Of a DNA stretch of 49,242 nt, positions 1-49,242 are shown piece by piece. How positions within the stretch are numbered: the first letter of the stretch is position 1; the number at the start of each line of letters is the position of its first letter. The notes beneath the pieces are model-generated. The model ran no database searches. It saw nothing but the letters and a program-made list of their open reading frames with translations, and was not told the origin of the DNA. The position numbers and the translations under genes were made by a program. Origin of the DNA: Candidatus Gygaella obscura (GTDB lineage Bacteria > Omnitrophota > Gorgyraeia > Gygaellales > Gygaellaceae); assembly GCA_030765485.1 (NCBI GenBank), contig JAVCCR010000013.1, forward strand, positions 1 to 49,242. Direction: 5' to 3'.

Positions 1-1043
1 AAAAAGAACGCATTGGTAGAATTCTTAAGATGCATGCTAATCAAAGAGAAGCAAGAGATGCTGCCTATGCCGGTGATATTGTAGCTATTGTTGGGCTTGA
101 TCATACTGTTACAGGCGATACGATGACTAGTGAAGATGACCCGGTTTTATTAGAGGCAATTGAGTTTCCTGCTCCGGTAATCTCAATCAGTATTACTCCT
201 TCTACTCACGCTGACCAGAATAAACTGGGGAAGGCTTTAGTGCGTCTTGCAGAAGAAGATCCTACTTTTACCTTACATACAGACGAAGAGACAAAAGAGA
301 CAATACTTTCTGGTATGGGAGAGTTGCACTTAGAGATTATTGTAGATAGGCTTAAACGTGAGTTTAATGTTGATGCTGTTGTTGGTAGGCCCAAGGTTGC
401 CTATAGAGAGACAATACTTAGTACTAAGGAAGAGGAATTTAAATATGTTAAACAATCCGGTGGGCATGGCCAGTACGGTCATGTTGTGCTAAAGATATCT
501 CCGGCAAAACCAAGCGAGGGTTTTGAGTTTATAAATAGTATAACTGGTGGAAGGATTCCTAGAGAATATATTCCTTCAGTAGAAAAGGGTGTTATTGATG
601 CAATGCAAAGAGGAGTATATGCTGGTTATCCAGTAGTTGATGTTAAGGTAGAGTTATTGGATGGTTCATATCATGCGGTTGATTCTAGTGAGATTGCATT
701 TAGAATGGCTGCCAGAGGTTGTTTTAAACAGGCATTTATGAAAAGCAGTCCGGTTTTGCTTGAGCCGCATATGTCTTTAGAGGTTACTACGCCAGAAGAG
801 TTTGTCGGTAATATCGTAGGTGATATTTGCTCCAGAAGAGGTAAGGTAATGAAGATTTCTGTAAGAGGTCATTTGCATATTATTTCTTCCGAAGCTCCCT
901 TATCGGGTATGTTCGGTTATGCTACGACTTTGCGTTCTTTAAGCAGCGGTAGGGCAAATTATTCTATGCATTTTGAGAAATATGTGGGAGTTCCTTATGA
1001 GATTGCTGAAAAAGTATTAGAGGAGAAAGAAAAGTCAAAATAA
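1..1043 (+). CDS. fusA: Elongation factor G, C-terminal part (5' end outside window)
   Basis: This is the translational GTPase that drives ribosomal translocation. The reading frame is open from base 3 and enters with KERIGRILKMHANQRE, typical of EF-G domain II, so the N-terminal GTPase domain lies upstream of the window. Domains III to V are visible: GMGELHLEIIVDRLKREF (domain III), the SGGHGQYGHV stretch of domain IV, and an EF-G_C region near the end containing a GMFGYATTLRSL segment. It stops with TAA at 1041-1043. The motifs match EF-G rather than TetM or LepA. A second, divergent EF-G paralogue cannot be excluded without the missing half. Confidence 0.96.
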   Translation, partial: KERIGRILKMHANQREARDAAYAGDIVAIVGLDHTVTGDTMTSEDDPVLLEAIEFPAPVISISITPSTHADQNKLGKALVRLAEEDPTFTLHTDEETKETILSGMGELHLEIIVDRLKREFNVDAVVGRPKVAYRETILSTKEEEFKYVKQSGGHGQYGHVVLKISPAKPSEGFEFINSITGGRIPREYIPSVEKGVIDAMQRGVYAGYPVVDVKVELLDGSYHAVDSSEIAFRMAARGCFKQAFMKSSPVLLEPHMSLEVTTPEEFVGNIVGDICSRRGKVMKISVRGHLHIISSEAPLSGMFGYATTLRSLSSGRANYSMHFEKYVGVPYEIAEKVLEEKEKSK

Positions 1044-1065
1044 CAGGCATTTATTTTGATAAAGC

Positions 1066-1093
1066 TTGATAAACTCAAAAATAATTATATAAT
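1066..1093 (+). promoter_or_regulatory. Putative sigma-70 type promoter for the 1114 lipoprotein gene
   Basis: TTGATA at 1066-1071 and TATAAT at 1088-1093 are separated by 16 bases and lie 20 bases before the next start codon. The region is very AT-rich, so chance matches are possible. Confidence 0.4.
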
Positions 1094-1113
1094 TTATAAA
1101 TAAAATATTACCT

Positions 1114-1521
1114 ATGGGAAAGCTTATTACTATTTTCATAGCATTGACATTGCTTACCTCGTGTGATTTTGGGGATAATCACTCTAAGCCCACCTTGAAT
1201 CCAGAAAATATCCTTATTGAACAGGAAATGCAGCAATCTTTTGTTGAAGAAGACAATTTGATTATTGATATGGAAAATATTCCTGAAGAAGATAAGTTTT
1301 ACTATGAAGATTTTTTTGGCCAGCCTTCTGTGGAGAATATTCAACAAGCATTATTCAATGCGAATTTTTATAATGGAAAAATCGATGGAATTCTAGGTCC
1401 AAGGACAAAGAGAGCAATTATTGATTTTCAAAAGGGAAATGATTTATCTTGTGATGGTAAGGTAGGACCAGAAACCTGGAAGCATCTAAGCGTTTATTTA
1501 AGCATAAATATTAAGAAGTAA
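1114..1521 (+). CDS. Lipoprotein with C-terminal peptidoglycan-binding domain
   Basis: A 135-residue protein. It begins with a lipoprotein signal peptide ending in a lipobox (LTSC, Cys17), so it is probably lipidated and membrane anchored. After an acidic linker (residues about 20-70), the last 60 residues form a PG_binding_1 type module: IQQALFNANFYNGKIDG, then GPRTKRAIIDFQK and DGKVGPETW. This fold usually holds a protein to the cell wall. No catalytic domain is present. The next gene has the same architecture, suggesting a duplicated pair of wall-binding lipoproteins. The specific role is unknown. Confidence 0.85.
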   Translation: MGKLITIFIALTLLTSCDFGDNHSKPTLNPENILIEQEMQQSFVEEDNLIIDMENIPEEDKFYYEDFFGQPSVENIQQALFNANFYNGKIDGILGPRTKRAIIDFQKGNDLSCDGKVGPETWKHLSVYLSINIKK

Positions 1522-1541
1522 ATCTTAAAGGAGGCAGACCA

Positions 1542-1946
1542 ATGAGAATTTTTATTACCATTTTTTTACCAGCGTTATTGTTACTTTGCGGATGTTCGAC
1601 TTCTTCAAATAGGGCAAATATAAAACAAATTGAGCATTTACAGGTTACAGTTCAGTCTTTAGAAAAAACTGTTGCTGAAAAAGATAAGATTATTAGTGAT
1701 TTAGGAAAAGAAATTGATCAAATTGATTCAGAAAAGAAGAAACTAGTAAGAAAAGTGGATTATAGGCTCACATCAAAGAATATTCAAAAAGCATTGTTGA
1801 ATGTAGGTCTATACAAAGGAAAAGTCGACGGTAAGATCGGTCCATCTACGAAAAAAGCAATAATTAGTTTCCAAAAGGCAAATGGATTGGTTGCTGATGG
1901 AATTGTTGGAAAAAAAACTTGGTTAAAATTAAAAGACTACCTTTAA
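1542..1946 (+). CDS. Lipoprotein: coiled coil plus peptidoglycan-binding domain
   Basis: A 134-residue paralogue of the preceding gene, 20 bases downstream and with a strong ribosome binding site (AAAGGAGG) at about 1528. The lipobox LCGC places the lipidated Cys at residue 18. Residues about 27-70 are rich in Lys, Glu and heptad-spaced hydrophobics (VQSLEKTVAEKDKIISDLGK), predicting a short coiled coil. The C-terminal 60 residues are a PG_binding_1 module (IQKALLNVGLYKGKVDGKIG, then STKKAIISFQKANGL). The likely role is a spacer or tether between a membrane and peptidoglycan; this is inferred from architecture only. Confidence 0.85.
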   Translation: MRIFITIFLPALLLLCGCSTSSNRANIKQIEHLQVTVQSLEKTVAEKDKIISDLGKEIDQIDSEKKKLVRKVDYRLTSKNIQKALLNVGLYKGKVDGKIGPSTKKAIISFQKANGLVADGIVGKKTWLKLKDYL

Positions 1947-2012
1947 TTTTACGTTATCTTAATTATTTATAATAATCCCTAATTAAATTTATTTACAATA
2001 TAGTAAACTATA

Positions 2013-2927
2013 ATGGAAAAGAGAAAATCTTCCCGGTATATTTTATTGGTTATAGTTGTTGTAATTTCTTTGCTCGGTATCAGTGTTTTATTGAGATATG
2101 GAGTTAATTATTTTGCAAAACTGCAACAGAGAAAATCCGCTTGGTCTAATTTAAAAGAGACAATAGTAAACAAAAGAAATCATTTTGATGGCAGAAGTGC
2201 TATTATGATAAAGGAATATAATAGCGGTTGGGAAATGAGATTTAACCAAGATAATCAATTTGCCTCGGCCAGTTTAGTCAAGCTTCCTATTATGTTAGTT
2301 GCTTTTTTAGGTGAATCGCGCTCAGAAATTGATTTAAAAGATACAATTAAACTAAGCGATTCTCATAAATCACCCGGCTCCGGGGTTTTAAAGAAAATGC
2401 ATCCGGGGAAAATATTTACATTTGATGAGATACTTAGAATTATGATTACCTTAAGCGACAATACGGCAACAAACCTTATGATAGATAAGTTAAGTATGGA
2501 TTATATAAATGATAAGTTTTTATCTTTAGGGCTAGAAAATACAAACCTTTCAAGAAAGATGATGGATTTTAATAAAAGAAAGCAGGGTATAGAGAATTTT
2601 ACTACAGCTAAGGATATGAGTTTTGTTTTAGATAGACTTTATCTAAATTTTAAGCGAAATGACCCTATTGCCAAAAAATGTTTCAAGTTTCTCAAACAAC
2701 AGAAAATAAACGATAGGATTCCTGCTAGGCTTCCTAAGCAGACTCCTGTGGCTCATAAGACAGGGCTTGAGCGTAATATATGTCATGATAGCGGCATTGT
2801 TTTTACTGATAAAGGAGATTATCTTATATGTGTATTAACTCGAACTACAAGAGGTTCAAAATACGCTAAAAAATATATTGCCGATATTTCGTTAGATGTT
2901 TATAATTATTTACAGGAAAATTACTAG
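2013..2927 (+). CDS. Membrane-anchored serine hydrolase of class A beta-lactamase fold
   Basis: A 304-residue protein with one N-terminal membrane segment (residues about 9-29) and an extracytoplasmic domain of the beta-lactamase2 (PF13354) type. The active-site motifs are SxxK as S87-L-V-K90, SDN at 148-150 and KTG at 249-251. By local alignment across the omega loop, the class A deacylating Glu166 falls on a methionine (about residue 183), followed by DFN. Efficient beta-lactam hydrolysis is therefore unlikely, and a peptidoglycan-related DD-peptidase or penicillin-binding role fits better. The two preceding genes encode peptidoglycan-binding lipoproteins, which supports a cell-wall role. 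The catalytic activity is inferred. Confidence 0.82.
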   Translation: MEKRKSSRYILLVIVVVISLLGISVLLRYGVNYFAKLQQRKSAWSNLKETIVNKRNHFDGRSAIMIKEYNSGWEMRFNQDNQFASASLVKLPIMLVAFLGESRSEIDLKDTIKLSDSHKSPGSGVLKKMHPGKIFTFDEILRIMITLSDNTATNLMIDKLSMDYINDKFLSLGLENTNLSRKMMDFNKRKQGIENFTTAKDMSFVLDRLYLNFKRNDPIAKKCFKFLKQQKINDRIPARLPKQTPVAHKTGLERNICHDSGIVFTDKGDYLICVLTRTTRGSKYAKKYIADISLDVYNYLQENY

Positions 2928-2936
2928 AAAAATTTC

Positions 2937-3611
2937 ATGAAAGATATTCTTTTAAGTATAAAAGATACAAGAGGTCTAGATAGATTCATAATAGATAGAC
3001 TAGGGACAGAATCTTTAGTTTTAATGGAGAATGCTGGAAGAGCTGTTAGTGATCTGATTGAAGGAAAAGCAAAAAAAAACGCTAAGATTGCAGTTTTTTG
3101 CGGTAGGGGTAATAATGGAGGGGATGGTTTTGTTGTTGCCAGGCATTTACTGACAAGAGGCTTTAAGGTAGATTTATTCCTTATAGGCAAAAAAAATGAA
3201 ATAAAAAATGATGCCAGGGTTAATTTAGGTTTAGCTATTAAATGCGGTTTAAAAATAAACGAGTTGACAGCCGGAAAAATTTCTCTGTTGCGCAGAAAAA
3301 TAAATTATTATAATGTTATTGTTGATGCTTTGTTGGGAATCGGCTTAAAGAATGAGGTAAGAGGCATTACTCGCCAAGTGATAGATATAGTAAATCTTTC
3401 CAAGGCAATGGTTGTTGCTGTAGATGTTCCTTCAGGGCTAGATGCAGATACAGGATTTATTCTTGGTGCATGTGTATTGTCAGATTTTACAGTTACATTT
3501 CTTGCCAAGAAAAGAGGTTTCTTAAAAAAAAATGCAGTTGTTGTTTGTGGCAAGGTAATTGTAGAAAGTTTAGGTTTTCCGATTAAGAAATTTTTGAGAA
3601 AAAGGAGGTAA
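2937..3611 (+). CDS. nnrE: NAD(P)H-hydrate epimerase (YjeF N-terminal domain)
   Basis: Epimerises the R and S forms of damaged, hydrated NAD(P)H so that the S-specific dehydratase can repair it. It is 224 residues, the length of the stand-alone epimerase domain. Diagnostic motifs are GRGNNGGDGFVVARHL (residues about 55-70), DALLGIGL and VDVPSGLDADTG. The C-terminal ADP/ATP-dependent dehydratase (NnrD) domain common in bacterial fusions is absent, so that step must be encoded elsewhere. The start lies 10 bases after the preceding stop without a clear ribosome binding site. Its 3' end (AAAGGAGG) supplies the ribosome binding site of the next small gene. Confidence 0.93.
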   Translation: MKDILLSIKDTRGLDRFIIDRLGTESLVLMENAGRAVSDLIEGKAKKNAKIAVFCGRGNNGGDGFVVARHLLTRGFKVDLFLIGKKNEIKNDARVNLGLAIKCGLKINELTAGKISLLRRKINYYNVIVDALLGIGLKNEVRGITRQVIDIVNLSKAMVVAVDVPSGLDADTGFILGACVLSDFTVTFLAKKRGFLKKNAVVVCGKVIVESLGFPIKKFLRKRR

Positions 3612-3613
3612 CT

Positions 3614-3739
3614 ATGGCTGTTAAAAATATAGGTGAAGAATACAAATGTAATATCTGCGGTAATGAGGTGAAGGTAATAAAGGTTGGCGGTGGAGTATTG
3701 GTTTGTTGCGGTCAGGATATGGGAAAAACTACAGAATAA
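3614..3739 (+). CDS. Desulforedoxin-like iron mini-protein (41 aa)
   Basis: A short gene with an excellent ribosome binding site (AAGGAGG at 3602-3608). It encodes 41 residues with a CNIC pair (residues 12-15) and a VCCGQDM pair near the C-terminus. This CxxC/CC arrangement is that of desulforedoxin and of the N-terminal Fe(SCys)4 domain of desulfoferrodoxin. The superoxide-reductase domain of desulfoferrodoxin is absent. It probably binds one iron and carries electrons, and it sits 15 bases before rubrerythrin, a likely partner in peroxide or superoxide detoxification. The family assignment rests on the Cys pattern and the typical start and end residues. Confidence 0.85.
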   Translation: MAVKNIGEEYKCNICGNEVKVIKVGGGVLVCCGQDMGKTTE

Positions 3740-3754
3740 AAAAAGGAAAAAAAG

Positions 3755-4330
3755 ATGAAGACGATTAAAGGTACAAAAACGGAGAAAAACTTATTGGCTT
3801 CTTTTGCCGGTGAGTCGCAGGCAAGGAATCGTTACACTTATTTTGCCAGTGTTGCAAAAAAAGAGGGTTTTGTGCAGATATCCAATGCTTTTCTAGAAAC
3901 TGCTGAGAATGAAAAAGAACATGCAAAAGTTTTCTTTAAATATTTAGAGGGAGGAGACGCAGAAATATCCGTAAGTTACCCGGCAGGGATAATAAAAGAT
4001 ACAAAAAGTAATCTTGAGCATGCAGCCAATGGAGAAAATGAAGAGTGGACTACGCTTTATGCAAATTTTGCCAAAGATGCCCAAGAAGAAGGTTTTGAGG
4101 ATATTGCAAGGTCTTTTCAGGAAATTGCTAAGGTTGAGAAGTTCCATGAGGCAAGATACAGAAAGTTTATTGTCAATATCGAGACTCAGCAGGCGTTTAA
4201 GAAAAAAGAAAAGACAAAGTGGCATTGTATTAATTGTGGTTATATCCATGAGTCAGATGAAGCGCCGAAAGAGTGTCCTGCATGTAGGCATCCGCAGGCA
4301 TATTACGAGGTTCTTGCCGAAAATTACTAA
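3755..4330 (+). CDS. rbr: Rubrerythrin
   Basis: A non-haem diiron peroxidase that reduces hydrogen peroxide in anaerobes, cytoplasmic. The N-terminal four-helix ferritin-like domain (residues about 1-145) carries the expected Glu and His ligands in FAGESQARNRYTYFA, ETAENEKEHAKVFF and EIAKVEKFHEARYRKF. The C-terminal rubredoxin-like domain has CINCGYIH and CPACRHPQAYYE, giving the FeS4 site. Its 191 residues match the family. It follows the desulforedoxin-like mini-gene with a short AAGGA ribosome binding site, suggesting co-transcription as an oxidative-stress pair. Confidence 0.96.
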   Translation: MKTIKGTKTEKNLLASFAGESQARNRYTYFASVAKKEGFVQISNAFLETAENEKEHAKVFFKYLEGGDAEISVSYPAGIIKDTKSNLEHAANGENEEWTTLYANFAKDAQEEGFEDIARSFQEIAKVEKFHEARYRKFIVNIETQQAFKKKEKTKWHCINCGYIHESDEAPKECPACRHPQAYYEVLAENY

Positions 4331-4341
4331 GTTTATTTTTT

Positions 4342-5457
4342 ATGAAAGTAGATTCCTGTTATATCCATATTCCTTTTTGTAGGAAGAAATGTGGATATTG
4401 TAGTTTTTACAGCGATACCTATAATCCAGGTATCGCTGCTGTTTATATAGATGTTTTAAAAAAACAAATCGATCAGCTTGATGGAAAGTTTAAAACTATT
4501 TATATTGGTGGCGGCACTCCGAGTATCTTAAGCACGAACTTGTTAAAAAAGCTGTTTTTTTCTTTAAAGAAGAACATATGTTCTGAAACAGAGTTTACAA
4601 TTGAAGTTAACCCGGAAAGTGTAAATAAATCTAAGCTGGGTTTATTCTTGGGTTCAGGCATAAATAGGTTAAGTATTGGTGTCCAGTCTTTTAACAACAA
4701 TAAACTTAAAGCATTAGGTAGGATTCATAATGCAGCAACTTCAGTTCAAGCTTTAAACATGGCTATAGCTGAGGGATTCAAAAATATTAGTATAGATTTG
4801 ATTTTTGGTGTTTCTGGAGAAACAAAAAATGTATGGTTACAAGATTTAAAAACAGCAGTTGAATTTCCCTTAAGGCATATTTCCTGTTATAATTTGATCA
4901 TTGAGAAAGGTAGTTTGCTTTATCGCCAACAGGGGTCAAAATCTGATAGTTGTTTGAATGATGAATTATTGGCTGAGAAGTATAAGCAAGCAGTAAGTTT
5001 TTTAAAAAAACAAGGTTTAGCCAGATATGAGGTTTCTAATTTTGCAATATTGGGGTCTGAATGCAGACACAATCTTAATTACTGGAAAAACGGTTCTTTT
5101 TACGGTATAGGTGCATCAGCTGTTTCTTATCTTAAAGGCATAAGGAAAAAACGGGTTTGTAACATCAAGGCTTTTACAAGAGGAGATAAAGGTTGTGAGT
5201 ATCAAGAAAAACTTTCACCTAAAAAAAGAGCAAAAGAGACAGCAGCTTTAAAGATTAGAACAAGGCAAGGTATAGATTTTGCTTGGTATAAAGAAAAGAC
5301 AGGCTTCGATTTCTTAGTGATTGAAAAAGACGCTTTAATTTATTTATCGCAGAATAAAATGGTTGTAGGCACGAGGAAAAAAAAGAGAATGACAGAGATC
5401 AGGTTAAACGATAAAGGTTTTTTATACAGTGATATTGCTTCGATCAATTTCTTATAA
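4342..5457 (+). CDS. hemW: HemW-like radical SAM protein (coproporphyrinogen III oxidase family)
   Basis: A 371-residue radical SAM protein beginning YIHIPFCRKKCGYCSF, with cluster ligands Cys13, Cys17 and Cys20, followed by the SAM-contacting GGGTPS motif (residues about 57-62), RLSIGVQSF and a C-terminal HemN_C-like region. The fourth Cys of CxxxCxxCxC in HemN proteins is Phe here, as in many HemW members. HemW is thought to be a haem chaperone rather than a coproporphyrinogen oxidase. No other haem genes occur in the window, so the substrate is uncertain. The start is 11 bases after rubrerythrin. Confidence 0.88.
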   Translation: MKVDSCYIHIPFCRKKCGYCSFYSDTYNPGIAAVYIDVLKKQIDQLDGKFKTIYIGGGTPSILSTNLLKKLFFSLKKNICSETEFTIEVNPESVNKSKLGLFLGSGINRLSIGVQSFNNNKLKALGRIHNAATSVQALNMAIAEGFKNISIDLIFGVSGETKNVWLQDLKTAVEFPLRHISCYNLIIEKGSLLYRQQGSKSDSCLNDELLAEKYKQAVSFLKKQGLARYEVSNFAILGSECRHNLNYWKNGSFYGIGASAVSYLKGIRKKRVCNIKAFTRGDKGCEYQEKLSPKKRAKETAALKIRTRQGIDFAWYKEKTGFDFLVIEKDALIYLSQNKMVVGTRKKKRMTEIRLNDKGFLYSDIASINFL

Positions 5458-5461
5458 TTAG

Positions 5462-5905
5462 ATGAAAAGTTTATTTATAAAAGTAATGGTTAATTCTTTT
5501 GCTTTGATTATAGTTTCCGACACTATTGCTGGAATTGAATTTGATAGTCTTTGGACGTTAATTTTGGCTGCTTTTTTATTGGGGTTGGTTAATGCATTCT
5601 TACGCCCCTTGCTTATTATTTTTACTTTGCCTTTAAATATAATGACTTTGGGGATGTTTACTTTGATTATAAACGCATTTTTACTTTTATTGGTCTCAGG
5701 TTTAGTTAATGGTTTTACCATTATTAGTTTTTGGCATGCCTTTTGGGCAGCTTTGTTTTTTAGCGTGATAAGTTTTATTTTGAATATATTCATCAAACCG
5801 AAAGATTTAGGGAATAACAATTTTATGAAGCACAATAGGCACAAAGAAAACAATGCCGACTTTATTGATATTGAGGCAAAGATAAAAGATGAAAATCAAG
5901 ATTAA
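5462..5905 (+). CDS. Phage-holin-family-IV/YvlD-like small integral membrane protein
   Basis: A 147-residue protein with four hydrophobic segments (about residues 7-22, 28-50, 55-80 and 90-112). It contains the PF04020-type signature LVNAFLRPLLIIFTLPLNIMT. Despite the family name, members are ordinary chromosomal membrane proteins and no phage genes are present. The last 30 residues are charged and probably cytoplasmic. The gene overlaps the following phosphatase gene by 17 bases, which implies co-translation. The function is unknown. Confidence 0.8.
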   Translation: MKSLFIKVMVNSFALIIVSDTIAGIEFDSLWTLILAAFLLGLVNAFLRPLLIIFTLPLNIMTLGMFTLIINAFLLLLVSGLVNGFTIISFWHAFWAALFFSVISFILNIFIKPKDLGNNNFMKHNRHKENNADFIDIEAKIKDENQD

Positions 5906-6545
5906 CGAAAAACATCTTTTTATTTTTGATTTAGACGGGACATTGGTGAATGCATATCGCGCGGTTCATAAGAGTCTTAACTATACAAGAACTAGGTTTG
6001 GTTTATCTGAAGTCAGTTATTATGATGCAAAGATAAAGCTTGGTAGAGGGCAGAATAGGTTTATAGATACTTTTTTTCCTGGTATGGATAAAGAAGTGGT
6101 TTTGAATACTTATAGGAGCCATCACAGAAAAGCGCTTATTGAATATGCTAGATTAAGATCTAATGCTAAGCAGTTGTTACGCATGTTAAAGCTTAGGGGC
6201 AAAACTGTTGCTATTGCTTCCAATAGGCCATTTAATTTTACCAAGTTTATTGCAGAATACTTAGGAATTAAAAAATATATAGATTATATTCTTTGTGCAG
6301 ATCAGGTTGGTCATTTGAAGCCTGATCCAACTATTCTTTATATGATTTTAAAAAAATTAAAGATAAAAAAAGAACAAGCATTATATATCGGTGATATGCT
6401 TATTGATTATCAGACTGCAAGAAGCGCCGGATTGGATTTCATATTTATTAGAGGAGGTTCTTCTGAGTCAAAACAAGCTAAAAGAATCAAGTGTATAAAG
6501 AAGGTGAATAATCTTATTGAAGTAATATCGATCAATAAAAGCTAA
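5889..6545 (+). CDS. HAD-superfamily hydrolase, phosphoglycolate-phosphatase-like
   Basis: A 218-residue HAD hydrolase. Motif I is FIFDLDGTLVNA (nucleophile Asp15, acid/base Asp17), motif II is AIASNRP, motif III is the Lys of HLKPDPTI, and motif IV is YIGDMLIDYQTA. The helical cap between motifs I and II makes it subclass I, the Gph/PGMB group. It likely dephosphorylates a small phosphorylated metabolite; the substrate cannot be read from the sequence. It overlaps the membrane-protein gene upstream by 17 bases. Confidence 0.88.
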   Translation: MKIKINEKHLFIFDLDGTLVNAYRAVHKSLNYTRTRFGLSEVSYYDAKIKLGRGQNRFIDTFFPGMDKEVVLNTYRSHHRKALIEYARLRSNAKQLLRMLKLRGKTVAIASNRPFNFTKFIAEYLGIKKYIDYILCADQVGHLKPDPTILYMILKKLKIKKEQALYIGDMLIDYQTARSAGLDFIFIRGGSSESKQAKRIKCIKKVNNLIEVISINKS

Positions 6546-6562
6546 AATTGTTAACAATATTA

Positions 6563-6591
6563 TTGGTTAAAGGTAGATATTTTGATATAAT
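6563..6591 (+). promoter_or_regulatory. Putative promoter for the PilZ gene
   Basis: TTGGTT (6563-6568) and TATAAT (6586-6591) with a 17-base spacer, 33 bases upstream of the PilZ start codon. Confidence 0.45.
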
Positions 6592-6624
6592 TAAACTATG
6601 GATAATCAAAAGAGGGAGCGATAA

Positions 6625-7026
6625 ATGGATAAAAATATTATCGAGCGTAGAAAGTTTGTTAGGCTTGACCTTGATGCCAAGGTTGATTTTCAGATAAAAG
6701 AGGTAGAAGGAGAACAGGTGTTATCTGAAAAGACGCAAGGGCGGGTGAAAAATATCAGTGTTGAAGGAGTATGTTTTTCTGCCAAGACTCAGTTAAAGCC
6801 TGAAAGTAAAATTGAGTTAGAGGTTATACTTCCTGAAAACAAAGATAAAGTTAAGCTTAAAGGAGAGGTAGCTTGGAGCACTCCTTTAGAGTCCAACGGC
6901 AGCGAAAAGGGATTGTTCGATATAGGAATAAAGATACATAATATCGAAAAAAGCGACGAGAATAAATTTTTAGTTTATGTTTGCGATAAGATGACTAAAC
7001 AACTTAATAAGTATCTCCATCTGTAA
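6625..7026 (+). CDS. PilZ-domain protein (cyclic-di-GMP receptor type)
   Basis: A 133-residue single-domain PilZ protein. The c-di-GMP binding signature is present in both parts: ERRKFVRLD (RxxxR, residues about 7-15) and NISVEGVCF (the N/DxSxxG motif). The beta-barrel continues through KLKGEVAWS and FDIGIKIHNI. It probably binds c-di-GMP and acts through protein contact. It is the first of three signalling proteins between here and 9722 that carry c-di-GMP-linked domains. Confidence 0.88.
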   Translation: MDKNIIERRKFVRLDLDAKVDFQIKEVEGEQVLSEKTQGRVKNISVEGVCFSAKTQLKPESKIELEVILPENKDKVKLKGEVAWSTPLESNGSEKGLFDIGIKIHNIEKSDENKFLVYVCDKMTKQLNKYLHL

Positions 7027-7027
7027 T

Positions 7028-7189
7028 ATGGCTATTTCAGACTGTTTTAAAAAAATAATCAGCATAAGAGAATATAGCGAAAAGGCGGTTGATAGAAAAA
7101 CTATCCAAAGGTTTATTAAGGTAACAAGGTTTACTCCCATGGCAAGGAATATTTAGCCCTGGGAGTTTATTATTATTACCAACAAATAA
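7028..7189 (+). pseudogene. Nitroreductase-family remnant, truncated and stop-interrupted
   Basis: From ATG 7028 the frame reads SIREYSEKAVDRKTIQRFIK, then TPMARNI, then TAG at 7154-7156, then PWEFIIITNK and TAA at 7187-7189. This aligns with the N-terminus of flavin-dependent nitroreductases, including the intact copy at 10645 (SVRKYDSRPV, SACNSQPWEF). The TAG replaces the Gln of the family NSQPWEF motif and is one base from CAG. Everything beyond about residue 52 is missing. It is therefore the decayed 5' end of a nitroreductase gene. TAG also terminates ordinary genes in this window, so recoding is unlikely. Confidence 0.8.
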
Positions 7190-7253
7190 GTTTATAGCGT
7201 AAGTGTGACTTAAGGTTAAGAAAGGTTGATATATCGGGAAGGTTTAGAAAAAG

Positions 7254-7973
7254 ATGAATATAAGGTTTAGAAAGAAAGAAAAAATTATTATATTAGATAT
7301 TAGCGGTAGCTTTGATGAAAATTGTGCTTCTTTTATTGAGTCGGTAGGCAGATGTCTGAAGGAAAGTTATCAAGATATACTTTGTAATTTTGAAGAAGTG
7401 ACTAGTATTGATTATATGGGAATTTCAGGGATTATGATTGCCTATAAGGAGGTTGTCAACAATCATGGACGTATGAAATTTGTAGGCGTACCTGTTCATT
7501 TGATGAATCTATTTGTGATTTCAGGAATTGATAAGACAATTGACATATTGCCTACTCAGGAATTGGCTTTAAATGCTTTTAAAGAAGATAGAAACATCGA
7601 GCAGATTAAAAAGCTTAGACTGAGAAGGCGTTTTAAGCGTTTACCTATTGATATAAAAGTGGAGTTAAAAGATAAGTTTGTTGATAATGAAGTTTGTTTT
7701 AAGGCAAGCGTGTTTAATTTAAGTGCGTTAGGTTGTTATGTGTACGGCTGTGATAAATTCAATCTTGGAGATTCGGTTTTGGTAAGTATAGATATCGATA
7801 ATGATACAACGTTAATACTTGATGCCAAGATTGTCTGGATTTCTGATAAGGATGTACAGCGTTCAATTCATCCGGGGATGGGGGTAGCTTTTTGTGATAT
7901 TTCAAGTTCCGATCAAAAGAAACTTATTGGTTTTATAGAAAAAAATCTTTCCAATATCACCACCAATGATTAA
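7254..7973 (+). CDS. STAS-PilZ two-domain regulatory protein
   Basis: A 239-residue fusion. Residues about 1-105 form a STAS (anti-sigma-factor antagonist) domain: IIILDISGSFDE, NFEEVTSIDYMGISGI and KFVGVPVHLMNLFVISGID. In SpoIIAA-like proteins the phosphorylated residue is the Ser after the Asp (DSSG); here the sequence is DYMG, so classical serine phosphorylation is not expected. Residues about 120-239 form a PilZ domain with RRRFKRLP and NLSALGCYV, both needed for c-di-GMP binding. It probably couples c-di-GMP to a protein-protein switch. The ribosome binding site is GGGAAGG at about 7239. Confidence 0.86.
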   Translation: MNIRFRKKEKIIILDISGSFDENCASFIESVGRCLKESYQDILCNFEEVTSIDYMGISGIMIAYKEVVNNHGRMKFVGVPVHLMNLFVISGIDKTIDILPTQELALNAFKEDRNIEQIKKLRLRRRFKRLPIDIKVELKDKFVDNEVCFKASVFNLSALGCYVYGCDKFNLGDSVLVSIDIDNDTTLILDAKIVWISDKDVQRSIHPGMGVAFCDISSSDQKKLIGFIEKNLSNITTND

Positions 7974-7995
7974 TATTGTTTGTTTTATTTAATAA

Positions 7996-8023
7996 TTGCC
8001 CAATAAATAATTTGTAGTAAAAT
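7996..8023 (+). promoter_or_regulatory. Putative promoter for the 8056 secreted-protein gene
   Basis: TTGCCC (7996-8001) and TAAAAT (8018-8023), spacer 16, followed by an AAGGAGGG ribosome binding site just before ATG 8056. Confidence 0.35.
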
Positions 8024-8055
8024 ATTATTATAACTAGATTAAACAAGGAGGGTTT

Positions 8056-8517
8056 ATGAAAAAGACCTTGGTTCTGTTATTGCTTTTGATAATTCCTTTA
8101 TCCAGTTTTGCTATGGACGCAGTAACTAAAGCAAGCCCGAAATGCGGCGGAAATTATCCAAAGCTTTCTATAGCGTTGGAAAAGGAAAAGTTTTCTGCTG
8201 ATGAAAAGATTATCGTAAAGTTAGGTATTAAAAATACCTGCATTTTAGCCATAAGTACGGTAAAGATGCATTATTTTGTTAAGGTTTCTCATATTTTTAT
8301 TAATGGAAAACAGTTAATGATTCCTTTAAATTTTTGGTCTAACGTAAAAAGTTTTTTGAAACTTAAGGTTAAGCCTCAGGAGGAGTTTATATATTGTGTA
8401 GATTTAAGTAAAATCGAAGGTATAGATGAAGCGATAAATAAAGAGGGTAAGAATGTGTTGTTTTGGAGGCACCCTGGAGCAATGATTTCTGATAATACCA
8501 CGTTTTATATTGAATAA
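8056..8517 (+). CDS. Secreted protein of unknown function
   Basis: Not recognised. It is 153 residues with a clear Sec signal peptide (MKKTLVLLLLLIIPLSSFAM, cleavage near residue 19). The mature part is mostly beta-strand in character (LSIALEKEKFSADEKIIVKL, EEFIYCVDLSK) with the alternation seen in Ig-like extracytoplasmic domains, and it contains three cysteines. It lacks any lipobox and membrane anchor, so it is periplasmic or secreted. It lies between c-di-GMP-related signalling genes, which gives no firm functional clue. Confidence 0.6.
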   Translation: MKKTLVLLLLLIIPLSSFAMDAVTKASPKCGGNYPKLSIALEKEKFSADEKIIVKLGIKNTCILAISTVKMHYFVKVSHIFINGKQLMIPLNFWSNVKSFLKLKVKPQEEFIYCVDLSKIEGIDEAINKEGKNVLFWRHPGAMISDNTTFYIE

Positions 8518-8531
8518 ATATGATTTAATAG

Positions 8532-9722
8532 ATGGAAAAGATAAAAAAAATCCTTATTATATCTAGCGATGACAATTTAAAAGAAGTTTTATATTTTTGT
8601 TTTGACGGCTGGGGATATGACGTTGTTTTCTTAAGACAGCCGATTTTAGATCTTAACCATATTAGAAAAATTTCACCAGATGTAATTGTCGTTGACGCTC
8701 ATTCGGCCAGACGCAGTGATTTAGATTTATGCCGCCTTATAAAAGATGACTTTAACACTTCTTTGATTCCCATAATAACCCTTATTAGTAAAAGACAGCT
8801 TAGATCGCATTTGTTAAGTATCAAACAAGGAGTTGATGATTATCTAATAAAGCCTCCGGATCCATTAGATCTCAGGGTTCGTGTTGAGATGGCTTTAAAG
8901 AGAGCTCAGTATAGTCATTTTAGAAGTCCTCTTACAGGGTTGCCTGGCGCCAGGTATATTGAAGAGGAGGCAAGAGTGCGTTTAAAATCTAACAGCCTTT
9001 TTTCTTTTGGTTACTTGGATATAGACAACTTCAAGTATTTTAATGATGTCTACGGTTACATAAATGGAGATAAGGTAATTTTGCAGGTTGCCTATATGCT
9101 TTATGACACAATAAAACAATTAGGCAATAAGGATGATTTTATCGGTCATATTGGAGGTGATGATTTTGTTTTTATTACTACTCCGGATAGACATAAGGAT
9201 ATTTGCTTAAAGTTTATTGACATGTTTGATAAGGTTATTCCTTTTCATTATTCTGCCAGTGATAGAAATAACGGCTATGTTGTTGCTCGAGATAGGACAC
9301 ATAAGATAAAAAAAATCGCCCTTATGAGCGTTTCTTTAGCTATTGTTAATAGATATAATCGTAAAGATTTTTCTGATATAATTCAGGTTAATGAACGTCT
9401 TACTGAGATAAAGAAATATTTAAAAGGCATAAACGGGAGTAAGTTTATGGCTGAGCGGAGAAATTACAAAAGTGATAAATCTATTTTGCCTCAAAGATTA
9501 CATAAACATTCAGTAAAAGATGAAAACTATGTTCCTTTGGGGCAGATATTGCTTGATAATAAAATAATTAATTCTTATCAGCTTGAGGAGGCTTTAAAAT
9601 CGCATTGGAAGAAAGGTATTTTATTTGGCGAGGCTTTAAGGGATTTAGGTTTTGTAAAAGATGATCAACTTAAGCAGGCATTAAATCTACAGATAAGTTT
9701 TTCTCAAAAAATTTCAAAATGA
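8532..9722 (+). CDS. Response regulator with GGDEF and MshEN (GspE N-terminal) domains
   Basis: A 396-residue three-part protein. The receiver domain spans residues 5-123, with phosphoacceptor Asp55 and Lys107. The GGDEF domain spans about 130-300 and begins LTGLPGAR, with metal-binding Asp163 in YLDIDNF and the catalytic loop GGDDF at 208-212. The inhibitory RxxD site expected five residues earlier reads NKDD (199-202), so product inhibition is probably lost. Residues about 335-390 resemble the MshEN/T2SSE_N module (PLGQILLDNKIINSYQLEEA), which can bind c-di-GMP. It may make c-di-GMP under phospho-control or be a degenerate effector. Its stop overlaps the next start (ATGA). Confidence 0.85.
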   Translation: MEKIKKILIISSDDNLKEVLYFCFDGWGYDVVFLRQPILDLNHIRKISPDVIVVDAHSARRSDLDLCRLIKDDFNTSLIPIITLISKRQLRSHLLSIKQGVDDYLIKPPDPLDLRVRVEMALKRAQYSHFRSPLTGLPGARYIEEEARVRLKSNSLFSFGYLDIDNFKYFNDVYGYINGDKVILQVAYMLYDTIKQLGNKDDFIGHIGGDDFVFITTPDRHKDICLKFIDMFDKVIPFHYSASDRNNGYVVARDRTHKIKKIALMSVSLAIVNRYNRKDFSDIIQVNERLTEIKKYLKGINGSKFMAERRNYKSDKSILPQRLHKHSVKDENYVPLGQILLDNKIINSYQLEEALKSHWKKGILFGEALRDLGFVKDDQLKQALNLQISFSQKISK

Positions 9723-10636
9723 GTAATATTGTTTCTTTATCAACAGCTTGGAATTCCAAAACGACTCATGATACCAGAAAAATGCTTGAAGATATAAAGC
9801 ATTTGGGAGTTGATTTTATAGAATTGGGTTATAATATTACTCCTTTAAGATTAAAGGAAATTAATAATTTGCTTCCTAAGGTTGGTTTAAAAGTTTCCAG
9901 TGTACATAATTATTGTCCTTTGCCTTTGGAGGGCATGCCTAAGCGTTCACTTACTGACAGATATAGACTTTCTTCATTGGATGAAACAGAACGTAAGAAT
10001 GCAGTTAATGCCACTAAGGTAACTATTGAGACAGCTGCAAGTTTTAACGCCTCCGTAGTTGTCTTGCATGCTGGTACTGTTGAATTTGATCAGGATTCCA
10101 CAAAGCAATTACTTCAGCTTTATAGAAAAGAGGCTAAGGATAGTTCTGAATATGAAAATATGAAATCTAGTTTTTTAACTTACCGGACAAACTCCTGCGA
10201 GGTTTATTTAAAGTCAGCGATGAATAGCATAGAAGAGTTAATTCCTTTTGCTGTTGAACATAACGTAAGGCTTGGCATTGAAACTAGATATTACCCAAAT
10301 GAGATACCTGATTTTCAAGAACTGGAGATTATATTCAAGGTATTCAATAACGAGCAGGTTGTTTATTGGCATGATTTAGGTCACGCAGAGGTAAGCGAGA
10401 GACTGGGGTTTACCAAGCATAAAAAGTTTTTGGAAAAACACAAAAAACGTTTATATGGAATGCATATTCATGACTTAAAGGGGATTGATGATCATTTGGC
10501 ACCTTTTACTGCAGAAATGGATTTTTCTTTAATAGAGCCGTATATAAATAAACATACCCTTTTGGTAGTAGAGGCGCATTCTCAGGCTACAAAAGAAGAA
10601 TTAAAACATGCTGTAAAAAAACTAAAGAAATTCTAA
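9719..10636 (+). CDS. Sugar phosphate isomerase/epimerase-like TIM-barrel protein
   Basis: A 305-residue protein of the xylose-isomerase-like TIM-barrel superfamily (AP_endonuc_2). Features are an N-terminal strand leading into GVDFIELGYNI, a metal-site region VVLHAGTVEF, LGIETRYYPNEIPD, YWHDLGHAEV (His and Asp ligands), LYGMHIHDLKGIDDH (two more His), and a terminal VVEAHS. These His, Glu and Asp residues probably bind a divalent metal. The substrate is not identifiable; endonuclease IV activity is less likely because the sequence is closer to the isomerase branch. It overlaps the preceding gene by 4 bases. Confidence 0.78.
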   Translation: MSNIVSLSTAWNSKTTHDTRKMLEDIKHLGVDFIELGYNITPLRLKEINNLLPKVGLKVSSVHNYCPLPLEGMPKRSLTDRYRLSSLDETERKNAVNATKVTIETAASFNASVVVLHAGTVEFDQDSTKQLLQLYRKEAKDSSEYENMKSSFLTYRTNSCEVYLKSAMNSIEELIPFAVEHNVRLGIETRYYPNEIPDFQELEIIFKVFNNEQVVYWHDLGHAEVSERLGFTKHKKFLEKHKKRLYGMHIHDLKGIDDHLAPFTAEMDFSLIEPYINKHTLLVVEAHSQATKEELKHAVKKLKKF

Positions 10637-10644
10637 AAAAATAG

Positions 10645-11190
10645 ATGAATACAAGGTTTTTAGATTTGGTTAATAAAAGACAAAGTGTGCGAAAATACGA
10701 TTCAAGGCCGGTTGCTAGAGACGATATCGAAAGTTGTCTTGAAGCAGCAAGGCTTGCTCCTAGTGCCTGCAACTCACAACCTTGGGAATTTATAGTAGTT
10801 GATGATAAAGTAAAAAAGGAACGAGTAGCTAATGCAATGTTAAAAGGCATATATGGGATGAATACTTTTATTAAGTATGCACCTGTTTTGGTTGTAGTTG
10901 CTGTAGATAATAAAAGTTGGTTTACCAGACTTGCTAATGTATTAAGAGATACGAAGATGTATTTGGTAGATATTGGTATTGCCTGTGAACATTTTGTGTT
11001 AAGGGCAACTGAACTTGATATTGGCACCTGCTGGTTAGGTTGGTTTAATGAAAAAGCATTAAAAAAAGAATTAAGTTTAGCAAGAAATAAAAGAGTAGAT
11101 ATTGTGATTTCTATGGGATATTCTTTTGAAGATAATGAGTCAACAGAGAAGACAAGAAAACCTTTAAGTATAATCAGAAAATTTATTTAG
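10645..11190 (+). CDS. Nitroreductase-family flavoprotein
   Basis: A 181-residue FMN-dependent oxidoreductase of the nitroreductase superfamily. The N-terminus RQSVRKYDSRPVARDDIESC and SACNSQPWEFIVVDD form the FMN phosphate and isoalloxazine site. The middle region DIGIACEHFVLRATELDIGTCWLGWF is typical, and the C-terminus (IVISMGY) completes the fold. It probably reduces a quinone, nitro compound or similar acceptor with NAD(P)H; the physiological substrate is unknown. It is the intact homologue of the pseudogene at 7028 and a distant relative of the 37178 gene. Confidence 0.88.
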   Translation: MNTRFLDLVNKRQSVRKYDSRPVARDDIESCLEAARLAPSACNSQPWEFIVVDDKVKKERVANAMLKGIYGMNTFIKYAPVLVVVAVDNKSWFTRLANVLRDTKMYLVDIGIACEHFVLRATELDIGTCWLGWFNEKALKKELSLARNKRVDIVISMGYSFEDNESTEKTRKPLSIIRKFI

Positions 11191-11208
11191 TATTTTTTAT
11201 AAAATTAT

Positions 11209-11236
11209 TTGAAAAAGAATTTATTTAATTTATAAT
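11209..11236 (+). promoter_or_regulatory. Promoter for trpB2, probably leaderless transcript
   Basis: TTGAAA (11209-11214) and TATAAT (11231-11236), spacer 16. The -10 box ends only 6 bases before ATG 11243, where transcription would be expected to start, and there is no ribosome binding site. A leaderless mRNA is inferred. Confidence 0.5.
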
Positions 11237-11242
11237 TATTAC

Positions 11243-12604
11243 ATGGAAAGTTTAAAGATAACCCTTTCAGAAAAAGATATTTCCAATAAGTGGTATAATA
11301 TTGTAAGTGATTTGCCTTTTATTTTTGTTCCTCCGATTAACCCGGCGACAAAAAAACCTTTAAAAAAGAAAGATTTGGAGCCAATTTTTCCTAAGAGTCT
11401 TATAGATCAAGAAGTAAGTTTTAAAAAATGGATAGATATTCCAGGTGATGTTATTGATATATATAGGTTGTGGCGTCCCACTCCTTTAAGAAGAGCGAAA
11501 AGATTAGAAAAAGCACTAAAGACAAGTTGCAGGATTTACTACAAGGATGAAAGCGCTTCTCCAACGGGAAGTCATAAGACTAATACTGCAGTAGCGCAGG
11601 CATTTTATAATAAAAAGGAAGGCGTGAAGCGTCTTATTACCGAAACTGGCGCAGGTCAGTGGGGAGCGGCTTTAAGTTTTGCCTGTAATGTATTTTCATT
11701 AAAATGCCGTGTTTATATGGTGAAGGTTAGTTTTGAACAGAAGCCATTTAGAAAGTCTTTAATGCGTATTTGGGGTTCGGAAGTTTTTTCTTCTCCGTCT
11801 AAGTTGACAGCAAGCGGCAGACAGATTCTAAAGTATGATCCTCATTGTCGGGGAAGTCTAGGGATTGCAATTTCAGAAGCCGTAGAAGAAGCGGTAAAGA
11901 ATAAAGACACTAAATATGCTCTTGGTAGCGTATTAAACCATGTTTTGCTTCATCAGACGGTTATTGGTATGGAGGTTAAGAAACAGCTTAATATTGCCAA
12001 AGAAAGGCCAGATTTTCTTATAGGTTGTGTTGGCGGAGGTAGCAACTTCGCAGGCTTTACCTTTCCTTTTATTAAAGAGTCTGTAGATAAGGGGAAGATA
12101 AAAATAATTGCTGTTGAGCCCACTGCTTGTCCGACATTAACCAAAGGGCTTTATAAGTATGATTTTGGCGATACGGCAATGTTGACGCCATTGATTAAGA
12201 TGTTTACCTTAGGGCATAGATTTATTCCACCGGGAATCCATGCAGGCGGCCTTCGTTATCATGGATGCTCTTCATTAATCAGCGCTCTATACGATAAAAG
12301 GATTATTCAAGCAGTTAGTTTCCATCAGCTTGAAGTTTTTAAAGCAGCTGTATTTTTTGCACAGGCAGAAGGTATAGTCCCTGCCCCTGAAACCGCGCAT
12401 GCTATAAAATGTGCTATTGATACTGCAAGGAGAAATAAGAATAAATGCATTGTTTTTAATTTCAGTGGACATGGATTTCTAGACCTTGCTAGTTACGATA
12501 AGTATATGAATCATCAGTTAAAGAATTACGCCTATCCAATGAGTGAAATCAAGAAAGCTCTTAAAGATCTAATCCCTATAGAGAAATCTTTAAAGCTGAG
12601 TTAA
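11243..12604 (+). CDS. trpB: Tryptophan synthase beta chain, TrpB2 type
   Basis: A PLP enzyme that condenses indole (or a related acceptor) with serine. Its 453 residues and the extended N-terminus (residues 1-75, containing [15 protein letters not shown]) are hallmarks of the TrpB2 subgroup, longer than TrpB1. The PLP lysine is Lys112 in [11 protein letters not shown]. The phosphate-binding loop is [11 protein letters not shown], and [11 protein letters not shown] matches the ETGAGQ-type active-site loop. No trpA or other tryptophan gene is nearby, in line with TrpB2 proteins that act without the alpha subunit, for example in indole salvage. It is followed after 7 bases by a HAD hydrolase. 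Confidence 0.93.
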
Positions 12605-12611
12605 TTTTCCA

Positions 12612-13274
12612 ATGAAGAAAATAATAAGGACACGCGCAGTTATTTTTGATATGGATGGGGTTATAACTGATACCATGCCATATCATTTTATTGCCTGGTG
12701 TAGTGCTATGCGCGGGTTTGGCATAAAGTTTGACTGTAACGATATCTATAGAAGAGAAGGTCAACCGGGAAGGGATACCTTAAATGATGTGTCTAATGAG
12801 TATAGTTTAAATATTTCACAAAAGATAAAAAGAGATATCTTAAATAATAAAGAAACTTTATTTAAGAAAATTGTTAGAAGAAAGTTTATAAAAGGATCAT
12901 TGCCTTTTTTACGTTCTTTAAAAAAGAAAGGACTTCTTTTAGGTCTTGTTACCGGGACTGCACGTCATGAAGTAAAAAAAATCCTGCATAAAAATATATA
13001 CGGTCTTTTTGATTGTATTGTAACCGGAGATGAGGTGGCTAGAGGTAAGCCCAATCCTATGCCGTTTATAACTGCTTTAAAAAAACTCAGAATTACCAAG
13101 AAAGACGCTTTTGTTATTGAAAATGCACCTTTTGGCATAAGCGCAGCAAAGCGCGCAGGGTTGTTTTGTGTTGCCTTAGAGACCTCTCTTGGCAGGCGAT
13201 ATCTAAAAGAAGCGGATATGGTTTTTAAGTCGTTTAACCAGTTACAGAGATCTCTTACAATAAATAATAAATAA
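12612..13274 (+). CDS. HAD hydrolase, beta-phosphoglucomutase-like
   Basis: A 220-residue HAD protein. Motif I is AVIFDMDGVITDT (nucleophile and acid/base Asp of DxD), motif II is LVTGTAR, motif III is the Lys in ARGKPNPMPF, and motif IV is VIENAPFGISAAKRAG. The VIENAPFG form of motif IV and the small helical cap are typical of the PGMB-like phosphatase/phosphomutase group. It could be a sugar-phosphate phosphatase or beta-phosphoglucomutase; the substrate cannot be chosen from the sequence. It has no recognisable ribosome binding site and is only 7 bases from trpB2, so they are probably co-transcribed. Confidence 0.87.
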   Translation: MKKIIRTRAVIFDMDGVITDTMPYHFIAWCSAMRGFGIKFDCNDIYRREGQPGRDTLNDVSNEYSLNISQKIKRDILNNKETLFKKIVRRKFIKGSLPFLRSLKKKGLLLGLVTGTARHEVKKILHKNIYGLFDCIVTGDEVARGKPNPMPFITALKKLRITKKDAFVIENAPFGISAAKRAGLFCVALETSLGRRYLKEADMVFKSFNQLQRSLTINNK

Positions 13275-13278
13275 ATTA

Positions 13279-13590
13279 ATGAATTGCATAGAACGTGAAA
13301 AGAAGACAATAAGCGCGATGATAAATATGTATTGCAGGGCTTTTCATAGTTCAAAAGCAAGTCCTTGTTTTGAATGTAAGGAAGTAAAAGATTATGCATA
13401 TTTTCGTCTTGATAGATGCATTTATGCAGCTAATAAACCAACATGCAATAAATGCAAGGTTCAGTGTTGGGAAGTAGCATATAAGGATAGGATTATTAAT
13501 ATAATGCGATTTTCCGGTCCGCGATTAATTTTTACCCACCCCATACTAGCTTTTATGCATATTGTTGATAGTATAAAATCAAAGAAATAA
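13279..13590 (+). CDS. YgbA-like protein (nitrous oxide-stimulated promoter family)
   Basis: A 103-residue protein resembling PF11756, the family of E. coli YgbA. It shows the EREKKTISAMINMYCRAFH N-terminus, a set of conserved cysteines (CFEC, CIYAANKPTCNKCKVQCW) and MRFSGPRLIFTHPILAFMH near the end. In proteobacteria ygbA belongs to the NsrR nitric-oxide regulon. The cysteines suggest zinc or iron-sulfur binding. Molecular function is unknown. It lies 4 bases after the HAD gene and is the last gene before the rex promoter. Confidence 0.82.
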   Translation: MNCIEREKKTISAMINMYCRAFHSSKASPCFECKEVKDYAYFRLDRCIYAANKPTCNKCKVQCWEVAYKDRIINIMRFSGPRLIFTHPILAFMHIVDSIKSKK

Positions 13591-13627
13591 ATTAATTACA
13601 GATGTTAGAATATTACAACTTTTTCTC

Positions 13628-13655
13628 TTGACAGGGATAAGGAAAAATGTATAAT
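13628..13655 (+). promoter_or_regulatory. Consensus sigma-70 promoter of the rex-hydrogenase cluster
   Basis: TTGACA (13628-13633) and TATAAT (13650-13655), both perfect, 16-base spacer. Transcription should start near 13662, about 24 bases before rex. This is the best promoter match outside the rRNA operon and probably drives rex and the hydrogenase genes behind it. Confidence 0.75.
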
Positions 13656-13660
13656 AGTTA

Positions 13661-13680
13661 ATCGTTCTGAATTTCACGAT
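13661..13680 (+). promoter_or_regulatory. Possible Rex operator over the transcription start
   Basis: ATCGT and ACGAT form a 5-base inverted repeat at the ends of a 20-base element. The right half (TTTCACGAT) resembles the TTCACAA half of the known Rex site, while the left half is degenerate. Its position over the expected transcription start of rex suits autorepression relieved by NADH. Only one good half-site is seen. Confidence 0.4.
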
Positions 13681-13685
13681 TAAAA

Positions 13686-14303
13686 ATGAAAAAAATCTCC
13701 CGCAATACAATCAATCGAGTTCTTTTATACATAAGAGTCCTGGAGGACTTGATAAAAGATAAGCGTTACCTTGTTTCTTCCGGTGATATATCCAGGATTA
13801 TTGGTGTTTCTGATGTTCAAATCAGAAAAGATATTTCCAGATTTGGCAAGGTAGGTACACCTAGAATAGGCTATCGAACCGTAGATTTAAAAAAGATTCT
13901 CAAAGATTTTATATTACAACGTGATGTTGTTCGTATTGTTCTTTTTGGTGTGGGGAATTTAGGTACAGCAATTTTAAAATACCCAGCTTTTAATAAAGAT
14001 AAAATTAAAGTAGTTGCTGCGTTCGATAGACTTGGGAGTAAGATACATAAGAAAATAAATTCTGTAATTGTCTATCCTGTTGAAAGGGCTCCCGAGGTTA
14101 TAAAAAAGGTGCGTGCAGACATTGGGATAATCGCAGTGCCCAAACGGTCTGCTCAAGGTGTTGCGGATATTATGGTTTTATCGGGATTACGCGGTATAGT
14201 TAATTTTTCACCTTCCGCGATAAACGTTCCTAAAAACGTAATGGTTAAGGATATAGACTTAACCATAGAATTTTTGTCATTATTTTGTAGTATGCATGTT
14301 TAA
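13686..14303 (+). CDS. rex: Redox-sensing transcriptional repressor Rex
   Basis: A repressor that reads the NADH/NAD+ ratio and switches off reductive and fermentative genes when NADH is low. It is 205 residues: an N-terminal winged helix (residues about 1-75, with VSSGDISRIIGVSDVQIRKD as recognition region and GTPRIGY hinge), a Rossmann domain starting IVLFGVGNLGTAIL, and a C-terminal swap helix (VMVKDIDLTIEFLSLF). It heads the hydrogenase cluster behind a consensus promoter, so it is likely to control both itself and hydrogen production. In fermentative anaerobes Rex commonly regulates NAD-linked hydrogenases. Confidence 0.95.
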   Translation: MKKISRNTINRVLLYIRVLEDLIKDKRYLVSSGDISRIIGVSDVQIRKDISRFGKVGTPRIGYRTVDLKKILKDFILQRDVVRIVLFGVGNLGTAILKYPAFNKDKIKVVAAFDRLGSKIHKKINSVIVYPVERAPEVIKKVRADIGIIAVPKRSAQGVADIMVLSGLRGIVNFSPSAINVPKNVMVKDIDLTIEFLSLFCSMHV

Positions 14304-14318
14304 TTTTAAGGAGGAAGA

Positions 14319-14690
14319 ATGCATAAAATTTTAATGGTAGACGATGATAGAGAATTCCTGGAAGCAAGTAAGATTGTATTGGAGGCTAATGATTATGAAG
14401 TGATATTGGCTGAGAATGTTTCTAGTGCAGAAGCAATGATATATAGCGATAAGCCGGATTTAATTATTCTTGATATTATGATGGAACAACCAGACGATGG
14501 AATTGCTCTAGCGCATAAACTTAAAAAAAGCGGGATAGGTATTCCGGTTATAATGCTAAGCGGCGTTAGTACTGTTACAGGGTATGATTACGGTGAATGT
14601 AATGAGGTTTTGCCGTGTAGCGATTTTTTAGAAAAACCTGTTACGCCGGAAAACCTGTTGAATAAAATCGAGAAGATACTGAAAAAATAG
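14319..14690 (+). CDS. Stand-alone receiver-domain protein next to the NuoE-like gene
   Basis: A 123-residue receiver domain with nothing attached. The acidic pocket is Asp8, Asp9 and Asp10, the phosphoacceptor is Asp52 (LIILDIMM), the switch residue is Ser81 (IMLSG) and the lysine is Lys106 (EKPV). The ribosome binding site is strong (AAGGAGG). The gene sits 18 bases before the NuoE-like hydrogenase subunit. In the second hydrogenase set the corresponding receiver is fused to NuoE in one polypeptide (20540-21412), and the two receivers share LEANxYEV and LIILDxMM segments. It therefore probably acts on the hydrogenase, not on DNA. The histidine kinase at 18702 is the likely phosphodonor. Confidence 0.9.
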   Translation: MHKILMVDDDREFLEASKIVLEANDYEVILAENVSSAEAMIYSDKPDLIILDIMMEQPDDGIALAHKLKKSGIGIPVIMLSGVSTVTGYDYGECNEVLPCSDFLEKPVTPENLLNKIEKILKK

Positions 14691-14708
14691 TTTAAAGGAG
14701 TATTAATT

Positions 14709-15185
14709 ATGGTTAAAACTTGTGCAGTTGAAAAGAAAATTAAAATTAACGGAAAAGATATTATTGTCTGTGATGAATCACGTTCAAAGTTGCTTTTTGT
14801 ATTGCAGGAAGTGCAGGATAAAAAAGGATTTATTAGTGATGCGGATATGCAGGATATAGCAGATAAATTTGCTATTCACCCCGTGGAGGTCTATTCTGTG
14901 GTGAGTTTTTACTCTTTTCTTACGAATAAAAAAAAGGGCAAATATGTCATTAGGGTAAGTACCTGTGTCTCTTGTCAAATGGCTGGCAGCAGTAAGATTA
15001 TAAAAGAATTGGAAAAATTGCTTAAGATTAAATGCGGCGAGACAACAAAAGATAAAAAAATGAGTCTTGAGAAAACTAGTTGCATCGGAATGTGCGATCA
15101 GGCACCGGCAATAATGATTAATGAAATATTAATCGGCAAAGTAACTAAGGAAAAGTTGAAGAAAATATTAAAGGAGTTGAAATAA
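14709..15185 (+). CDS. NuoE-like [2Fe-2S] subunit of NAD(H)-linked hydrogenase 1 (HydC/HndA type)
   Basis: A 158-residue thioredoxin-fold ferredoxin of the NuoE family, normally the [2Fe-2S] partner of the NuoF-like flavoprotein in multimeric [FeFe]-hydrogenases. The helical N-terminus (VLQEVQDKKGFISDADMQDI and HPVEVYSVVSFYSF) is typical. The second cysteine pair is Cys125/Cys129 (CIGMC). The first pair is unusual: family members have C-x4-C, but here the first position is Ser84 and a Cys appears two residues later, giving Cys86-x2-Cys89 (STCVSC). The gene overlaps the NuoF-like gene by one base (TAATG), showing translational coupling. Confidence 0.9.
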   Translation: MVKTCAVEKKIKINGKDIIVCDESRSKLLFVLQEVQDKKGFISDADMQDIADKFAIHPVEVYSVVSFYSFLTNKKKGKYVIRVSTCVSCQMAGSSKIIKELEKLLKIKCGETTKDKKMSLEKTSCIGMCDQAPAIMINEILIGKVTKEKLKKILKELK

Positions 15186-16408
15186 TGTCCAAGACTACAT
15201 CAAAAGGAAAGGAAAATAGTTTAGTCATCTTTAGCAAGATAGAACCGGTTTCCGGTGTAAAAAGAGCATTACAAATTGGAAGAAGAGAGATTCTTGATGT
15301 TGTCAGGGACTCTAATCTTAAAGGCAGAGGAGGAGCGGGATTTCCTACTGGGGTTAAATGGAATCTAGCAGCTGCGGCTACAAGCGATAAAAAATATGTA
15401 GTCTGTAATGCTGACGAAGGAGAGCCGGGGACATTTAAAGATAGACTTCTTATAAATCAATTTACAGAGCTTTTTTTAGAAGGCATGATAATTGCCGGTT
15501 TTGCCATTGGGGCTGAGCAGGGATTTGTTTATTTAAGAGGCGAATATAAGTCTTTTCTACCTGTTTTAGAAAAGGCAATAGATTCTTTGCGAAAAAGCAA
15601 TATTCTAGGAAAGTCTATTTTAGCTAGAAAAGATTTTAATTTTAATATTGAGGTTCGTTTAGGGGTAGGTGCTTATGTTTGCGGAGAGGAAACTGCTTTG
15701 ATAGAATCTTTAGAAGGCAACAGAGGCGAACCGCGCAATAGACCGCCATTTCCTGTAAATACCGGTTTTAACGCTAACCCCACGATTATAAATAACGTTG
15801 AGACTTTTGCGAATATTCCTCATATCGTAACAAAAGGATCCAAGTGGTTTAAGTCTTTTGGAACTGAGAAATCTTCTGGCACAAAATTATTGAGTATTTC
15901 CGGTGATTGTAAAAAACCAGGGGTATATGAAGTACCTTTTGGGGTTTCTGTTAAAGAAGTATTAAAACTTTGTGATGCTAAAGATGTGAAGGCGGTTCAG
16001 GTTGGCGGTGCATCTGGAGTATGTGTTTCAAAAAAAGACTTCAACAGAAAAATTTCATTTGAGGATCTTTCTACAGGAGGTTCGGTTATAGTTTTTGGTA
16101 AAAAGAGAAATATGCTTGAAGTGGCTGATAATTTCTTGGAGTTTTTTAAAGAGGAATCTTGTGGACAGTGTACGCCTTGTCGTGAAGGTATCCCGGTTTT
16201 AATTGAAGCTTTAGAGTTATTAAGAAAAGGTGAGTGTAGTAAAGAGTATTTAAAGGATATATTTTCTTTGGCAGAGACTATGGAATTAGCTTCTAAGTGC
16301 GGTTTGGGTCAATCAAGCGCTAAGGCCCTGATTTCAATCATAAATAATTTTAAAGATGAATATAGTTTATCAAAATCAAAAGATAACAGGAAGGTTTTCA
16401 ATGGATAG
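15185..16408 (+). CDS. NuoF-like NADH/FMN subunit of hydrogenase 1 (HydB/HndC type, short form)
   Basis: The flavoprotein subunit that exchanges electrons with NAD(H). Its 407 residues contain the NADH/FMN site (GRGGAGFPTGVKW, residues 47-59; CNADEGEPGTFKDR, 74-87), GVGAYVCGEETALIESLEG, and the [4Fe-4S] motif ESCGQCTPCREG with a distal Cys in SKCGLGQ. It lacks both the N-terminal thioredoxin-like ferredoxin domain and the C-terminal pair of [4Fe-4S] clusters found in the second copy at 21402. It is therefore closer in plan to respiratory NuoF. It is coupled to NuoE-like (TAATG) and overlaps hydA1 by 8 bases. Confidence 0.92.
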   Translation: MSKTTSKGKENSLVIFSKIEPVSGVKRALQIGRREILDVVRDSNLKGRGGAGFPTGVKWNLAAAATSDKKYVVCNADEGEPGTFKDRLLINQFTELFLEGMIIAGFAIGAEQGFVYLRGEYKSFLPVLEKAIDSLRKSNILGKSILARKDFNFNIEVRLGVGAYVCGEETALIESLEGNRGEPRNRPPFPVNTGFNANPTIINNVETFANIPHIVTKGSKWFKSFGTEKSSGTKLLSISGDCKKPGVYEVPFGVSVKEVLKLCDAKDVKAVQVGGASGVCVSKKDFNRKISFEDLSTGGSVIVFGKKRNMLEVADNFLEFFKEESCGQCTPCREGIPVLIEALELLRKGECSKEYLKDIFSLAETMELASKCGLGQSSAKALISIINNFKDEYSLSKSKDNRKVFNG

Positions 16409-18317
16409 CAAAAAACCATTTGCTCAGGATACTTCAAGGGCTCCGGTAAGTCAAAGAGGACAAAAAGTAGTCGAAGTAAAGGATAAAGCATTAGGAAATT
16501 TAGTTAAGGTAACAATTGATGATATTGAGATTAAAGTGTCTATGGGTACGACAATTCTTGAAGCTGCCAAAACCTTGAGTATAAAAATTCCTACTCTTTG
16601 TCAACATGATGATTTATGCTTGGCAGGGGTTTGTCGAGTTTGTGTTGTTGAGGTTGAAGGACAGCGTACTCTACAGGCATCGTGTTCTTATCCTATATAT
16701 AATTCTCTTAAGGTTAGGACTTATTCTCCTAAAGTAAGAAGGGCAAGACGTAATATTATACAGCTATTGTTACGTAATCACTATGGCGAATGCTATTCTT
16801 GTGCAAGGAACAATAATTGCGAATTGCAGAGTTTGGCTAAAGAATATGGTGTAACTACATATAAATTTGGTCATATCGATAAGCCGCGTTATGAAAAGGA
16901 TCAGTCAAGCTATGCCGTTGAGCGAGATATGAATAAATGCGTATTATGCCGTAGGTGTGTAAGGACCTGTATTGATTTACAGGAAGTAGGAGTTTTAGAG
17001 GCAGTACATAGAGGCAGCAATACTAAAATAGAGACTTATCAGGATAGACCATTAAACGAAGTGGTTTGTATTAATTGTGGTCAATGTATTAATAGGTGCC
17101 CTACAGGAGCCTTAAAGGCAAAGGATCCGGCTCAAGATGTTTGGGATGCTATAGATAATTCAACTAAACATGTGATAATTCAGACTGCTCCCAGTCCGCG
17201 AGCGGCAATTGGTGAAGCTTTTGGTTTGCCGGCTGGAACAAGTGTTACCAAAAAGCTTAATACTGCTTTAAAACGTATGGGTTTTGATAAGGTTTTTGAT
17301 ACGAATTTTACCGCTGATCTTACCATTATGGAAGAGGGTATAGAGCTTCTTTTAAGACTTAAGAAAGCTTTGGTGGATAAGGATAAATCGGTTGCCTTGC
17401 CGCAATTTACATCATGTTCTCCTGGCTGGGTAAAATTTATCGAGTATTTTTATCCTGAGAAGCTAAAGCATGTTTCTACTGCCAAGAGTCCTCAGCAAAT
17501 GTTTGGAGCAATTGTAAAAACATGGTATGCGAAAAAACACAAGATTGACCCAAAAAATATTGTAAGTGTATCTTTAATGCCGTGTTCTGCTAAAAAGTTT
17601 GAGTGTGAACGTCCAGAGATGAATGATTCGGGTTTTAAGGATGTTGATTATGCCTTGACCACTAGAGAGCTTGCTGGCATGATTAAAGAGTGCGGCATGG
17701 ATTTACCGAAATTGCCTGATTCTGATTTTGATGATCCTTTAGGTATCGGAACAGGCGCAGCTTTGATTTTTGGTGCAACCGGAGGAGTTATGGAAGCAGC
17801 TATTAGAACTGCCTATGAGCTTGTAACAGGGGAAGAGGTTCCTTTTGATAAGTTAAGAATAATTCCTGTTAGGGGTATGGAGGGCATAAGAAAAGCAGAG
17901 TTACCTGTAAAGAAGGCGAAAGATGAATGGAAATTCTTAGAAGGCGTAACTTTGAAGGTTATGGTGGGTCACGGTACAGCCAATGCCAAAAAGATTATGG
18001 ATTTGCTTTGTGAGGGTAAATTGTCCGATTATCATTTTGTAGAAATTATGGCTTGCCCCGGAGGTTGCCTTGGAGGAGGAGGTCAACCTATCCCCACAAG
18101 CCCTGAAATAAGAGAGGCACGCGCAAAGGCTATTTATGCAGAAGAAGAGAGTCTTTCGATTAGAAAATCCCATGAGAACCCGATAGTTAAAACTATATAT
18201 AAGGAATTTTTGACAGAAGGACCTTGTGGTCATTTGAGTCATAAGTTATTACATACTTCATATACGCCGCGCGGTAAATGGATAGGAAGTTTTAAGAAAA
18301 ATAGAAAACGAGGATAA
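16401..18317 (+). CDS. hydA: [FeFe]-hydrogenase catalytic subunit 1 (modular, NADH-linked type)
   Basis: Reduces protons to H2. ATG 16401 is chosen because AGGAAGG at 16388-16394 lies 6 bases before it; an upstream ATG at 16356 lacks a site. The 638 residues carry a [2Fe-2S] domain (CQHDDLCLAGVCRVC, Cys95), a His-Cys3 cluster (HYGECYSCARNNNC, 127-140), two [4Fe-4S] motifs (CVLCRRCVRTC; CINCGQCINRC), then the H-domain. L2 is MPCSAKKFE (Cys395) and L3 is EIMACPGGCLGGGGQP (Cys552, Cys556). L1 is TSCSPGW (337-343): Ser340 occupies the second Cys of TSCCPxW, a cubane ligand in the Clostridium pasteurianum enzyme. The spacing to Cys395 matches that enzyme exactly. Confidence 0.95.
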   Translation: MDSKKPFAQDTSRAPVSQRGQKVVEVKDKALGNLVKVTIDDIEIKVSMGTTILEAAKTLSIKIPTLCQHDDLCLAGVCRVCVVEVEGQRTLQASCSYPIYNSLKVRTYSPKVRRARRNIIQLLLRNHYGECYSCARNNNCELQSLAKEYGVTTYKFGHIDKPRYEKDQSSYAVERDMNKCVLCRRCVRTCIDLQEVGVLEAVHRGSNTKIETYQDRPLNEVVCINCGQCINRCPTGALKAKDPAQDVWDAIDNSTKHVIIQTAPSPRAAIGEAFGLPAGTSVTKKLNTALKRMGFDKVFDTNFTADLTIMEEGIELLLRLKKALVDKDKSVALPQFTSCSPGWVKFIEYFYPEKLKHVSTAKSPQQMFGAIVKTWYAKKHKIDPKNIVSVSLMPCSAKKFECERPEMNDSGFKDVDYALTTRELAGMIKECGMDLPKLPDSDFDDPLGIGTGAALIFGATGGVMEAAIRTAYELVTGEEVPFDKLRIIPVRGMEGIRKAELPVKKAKDEWKFLEGVTLKVMVGHGTANAKKIMDLLCEGKLSDYHFVEIMACPGGCLGGGGQPIPTSPEIREARAKAIYAEEESLSIRKSHENPIVKTIYKEFLTEGPCGHLSHKLLHTSYTPRGKWIGSFKKNRKRG

Positions 18318-18319
18318 TT

Positions 18320-18658
18320 ATGTTGTATGAACCAAAAAAAACCTTAGATGAATTCGTAAAGCTTATGGAAGATATTAAAAAAAGCGTTCCTTCTGAGTAT
18401 GACGCTTTTATTCGTGAGAAGATGATAGTGACTAAATCTGGCGCTTTGGATGAAAAGACAAAATGGTTATTGCTTTTAGTAGCTAGCGTTACTGAAAAAT
18501 GTCCTGTTTGTATTTCTCGCGCAGTAAAACATTGCCTTGAACAAGGGTTTTCAAAGCAAGAATTGTTGGAGGCATGCATGGTGGCAGTTTTAGTAGGTGG
18601 TTCTTCTGTTATGACTTATGTTACTTTGGTGGACAAGGCAATTGAAGAATTAAAGTAG
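18320..18658 (+). CDS. AhpD/carboxymuconolactone decarboxylase-like protein
   Basis: A 112-residue all-helical protein of the AhpD-like family. The redox signature CPVCISRAVKH (CxxC followed by His seven residues later) matches the active site of AhpD-type peroxidase or thiol-disulfide proteins; EACMVAVLVGGSSVM follows. It begins 2 bases after hydA1 with a GAGG ribosome binding site, so it is part of the hydrogenase unit. A protective role against peroxide, or thiol exchange with the hydrogenase, is plausible but inferred. True decarboxylase activity is unlikely. Confidence 0.85.
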   Translation: MLYEPKKTLDEFVKLMEDIKKSVPSEYDAFIREKMIVTKSGALDEKTKWLLLLVASVTEKCPVCISRAVKHCLEQGFSKQELLEACMVAVLVGGSSVMTYVTLVDKAIEELK

Positions 18659-18701
18659 TATAATGGTAATTTAAGATTATATTTCATTCCTGTAAGTAAA
18701 A

Positions 18702-20534
18702 ATGAAAAAGATAAAAAGTTTAAAGAATCAGATACTGGTTTCTTTTGTTGTTATTATTATTGTTTTTGCTGTTTTGGTTAGCATCCTGGGTTTTTATGTG
18801 ATACAAAATGATATTATTGCCAGAGCGAAAAATGAAGTTGAAAACGCCATAGATGCTGCCGAGACTGTTTATAAATCCGAGTTAGATAAGATTAAGACCG
18901 CACTTTTAATCAGGGAAGATAATCTTGAAGTTTTAAAAGATATAATCGGGCTTGATTATATTTATGAAGTTGATATAAAAGATAAAAGTAATATCAAAAG
19001 TCAGATAGCGCGTTTTGCTTTTAATGGTAGAGGTTATGGCGCTACGAGAGTTATTGATAAGGAAGAATTAGATTCTTTGTTTTCAGGTTTAGCTGATAGG
19101 TTAAAGATTGATATTAAATCAACACCAAAGGCAATTCCTACTAAAAGGAGCTCATTAAATAGCGTCCTTGCGATTGAATACGCGTATCCTGTTGAAGATG
19201 ATAAAGGTAATGTAACTTCAGTCCGCTATGCAGGAAAAATAATTAATAAAGAATTTAGCTTAGTTGATAAAATCAGGGATTTAGTTTTTGAGGATATTAG
19301 TTACGATAAAAAGCCTTATGGTACGGTTACGATATTCCAGGATGATGTGAGGGTATCGACCAATGTTTTAACCAAAAATGGCGACAGGGCCATAGGTACG
19401 CGTGTTTCAAAAGAAGTTTATGATGCGGTTATCACTCGCGGTCGAATATGGCAGAAGCGGGCATTTGTAGTAAATGATTGGTATTTGACATGTTATAAAC
19501 CAATAAAAAATATTACTGGAGATGTAATTGGTATTCTTTATGTAGGTATCCTGGAGAAGCCTTTTATTGATTTAAAAATGAGGTTTTTTCTGGCATTTTT
19601 ATTTATAGTAATCTTAAGTATTATTCTAGCAGTATTGTTATCTGTTTTTCTTGCGGATAGGATTTCAAAACCGGTAATTGAAATAACTAATGCTACGGCA
19701 AAAATTTCTGACGGAGAGCTCACACATAGATTACAGAATAAAATTTTTATTAAGGAAATAAGCGAGTTAGCTAATTCTTTTAATAACATGGCTGAGAGAC
19801 TTCATGAGAGAGATGTCAGTCTAAAAAGCTCTAAAGAACAAGTTGAGGTTTTAAATAAACGTTATCTGGATATGGTTGGGTTTGTTTCCCATGAGTTAAA
19901 AGGAATTCTATCTTCCATTGTACTCAACACTTATTCTTTGAAGAAAGGATTAGTTGGTCCTATCAATGAGGCGCAGCGAAAAACGCTAAATTCAATTTCC
20001 AATAATCTTGATTACTTGACTTCTACTGTAAAGAATTTCTTAAGTCTCAGTCGTATCGAGAAAGAAGAGATGGTTCTTAATAAAACTAAGTTCAGGCTTA
20101 AGCAAGATTTGATTTTTCCGGCGATAGAGGCTTTTAATCATCAAGCTGTTGAAAAAGATATCAATATTATTGATAATACCGAAAGCGATATAGAGCTTTA
20201 TGCCGACATTTCACTGATGCAGATTCTGATTAACAATCTTTTAAGCAATGCAGTTAAATATGGTTCTGAGCATGGCAATATTGTTATTACTGCTAAAAAA
20301 GAGATTGAAAAAATATTGTTTGAAGTATATAACGAAGGCCGTCCAATCGATGTAGTCGATAAAGATAAACTATTCAGAAAATTCTCTAGAGTTATTTACC
20401 GGGGTATGGAAAAAATCAAAGGCACCGGTATAGGTTTATATATTGTTTCAGAGATTGTCAAGCGCCATAATGGTAAAATTTGGCTGGAGACGAAAAGCGA
20501 AGGCAATACTTTTAAGGTACAGTTTCCTCTTTAA
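18702..20534 (+). CDS. Membrane sensor histidine kinase (Cache-HAMP-HisKA-HATPase)
   Basis: A 610-residue kinase. A membrane helix at about residues 11-34 is followed by a roughly 260-residue extracytoplasmic Cache_3-Cache_2-like sensor (GTVTIFQDDVRVSTNV, RAFVVNDWYLTCYKPI, GILYVGILEKPF), a second helix at about 295-318, HAMP, and a dimerisation helix with phospho-acceptor His397 in GFVSHELKGILSS. The H-box lacks the usual RTPL tail. The ATPase domain has LLSNAVKYG (N box) and KGTGIGLYIVSEIVKRHNG (G2). It lies between the two hydrogenase sets, 5 bases before the receiver-NuoE fusion, its likely substrate. The signal sensed is unknown; Cache domains usually bind small metabolites. Confidence 0.92.
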   Translation: MKKIKSLKNQILVSFVVIIIVFAVLVSILGFYVIQNDIIARAKNEVENAIDAAETVYKSELDKIKTALLIREDNLEVLKDIIGLDYIYEVDIKDKSNIKSQIARFAFNGRGYGATRVIDKEELDSLFSGLADRLKIDIKSTPKAIPTKRSSLNSVLAIEYAYPVEDDKGNVTSVRYAGKIINKEFSLVDKIRDLVFEDISYDKKPYGTVTIFQDDVRVSTNVLTKNGDRAIGTRVSKEVYDAVITRGRIWQKRAFVVNDWYLTCYKPIKNITGDVIGILYVGILEKPFIDLKMRFFLAFLFIVILSIILAVLLSVFLADRISKPVIEITNATAKISDGELTHRLQNKIFIKEISELANSFNNMAERLHERDVSLKSSKEQVEVLNKRYLDMVGFVSHELKGILSSIVLNTYSLKKGLVGPINEAQRKTLNSISNNLDYLTSTVKNFLSLSRIEKEEMVLNKTKFRLKQDLIFPAIEAFNHQAVEKDINIIDNTESDIELYADISLMQILINNLLSNAVKYGSEHGNIVITAKKEIEKILFEVYNEGRPIDVVDKDKLFRKFSRVIYRGMEKIKGTGIGLYIVSEIVKRHNGKIWLETKSEGNTFKVQFPL

Positions 20535-20539
20535 AAAAT

Positions 20540-21412
20540 ATGAAGAATAAAGTACTAATTATCGATGATGATTTTGATTTCGTTGAGGCTGTTAAAACGC
20601 TTCTAGAGGCTAACGGATATGAAGTTTCGCTTGCCTATGATGGACATGACGGTTTTCAAAAAATCAAGAATGAGTCTCCCGAACTTATTATTCTCGATAT
20701 GATGATGACCTATAAGACAGAAGGTGTAGATATTGCAAAAACCATTTCACAGGACGCAGCGACAAAAGATATTCCTGTGCTTCTTATTACTGGTGCAAAA
20801 AAGGATATGAATTTTCCTTTTGATCTTGAGCCGGATGAGAATAATTTGCCTGTTAAGGCTGTGTTGGAAAAACCTATTCAGCCGGAAGTGCTTCTTAAGA
20901 TGGTTACCACCTATATTAAACAAACCGGAGACAAGCATAGGGTGCTTGTGGAAGAGTTAAAGTCTTTGGTAGATAAATGGTCTGGGAAAAAAGGGAAGCT
21001 TATAATGATTTTACATGAGATTCAAAATCATTACGGGTATGTCCCCAGGGCTATTTCTTTTGAGCTTTCTAGGTTATTGGATATACCTCTTGCCAGGATT
21101 TATGAGGTAATTACTTTCTATAATTTTTTTAAATTAATTCCTCCGGGAAAACATCTGATATCGTTATGCATGGGTACGGCATGTTATTTAAAAGGAGCAC
21201 AGGCTATCTTAAACGAATTAAAAAAAATTCTTAAAATCGAAGAAGGCGAGACAACAAAAGATGGATTGTTCCATCTGCAGGTAGTAAGATGTTTAGGTTG
21301 TTGTGGTCTTGCTCCGGTTATTATGATTGACAATAAAGTATTTGCCAGGGTGAGTAAAGATACAGTTGTTGATATTGTCTCCGGATACAGGGAAAGATTA
21401 GATGAAAAATAA
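20540..21412 (+). CDS. Receiver domain fused to NuoE-like hydrogenase subunit
   Basis: A 290-residue fusion. Residues 1-128 form a complete receiver domain (acidic residues Asp9-Asp11, phosphoacceptor Asp53, switch Thr84, Lys111). Residues about 135-290 form a full NuoE-like [2Fe-2S] domain: HEIQNHYGYVPRAISFELSR, IYEVITFYNFF, then Cys210-x4-Cys215 (CMGTAC) and Cys251-x3-Cys255 (CLGCC). Both halves retain their functional residues. A DNA-binding output is absent, so phosphorylation by the kinase 5 bases upstream should act directly on an electron-transfer subunit. It overlaps the NuoF-like gene by 11 bases. The frame runs unbroken through the junction, so this is not two adjacent genes. Confidence 0.93.
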   Translation: MKNKVLIIDDDFDFVEAVKTLLEANGYEVSLAYDGHDGFQKIKNESPELIILDMMMTYKTEGVDIAKTISQDAATKDIPVLLITGAKKDMNFPFDLEPDENNLPVKAVLEKPIQPEVLLKMVTTYIKQTGDKHRVLVEELKSLVDKWSGKKGKLIMILHEIQNHYGYVPRAISFELSRLLDIPLARIYEVITFYNFFKLIPPGKHLISLCMGTACYLKGAQAILNELKKILKIEEGETTKDGLFHLQVVRCLGCCGLAPVIMIDNKVFARVSKDTVVDIVSGYRERLDEK

Positions 21413-23237
21413 GTTTACGCAGATTAAGAATAAATACAAACATAGCATTTCTAAAACTACGATTAAGGTGGGTTTAAGTAGTTGTGGTATTGCTGCAGGT
21501 GCCAAAGAAATTTTTGACCTATTACAGCAAGAGATTAAAAAACAGTCATTGGATATAGAATTAAAACGCTGTGGTTGTGTTGGAATGTGTTATGCTGAGC
21601 CTCTGGTTGAGGTACATGTTAAGGGAATGCCGCAGGTTACTTATGGTCGTGTTGATAAGAATGTTGCTTTAGATATTATTAATCTTCATATTAATAAAAA
21701 GCAGTTATTGGAAGATTATATATATAGAATTAAATCTGATAAACCGTTAAAATTAAAAAGGAAGATAGATAATAAAGCATTTGATAAACAGGTCCGTTTT
21801 GTTTTAAGGAATTGCGGTATTATTGATCCTGAAAATATCGAGGATTATATTGCAGCAGGTGGTTATGAAGGTTTCTTAAATGTTTTGGATTCATCGAATG
21901 ATAAGATAATTGAAGAATTAAAATCAAGCGGTCTTCGCGGGCGAGGCGGAGGCGGTTTCCCTACCTGGATGAAGTGGAAATTTGCCAAGGATATTGACGA
22001 AGATGAGAAATATATAATCTGTAATGGCGATGAGGGAGATCCAGGAGCCTATATGGATAGAAGTATTCTTGAAGGAGATCCTCATAGTGTTTTAGAAGGC
22101 ATGATGATAGCTGCTTTTTGTGTTGGTGCAAAAAAAGGCTTTTTATATATCCGCGCAGAATACCCTCTTGCAATTGAAAGAATACAGAAAGCAATTGATC
22201 AGGCGTATTCATTAGGATTACTAGGTAAGAATATATTAAATTGCGGTTTTAATTTTGATCTTGATATAAGGCTTGGTGCAGGTGCTTTTGTTTGTGGAGA
22301 GGAGACTGCCTTGATTGCTTCTATTGAAGGAAAGCGTGGCTGTCCGTCTCCTAGGCCTCCATATCCATCAATTAAAGGTCTTTGGGGTAAACCAACGGTT
22401 ATTAACAATGTTGAGACCCTGGCTAATGTTTCTTTTATATTCTTAAATGGAGCGAAAAAGTTTTCTCGATTAGGAAGCGCAACATCAAAGGGAACAAAAG
22501 TATTTGCCCTTACTGGAAGGGTAAAAAATTCCGGTCTTGTTGAAGTGCCTATGGGTACGACGATTCGTGAAATTGTTTTTGATATTGGCGGAGGACTTAT
22601 TAATGATAAAAAAATCAAGGCTGTTCAAACAGGCGGTCCTTCCGGAGGAGTAATACCAGAAGAGTTTTTAGATACAGGGGTAGATTATGAGAATCTGCAG
22701 CGGTTAGGTTCGATTATGGGTTCGGGTGGAATGATCGTAATGGATGAAGACGATTGTATGGTTGATATCGCCAAGTTTTACATGAGATTTTGTGTTGATG
22801 AAAGTTGTGGAAAGTGTGCCCCTTGCAGGATTGGGACCTATCAGATGCTCGAGATTTTAAAACAGATTTCAAAAGGGCGTGCAACAAGGTCCGATATTGA
22901 AAAGCTAGAATTAATCTGTAAAGCAACGCAAAAAGCTTCACTTTGCGGTCTTGGTCAAACTGCGCCAAATCCGGTTATTTCTACTTTAAAGTATTTCAAA
23001 GAGGAATATATAGAGCATATCAATGAAAAGAAATGCAGGAGTAAGAAATGTCTAGCTCTTTTAAACTACAGCATAGTAAAGGAAAACTGCAAAAAATGCG
23101 GAATTTGTGCTTTGAATTGTCCTGTTAAGGCAATCATCGGAGATCCTTCAAAAGGGTTTGTTATTGATAAGGAAAAGTGTATAAAATGCGGTAAATGTTT
23201 TGAGGTGTGTAAATTTGATGCAATCATAAGAGAGTAA
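21402..23237 (+). CDS. NuoF-like NADH/FMN subunit of hydrogenase 2 (HydB/HndC type, long form)
   Basis: A 611-residue flavoprotein with the full plan of bifurcating-type hydrogenase HydB. It has an N-terminal thioredoxin-like [2Fe-2S] domain (Cys28; Cys57, Cys59 and Cys63 in RCGCVGMCYAEP), the NADH/FMN core (GRGGGGFPTWMKW, CNGDEGDPGAYMDR, FVCGEETALIASIEG), the [4Fe-4S] motif ESCGKCAPCRIG, and a C-terminal ferredoxin region with two [4Fe-4S] sets (CKKCGICALNC and CIKCGKCFEVC). It differs from the short copy at 15185 by both end domains. It overlaps the receiver-NuoE gene and is one base from hydA2, so the three are co-translated. Confidence 0.94.
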   Translation: MKNKFTQIKNKYKHSISKTTIKVGLSSCGIAAGAKEIFDLLQQEIKKQSLDIELKRCGCVGMCYAEPLVEVHVKGMPQVTYGRVDKNVALDIINLHINKKQLLEDYIYRIKSDKPLKLKRKIDNKAFDKQVRFVLRNCGIIDPENIEDYIAAGGYEGFLNVLDSSNDKIIEELKSSGLRGRGGGGFPTWMKWKFAKDIDEDEKYIICNGDEGDPGAYMDRSILEGDPHSVLEGMMIAAFCVGAKKGFLYIRAEYPLAIERIQKAIDQAYSLGLLGKNILNCGFNFDLDIRLGAGAFVCGEETALIASIEGKRGCPSPRPPYPSIKGLWGKPTVINNVETLANVSFIFLNGAKKFSRLGSATSKGTKVFALTGRVKNSGLVEVPMGTTIREIVFDIGGGLINDKKIKAVQTGGPSGGVIPEEFLDTGVDYENLQRLGSIMGSGGMIVMDEDDCMVDIAKFYMRFCVDESCGKCAPCRIGTYQMLEILKQISKGRATRSDIEKLELICKATQKASLCGLGQTAPNPVISTLKYFKEEYIEHINEKKCRSKKCLALLNYSIVKENCKKCGICALNCPVKAIIGDPSKGFVIDKEKCIKCGKCFEVCKFDAIIRE

Positions 23238-23238
23238 A

Positions 23239-24984
23239 ATGATAAAAGCAAAAATAAACAATATAGAAGTAGAGGTAGCGGAAAATACGACAATTCTTGA
23301 TGCGGCCAAGAAAATAAATATAAATATTCCTACACTTTGTAAGCATCCTGATTTAAATGCAACTGCTGCATGCGGAATATGCATAGTGAAGCTTAAAAAT
23401 AACAATAAGATGCTTCGTTCCTGCTGCACGCCTTTAGAAAACAATATGGATATTATTACCCATGATGATGAGCTTCAAAGCATAAGACGTACAGTAATAG
23501 AACTTATTCTTTCTAATCATCCTAATGATTGCCTTCAGTGTGCCAGAAATAATAATTGCGAATTGCAGAGTTTGGCAGCTGATTTTGGAATAAGGGAAGT
23601 GCCCTTTAAACAGTTTTTAAGAAAGATTCCTGAAGATTCATCAACCAAGACAATTAGTATTGTACCAGAAAAATGTATTCTTTGCGGTCGATGCGTTCAG
23701 GTTTGTCAGGATATTCAGGATGTTTGGGCTTTATCATTTTTAGAACGTGGGCACAAGACCCGTATTTCAGGTGCAGGAGATATTAATTTAAGTGAAAGTC
23801 CTTGCGTTCGCTGCGGCCAATGTTCTGCGCATTGTCCGACTGGCGCAATCGCTGAATACGATCAGACTACAATGGCTTGGGACATGCTTTACAATAAGCA
23901 AAAATTCTGTGTTGCTCAAATTGCCCCAGCAGTCCGCGTTGCCATAGGCGAAGCCTTTGGTTTTAAGGATGGAGCCAATCTCACTGGAAAGCTTTACGCT
24001 GCTTTGCGTAGGTTAGGGTTTAAGGCCATATTCGATACTTCTTTTGGAGCTGATCTTACAATTATGGAAGAGGCGTCAGAGTTTGTCAGCAGATTTGTTC
24101 ATAAAAAAGGAAAGCTGCCTTTGATTACGACATGCTGTCCTTCATGGGTGGATTTTATGGAAAAGTTCTATCCTGATATGATAGAGCATTTTTCAACAGC
24201 AAAAAGCCCGCATGAGATGGTTGGGGTGCTTTCTAAAACTTATTATGCTAAGAAGAATAATATTGATCCTAAAAACGTGGCGATGATTTCTGTTATGCCT
24301 TGCACTTCCAAAAAGTATGAGATTACAAGAAATGATGATATGTTTGCTTCTGGAAACCAGGACATAGACATTGTTTTAACCACCAGAGAATTGGCTCGTA
24401 TGATAAAACAGGCAGGGATTGCATTTGAAGACCTGCCGGATGAACAACCGGATCATATTTTAGGTGAATATAGCGGAGCAGGTGTAATCTTTGGAGCCAC
24501 AGGTGGTGTTATGGAGGCAGCTTTAAGAACAGCATATTTTTTAGTAACAGGCGAAAATTATCCGAATATAGAGTTTAAAAGTGTCAGGGGATTAAAAGGG
24601 GTTAAGGAAACGGAAATAGATATTTCAGGGAAAAAGATAAAAATTGCTATTGCACATGGGCTTGGTAATGTAAAATATGTAATAAATAGGATTGAGAAGG
24701 CGATTGCTGAAGGAAGCGAATTACCGTATCATTTCGTTGAGGTTATGGCTTGCGTTGGTGGTTGTGTTGGCGGCGGCGGTCAGCCTTATGGTGTAACGGA
24801 TAAGCTTCGTATTGCCCGTGCAAACGGACTTTATGCGGATGATGAAAGTAAAGAAATTCGTTATTCTCATGACAACCCGTTTATTAAAAAACTTTACGAT
24901 GATTTTTTAGTTAAACCTTTAAGCGATAAATCTCATAGTTTGCTGCATACAATGTATAAACCACGAGCTCTTTATAAGAAATAA
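23239..24984 (+). CDS. hydA: [FeFe]-hydrogenase catalytic subunit 2
   Basis: The second H2-forming catalytic subunit, 581 residues. It has an N-terminal [2Fe-2S] domain (CKHPDLNATAACGIC), a His-Cys3 cluster (HPNDCLQCARNNNC), two [4Fe-4S] motifs (CILCGRCVQVC and CVRCGQCSAHC) and a full H-domain: L1 TTCCPSW (Cys299 proton-relay position, Cys300 ligand), L2 MPCTSKKYE (Cys355) and L3 EVMACVGGCVGGGGQP (Cys505, Cys509). All H-cluster ligands are present, unlike HydA1 where the second L1 Cys is Ser. It is the last gene of the structural block; a 116-base gap with RNA-folding potential follows. Confidence 0.96.
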   Translation: MIKAKINNIEVEVAENTTILDAAKKININIPTLCKHPDLNATAACGICIVKLKNNNKMLRSCCTPLENNMDIITHDDELQSIRRTVIELILSNHPNDCLQCARNNNCELQSLAADFGIREVPFKQFLRKIPEDSSTKTISIVPEKCILCGRCVQVCQDIQDVWALSFLERGHKTRISGAGDINLSESPCVRCGQCSAHCPTGAIAEYDQTTMAWDMLYNKQKFCVAQIAPAVRVAIGEAFGFKDGANLTGKLYAALRRLGFKAIFDTSFGADLTIMEEASEFVSRFVHKKGKLPLITTCCPSWVDFMEKFYPDMIEHFSTAKSPHEMVGVLSKTYYAKKNNIDPKNVAMISVMPCTSKKYEITRNDDMFASGNQDIDIVLTTRELARMIKQAGIAFEDLPDEQPDHILGEYSGAGVIFGATGGVMEAALRTAYFLVTGENYPNIEFKSVRGLKGVKETEIDISGKKIKIAIAHGLGNVKYVINRIEKAIAEGSELPYHFVEVMACVGGCVGGGGQPYGVTDKLRIARANGLYADDESKEIRYSHDNPFIKKLYDDFLVKPLSDKSHSLLHTMYKPRALYKK

Positions 24985-24994
24985 ATCTTTTATA

Positions 24995-25086
24995 CCTGCG
25001 GTAAGGATTGTTATCTAAAGCCAAGGGGCTGGTTGATTATTAAGATTACCCAATCCTTTTCTTTGCAGGTTGGGTTTCTTTATTTT
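24995..25086 (+). promoter_or_regulatory. Candidate structured leader/attenuator before the maturation genes
   Basis: Nested pairings can be drawn by eye: CCTGC 24995-24999 with GCAGG 25065-25069; GGATTG 25005-25010 with CAATCC 25051-25056; ATCT 25013-25016 with AGAT 25043-25046; AGCC 25019-25022 with GGCT 25027-25030. A competing hairpin pairs ACCCAA 25048-25053 with TTGGGT 25070-25075 and is followed by a T-rich run, as in an intrinsic terminator. The two folds exclude each other, the logic of a riboswitch or attenuator. I do not recognise a known class. No energy calculation was possible. Confidence 0.45.
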
Positions 25087-25100
25087 TAAAAGGAGATAAG

Positions 25101-25361
25101 ATGAATAAAAGAATCGGTTTTGTGGGAATAATTATCGAAAATAGAAAGGTTAATGCATCTTTAGTTAATAAGGTGTTATCTGAATATGCAGATTTTATCG
25201 TTGCCAGAACTGGTGTTCCTGTAAAAGAAAGAAACTGTTCTGTAATAAATTTGGTTGTGGATATTTCTACTGATGACTGCGGTTCTTTAACTGGCAGGCT
25301 TGGTAAAATTGAAGGTGTTTCAGTTCGTTCGGTTCTCAGCAAGGAGAAAAAAGATGTTTAA
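25101..25361 (+). CDS. TM1266-type iron-only hydrogenase system regulator
   Basis: An 86-residue ACT-like protein. It matches the small TM1266 family found almost only beside [FeFe]-hydrogenase maturation genes: KRIGFVGIIIENRKV at the start, VLSEYADFIVARTGVP in the middle, and LTGRLGKIEGVSVRSVLS at the end. It is presumed to be a ligand-sensing regulator or assembly helper; the ligand is unknown. It has an AAAGGAG ribosome binding site and overlaps hydF by 8 bases, so it forms a unit with hydF, hydG and hydE. Confidence 0.9.
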   Translation: MNKRIGFVGIIIENRKVNASLVNKVLSEYADFIVARTGVPVKERNCSVINLVVDISTDDCGSLTGRLGKIEGVSVRSVLSKEKKDV

Positions 25362-26604
25362 GACGCCGAAGTCTTTAAGATTGCAACTTGGTCTATTTGG
25401 CAGAACTAATGTTGGTAAGTCTACGTTTTTAAATTATGTTGCTTCTCAAGATGTAGCGATTACCTCACCTGTTCCTGGAACAACAACTGATGTTGTGGAA
25501 AAGTCAATGGAGCTTCTTCCAATCGGCCCGGTAGTGTTTTTAGATACGGCTGGTCTGGATGATGTTTCTTGTCTTGCAAAAGAAAGACTGAAGAAGACAA
25601 AAAATATTTTCACTAGAGCCGATATGTTTGTAATTTTAACTGAATCAAATAAATGGCAGGGATATGAAGATGAAATAGTAAAAGAAGCTGACAAACAAAA
25701 TGCTCCAGTTATTATTATTGTTAATAAGATTGATTTAAATAGTCCCAAGAAAGATTTCCTGGATAAATTAAGTAAAATTTCTTCAAGAATAGTTTTATCT
25801 TCAAGTATTGATAGTCAAAATAGAGATCATACTATAAATGAATTTAAACGTTTTGTAATTGAGTTATGCCCCGAGGATTTTATAAATCCTCCTGCGTTAA
25901 TAGGTGATTTATTACCTAAAAAGGATTTGGCGATATTAATCGTTCCTATTGATCTTGAGGCTCCCAAAGGAAGGATAATTCTGCCGCAGGTTCAGGCAAT
26001 AAGAGATATTTTAGATAATAATCAGATGTCTTTAGTAGTAAAAGAATCTGAATTCAAAAAGTCTTTGGATAATCTAAAGGTAAAACCCTCTTTAGTTGTC
26101 TGCGATTCTCAGGTTGTAGATCGCATGGTAAAGGAAACTCCCAAAGATATAAAATGTACAACGTTTTCCATTCTTTTTACGCGTTATAAGTCAGATTTAC
26201 TCCAGGAGGTTAAGGGGGTTTTTACAATAGATGAGCTTAAGAAAACCGATAAGATTTTGATTGCCGAGGCCTGTTCGCATCATCCAATAGGAGACGATAT
26301 CGGACGCGTCAAGATTCCTAAATGGCTTCGGGATTATTTAGGTTTTGATCTGGGCATTGATGTTACCGCTGGTAGGGATTATCCAGATGATTTAAGTAAA
26401 TATAAATTAATTATTCATTGTGGCGCCTGTATGATTACCCGCAGGGAAATGCTTGCAAGAATTCAAAAAGCAAGGGAAGAATCCATTGCTGTTACTAATT
26501 ACGGTATTGCTATTTCTTATTTAAATGGTGTTTTAGAGCGCGTATTAAGTCCATTTCCAGAGGCATTGAGGATATTTCAACAAGAGAAAGCGAAGCAAAA
26601 ATGA
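25354..26604 (+). CDS. hydF: [FeFe]-hydrogenase maturation GTPase HydF
   Basis: The scaffold GTPase that carries the diiron subcluster and delivers it to HydA. ATG 25354 is chosen because AAGGAG precedes it; the upstream in-frame ATG at 25300 has none. The 416 residues show G1 FGRTNVGKST, G3 DTAGLDD and G4 NKID, then a dimerisation region and a C-terminal cluster domain with EACSHHPIGDDIGRVKIP and HCGACMITRRE, supplying the conserved CxHx(n)HCxxC ligands. All expected motifs are intact. Its stop overlaps the hydG start (ATGA). Confidence 0.96.
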   Translation: MFKTPKSLRLQLGLFGRTNVGKSTFLNYVASQDVAITSPVPGTTTDVVEKSMELLPIGPVVFLDTAGLDDVSCLAKERLKKTKNIFTRADMFVILTESNKWQGYEDEIVKEADKQNAPVIIIVNKIDLNSPKKDFLDKLSKISSRIVLSSSIDSQNRDHTINEFKRFVIELCPEDFINPPALIGDLLPKKDLAILIVPIDLEAPKGRIILPQVQAIRDILDNNQMSLVVKESEFKKSLDNLKVKPSLVVCDSQVVDRMVKETPKDIKCTTFSILFTRYKSDLLQEVKGVFTIDELKKTDKILIAEACSHHPIGDDIGRVKIPKWLRDYLGFDLGIDVTAGRDYPDDLSKYKLIIHCGACMITRREMLARIQKAREESIAVTNYGIAISYLNGVLERVLSPFPEALRIFQQEKAKQK

Positions 26605-28091
26605 AAACTATCAATATAGATAATTGGATAAAACAAAGAATTAAACAAAATCAAATTGATAAGTATTTAAACAACGGTAAAGATTTTATAGATGATGATA
26701 AACTAAATAGTTTATTAGCCAAAAATAATAGGCCTGATAATAAGCTTATAGAGGATATTATAGCTAAGAGTCTAGAGATAAATACTCTTAGTCTTGAAGA
26801 GGTAGCATGTCTTTTAAACGTTGAAGATGACAATCTTTTAGAAAAGATGAAACAGGCTTGCAAAAGGATAAAAAAGAATGTGTATGATAATAGGATTGTT
26901 ACCTTTGCCCCGCTTTATCTGGGAAATTTTTGCGTTAATGATTGCCTTTATTGCGGGTTTAAAAGGTCTAATTTACAGGCAAAAAGAAGAGTACTTTCAG
27001 TTGAAGAGATAAAAAGAGAAGTCAAGGTTTTGGCTGGTAAAATCGGACATAAAAGACTTATTGTTGTCTATGGAGAAGACCCTAGGCAGGGTATTGATTA
27101 TATGATGCAGTCTATAAAAGCGATTTATTCGGTCCAAGAGAAAACAAAACACGGCGTAGGTTCAATTAGACGCGTGAATGTCAATGCTTCGCCACTTTCG
27201 GTTGAGGAGCTTCAAAAATTAAAAGAAGTTGGAATCGGGACCTATCAGGTTTTTCAGGAAACTTATCATCACGATACGTACAAGAAGGTGCACCCGATTA
27301 ATACCATAAAAGGTAATTATGCCTGGAGGTTATATTGTATGCACAGGGCTTTTGAAGCAGGTGTAGATGATGTAGGTTTGGGGGTTCTATTTGGTCTTTA
27401 TGACTGGAGATTTGAGGTTTTGGGGCTTTGTGCACATAATATTGAACTTGAGAAGCGTTTTAATATTGGAGCTCATACTATATCATTTCCCAGACTTGAG
27501 CCAGCACATAATGCTCCTTTAACGCTTAAGTCTCAGTTTAAGGTAAATGATAGAGATTTTAAAAAGCTTATAATGGTGATTAGGCTTGCTGTGCCATATA
27601 CAGGTATGATTATTACTGCAAGAGAGAATGCTTTAATCAGAGAAGAAGCAGTGGAATTGGGCATAACTCAGACAGATGCTTCTACTAAAATCGGAATCGG
27701 TGCATATAGTGAAAATAAAGATATCCAAGAAGATGATCGTCAGCAGTTTATTTTAGGTGATACCAGAAGCTTAGATGAATTAATCCGTTCTTTTGCAAAA
27801 AAAGGTCATATTACTTCTTTTTGTACAGCTGGATACCGCTGCGGTAGAACAGGTAAATGCATTATGGAGCTTCTCAAGTCTGGAGCAGAAGGCAAATTCT
27901 GTAAGCTTAATGCAATACTTACTTTTCGTGAATGGTTAGATGATTTTGCGAGTGAAGAGACTAAGAAAGTAGCTGAGCCGGTGATAGAAAAAGAAATTAA
28001 TGAAGTAAAAAAATCTATGCCTAAGGTATTTACGCAGTTTATGGATTATTATGGTAGAATCAAGCAGGGCGAGCGGGATCTATACTTTTAA
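26601..28091 (+). CDS. hydG: [FeFe]-hydrogenase maturase HydG (tyrosine lyase), variant C-terminal cluster motif
   Basis: A radical SAM enzyme that splits tyrosine to give the CO and CN ligands of the H-cluster. It is 496 residues, the usual length. The SAM cluster is Cys111, Cys115, Cys118 (CVNDCLYC). HydG normally ends with CTACYR...C (CX2CX22C) holding a second cluster that forms the Fe(CO)(CN) product. Here the text is CTAGYRCGRTGKC: Cys408 and Cys434 are kept, the middle ligand is Gly411, and extra cysteines sit at 414 and 420. The shift may be compensatory or may alter function. As the only HydG in view, it probably still serves both HydA proteins. Confidence 0.93.
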   Translation: MKTINIDNWIKQRIKQNQIDKYLNNGKDFIDDDKLNSLLAKNNRPDNKLIEDIIAKSLEINTLSLEEVACLLNVEDDNLLEKMKQACKRIKKNVYDNRIVTFAPLYLGNFCVNDCLYCGFKRSNLQAKRRVLSVEEIKREVKVLAGKIGHKRLIVVYGEDPRQGIDYMMQSIKAIYSVQEKTKHGVGSIRRVNVNASPLSVEELQKLKEVGIGTYQVFQETYHHDTYKKVHPINTIKGNYAWRLYCMHRAFEAGVDDVGLGVLFGLYDWRFEVLGLCAHNIELEKRFNIGAHTISFPRLEPAHNAPLTLKSQFKVNDRDFKKLIMVIRLAVPYTGMIITARENALIREEAVELGITQTDASTKIGIGAYSENKDIQEDDRQQFILGDTRSLDELIRSFAKKGHITSFCTAGYRCGRTGKCIMELLKSGAEGKFCKLNAILTFREWLDDFASEETKKVAEPVIEKEINEVKKSMPKVFTQFMDYYGRIKQGERDLYF

Positions 28092-28092
28092 A

Positions 28093-29067
28093 ATGGATAA
28101 AAGTGAAATTTTAACTTATTTAACAAAAACCCCTTTTGATGAATTAGTCAATGCGGCTAATTCTTTAAGGAAAAAGCATATTGGAGAAAAAGTTTATATT
28201 CGGGCAATAGTTGAATTCTCCAATTATTGTGTGAGAAATTGTCTTTATTGCGGTTTAAGAAAAGACAGCAAACAAATAGATAGATACAGAATGGTTTCTG
28301 ATGAAATATCTTCAGTTGTTAAAAAAATAACAAAAATTAATTTAAGGACAGTTGTTTTGCAGTCAGGGGATGATTTTTATTACACAAAAAAGAAAATATG
28401 TACTATTATAGAAGCTATTAAAAGTGCTGATAGTGATATTGCTATAACATTATCTATTGGAGAACGACCTTTTTCTGAATACGTTGCTTTTAGAAAATTA
28501 GGCGCAGATCGCTTTTTATTAAAGCATGAAACGATAAACAGCAGTCTTTATGCAAAATTACATCCTAGTCAGAATTTAAAAAGAAGAATCAAAACAATAG
28601 AGTATTTAAGAAAGATAGGTTTTCAGGTAGGTATTGGTAATATTATAGGTTTGCCAGGTCAGACATTAGAGGATTTAGCAGACGATATTATTTTTATGCA
28701 GGATTTTCAACCGGATATGATCGGGATAGGCCCATTTCTTCCGCAGAAATATACACCTTTAAATAAGCATGTTTTTAAGAATATAGATTTAGTTTTAAGA
28801 GTTATTGCTTTGGCTAGAATAGTTACAAAAGATTCTCATATTCCAGCAACTACAGCAATGGCAACAGCGAAAAAAAACGGGCAGTTGTCTGCTTTAGGTG
28901 TCGGAGCGAATGTAATAATGGTAGATTTTACGCCTTCAAAGTATAGAAAAAATTACAGGATATATGATGATAAGATTAAAATAAGTTTAAAAAAAGCAGA
29001 AGAGACTATTAGAGAAGCGGGCAGGGTTATGTCTTATGCTAGAGGCGATTCATTAAAAAATGAATAA
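28093..29067 (+). CDS. hydE: [FeFe]-hydrogenase maturase HydE
   Basis: A radical SAM maturase acting on the HydG-derived iron synthon during diiron-site assembly. It is about 324 residues from ATG 28093, chosen because it follows the hydG stop by one base; an in-frame ATG at 28051 would overlap hydG by 41 bases and gives an atypical N-terminus. Cys46, Cys50 and Cys53 (CVRNCLYC) bind the SAM cluster. Further typical text is VVLQSGDDFYYTKKKI, LSIGERPFSEY and GNIIGLPGQTLEDLADDI. No obvious ribosome binding site is present, so translation is likely coupled to hydG. Confidence 0.95.
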   Translation: MDKSEILTYLTKTPFDELVNAANSLRKKHIGEKVYIRAIVEFSNYCVRNCLYCGLRKDSKQIDRYRMVSDEISSVVKKITKINLRTVVLQSGDDFYYTKKKICTIIEAIKSADSDIAITLSIGERPFSEYVAFRKLGADRFLLKHETINSSLYAKLHPSQNLKRRIKTIEYLRKIGFQVGIGNIIGLPGQTLEDLADDIIFMQDFQPDMIGIGPFLPQKYTPLNKHVFKNIDLVLRVIALARIVTKDSHIPATTAMATAKKNGQLSALGVGANVIMVDFTPSKYRKNYRIYDDKIKISLKKAEETIREAGRVMSYARGDSLKNE

Positions 29068-29100
29068 AGTTATGTTAATTATTAATTTAGGGGGTATCTT

Positions 29101-29418
29101 ATGTTAAATTTTAAACAGATAGACGAATCAAGAAAATTATTAGGCTTAAAGGAAGAAGCTACTTTTACAGAGATTAAGCAGGTCTATCGGCAACTGGTTT
29201 TGAAATATCATCCTGATAGGTGTTCTGAACAGCAGAAGAATAGTTATCAGGAGAAGATTAAACAAATTAATCATGCTAGAGACATAATTATGAATTACTG
29301 TTTGGGTTATAGATTTTCATTTAAAGATAAAGAGATCAGAAGACAGTCTTTAGATGAAGAGCAATTGCGTCATCTGAGAAAATTCTATGACGGGTGGTGG
29401 GGAGATTTAGATTTATGA
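29101..29418 (+). CDS. Small J-domain protein
   Basis: A 105-residue protein consisting mainly of a DnaJ domain (residues about 9-65): LLGLKEEATFTEIKQVYRQ and YHPDRCSEQQK, with the HPD tripeptide needed to stimulate Hsp70. It has no Gly/Phe, zinc-finger or substrate domains, so it is a type III co-chaperone. The Trp-rich C-terminus (YDGWWGDLDL) is unusual. It follows hydE by 33 bases with an AGGGGG ribosome binding site and overlaps the methyltransferase start (ATGA). A role in helping DnaK fold hydrogenase or iron-sulfur proteins is possible but inferred. Confidence 0.88.
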   Translation: MLNFKQIDESRKLLGLKEEATFTEIKQVYRQLVLKYHPDRCSEQQKNSYQEKIKQINHARDIIMNYCLGYRFSFKDKEIRRQSLDEEQLRHLRKFYDGWWGDLDL

Positions 29419-30035
29419 TAGAGATTTTTGATAAGCATTATAGAGAATATGATAATTGGTACGAGAGGAATAAATTTGTTTATTTATCCGAAATTGAAGC
29501 TATTAAAAAATTATTGCCTTCAAGAGGTATAGGTTTAGAAGTAGGAGTAGGGACTGGTAGGTTTGCTTCTGTATTAGGAGTTGATTTTGGAATAGATCTT
29601 TCTATGAATATGTTAAAAATCGCAAGAGACAGAAAAGTAAAAGTTTGTTTGTCTGATGCTGAAAATATTCCTTTTAAGGAAAGTTTCTTTGACTACATAT
29701 TGATAAGTGTTACAATGGCTTTTGTTGAGAATCCAGGAAAAGTCCTGCAGCAGGTAAAAAAAATATTAAAGAAAAACGGCCAGCTTGTTATTGGAATTAT
29801 TGAAAAGAACAGTTTGTTGGGTAAAGAATACAGAAGAAGAAAAAGTCATTTTTACAAACAGGCAAATTTATTTACTGTTCAAAAACTAACCAGTTTATTA
29901 ATTAAAAATGGTTTTGACTGTTTTAGTTATTATCAAACTATATTTGGTGTATTAGAATCTATTCAAGAGAAGCAAGTTGCGGTTGAGGGTGTAGGCGATG
30001 GTAGTTTTGTAGTTATAAAATCAATTAACAAATAA
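29415..30035 (+). CDS. Class I SAM-dependent methyltransferase
   Basis: A 206-residue protein starting at ATG 29415, which overlaps the J-domain stop. The SAM-binding motif I is GLEVGVGTGRFA (residues about 38-49), motif II is VDFGIDLS, and SDAENIPFKESFFDYILI is the post-motif region of UbiE/Methyltransf_11 enzymes. The substrate is unknown. It could methylate a small molecule or a protein; the genes around it offer no clear clue beyond the hydrogenase maturation context. Confidence 0.86.
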   Translation: MIEIFDKHYREYDNWYERNKFVYLSEIEAIKKLLPSRGIGLEVGVGTGRFASVLGVDFGIDLSMNMLKIARDRKVKVCLSDAENIPFKESFFDYILISVTMAFVENPGKVLQQVKKILKKNGQLVIGIIEKNSLLGKEYRRRKSHFYKQANLFTVQKLTSLLIKNGFDCFSYYQTIFGVLESIQEKQVAVEGVGDGSFVVIKSINK

Positions 30036-30073
30036 AATATTACTAATATTATTTATTAAATTAGGAGGTTGTT

Positions 30074-30289
30074 ATGCCACGAGGAGATGGAACAGGTCCC
30101 TTAGGAGGACTAGGAAGAGGTATGGGTAAAAGTTCTGGTAGAGGAAGATTGGGTGGAAATCGCTCAGGGGCAGGTCTTGGTGGAAAGTGTGTTTGTCCTA
30201 ATTGCGGAACTAGTGTAATTCATCAGGCAGGAATGCCATGTTACTCTATGCAGTGCCCTAAATGTAAGGCAAAAATGGTAAGAGGATAA
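30074..30289 (+). CDS. Gly-rich N-terminus plus zinc-ribbon mini-protein (DUF5320-like)
   Basis: A 71-residue protein with a very good ribosome binding site (AGGAGG). The first 38 residues are low-complexity Gly/Arg (MPRGDGTGPLGGLGRGMG) and the rest is a zinc ribbon or iron site with CVCPNCG and CYSMQCPKCK pairs. The MPRGDGTGP start is a hallmark of small proteins often found near iron-sulfur and hydrogenase or nitrogenase accessory genes in anaerobes. The function is unknown; metal handling is a reasonable guess. Confidence 0.75.
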   Translation: MPRGDGTGPLGGLGRGMGKSSGRGRLGGNRSGAGLGGKCVCPNCGTSVIHQAGMPCYSMQCPKCKAKMVRG

Positions 30290-30326
30290 ATAATAAACTA
30301 GAATTATTAATTTAAGGAGGGTTTTA

Positions 30327-31676
30327 ATGGAGAAAAAAATAGATGTTTTAGTTGTCGGAGGAGGTCCAGCGGGAATAGTGAGCGCTATTACTGCAAAGAA
30401 ATATTATCCTTCAAAAAATGTGTTGGTGATGAAAGATATAAAAGAAGGAGTTATCCCTTGCGGCATTCCTTATATGTTTGAAAGTTTAAAAAACCCTGAA
30501 GAGAACAAATTAGGAATTGCTAGTTTGGAAAATAATAATATCGAAGTAGTTATAGATGAGGCTACAAGTATCGATAAGGATAAAAAGATAATTAATACTG
30601 CTAAGAAAGATAGCTATATTTATGAGAAGCTTGTTCTCGCTGTAGGTTCTTGCCCGATAAATCTACCGATTAAAGGGATAGATAAAAAGAATGTTTATCC
30701 TATACTTAAGGAACTCGGATATTTAAAAGAGGTAGTGCGTTACATAAGGCAATGCAAGAATATATTGGTAATTGGCGGGGGTTTTATTGGTGTTGAGTTT
30801 GCTGATGAGCTTTCAAAGATAAAAGGCGTTAAGGTAACATTAGTTGAGATGTTGCCTCATTTATTAGAAAATTCTTTTGATCCTGAATTCTCGCAGTTAG
30901 CAGAAGCCCGACTTAAAGAAAAAGGGGTCGAAGTTTTAGTTAACACTCAGGTTAAAGAGATTATTGGTAATAAACAGGTTGAAAAGGTTAGTTTTAGTAA
31001 CGGTAAAGAAATCCCCGCAGATGCGGTTATTTTAGGAGTTGGCGCTAAACCGAATATAGAATTGGCCAATAAAGCAGGTTTAGAGATAGGTAGTTGTAAA
31101 GGTATTCTTGTAGATGAGTATGGACGCGTGTCGTCTGATTCTGACATATTCGCAATAGGAGATTGTTCTTGTAAAAGAGATTTCTATACAAGAAAGGCTA
31201 TTCCGGTAATGCTTGCATCGACAGCCACATCGGAAGCGCGTATTGCTGGAGCTAATCTCTATAAGATAAAAGTTGTGCGTGAAAACAAAGGTACAATTGC
31301 TATTTATTCCACATATCTTGATGGTTTGGTGCTGGGCTCGGCTGGATTAACGGAAAATACTGCACGTAAAGAAGGTTTTGAGATTGTAGTTGGTACTGCA
31401 GATGGAGTTGATAAACATCCTGATACATTGCCTGGAGCTAGTAAAGGTAAGGTAAAATTAATCTTTTCACGCCAATCAGGGATTATTCTTGGCGGACAGA
31501 TTAGCTGTGGGATGTCTTGCGCCCAGGCTATAAATATAATCGGTATTGCTATCCAAAAAAGAATGTCAGCAACCGAACTTGAAACTTTGCAGATCGCTAC
31601 ACATCCTTATTTGACAAGTGCACCGACAATGTATCCGATTATTGTTGCTGCGCAGGATGCATGTAGTAAGATGTGA
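30327..31676 (+). CDS. FAD/NAD-linked disulfide reductase-like oxidoreductase (CoA-disulfide reductase/NADH oxidase family)
   Basis: A 449-residue two-dinucleotide-binding-domain flavoprotein. The FAD motif is DVLVVGGGPAGIVSA (residues 6-20), the single redox Cys is Cys45 in GVIPCGIPY, the NAD motif is ILVIGGGFIGVEFADEL, and the second FAD contact is DSDIFAIGDC. The C-terminal dimerisation domain follows (AIPVMLASTATSEARIAG onward). The lone active Cys marks the CoA-disulfide reductase, NADH oxidase and peroxidase branch. Likely reactions are NADH-dependent reduction of a disulfide, peroxide, sulfur or O2; the exact substrate is undecided. It probably closes the hydrogenase-associated transcription unit. 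Confidence 0.87.
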   Translation: MEKKIDVLVVGGGPAGIVSAITAKKYYPSKNVLVMKDIKEGVIPCGIPYMFESLKNPEENKLGIASLENNNIEVVIDEATSIDKDKKIINTAKKDSYIYEKLVLAVGSCPINLPIKGIDKKNVYPILKELGYLKEVVRYIRQCKNILVIGGGFIGVEFADELSKIKGVKVTLVEMLPHLLENSFDPEFSQLAEARLKEKGVEVLVNTQVKEIIGNKQVEKVSFSNGKEIPADAVILGVGAKPNIELANKAGLEIGSCKGILVDEYGRVSSDSDIFAIGDCSCKRDFYTRKAIPVMLASTATSEARIAGANLYKIKVVRENKGTIAIYSTYLDGLVLGSAGLTENTARKEGFEIVVGTADGVDKHPDTLPGASKGKVKLIFSRQSGIILGGQISCGMSCAQAINIIGIAIQKRMSATELETLQIATHPYLTSAPTMYPIIVAAQDACSKM

Positions 31677-31769
31677 TATTTTAATACGTTTGTAAAGTAA
31701 CTATAGTATAGAGGATTATTTATTTTAGATTGTTTTGATAATTTGATCGACGATAAATTAAATTAGCGC

Positions 31770-31844
31770 TTGACAAACGAGTCGGTTATGGTAAATTTTA
31801 ATACAGTTTGGAAGCGATAATTTTTATGTATTAAACTGTTTTTA
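31770..31844 (+). promoter_or_regulatory. Promoter and 5' hairpin in the 31677-31915 gap
   Basis: TTGACA (31770-31775) and TAAATT (31792-31797), spacer 16. Just downstream, ACAGTTT (31803-31809) can pair with AAACTGT (31833-31839), which is followed by a short T run. This could be a 5' stabilising hairpin, an attenuator or a tiny RNA. I see nothing else in the 239-base gap. Confidence 0.4.
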
Positions 31845-31915
31845 TAATCTATGATTTTCATTTCCTTCCAAATACAGACGGGTCAAAAATATTTTTAAAA
31901 ATAGTTGGGGGCATT

Positions 31916-32170
31916 TTGTTTTCGTTATTATTTTTAAGGCTTTTAGATGATGAGCGTGTTGCACTTGAAATTGATCGTTATAAATGGCTTAAGAGCGAAA
32001 GATTAGGCTATGATATTGGTAAAGAGAAAGCTGCTTTAGAATGGATCGAGCAATTCGGTCATGTTTGGCTGCAGGTGCATAAACCTAGACAGTATAAATC
32101 ATTTCTTGATAAAAATTCTCAATTTAGAAGACGGCTGGAGCGTAGGGTTAGTTTTTCTTTTAGTAGGTAG
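31916..32170 (+). CDS. Orphan small protein, unknown function
   Basis: Not recognised. An 84-residue, highly charged, helix-rich protein (ALEIDRYKWLKSERLGYDIG, then AALEWIEQFGHVWL, then RRRLERRVSFSFSR). The only plausible start is TTG 31916, which is preceded by TTGGGGG at a suitable distance; no ATG occurs in frame near the beginning. The ERLGYDIGKEKAALEWI stretch feels like a conserved short motif from small uncharacterised bacterial proteins, but I cannot name a family. A promoter lies about 120 bases upstream. Confidence 0.6.
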   Translation: MFSLLFLRLLDDERVALEIDRYKWLKSERLGYDIGKEKAALEWIEQFGHVWLQVHKPRQYKSFLDKNSQFRRRLERRVSFSFSR

Positions 32171-32223
32171 TTTTAATGCGCATGTAAATATTCTTTTCAA
32201 AGAATTATTATATTAAAACAACC

Positions 32224-32252
32224 TTGTAGATTAGTTGTTAAAGCGGTATAAT
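32224..32252 (+). promoter_or_regulatory. Putative promoter with very short leader
   Basis: TTGTAG (32224-32229) and TATAAT (32247-32252), spacer 17. The start codon at 32264 is only 11 bases beyond the -10 box, so the mRNA leader would be about 5 bases and cannot contain a ribosome binding site. Confidence 0.45.
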
Positions 32253-32263
32253 TAAATTTAATT

Positions 32264-32785
32264 ATGAAAAAAATTATTGTTTTATGTATTATATTAATAG
32301 CTTTATTGGGAATTCAGGTTTGTTTTGCCGAACAAAGTACATATCTATATAAGCAGGCGCGTAAGTCTGTAAAGCACGCAGATTATGAATTCGCCTTAAT
32401 TTATTATTCAAAGATTGTAAGTGATTTTCCTCAGTCAAGATTTTATAAAAATTCATTATTTGCAATTGGCGAGTATTATTTTGAAATAAATGACTATCTT
32501 GATAGCCGCAATAGTTTTATAGATTTTATAGATAGTTTTCCTGATTCCAGCGAGACGCTCTTTGTTTACATGTATTTATTGAAAATTGCTCAGCTGCGGA
32601 ATGATCAAGAAGAAATGGAATTGTTAAAAAAGCATATTGTTTGTTTTAGGCAGATAAGCTTGCTTTTTAGAGATTATAAGGTTTTTCGGTTAAGAAGCGA
32701 TTTTAAAGAATATAAAGCTCTCTACTATATAGACAAGGTGGAATTCTTTGTCGATGATAAAATTTTCCAAGAAATTAATTACTAG
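32264..32785 (+). CDS. Periplasmic TPR-like protein
   Basis: A 173-residue protein with a signal peptide (MKKIIVLCIILIALLGIQVC, cleavage near FAE, residue 23). Residues about 25-125 contain at least two tetratricopeptide-like helical pairs (YLYKQARKSVKHADYEFALI, then IGEYYFEINDYLDSRNSF), with the YYSKIVSDFPQS and FIDSFPDS signatures seen in BamD and YbgF-type proteins. There is no lipobox Cys at the cleavage site. It likely mediates protein contacts in the periplasm. It overlaps the AsmA-like gene by 38 bases, implying a functional pairing at the envelope. Confidence 0.75.
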   Translation: MKKIIVLCIILIALLGIQVCFAEQSTYLYKQARKSVKHADYEFALIYYSKIVSDFPQSRFYKNSLFAIGEYYFEINDYLDSRNSFIDFIDSFPDSSETLFVYMYLLKIAQLRNDQEEMELLKKHIVCFRQISLLFRDYKVFRLRSDFKEYKALYYIDKVEFFVDDKIFQEINY

Positions 32786-34790
32786 AATTTTTATTGTAAG
32801 CTCTAGTGCCTTTGTAGTTTTTTTGATAATATTCTTTGTTTTGAGTAACACTATAAACGCCCATCTTGAAAAAAGAAAACCATCTTTAGAAGGTTTCTTC
32901 TCCAAAATCCTAAAACAAGATATTAAGGTTCAAAGCGTAAAGTATGTTTTTCCAAATACGCTTATATTAAATAATATTTTAGTTGGCAATATTGATTATT
33001 TGGACAATAAAGTTCCTCTTCAGGCAGCAAAAGCAAAGCTCAAAGTCGATTTAAATACTCTCATTTTTAAAAGAAGGTTTATTTTTGATCGTATACATAT
33101 TATCGAGCCACAAGTTGTTATTTCCGATAATATTTTTCTATTAATGAAGTTATTCCAGGGTAATCCTAGGGGAGTAAATATAAGTAAAAAAGATCCAAAA
33201 ATCATTCTCTTGATAGATAAAGGATTATTGATATCTATATCTGATGATAATAAACGAATCTACCGTACATTAGATGCTTTAGTTGAAATAAACAGCGATA
33301 AGACAATTAAAAGTAAGGGTAGATTATTTTACGATCGGTATGCAAAAGACAAAAACCAATTTTTAAGCTACGATCTATTTTTACAATTCAGGGATAAGGG
33401 ATTTTCTATTAGGAATTTTGAAGTTGATATGGCAGACTCTCATATTAATCTATGGGGAAGATTTATAAGCAATAACTTGATATTGAACGGTTATATGTTA
33501 TCTAAATATTCCTTAAGAGAAATAAAATTAGATGATAAGACATTAAAAGATAAGATAGATTCTTTATTTGCAGGTAAAATTAAATCAAGGCTTCGTTCTG
33601 TTACTTCTGCGCATACAGGATTAAATATAACCGATATCGATTGTAAGATAAATTTTAATGATAATAATTTAAATATTGAACGGCTGTATTTTGATCTTAA
33701 TAAGATAACTTTTTTGTTGTCGGGAGAAATTGATTTTTCTAAAAGAACGCTGTTTAATATTAGGCTTTCTTCTCTGCCTAGGGTTGCTAAAGAAAATAGA
33801 TACAAAGATGTAAGAGCGATAGATCTTGAAGTAGATGGGTTTTTTAAAAAAAACGGATTTAATGGAGATATTCAGTTTACTTTTGTCAGGAAGACTAAAT
33901 ATTCACTTTTAAAAGAAAGCCTTAAGGGTAATTTACAAAAGTTGAAGTTTAAACATGTTGATAGGAATTTAGCTACAATCAGTTTTTTAAAAGCAGATAT
34001 TTCATATAGAACGCAGACAAATATATATGATTTAAGTCTTAGCGATTTTGATTGTGATTTTGACATGAGTAACATTTTTGTTAAAGCTATAAAATTTAAC
34101 TCAAGAATATTCGACGGTTTCTTAAACGGTGTTGGTAAGATTGATACAAGAAGGGTTCCCTATAAGATTGAGTTAGATATGGATGTAAGAGATGTGAGCT
34201 CTGAAATGATTCATTCTCTTTCAAAGTATTTTTGTAAGGTTTTTGGAAAGCTTCAAGGTAAGCTTAGGTATAGAGGGGTAAATAATTCACAACTAACTGG
34301 TTCACTTTTAATCAAACAGGGCTATTTGGATAAGTTAACTTTTTTTGTCTGGCTTGCTGATTCATTTGATATGTCTAGTGTAAAACAGCAGAAATTCGAC
34401 CAGCTAAGCACAGATTTAATTATTGATGATGATGGTTGTAATTTAAATGATATAAGTCTTGAACATAATGATTTGATGCTGAAAGGGTTTTTTAAGCTAC
34501 ATGGAGAGGATATGGTTACAAGTAAATTATCTTTATTTTTGGGAGAAGATTTAGTTAAGGTCTCGCGTAAATTCCGTTCTTTAAGAGGTGTTTTAGGCAA
34601 AGATTTGTCAAAAATTAAGTTTGATTTTCAGCTTTCTGGGTTGTTTGAGCGTATGAATTTTAGATGGCTTGAATCCGAATTTAAGACAGCTATAGAAAGA
34701 AGAATTCCGAATTTTATTGAAAGGGCAATTGAGGCGAGGATTGAACGTGCTCTTGAATCTATGAAGGCAAAGCCACAAGAAGAAAACTAA
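32748..34790 (+). CDS. AsmA-like envelope protein
   Basis: A 680-residue protein with one N-terminal membrane helix (residues about 12-34) and a long beta-rich periplasmic region, the layout of AsmA/YhdP family proteins that bridge inner and outer membranes and move phospholipids. Typical text is AKLKVDLNTLIFKRRFIFDR, IHIIEPQVVI and a GKLQGKLRYRG segment near residue 505 (AsmA_2-like). The C-terminal tail is helical and basic. TTG 32748 is six bases after AAGGTGG; ATG 32754 in the same frame is an alternative start. Its presence argues for an outer membrane. Confidence 0.75.
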   Translation: MSMIKFSKKLITRIFIVSSSAFVVFLIIFFVLSNTINAHLEKRKPSLEGFFSKILKQDIKVQSVKYVFPNTLILNNILVGNIDYLDNKVPLQAAKAKLKVDLNTLIFKRRFIFDRIHIIEPQVVISDNIFLLMKLFQGNPRGVNISKKDPKIILLIDKGLLISISDDNKRIYRTLDALVEINSDKTIKSKGRLFYDRYAKDKNQFLSYDLFLQFRDKGFSIRNFEVDMADSHINLWGRFISNNLILNGYMLSKYSLREIKLDDKTLKDKIDSLFAGKIKSRLRSVTSAHTGLNITDIDCKINFNDNNLNIERLYFDLNKITFLLSGEIDFSKRTLFNIRLSSLPRVAKENRYKDVRAIDLEVDGFFKKNGFNGDIQFTFVRKTKYSLLKESLKGNLQKLKFKHVDRNLATISFLKADISYRTQTNIYDLSLSDFDCDFDMSNIFVKAIKFNSRIFDGFLNGVGKIDTRRVPYKIELDMDVRDVSSEMIHSLSKYFCKVFGKLQGKLRYRGVNNSQLTGSLLIKQGYLDKLTFFVWLADSFDMSSVKQQKFDQLSTDLIIDDDGCNLNDISLEHNDLMLKGFFKLHGEDMVTSKLSLFLGEDLVKVSRKFRSLRGVLGKDLSKIKFDFQLSGLFERMNFRWLESEFKTAIERRIPNFIERAIEARIERALESMKAKPQEEN

Positions 34791-34848
34791 TCAATTTAAT
34801 ACCTATACATACTTATAAAACCGATAAGATAATAATTATTTAAGTTAA

Positions 34849-35028
34849 ATGACCGAATATCGATGTCCGCATTGTAAGAAGCCTATTTATGACAAGGATG
34901 CTTTATTATGCCTTTATTGCGGTAATAGCCTTAATAGATACGGGTCTCATTTAGGAATACGGCACATAATGATAATCTCCAGTGTGATTTTTATTATTAT
35001 TGCCTTTTTATTACTGGTAATAAAGTAG
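34849..35028 (+). CDS. Zinc-ribbon plus single-helix membrane mini-protein (59 aa)
   Basis: A short gene encoding a zinc ribbon (YRCPHCKKPI and LLCLYCGNSL, residues 5-28), a basic linker and a C-terminal membrane helix (residues about 39-58). Similar zinc-ribbon/TM mini-proteins are common in this kind of genome, and another longer one is at 43230. Function unknown. It has no clear ribosome binding site. Confidence 0.65.
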   Translation: MTEYRCPHCKKPIYDKDALLCLYCGNSLNRYGSHLGIRHIMIISSVIFIIIAFLLLVIK

Positions 35029-35086
35029 TTTTTTATTATACCAAATGTGTTAAAATGCAAACCATAAATTAACAATAGGAGAAGAT

Positions 35087-35221
35087 ATGTCAATTAAAGA
35101 ATTTATAAAAAAGCTAAAAGATAATTTAATCAGTAGTATGGATAGATTAGATAAGAAAATAGAAAAAAAGGCTAAATCCAGATGTTGTTGCACTGGTGAA
35201 AAAAAGGAAGCAGATAAATGA
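35087..35221 (+). CDS. Small Cys-triplet protein coupled to permease (44 aa)
   Basis: A short gene with a good ribosome binding site (AGGAGAAG). It encodes a Lys-rich amphipathic helix followed by RCCCTGEKKEADK. The stop codon overlaps the start of the ArsP/YraQ-type permease (ATGA), so the two are translationally coupled. Three consecutive cysteines on a short charged peptide suggest soft-metal or metalloid (arsenic, copper, mercury) binding and delivery to the permease; this is inference. I do not recognise a named family. Confidence 0.7.
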   Translation: MSIKEFIKKLKDNLISSMDRLDKKIEKKAKSRCCCTGEKKEADK

Positions 35222-36174
35222 TTAAGTTTTTTTCAGAGTGGTTTGTGTTTGATATCTTGGGGATTGCTCCAAAATCATCATTGGGCAAAATACTTGAGTT
35301 TTTTATTTACGATAACTTAAAGATATTTTTGCTTTTGTTTTTAATGATTAGTTTTTTTGGTTTTTTAAGAAGTTTTCTGCCTCGGGATAAGGTAAAAAAT
35401 TGGCTTCATAATAAAGGCATTATGGGAAATATATTTGCATCAATTTTCGGCGCATTAACTCCATTTTGTTCTTGTTCTTCTATTCCGATATTTCTAGGAT
35501 TTTTAGAGTCAGGCATTCCTTTAGGGATGTCTTTTTCATTCTTAATAACTTCACCTCTTGTGAATGAATATCTTGTTGTTTTGATGTTTGGATTCTTCGG
35601 ATTAAAAATAACATTGCTTTATGTATTAAGCGGTGTTTTAATTGGAGTGATTGCTGGATTCTTTTTAGGGAAGATTAATCTGGAGCGTTTCATCGTTAGG
35701 GATATAGTCGATACGAGGAACTCAGATTCGCAGCCAGTTTTTAATATGTTTATTGATAGGGTTAAATTCGGTATAAATGAAGCAAAAATAATAATTAAGC
35801 GTCTTTGGTTTTGGATAATTTTTGCTATTGGTATTGGTGCTTTAATTCATAATTATGTTCCTAAGGAGATGGTTGAATCTTTGACTGTCAAGACGGGTTT
35901 TTTGGGTGTGCCTTTAGCAGTTGCTATAGGGGTTCCGATGTATGGAAGTTGTGCTGCAATAGTTCCTATTGCTGTTGCTCTTTTTAATAAAGGTCTGTCC
36001 TTAGGGACTACGCTTTCCTTTATGATGGCTGTATCAGCTTTAAGTCTGCCGGAAGCAGTCATTTTAAGAAGGGCAATGAAGTTAAAATTGGTTTTTATTT
36101 TTTTCTTTGTAGTAACTGCAGGTATTATTTTAACAGGTTACTTGTTTAATTTTTTACAGAGTATTTTATTTTAG
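35218..36174 (+). CDS. ArsP/YraQ-type permease (DUF318, PF03773)
   Basis: A 318-residue polytopic membrane protein with about eight hydrophobic segments. The two signature repeats are GALTPFCSCSSIPIFLGFLE (residues about 79-98) and GVPMYGSCAAIVPIAVAL (about 238-255), typical of the permease family that includes organoarsenical exporter ArsP and SO_0444-like efflux proteins. The cysteines in the first repeat may contact substrate. The small Cys-triplet gene immediately before it supports a metal or metalloid substrate; no arsR-type regulator is seen. Substrate is inferred. Confidence 0.85.
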   Translation: MIKFFSEWFVFDILGIAPKSSLGKILEFFIYDNLKIFLLLFLMISFFGFLRSFLPRDKVKNWLHNKGIMGNIFASIFGALTPFCSCSSIPIFLGFLESGIPLGMSFSFLITSPLVNEYLVVLMFGFFGLKITLLYVLSGVLIGVIAGFFLGKINLERFIVRDIVDTRNSDSQPVFNMFIDRVKFGINEAKIIIKRLWFWIIFAIGIGALIHNYVPKEMVESLTVKTGFLGVPLAVAIGVPMYGSCAAIVPIAVALFNKGLSLGTTLSFMMAVSALSLPEAVILRRAMKLKLVFIFFFVVTAGIILTGYLFNFLQSILF

Positions 36175-36193
36175 AGGAAATTGTTAATTAAAA

Positions 36194-36868
36194 ATGACAA
36201 AGCTTTCACGTTCTAAATTGGAACTTTTTGTAGATTGTCCCAGGTGTTTCTGGTTGGATGTAAATAGAGGGATAAAAAGACCCCCACCGGCACCGTATAC
36301 GATTAATTCTTCTATTGATTACCTGCTTAAAAAGGAATTTGATGAATGTAGAAAAAAGAAAATTAAGCATTACTTATTTGATAGGTTTAACCTTGATTTG
36401 CTGCCTTTTGATATAGAAATAATTGATGAATGGAGGAATAACTTTAAAGGGGTTAGGTTTCATCATGAAGATACAGATTTTTTGGTTTTTGGTGCTTTAG
36501 ATGATGTTTGGGTGAATCCAAATAATGAATTGTTTGTAGTTGATTATAAGGCAACCGGAGCTAAAGAATATAAGATTTATGACAGTTATAAAAGACAGAT
36601 GGAGGTTTATCAGTGGCTATTGCGTAAGAATAATTTTAATGTTTCAGAAACCGGATACTTCTTATTTTGTAAGGTGAATAAAGATTTAGGGTTTAAACAG
36701 GCTCATTTAAGTTTTGATTTGGCAATTGAACCGCTAGTAGGTAATGACACATGGATAGAGAAAACACTTTTTAATGCCAGGCAGTGTTTGAATGATGCTG
36801 TTGCAAACAGTAAGCCTGGGTGTAAATATTGTAATTTTGTCGAAGGAGTAAAGCAGCATGGAAAATAA
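36194..36868 (+). CDS. RecB/Cas4-like PD-(D/E)XK nuclease-fold protein
   Basis: A 224-residue protein of the PDDEXK_1 superfamily. The nuclease core shows FGALDDVWV (motif II Asp), FVVDYKATG (Asp-x-Lys, motif III) and RQMEVYQWLL (QxxxY). Two cysteine pairs, CPRC (15-18) near the start and CKYC (210-213) near the end, could hold a metal or iron-sulfur cluster as in Cas4 and AddB, although those usually have a 1+3 arrangement. There is no CRISPR array or cas gene in the window, so it is a stand-alone nuclease. It overlaps cutA by 11 bases. Confidence 0.82.
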   Translation: MTKLSRSKLELFVDCPRCFWLDVNRGIKRPPPAPYTINSSIDYLLKKEFDECRKKKIKHYLFDRFNLDLLPFDIEIIDEWRNNFKGVRFHHEDTDFLVFGALDDVWVNPNNELFVVDYKATGAKEYKIYDSYKRQMEVYQWLLRKNNFNVSETGYFLFCKVNKDLGFKQAHLSFDLAIEPLVGNDTWIEKTLFNARQCLNDAVANSKPGCKYCNFVEGVKQHGK

Positions 36869-37181
36869 ATTTATCGTAGTGTTGGTCAGCTGTCCTTCAA
36901 CAGAAAACGCTTTGAAGGTAAAAGAATGTTTATTAAATAGCAAGTTAGCTGCATGTATTAATATAGTTAAAGATGTTAAATCTTTTTTTTGGTGGGATGG
37001 AAAAATTAATTCATCAGAAGAACTACTTTTAATAATAAAAAGCAAAAAACAGCTATTCAGGCAGTTGGTAGATACGGTAAAAATTAATCATGAGTATGAT
37101 GTACCTGAGATAATTGCTTTACCTATTGTTGATGGTAATGAAGAATATTTAAATTGGGTGGGAACTAACACAAAACAATGA
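36858..37181 (+). CDS. cutA: CutA1-type divalent-cation tolerance protein
   Basis: A 107-residue, PII-like trimeric protein. Typical motifs: VLVSCPSTENALKVKECLLNS with LAACINI, the SFFWWDGKINSSEELLLIIKS segment and HEYDVPEIIALPI. CutA1 has been linked to copper and divalent-metal tolerance, but the molecular role is still debated. The ribosome binding site GAAGGAG lies inside the nuclease gene, and its stop overlaps the next start (ATGA). Confidence 0.94.
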   Translation: MENKFIVVLVSCPSTENALKVKECLLNSKLAACINIVKDVKSFFWWDGKINSSEELLLIIKSKKQLFRQLVDTVKINHEYDVPEIIALPIVDGNEEYLNWVGTNTKQ

Positions 37182-37756
37182 ATTTTCTTCGATTGGTCAA
37201 AAAAACAAGAAGCAGGCGTAGATTCTTTGAGAAAAAAAATATTCCTTCTAAGCTATTGTTTTATTTGGTTAACCTCGCAAGATTAACTTCCAGTGCAGCT
37301 AATCTGCAGCCATTAAGATACATAGTTTGTGGTAATAAAGAAAAAAACAACAAAGTTTTTTCAACTCTTTCCTGGGCTGGATACTTCAAAAGCTGGCCTG
37401 GACCAAAACAAGGTGAAAGACCATCAGCCTACATTGTAATCTTGGCTGATAAATCAAAAAATAAGTATGCTTGTTATGATTGCGGTATAGCAGCTCAGAC
37501 TATTTTATTAGCTGCACAAGATAAAAATATTGCAGGTTGTATGATTGGTTCTATTGACAGGTTTAGATTAAAGAAAATACTAAAGATAGGCAATAAATAT
37601 GATATTTTACTCTTAATCGCTTTGGGCTTTTCCAGGGGGAAGGTAATTTTAGAAAACATTGGGAAAACAGGTATAAAGTATTATAGGGATAAAGACAATG
37701 TTCATCATGTGCCTAAATATAGCATTGAGGAAGTTGTGCTAAAGGAATTGTCATAA
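37178..37756 (+). CDS. Nitroreductase-family protein, divergent
   Basis: A 192-residue flavoprotein of the nitroreductase superfamily. It has an Arg-rich N-terminus (KKTRSRRRFFEKK), SSAANLQPLRYIVCGN for the FMN site, and a C-terminal half with CYDCGIAAQTILLAAQDKNI and ALGFSRGK. Compared with the 10645 protein, the NSQPW motif is replaced by NLQPL and the central helix region is remodelled, so substrate preference probably differs. It overlaps cutA by 4 bases and ends about 40 bases before the rRNA promoter. Confidence 0.85.
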   Translation: MNFLRLVKKTRSRRRFFEKKNIPSKLLFYLVNLARLTSSAANLQPLRYIVCGNKEKNNKVFSTLSWAGYFKSWPGPKQGERPSAYIVILADKSKNKYACYDCGIAAQTILLAAQDKNIAGCMIGSIDRFRLKKILKIGNKYDILLLIALGFSRGKVILENIGKTGIKYYRDKDNVHHVPKYSIEEVVLKELS

Positions 37757-37794
37757 CTATAATAAAATGATAAAGATTTATTTCTAAAAAAAGC

Positions 37795-37823
37795 TTGACA
37801 AGTAGTAGGAAATATAATATATT
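37795..37823 (+). promoter_or_regulatory. rRNA operon promoter
   Basis: TTGACA (37795-37800) and TATATT (37818-37823), spacer 17, about 170 bases before the 16S start. A perfect TATAAT at 37813-37818 has too short a spacer (12) for that -35 box. Confidence 0.65.
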
Positions 37824-37924
37824 AAGCACTCACACATGGAGGATTAAAATCAATTCAATAATCTTTGTGTCGATTGAAATCTTGGAATAATAATTTTTAA
37901 CGATTATTCGATATAGATTTTGTA

Positions 37925-37960
37925 AGCGTCGATAGATCGGCGCTTTTTTGTTCTTTATAA
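37925..37960 (+). promoter_or_regulatory. rRNA leader hairpin and boxA-like antitermination site
   Basis: AGCGTCGAT (37925-37933) pairs with ATCGGCGCT (37936-37944), giving a 9-base stem with a T tract after it. This is followed directly by TGTTCTTTATAA (37949-37960), close to boxA. The hairpin resembles boxB or an intrinsic terminator that boxA-bound Nus factors would have to override. The same hairpin-then-boxA order recurs before 23S. Confidence 0.55.
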
Positions 37961-37990
37961 TTGTGCACTAAGCCAATAGATCAATGGAAA

Positions 37991-39554
<1,564 letters not shown>

Positions 39555-39710
39555 TTTATTTTAGTTTTGTTGTGAGAGATGGAAAGAAAACTCTTCAGCT
39601 CTCCGCATTTTTTTAATCTTAGTGTTGTTAGTGCATGAAGTATTCTGCTAAAGCAGAAAGGGCCGTTTTTGATGCTAAAAAACATTTATTCTGGTTTAGC
39701 TATGAAGATT

Positions 39711-39787
39711 GGGCCCATAGCTCAGCTGGTTAGAGCACAGCCCTGATAAGACTGGGGTCAGTGGTTCGAATCCACTTGGGCCCACCA
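39711..39787 (+). tRNA. tRNA-Ile (anticodon GAT)
   Basis: A 77-base cloverleaf with encoded CCA. The acceptor arms GGGCCCA and TGGGCCC pair, the D arm is AGCTCAGCTGGTTAGAGC, and the anticodon GAT lies at 39745-39747. GGTTCGAATCC is the T loop. It sits in the 16S-23S spacer, the standard place for tRNA-Ile. Bases 39552-39710 before it hold no other gene that I can see. Confidence 0.97.
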
Positions 39788-39793
39788 TTATGT

Positions 39794-39869
39794 GGGGGCG
39801 TAGCTCAGCTGGGAGAGCATCTGCTTTGCAAGCAGGGGGTCGTCGGTTCAATTCCGATCGCCTCCACCA
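39794..39869 (+). tRNA. tRNA-Ala (anticodon TGC)
   Basis: A 76-base cloverleaf with encoded CCA. GGGGGCG and CGCCTCC form the acceptor stem with one G-U pair, and the anticodon TGC is at 39827-39829 in a TTTGCAA loop. It follows tRNA-Ile by six bases, the usual Ile-Ala spacer pair. Confidence 0.97.
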
Positions 39870-39883
39870 AAGATAGAATTTTT

Positions 39884-39917
39884 GCTATTGTTACACAATA
39901 GCTTTGTTCTTTGACAA
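39884..39917 (+). promoter_or_regulatory. boxB-like hairpin and boxA before 23S
   Basis: GCTATTG (39884-39890) pairs with CAATAGC (39896-39902) around a 5-base loop, followed by TGTTCTTTGACAA (39905-39917), a near-consensus boxA. This is the Nus-factor antitermination arrangement of rRNA operons. The remaining spacer up to 39997 has a local hairpin, CACGTAAA with TTTACGTG, just before the 23S start. Confidence 0.65.
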
Positions 39918-39997
39918 CTTTTAGTAACATCTTTAATAAGTACAAATATGTATAAACCGAGAAATAAGTACACGTAAATTTTAACGAATTTTTACGT

Positions 39998-42919
<2,922 letters not shown>

Positions 42920-42971
42920 AGTAAAACATTCGTACTCTTTTTAGATGTTATTAAAAGTTGTTAGATTTTTT

Positions 42972-43085
42972 CCAGTGACCATACTGAAGGGGCAACACCC
43001 GTTCCCATTCCGAATACGGTCGTTAAGCCCTTCAAGGCCGATGGTACTTTAGTGGCAACGCTACGGGAGAGTAGGTAGTCGCTGG
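42972..43085 (+). rRNA. rrf: 5S ribosomal RNA
   Basis: About 114 bases. The terminal stem pairs CCAGTGAC with GTCGCTGG. The internal CCCGTTCCCATTCCGAATAC segment and GGGAGAGTAGGTAG are typical of bacterial 5S. It follows 23S by about 50 bases and is directly followed by a terminator. Confidence 0.95.
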
Positions 43086-43094
43086 TTTATAATT

Positions 43095-43131
43095 ATCCCC
43101 AGTGGTTAAATATCATTGGGGATTTTTTTTA
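43095..43131 (+). terminator. Intrinsic terminator of the rRNA operon
   Basis: ATCCCCAGTG (43095-43104) pairs with CATTGGGGAT (43114-43123), a 10-base stem with one G-U pair, followed by a run of eight T. This is the strongest terminator in the window. Confidence 0.92.
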
Positions 43132-43229
43132 ACTTCAGTTAATCATATATAATTTAGTTTGAAATCTACTTTATTTTATTTATTAAAGATGTATAATATA
43201 ACTTAATTTAAGGATAAATATAAAGCTAA

Positions 43230-43544
43230 ATGAAAAAGTGTAGTTTTTGTTCATACGAATCGCAAGATAATGAGAAGCTTTGTAAAAATTGTGGGGCTGA
43301 TTTTGCCGAGCAGCAAAAATTAAAGTGGTATTTTAAGCCTTCGATTATGGTTTTAGCTTTTTTTTCCGTTGGACCTTTTGTTTTACCGTTAGTGTGGTTA
43401 CATCCGAGGTACCAATTAAAAACAAAAGTTATATTAAGTACGGTAATTTTACTTATAAGTATTACTATGTTTATAACCTTTATTAAATCCGTGGAATCGA
43501 TCGTACGGTATTTCGATTTGATTAACCAAATTATCGCTCAATAA
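43230..43544 (+). CDS. Zinc-ribbon membrane protein
   Basis: A 104-residue protein. The N-terminal zinc ribbon has CSFC (residues 4-7) and CKNCG (18-22). Two hydrophobic segments follow (about residues 36-56 and 67-87), separated by a short loop with a conserved-looking WLHPRY. Such zinc-ribbon/two-helix proteins are widespread and uncharacterised. It lies between the rRNA terminator and the cyclophilin gene, 5 bases from the latter. Confidence 0.7.
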   Translation: MKKCSFCSYESQDNEKLCKNCGADFAEQQKLKWYFKPSIMVLAFFSVGPFVLPLVWLHPRYQLKTKVILSTVILLISITMFITFIKSVESIVRYFDLINQIIAQ

Positions 43545-43549
43545 GATAA

Positions 43550-44095
43550 ATGATTAAGAAAATATTGTTTTTAATAGCATTGATCTTTTTTATTAATTTT
43601 ACAACAAAAGGAATCTGTAATATGGAAGAAACAGTCGTAGTTTTTGATACAAACCAGGGACAAATTGAATTAAAACTTATGCTGGAAGTTGCTCCCAAGA
43701 CTTGTGAGAATTTTATCGGCTTGGTAAAAAAGGGTTATTATGATGGTATAATTTTTCATAGGGTGATTAAGGGTTTTATGCTTCAGTCCGGAGATCCGAC
43801 CGGAACAGGAACAGGTGGAGAGTCTATTTGGGGCGAGTCTTTTGAGGATGAGGTTAGTCAAGGCGTGTCATTTGACAAAAAAGGTATTCTAGCTATGGCC
43901 AACAGAGGACCTAATACAAACGGCAGCCAGTTTTTTATTACTACTGCAAAAACGCCTTGGTTGAATATGCATCATACTATTTTTGGAGAGGTAGTTGTTG
44001 GCTATGATGCGATTGAAAAAATTGAAAACTTAGCTACTGGACCTGGCGATAAGCCGCTAGATGAACAAAAAATTATAAAGGCATATTTGAAATAA
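43550..44095 (+). CDS. Cyclophilin-type peptidyl-prolyl isomerase, exported
   Basis: A 181-residue cyclophilin with an N-terminal hydrophobic export segment (residues about 4-23). The catalytic core is intact: IIFHRVIKGFMLQSGDPTGTG (active-site Arg and Phe), GILAMANRGPNTNGSQFFIT and LNMHHTIFGEVVVGYD. It catalyses proline isomerisation during folding of exported proteins. The second in-frame ATG (residue 25) would give a cytoplasmic form; the signal-like segment makes a periplasmic location more likely. Confidence 0.92.
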   Translation: MIKKILFLIALIFFINFTTKGICNMEETVVVFDTNQGQIELKLMLEVAPKTCENFIGLVKKGYYDGIIFHRVIKGFMLQSGDPTGTGTGGESIWGESFEDEVSQGVSFDKKGILAMANRGPNTNGSQFFITTAKTPWLNMHHTIFGEVVVGYDAIEKIENLATGPGDKPLDEQKIIKAYLK

Positions 44096-44102
44096 GCTGT
44101 TT

Positions 44103-44441
44103 ATGCATATAAAAGAAGAAGATATCAGGATTGATTTTTTTAAATCATCCGGTCCTGGTGGTCAGCGCAAGAATAAAAAAGAGACTGCGGTTAGAGCTGT
44201 TCATCTACCTACAGGTATAAGCGTATTGGCTACTGAATCCAGAACACAGGCGCGCAATAAACAGATTGCGATAATGAGATTAAAGAAGCGCCTGAAAGAG
44301 CTTTTGGCAAAGCGCAAAAAAAGAGTTCCTATAAGATTGCCGTTAGCGGTTAAGGAAAATATTCTTAAAGAAAAGAAAAAAAGAAGCCAGATAAAAAAAA
44401 GCCGCAAGAAGAATTTGGAATCTTTTTTAGAAGATGAATAA
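44103..44441 (+). CDS. Stand-alone RF-1 domain protein (ribosome-rescue type)
   Basis: A 112-residue protein with the catalytic GGQ loop of class I release factors (SSGPGGQRKNK, residues about 14-24) followed by TAVRAVHLPTGISV and a long Lys/Arg-rich C-terminal tail. Lacking codon-recognition domains, it resembles ArfB/YaeJ or the mitochondrial C12orf65 group that free stalled ribosomes. The common GGQHVNK continuation reads GGQRKNK here, as seen in the latter group. It starts 7 bases after cyclophilin and overlaps the next gene by 8 bases. Confidence 0.87.
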   Translation: MHIKEEDIRIDFFKSSGPGGQRKNKKETAVRAVHLPTGISVLATESRTQARNKQIAIMRLKKRLKELLAKRKKRVPIRLPLAVKENILKEKKKRSQIKKSRKKNLESFLEDE

Positions 44442-46527
44442 TTTCTTATTAATTGACATTTTAGATAGGGTCAATTTGGTTGTTTTTTTTACAAGCATTC
44501 TGCTTTGTGTGTTTGTTTTGTTATTAAAGCCGCAGACAAAGACAGAAAAGAAAAACATGGCTCTATTAAGTACCTTTTTGCTTGTTTTATTTATTGAGAT
44601 GTTTGGGTTTCCGGTTACGGTTTATCTTTTGTCCAGTTGGCTTAAGCAGAAAAGCATTTTGCCGGTTATAGATTTTCATAAATTCCATTTGGTGCTTGTT
44701 TATTTAGGTTTAGAGAAGAGTGAATTTGCCAGGAAGCTGTTGCTTTTTTCATTTCATATGGGTCTTCTGATAGGGTTTATTTTATTGTTCTTGGGATGGA
44801 AGCGCATCTATCAAAAGAACAAGCAACAACTTGTTACAACAAGTATATATAGGTATCTAAGGCACCCTCAGTATGCGGGGTTATTGTTGATTTGTTTTAT
44901 TTATTTTATTAAATCACCGACTCTGCCTTCAATGGTTATGTTCTTTGTGCTTTTGTTTAGTTATGTATGGTTGGCAAGAAGAGAGGATAATTTGCTGTAC
45001 GTGAAATACAAAGAAGAATTCATTAAGTATAAGAAAAATACCGGGGCGTTTTTTCCCAGGCTATTTGCATTTATTTTTGTAATGGTTTTTTTTATGTCGG
45101 TTCCTGGGGTTGGTTTTTGTCAAGCGCAGGAGTTTTCTTATTTCGGTATAGGCTATGGCAATAGGGATTTTGACGGAAGGATTCTTAGACAACAGGCAAG
45201 TTTTTATAAGGATACAGATAGCAATTGGGTAAGGTTTATTGATATAACCTGGGATGAAATAGAGCCATCTATTCCAACCGCAGACGGTATTCATTCCTAC
45301 GATTGGGAAAGGTTGGATTTTCTTATCAATGAATGGCAGAATGCAGGTTTTGATATCCAGCTGGCTATTGATCCTTATTCTTCTTGGGCTGCCAATGAGC
45401 GAGCCGAAAGCGAAGATGTTCCTAGTTTTCTATGGATAAAAGAAGAGAACAAAAAGCATTTTCAAGAATTTATTTTTGCTATGGCTGCAAGATATGATGC
45501 GGATGGCTCTTCAGACATGCCGAATATTCAAAAGCCGATTTTTTATTATTCGATTGGTACAAGAGAGATTTTCAATAATTTTTGTAAAGAAGATTATAGG
45601 AAGTTTGCAGAATTCATAAAGTTTACCAGTAAAACCTTGAAAGAGGCAAATCCGAAGATTAAGGTAATTCTCAGCGGGATTGATATGGGTAATATTTTTG
45701 ACGAACGGGTAAAAAGAAGGCAGTTTCATAATTATCAAGGTAAGCTTACACAGATGCTTTTTTGTGCAAAAAGATTCATAAAACTTGCCGAGTGTGCTGA
45801 TGTGATAGAACTGCGCTGTGACTGCGACTATACGGGTATTCCTGATGCCGTTAATTATATAAAAGAACAGTTGAATATTAATAATATTACTATTCCTGTT
45901 TGGGCCAGCGTTAATCTGATAGATTCAATTTTTTTAACTGAACAGCATAAATATTCCAGCCATTTTTTTAAAAGGGCAAGGTTATTAAAAAAGATACTGC
46001 AAAACAAGCGTCATAAAAGGTATGACATTACCTATGAATGGCTTACCCGGCAGCAGTCGAATATTTTATTCAAGAAGACTGTGATGTTAAAGGCCTTTGG
46101 CGTGGATAAGGTTAATTTTCAGTCTTTGGAGAATTCAAAAGAAGGAAATTACTCTACAGGCATTATTGATATCAAAGGGAAAAAGCGGCCTTCTTTTTAT
46201 GCCCTTAAGTTGATGAATGACAAATTAGGGCAAGCGCAGTTTTTAGAAAGGTTGAATTTAGGCCCTGGGGTATACGCTTTTAAATTCAGGAAAGAAAATA
46301 CTATAATTTATGCTTTGTGGAATGATGCTCGGGAGTTTCTTTTTCCTTGGGAAAGTTATTCCAGGCAGAAGGTTATTTTGAAAATCCCCGCTGAGTCTGC
46401 ACGGGTGACATTAAATTTTACAAGAACAAAACAGTCGGATGCGGTGAGCATACTAAAGCCCGTAAGAAACAATATTTTAAAATTTGTTTTAGAAGATGAT
46501 CCGATAATAGTGGAGTATACAGAATGA
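44434..46527 (+). CDS. Membrane ICMT/PEMT-like methyltransferase fused to glycosidase-like domain
   Basis: A 697-residue protein with two unrelated parts. Residues 1 to about 210 form a polytopic membrane domain with the isoprenylcysteine/phospholipid methyltransferase signature (TTSIYRYLRHPQYAGLLL, later RREDNLLYVKYKEEF). Residues about 209-231 look like an internal signal peptide or membrane anchor (LFAFIFVMVFFMSVPGVGFC). The rest (about 235-697) resembles an extracytoplasmic (beta/alpha)8 glycoside hydrolase (VRFIDITWDEIEPS, FDIQLAIDPYSSWA, FYYSIGTREI) with a C-terminal beta domain. The frame is continuous. An internal start near ATG 45082 could also make the second part alone. Substrates are unknown. 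Confidence 0.72.
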   Translation: MNNFLLIDILDRVNLVVFFTSILLCVFVLLLKPQTKTEKKNMALLSTFLLVLFIEMFGFPVTVYLLSSWLKQKSILPVIDFHKFHLVLVYLGLEKSEFARKLLLFSFHMGLLIGFILLFLGWKRIYQKNKQQLVTTSIYRYLRHPQYAGLLLICFIYFIKSPTLPSMVMFFVLLFSYVWLARREDNLLYVKYKEEFIKYKKNTGAFFPRLFAFIFVMVFFMSVPGVGFCQAQEFSYFGIGYGNRDFDGRILRQQASFYKDTDSNWVRFIDITWDEIEPSIPTADGIHSYDWERLDFLINEWQNAGFDIQLAIDPYSSWAANERAESEDVPSFLWIKEENKKHFQEFIFAMAARYDADGSSDMPNIQKPIFYYSIGTREIFNNFCKEDYRKFAEFIKFTSKTLKEANPKIKVILSGIDMGNIFDERVKRRQFHNYQGKLTQMLFCAKRFIKLAECADVIELRCDCDYTGIPDAVNYIKEQLNINNITIPVWASVNLIDSIFLTEQHKYSSHFFKRARLLKKILQNKRHKRYDITYEWLTRQQSNILFKKTVMLKAFGVDKVNFQSLENSKEGNYSTGIIDIKGKKRPSFYALKLMNDKLGQAQFLERLNLGPGVYAFKFRKENTIIYALWNDAREFLFPWESYSRQKVILKIPAESARVTLNFTRTKQSDAVSILKPVRNNILKFVLEDDPIIVEYTE

Positions 46528-47423
46528 GCGTAATTGTATTAGGAACTATCGGGCTAGATACCATCAAAACACCTGTTGCTTTAAAAAAAGATATTCTAGG
46601 CGGTTCGGCAGTACATTTTTCCATGGCGGCAAGAATTTTTACCAAGGTTCATATGGTTTCCTGCGTGGGAAGTGATTTTCCTGAAAAGTATAATAGTTTT
46701 TTGACGAATAGGGATATTGATCTACGTTCGATTTCTGTGATTAATGGTGAAAACTTCCGTTGGTCCGGTGAGTATAAAAAGGATTTTAATTGCGCTATTA
46801 CTAAAAAAACAGTAATCGGCGTACTGGCTAATTTTAAACCGGATATTACTAAAGACCAGCGCAGGATAAAGAATGTTTTCTTAGCCAATGTTGATCCCAG
46901 ATTACAGTTATCTTTATTGAAGAAATTTATTTCTCCTGGATTGGTGGCTTGTGACAGCATGAATTATTGGATTGAAAATAGTAAAAAAGATCTGCTGCGG
47001 GTTTTAAAAAAGGTGCAGATTTTTTTCTGTAACGATCAGGAGGCAAGACAGCTTACCGGAGAATATAATATCATCAAGGCCTCAAAGAAATTATTAAAGA
47101 TGGGCCCAAAGATAGTTTTGATTAAAAAAGGAGAGCATGGGGTGTTGCTTAATGCAGATAGTTTCATGGTTGCGCTTCCTGCGTTTCCGATCGATGGGAT
47201 AATTGATGCTACCGGCGCCGGAGATAGCTTTGCCGGTGGGTTTATGGGAAGCTTGTCTTTAGAAAAAAAAATCACCAGAGAATCTATCTTTAACGCGATC
47301 ATAAAAGCTACGGTTATTGCTTCGTTTAATGTTCAGGGATTTGGTTTGGTGGCTACGGCAGGCTTAAATAAAAAATCGATTTCAAAACGTATAAACAAAT
47401 ATAAGAAATTATTTTCTCTATAA
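46524..47423 (+). CDS. PfkB-family carbohydrate kinase
   Basis: A 299-residue ribokinase-fold kinase. The N-terminal GGSAVHFSMAARIFTKVHMV region binds sugar, FFCNDQEARQLTG is the middle signature, and DATGAGDSFAGGFMGSL (residues about 231-247) holds the anion hole and catalytic Asp. It phosphorylates a sugar, nucleoside or related alcohol; which one cannot be deduced. It overlaps the glycosidase-like fusion by 4 bases, so a role in processing a sugar released there is conceivable. Confidence 0.87.
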   Translation: MSVIVLGTIGLDTIKTPVALKKDILGGSAVHFSMAARIFTKVHMVSCVGSDFPEKYNSFLTNRDIDLRSISVINGENFRWSGEYKKDFNCAITKKTVIGVLANFKPDITKDQRRIKNVFLANVDPRLQLSLLKKFISPGLVACDSMNYWIENSKKDLLRVLKKVQIFFCNDQEARQLTGEYNIIKASKKLLKMGPKIVLIKKGEHGVLLNADSFMVALPAFPIDGIIDATGAGDSFAGGFMGSLSLEKKITRESIFNAIIKATVIASFNVQGFGLVATAGLNKKSISKRINKYKKLFSL

Positions 47424-47441
47424 CAGAAAGAGCACAACAAG

Positions 47442-48974
47442 ATGAAAAAGATTTTACCTTTAATAATTATTGTATTAGCGGTTAGTTCGGTTTTAACCTT
47501 TATTTTTATCAGAGGAATAGATAAGCAGGATATAAAAGTGGATGTTGATTTATATGTGATGAGCTATTGCCCTTATTCGGTGTTAGCTGAGAGTTCCTTT
47601 AGTATCCTAAAAGATATCTACCGCGATAAGATTAATATAAATATTAACTATATAGCCGAATTAGAAGGTAATAATCTTTCTGCTATGCATGGGATTGATG
47701 AGCTTAAAGAGAACATGCGCCAGCTTGTGATCGCAGCTTACTATAGAAATAAGTTTTGGGATTATTTAGCAGCAAGGAATTCTTTTGTTAAGGCTGATAA
47801 TTGGCAAGGCAGCCTTTTGATAGTTGGAATAGACCCGCAAGATATAGAATCAAAAGTCGAGTCTGTTGGCAAAGCACTGTTATTGAAGAACATTAAAAAA
47901 GCTAATGATTTAGGCGTTATAGCTAGCCCGACAGTTTATATCAACAATAAGCTTTATGAGGGAAGTAATGATGTCGCTTCCTTAGCAGTTGCAATATGTA
48001 AGGAATTTAATCAGACTAAACCTGCGATATGCGTAAAGCTTCCAGAGTGTTTTAGCGATTCTGATTGTTATCTACCTTTTAAAAACGGCAAGTGTGTTAA
48101 AATTGAAGATAAAGATGGCGTTTGTGAATTTGAAGATGCTGTTAGATTTAAGGCCTATCTGGTGGAATCAAAAGATTGCCTGAATTGTTCCGATTATTTG
48201 TTTGCCTTAAGGACGTATGAGAAGCTGTTTCGTGGAATGACGCTAGAGCATATCGATTATGCAACCAAGATAGGTAAGGAAGTCGCTGGAAGAGCTGGTC
48301 TAACCGCATTACCTGCGGTTGTATTTGAAAAGGGGATTGAATCTGCAAAAAGTTTCAACCGCGCCACAGCTTCAGGCATGGTAAAAAAATCAGGCAGTAG
48401 CGATTATTATCTTGGTTCTGATATGTTATTAAAGGGTCAGCTTTTTCTCGATAGAAAAGAAAAAGCAGACACACTTACTCTTTTTGTAATGAGCTATTGT
48501 CCTTTTAGTGTGGCATTAGAGAATGCTCTAATAGAGAAGATAAATAATGATAATCTGGATTTAAAGCTCGAGTTTAAATACATATTTTCTAAGGATAAAG
48601 ATGGTAATATGGTTTCCTTGCACGGTAAGGAGGAGATGCATGAGAATATTGAGCAGATGATCGTACAAAAATATTATCCGGATAAGTTTTTTGATTATAT
48701 ATTATGCCGCAATAAGGATATTAAAAATAGAGACACCTGGAGAGAATGTGCGACTTCTTTCGGTATGGATCCGAAAGAAATCGAAATAAAGGCCTTTGAG
48801 GAAAACAAAGTTTTGGTAGAGGAAAGCGAAAAACTTTGCCGGGGTTTGGATGTCAAAGCCAGCCCTACGATATTCTGGCAGAATAATTACAGGTTAAACA
48901 ACAGAAGCGAGCTTAAGAAAATCAATGGGTTAGCAGATATTGATCTTGAAAAAAGCTCGGGTTCGTGCCGTTAA
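47442..48974 (+). CDS. Membrane-anchored protein with three thioredoxin-like modules
   Basis: A 510-residue protein anchored by an N-terminal helix (residues about 4-24). Domains 1 (about 32-190) and 3 (about 340-505) are related to each other and resemble DsbA/GILT-like folds. They begin LYVMSYCPYS (Cys43) and LFVMSYCPFS (Cys353), and each has a cis-Pro type segment (ASPTVYINN, ASPTIFWQN). Both have CxxS instead of CxxC. Domain 2 (about 230-335) carries CLNC (Cys246, Cys249) and LPAVVF. A Cys-rich linker (about 199-227) joins domains 1 and 2. A role in periplasmic thiol chemistry is likely; it may use monothiol and dithiol sites in relay. Confidence 0.78.
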   Translation: MKKILPLIIIVLAVSSVLTFIFIRGIDKQDIKVDVDLYVMSYCPYSVLAESSFSILKDIYRDKINININYIAELEGNNLSAMHGIDELKENMRQLVIAAYYRNKFWDYLAARNSFVKADNWQGSLLIVGIDPQDIESKVESVGKALLLKNIKKANDLGVIASPTVYINNKLYEGSNDVASLAVAICKEFNQTKPAICVKLPECFSDSDCYLPFKNGKCVKIEDKDGVCEFEDAVRFKAYLVESKDCLNCSDYLFALRTYEKLFRGMTLEHIDYATKIGKEVAGRAGLTALPAVVFEKGIESAKSFNRATASGMVKKSGSSDYYLGSDMLLKGQLFLDRKEKADTLTLFVMSYCPFSVALENALIEKINNDNLDLKLEFKYIFSKDKDGNMVSLHGKEEMHENIEQMIVQKYYPDKFFDYILCRNKDIKNRDTWRECATSFGMDPKEIEIKAFEENKVLVEESEKLCRGLDVKASPTIFWQNNYRLNNRSELKKINGLADIDLEKSSGSCR

Positions 48975-49029
48975 TCTCTAATAGTTTTTATAGTATTTAT
49001 ATGTTATAATTAATCAAATACATAAATTT

Positions 49030-49242
49030 ATGAAGAAAACCATAATTATTGCTTTGGGGATGTGTGTTGTTTTATCCGGTTACTGTGATGCTGGTACTTA
49101 TGATTTGGAGATAATCACCTATTATCCTGCTCCTTACGGTATTTATGAGCAGCTTCAGGCTGATAAATTAGCAGTAGGAGATATTAATGAAGATGGTAAA
49201 TTGACCGGTGGGGATATCCCAGAAGATGGTGCTTTAGCAGTT
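49030..49242 (+). CDS. Secreted protein with YYPAPYG motif, 3' end outside window
   Basis: Only the first 71 residues are visible. A signal peptide (MKKTIIIALGMCVVLSGYCD, cleavage near residue 21) is followed by LEIITYYPAPYGIYEQLQAD and then DINEDGKLTGGD, which fits an EF-hand or dockerin-like calcium loop (D1, N3, D5, G6, D12). The YYPAPYG stretch is one I associate with secreted proteins of Candidatus Omnitrophota that have large extracellular parts. A TATAAT at 49005-49010 may be its -10 box, but I found no matching -35. The function cannot be assigned from the fragment. Confidence 0.6.
   Translation, partial: MKKTIIIALGMCVVLSGYCDAGTYDLEIITYYPAPYGIYEQLQADKLAVGDINEDGKLTGGDIPEDGALAV

Follow-up and report, generated by a model that had tools for sequence, protein, structure and literature searches.

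To our knowledge, two-component control of hydrogenases is known mainly at the level of transcription. For NADH-linked [FeFe]-hydrogenases the nearest descriptions concern Clostridium thermocellum, in which phosphatases, kinases and PAS/PAC sensors adjoin the bifurcating hydrogenases and are discussed, in the accessible part of the report, as agents of transcriptional control, and T. tengcongensis, in which histidine and Ser/Thr kinase genes lie by those of an NADH-linked hydrogenase (PMC3492117). Two-component parts are physically tied to the hydrogenase in the group C systems, to which a regulatory or sensory role is assigned in the available sections of two further papers: in Hydrogenedentota, group C1 and C3 [FeFe]-hydrogenase proteins carry HATPase, PAS or histidine-kinase domains, and some of them constitute the T subunit of the bifurcating BfuABC sub-types IV and V (PMC11406978); in Cloacimonadota, a group C1 hydrogenase adjoins a histidine kinase (PMC8542988). 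The occurrence of a gene for a response-regulator receiver next to a [NiFe] hydrogenase has also been interpreted, in the portion of the source at hand, in terms of H2 sensing (PMC5113046).

The locus described here departs from these arrangements. It lies in the window, i.e. the whole 49,242-nucleotide stretch of Candidatus Gygaella obscura (Omnitrophota) DNA that was analysed, where positions 20540-21412 of the forward strand form a single open frame, from ATG to stop, of 290 amino acids. Pfam scans assign residues 5-122 to Response_reg (PF00072; 63.3 bits against a cut-off of 30.2) and residues 141-283 to 2Fe-2S_thioredx (PF01257; 160.5 bits against 24.8), which bears out the initial annotation of this gene as a receiver joined in frame to a NuoE-type subunit. 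The receiver part (residues 1-127; 20540..20920, + strand) contains D53 (codon 20696-20698), T84 (20789-20791) and K111 (20870-20872), and the NuoE/HydC [2Fe-2S] domain (20960..21388, +) contains C210, C215, C251 and C255, all exactly where that annotation had placed them; D9 and D10 are present as well. It had also raised the possibility of a stop or frameshift between the domains. None is present, and a sequencing frameshift is excluded because intact copies of the fusion are found in the sister species (90% identity) and across numerous further assemblies; the closest relative of the protein, in genome G001 of the same genus, is 90% identical. With 24 distinct fusions and 0 internal stops, an artefact was likewise ruled out. 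Production of a separate NuoE from the internal start M156, invariant in the 23 aligned fusions, was judged unlikely; such a product would lack the first NuoE helix.

Like C. thermocellum and T. tengcongensis, the present locus has a kinase gene adjoining NADH-linked [FeFe]-hydrogenase genes, but in those organisms the regulators are separate upstream genes, and a receiver fused to NuoE goes unmentioned in the accessible part of that account (PMC3492117). The group C systems, as far as the available sections describe them, have a kinase that either adjoins a HydA-like protein of the sensory type or is joined to it (PMC11406978, PMC8542988), whereas here the receiver is fused to NuoE and the kinase is separate. 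No report of a receiver-NuoE fusion was found in the literature searched, but most subscription journals lie outside its coverage, so this absence is weak evidence. In the accessible main text of a survey of the Omnitrophota, which describes them as not yet isolated, the terms histidine kinase and response regulator do not occur (PMC10066038).

The fused gene belongs to an array running from a Rex-type redox repressor (CoA_binding and Put_DNA-bind_N by Pfam; 13686..14303) to position 29067, in which all genes lie on the + strand with small gaps; a YgbA_NO-family small protein (13279-13590; Pfam) is encoded immediately before Rex. The array contains two sets of hydrogenase genes, which are 33% identical in NuoE, 40% in NuoF and 45% in HydA. 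Ahead of set 1 lies the lone receiver REC1 (14319..14690; PF00072, 69.1 bits), which immediately precedes NuoE1 (14709..15185; PF01257, 150.7 bits), as initially annotated, and is followed further on by a short NuoF1 (15185..16408), HydA1 (16356..18317; NF040763, 816.3 bits) and a CMD-family small protein (18320..18658; PF02627). After the kinase gene discussed below, set 2 comprises the fusion, NuoF2/HydB (21402..23237), whose start overlaps the end of the fusion by 11 bases, and HydA2 (23239..24984; NF040763, 790.9 bits). Both HydA proteins thus exceed the cut-off (765) of NF040763, a model for the group A, NADH-dependent A6 enzymes; their first H-cluster motif reads TSCSPGW in HydA1 and TTCCPSW in HydA2. 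Downstream are a TM1266-family hydrogenase-associated putative regulator (25101..25361; TIGR03959, 94 bits against 60.8) and putative H-cluster maturase ORFs (25300..29067), homologs of which are kept in many relatives and which we take, from their sequences and operon context, to be HydF, HydG and HydE.

HydB of bifurcating enzymes is marked by two C-terminal [4Fe-4S] clusters and an N-terminal [2Fe-2S] part. NuoF2 possesses, besides its FMN and NADH_4Fe-4S domains, two C-terminal [4Fe-4S] motifs (Fer4 above cut-off in two stretches, and Cys motifs) and an N-terminal extension, which scores 20.8 bits against PF01257, below the cut-off of 24.8, with no match in the protein scan at E 0.001. NuoF1 lacks both additions and, to judge from these extra parts of NuoF2, set 2 would bifurcate and set 1 would not. 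In structure searches, and likewise in sequence searches, the NuoE part of the fusion finds HydC of the bifurcating HydABC enzymes of Thermoanaerobacter kivui (8a6t), Acetobacterium woodii (7q4v) and Thermotoga maritima (7p5h), the structure matches having 38-41% identity, and these complexes also have domains matching NuoF2 and HydA2. In contrast to the fusion, their HydC chains, of 156-189 aa, leave no room for a receiver and match the NuoE part only. At 94% completeness, the 1.38 Mb assembly encodes 25 receiver domains and just two NuoE domains above the Pfam cut-offs; hence the fused NuoE most likely serves the downstream NuoF2/HydA2.

Directly upstream, a sensor kinase gene (18702..20534, +) ends 5 bases before the fusion starts, and its earlier description as a Cache-type kinase is upheld by Pfam matches to sCache_3_3, HAMP, HisKA (H397, read from the H-box) and HATPase_c. 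The initial annotation went further in proposing a phosphorelay; in the strict His-Asp-His-Asp sense this lacks support, a scan of ten proteins of the operon having detected neither an Hpt domain nor a hybrid kinase. The Pfam scan of the operon genes also revealed no output domains other than those of the hydrogenase itself, and no DNA-binding domain was detected on either window receiver or on the other receivers scanned. This bears on the idea that the module regulates transcription, a role proposed, in the accessible part of the report, for the kinases and PAS sensors near the C. thermocellum enzymes (PMC3492117). In favor of such a role, Rex precedes the module in most relatives, but the receivers scanned show no DNA-binding domain and the fusion ties one of them to an enzyme subunit, and we regard transcriptional control by this module as highly improbable. 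The sole fused effector is an enzyme subunit, and in the simplest reading phosphorylation of the receiver would act through a rigid helix on the contact of NuoE with NuoF/HydA and so gate electron flow or complex assembly. We favor, with a probability of roughly 60%, the reading that a dedicated two-component module controls the trimeric NADH-linked [FeFe]-hydrogenase post-translationally; the phosphotransfer, its direction and its catalytic effect are what we infer here from sequence and context.

This reading draws on the relationship between the kinase and the phosphosite across the fusions, a natural experiment of sorts. The sample derives from 35 fused ORFs, of which 11 were the same contig encountered twice and were removed, leaving 24 distinct fusions, 21 of them from Omnitrophota genomes and three from elsewhere. 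Among 384 Omnitrophota genomes, a full-length fusion occurs in 20, and one more has a fusion truncated at the edge of its contig (scoring was confined to the six top candidates of each genome); additional fusions came from a contig scan with exact peptide patterns of the window protein, which distant fusions could escape. The 22 compared with the window protein are 53-90% identical to it. The alignment comprises 23 of the 24, L122 being cut by a contig end and left out. The four cluster cysteines are present in all 23 full-length fusions, and D9, D53, T/S84 and K111 occur together in 21 of 24.

These four receiver residues are kept in all 20 fusions with the kinase in the same genome, but in only one of the four without it (Fisher p 0.002, uncorrected for kinship and with the four-residue criterion chosen after the data had been seen). 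If D10 is also required, the figures become 19/20 and 1/4, the difference being a D10N change in the kinase-bearing L074. The kinase is encoded immediately 5' of the fusion in 19 of the 24; in a 20th, L077, scored here as kinase-bearing, the genome has it on a different contig, at the contig end. In the four kinase-less genomes the best kinase matches reach only 81-97 bits and 28-31% identity and are best read as ordinary kinases. In two of these, G200 and G255, the fusion is the next gene after Rex, at distances of about 20 and 220 bases, which leaves no kinase in the usual place. The accompanying changes differ between lineages: T84I with D10N in G255, D9V with D10N in G212, and D53E with D10A in G200 (L118; fusion 11815-12702). 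A glutamate at the phospho-acceptor aspartate is a frequent choice as a phosphate mimic, and the L118 protein is therefore possibly a naturally locked enzyme. G188, the gene of which is cut by a contig end, runs against the rule: it retains the core phosphosite though no kinase ortholog was found in its genome.

On a HydA2 tree of 22 of the 24 fusions (the stretches of L080 and L122 lack HydA2), all three independent kinase losses coincide with phosphosite loss, although with so few events a sign test gives p 0.25. On the same topology, the ratio of the terminal receiver branch to the NuoE branch is 7.1, 3.8 and 3.1 in the three site-losing lineages, as against a median of 0.9 (range 0.3-5.5) in 19 kinase-bearing rows (one-sided rank test p 0.01); NuoE branches were floored at 0.01, and the two ratios above 4 among the 19 rest on NuoE branches shorter than this. 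The receiver seems constrained while the kinase is present and relaxed once it is lost, with NuoE staying conserved throughout. The degenerate receivers of these three lineages might suggest that the domain is an unused remnant, but its evolution at about the rate of NuoE wherever the kinase is present, together with an almost fixed linker length, makes so neutral a status scarcely credible. Nothing else in the data argues as strongly for an action of the kinase on the fused receiver as this kinase-linked loss of the phosphosite, albeit three events are few, and we consider that the two very probably form a working pair.

The distribution of the kinase points in the same direction. Its orthologs (E 1e-60; best three candidates per genome scored) occur in 36 of the 384 Omnitrophota genomes, singly in each except G271, where the ortholog is split over two contigs. 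In 34 of the 36, each read directly, a Rex or hydrogenase gene adjoins the kinase; for G248 and G349 the stretch read stops about 1.9 kb short of the kinase, and its nearest gene is a cut NuoF. The fusion is found in 17 of these genomes, and in 18 others a lone receiver of the fused type lies in or beside the hydrogenase genes (17 placed on the receiver tree, and that of G167 assigned by its score of 150 bits), with receiver and kinase on different contigs in five (G119, G122, G167, G240 and G286). In the one other genome, G105, an unfused NuoE directly follows the kinase and another receiver precedes Rex. The usual unfused order is Rex, kinase, a small gene resembling the NuoF N-terminus, NuoF, HydA, NuoE, and then the receiver and maturases in varying order. 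The kinase therefore looks dedicated to the hydrogenase module.

Short kinases of 229-249 aa are encoded at three fusion loci (L080 469-1155, L082 8290-8976 and L115 8598-9344), the phosphosite being intact in all three. The domain scan of those of L082 and L115 detected HisKA and HATPase only, with neither Cache nor HAMP, and at the short-kinase loci signal input must come from elsewhere. These loci speak to a further possibility, namely that the fused receiver, by binding a membrane kinase, recruits the otherwise soluble hydrogenase to the membrane or a partner, with catalysis unaltered. The Cache and HAMP domains of the usual kinase do suggest that it is membrane-bound, and the receiver has been kept after loss of phosphosite residues in three lineages, as a docking domain might be; for the latter reason the fused domain may also have a structural role. 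Recruitment of this kind is nevertheless rendered less likely by the three relatives that pair a short kinase with a fully intact receiver, and L085, L118 and L119 keep the receiver though their genomes have no kinase ortholog as searched. We hence judge it unlikely.

Most kinase-bearing fusion operons encode a second receiver as well. In gene maps read by hand (L080, the contig of which is too short, being omitted), it is present in 17 of the 19 that could be evaluated, as REC1 before NuoE1 in six and after HydA2 in 11, the exceptions being L074 and L083. It is present in 0/4 of the kinase-less fusions, two of these cases being weak: in L085 the contig ends about 1.5 kb past HydA2, and in L118 a different receiver-bearing protein (36 bits) follows HydG. 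Equivalents of D9, D10, D53, S84 and K111 are found in all seven REC1 rows. This tendency of the kinase and lone receiver to vanish together could be taken to mean that information flows the other way, with the redox state of the NuoE cluster governing how the fused receiver, as a sink or timer, gains or loses phosphate, and the lone receiver carrying the output. That the real output is the lone receiver is a possibility that we have counted against direct control. But in Omnitrophota such receivers are only about 120-170 aa long and no partner was found for them, and we hold such a reversed flow to be rather improbable. More tentatively, and with a probability that we place well below even, one kinase might balance two NADH-linked hydrogenases, acting on the apparently bifurcating set 2 through the fused receiver and on set 1, which lacks the additional HydB clusters, through REC1 beside NuoE1. 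Such an arrangement would be a phosphate switch, residing in the enzymes, for electron flow between NADH, ferredoxin and H2.

The top five structural matches of the receiver part have Z scores of 20.9-22.1 and rmsd of 1.3-1.9 over 114-122 residues; it matches DivK, PleD, the HK853-bound RR468 and many others in structure searches. Its helix 4 region is modelled, with low confidence, as a loop or as a short turn and loop; receivers without a normal helix 4 exist. PleD, in which a receiver is joined to a diguanylate cyclase (2v0n, 2wb4), matches the receiver fold with Z 20.0-20.6 and offers a functional precedent, as phosphorylation of its receiver controls the fused enzyme. The output of PleD is a self-contained enzyme, whereas here it would be a single electron-transfer subunit within a larger redox complex. 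Among NCBIfam receiver families the fused receiver scores best with NF045717 (DVU0259-family), though at 65.7 bits it falls far under the cut-off of 160, and members of that family are unfused, lone receivers. The DVU0259-family receiver is encoded beside a redox complex in Desulfovibrio; no paper on DVU0258/DVU0259 was found in the literature searched.

Two AlphaFold2 models of the fusion (23 and 66 sequences; mean pLDDT 80 and 85) both yield the receiver and NuoE domains and predict that receiver helix 5 continues unbroken through the linker into the first NuoE helix (residues 115-146; 20882..20977, +), although at pTM 0.61 and 0.64 no reliance can be placed on how the domains are arranged with respect to each other. 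The spacing between K111 and the conserved W147 amounts to 37 residues in 21 of the 24 fusions and to 38 in the other three. Given this helix, we propose that phosphorylation of the receiver could reach NuoE. The membrane Cache kinase would autophosphorylate and pass the phosphate to D53 of the receiver in the HydC/NuoE subunit; the operon's other receiver, the lone one, would probably be a second target. Phosphorylation of D53 would shift the helix-5 face of the receiver, and the NuoE part might in consequence be moved or stiffened against NuoF/HydA, such that electron transfer or complex assembly is tuned. That a receiver is built into a hydrogenase subunit beside its own sensor kinase suggests that the enzyme is switched directly by phosphorylation. 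The initial annotation had suggested that the receivers act on the enzyme itself: what stands is that kinase, receivers and hydrogenase constitute one module in which the phosphosite tracks the kinase, and the effect on electron flow is the part we infer. The placement of a receiver with its own kinase and a kinase-tracking phosphosite in a core electron-transfer subunit suggests that H2 metabolism is controlled directly and fast. As NuoE-type subunits are common to complex I and other bifurcating enzymes, switches acting on NuoE could be sought there too.

In the receiver tree, which omits three of 75 receivers (two from L141, and one from L118 that lies within a longer protein), the fused receivers form one clade (100/100 support), nested within a broader group (97/85) made up of lone receivers encoded at other places in Omnitrophota hydrogenase operons; REC1 constitutes a separate clade (100/99). 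The initial annotation had paired the fusion in one hydrogenase set with the adjacent receiver in the other, and this holds as an arrangement, but the fused receiver groups with the lone receivers of other Omnitrophota operons and not with REC1. In G286 (L087/L123) and G119 (L137) a lone receiver immediately precedes an unfused NuoE, possibly reflecting the state before fusion, although the tree does not resolve these two as closest to the fused clade. In 350 genomes of the Chloroflexota, the phylum of the Anaerolineae record L093, no fusion was detected with a threshold of E 1e-40 (the six top candidates of each genome were scored), and the five Chloroflexota matches listed cover the NuoE part only. 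A fusion in a record titled Candidatus Auribacterota (L078 9001-9858) nests beside L076 of the Omnitrophota, and would represent either interphylum transfer or a misnamed bin. In the phylum of that record, one of 44 genomes has the fusion, and in three others a lone receiver lies directly downstream of NuoE. In the Anaerolineae L093 and L101, paired lone receivers directly precede NuoE-NuoF genes, and the link between receivers and NuoE may thus extend beyond the Omnitrophota.

Elsewhere, the window encodes a protein (8532-9722) that combines a GGDEF domain and an MshE-related c-di-GMP-binding motif with a receiver-like N-terminus scoring under the Pfam cut-off; an ArsP_1-family permease (35218-36174; Pfam); and a ribosomal RNA operon (38000-43090) that, as read by eye, has two tRNA genes between 16S and 23S.
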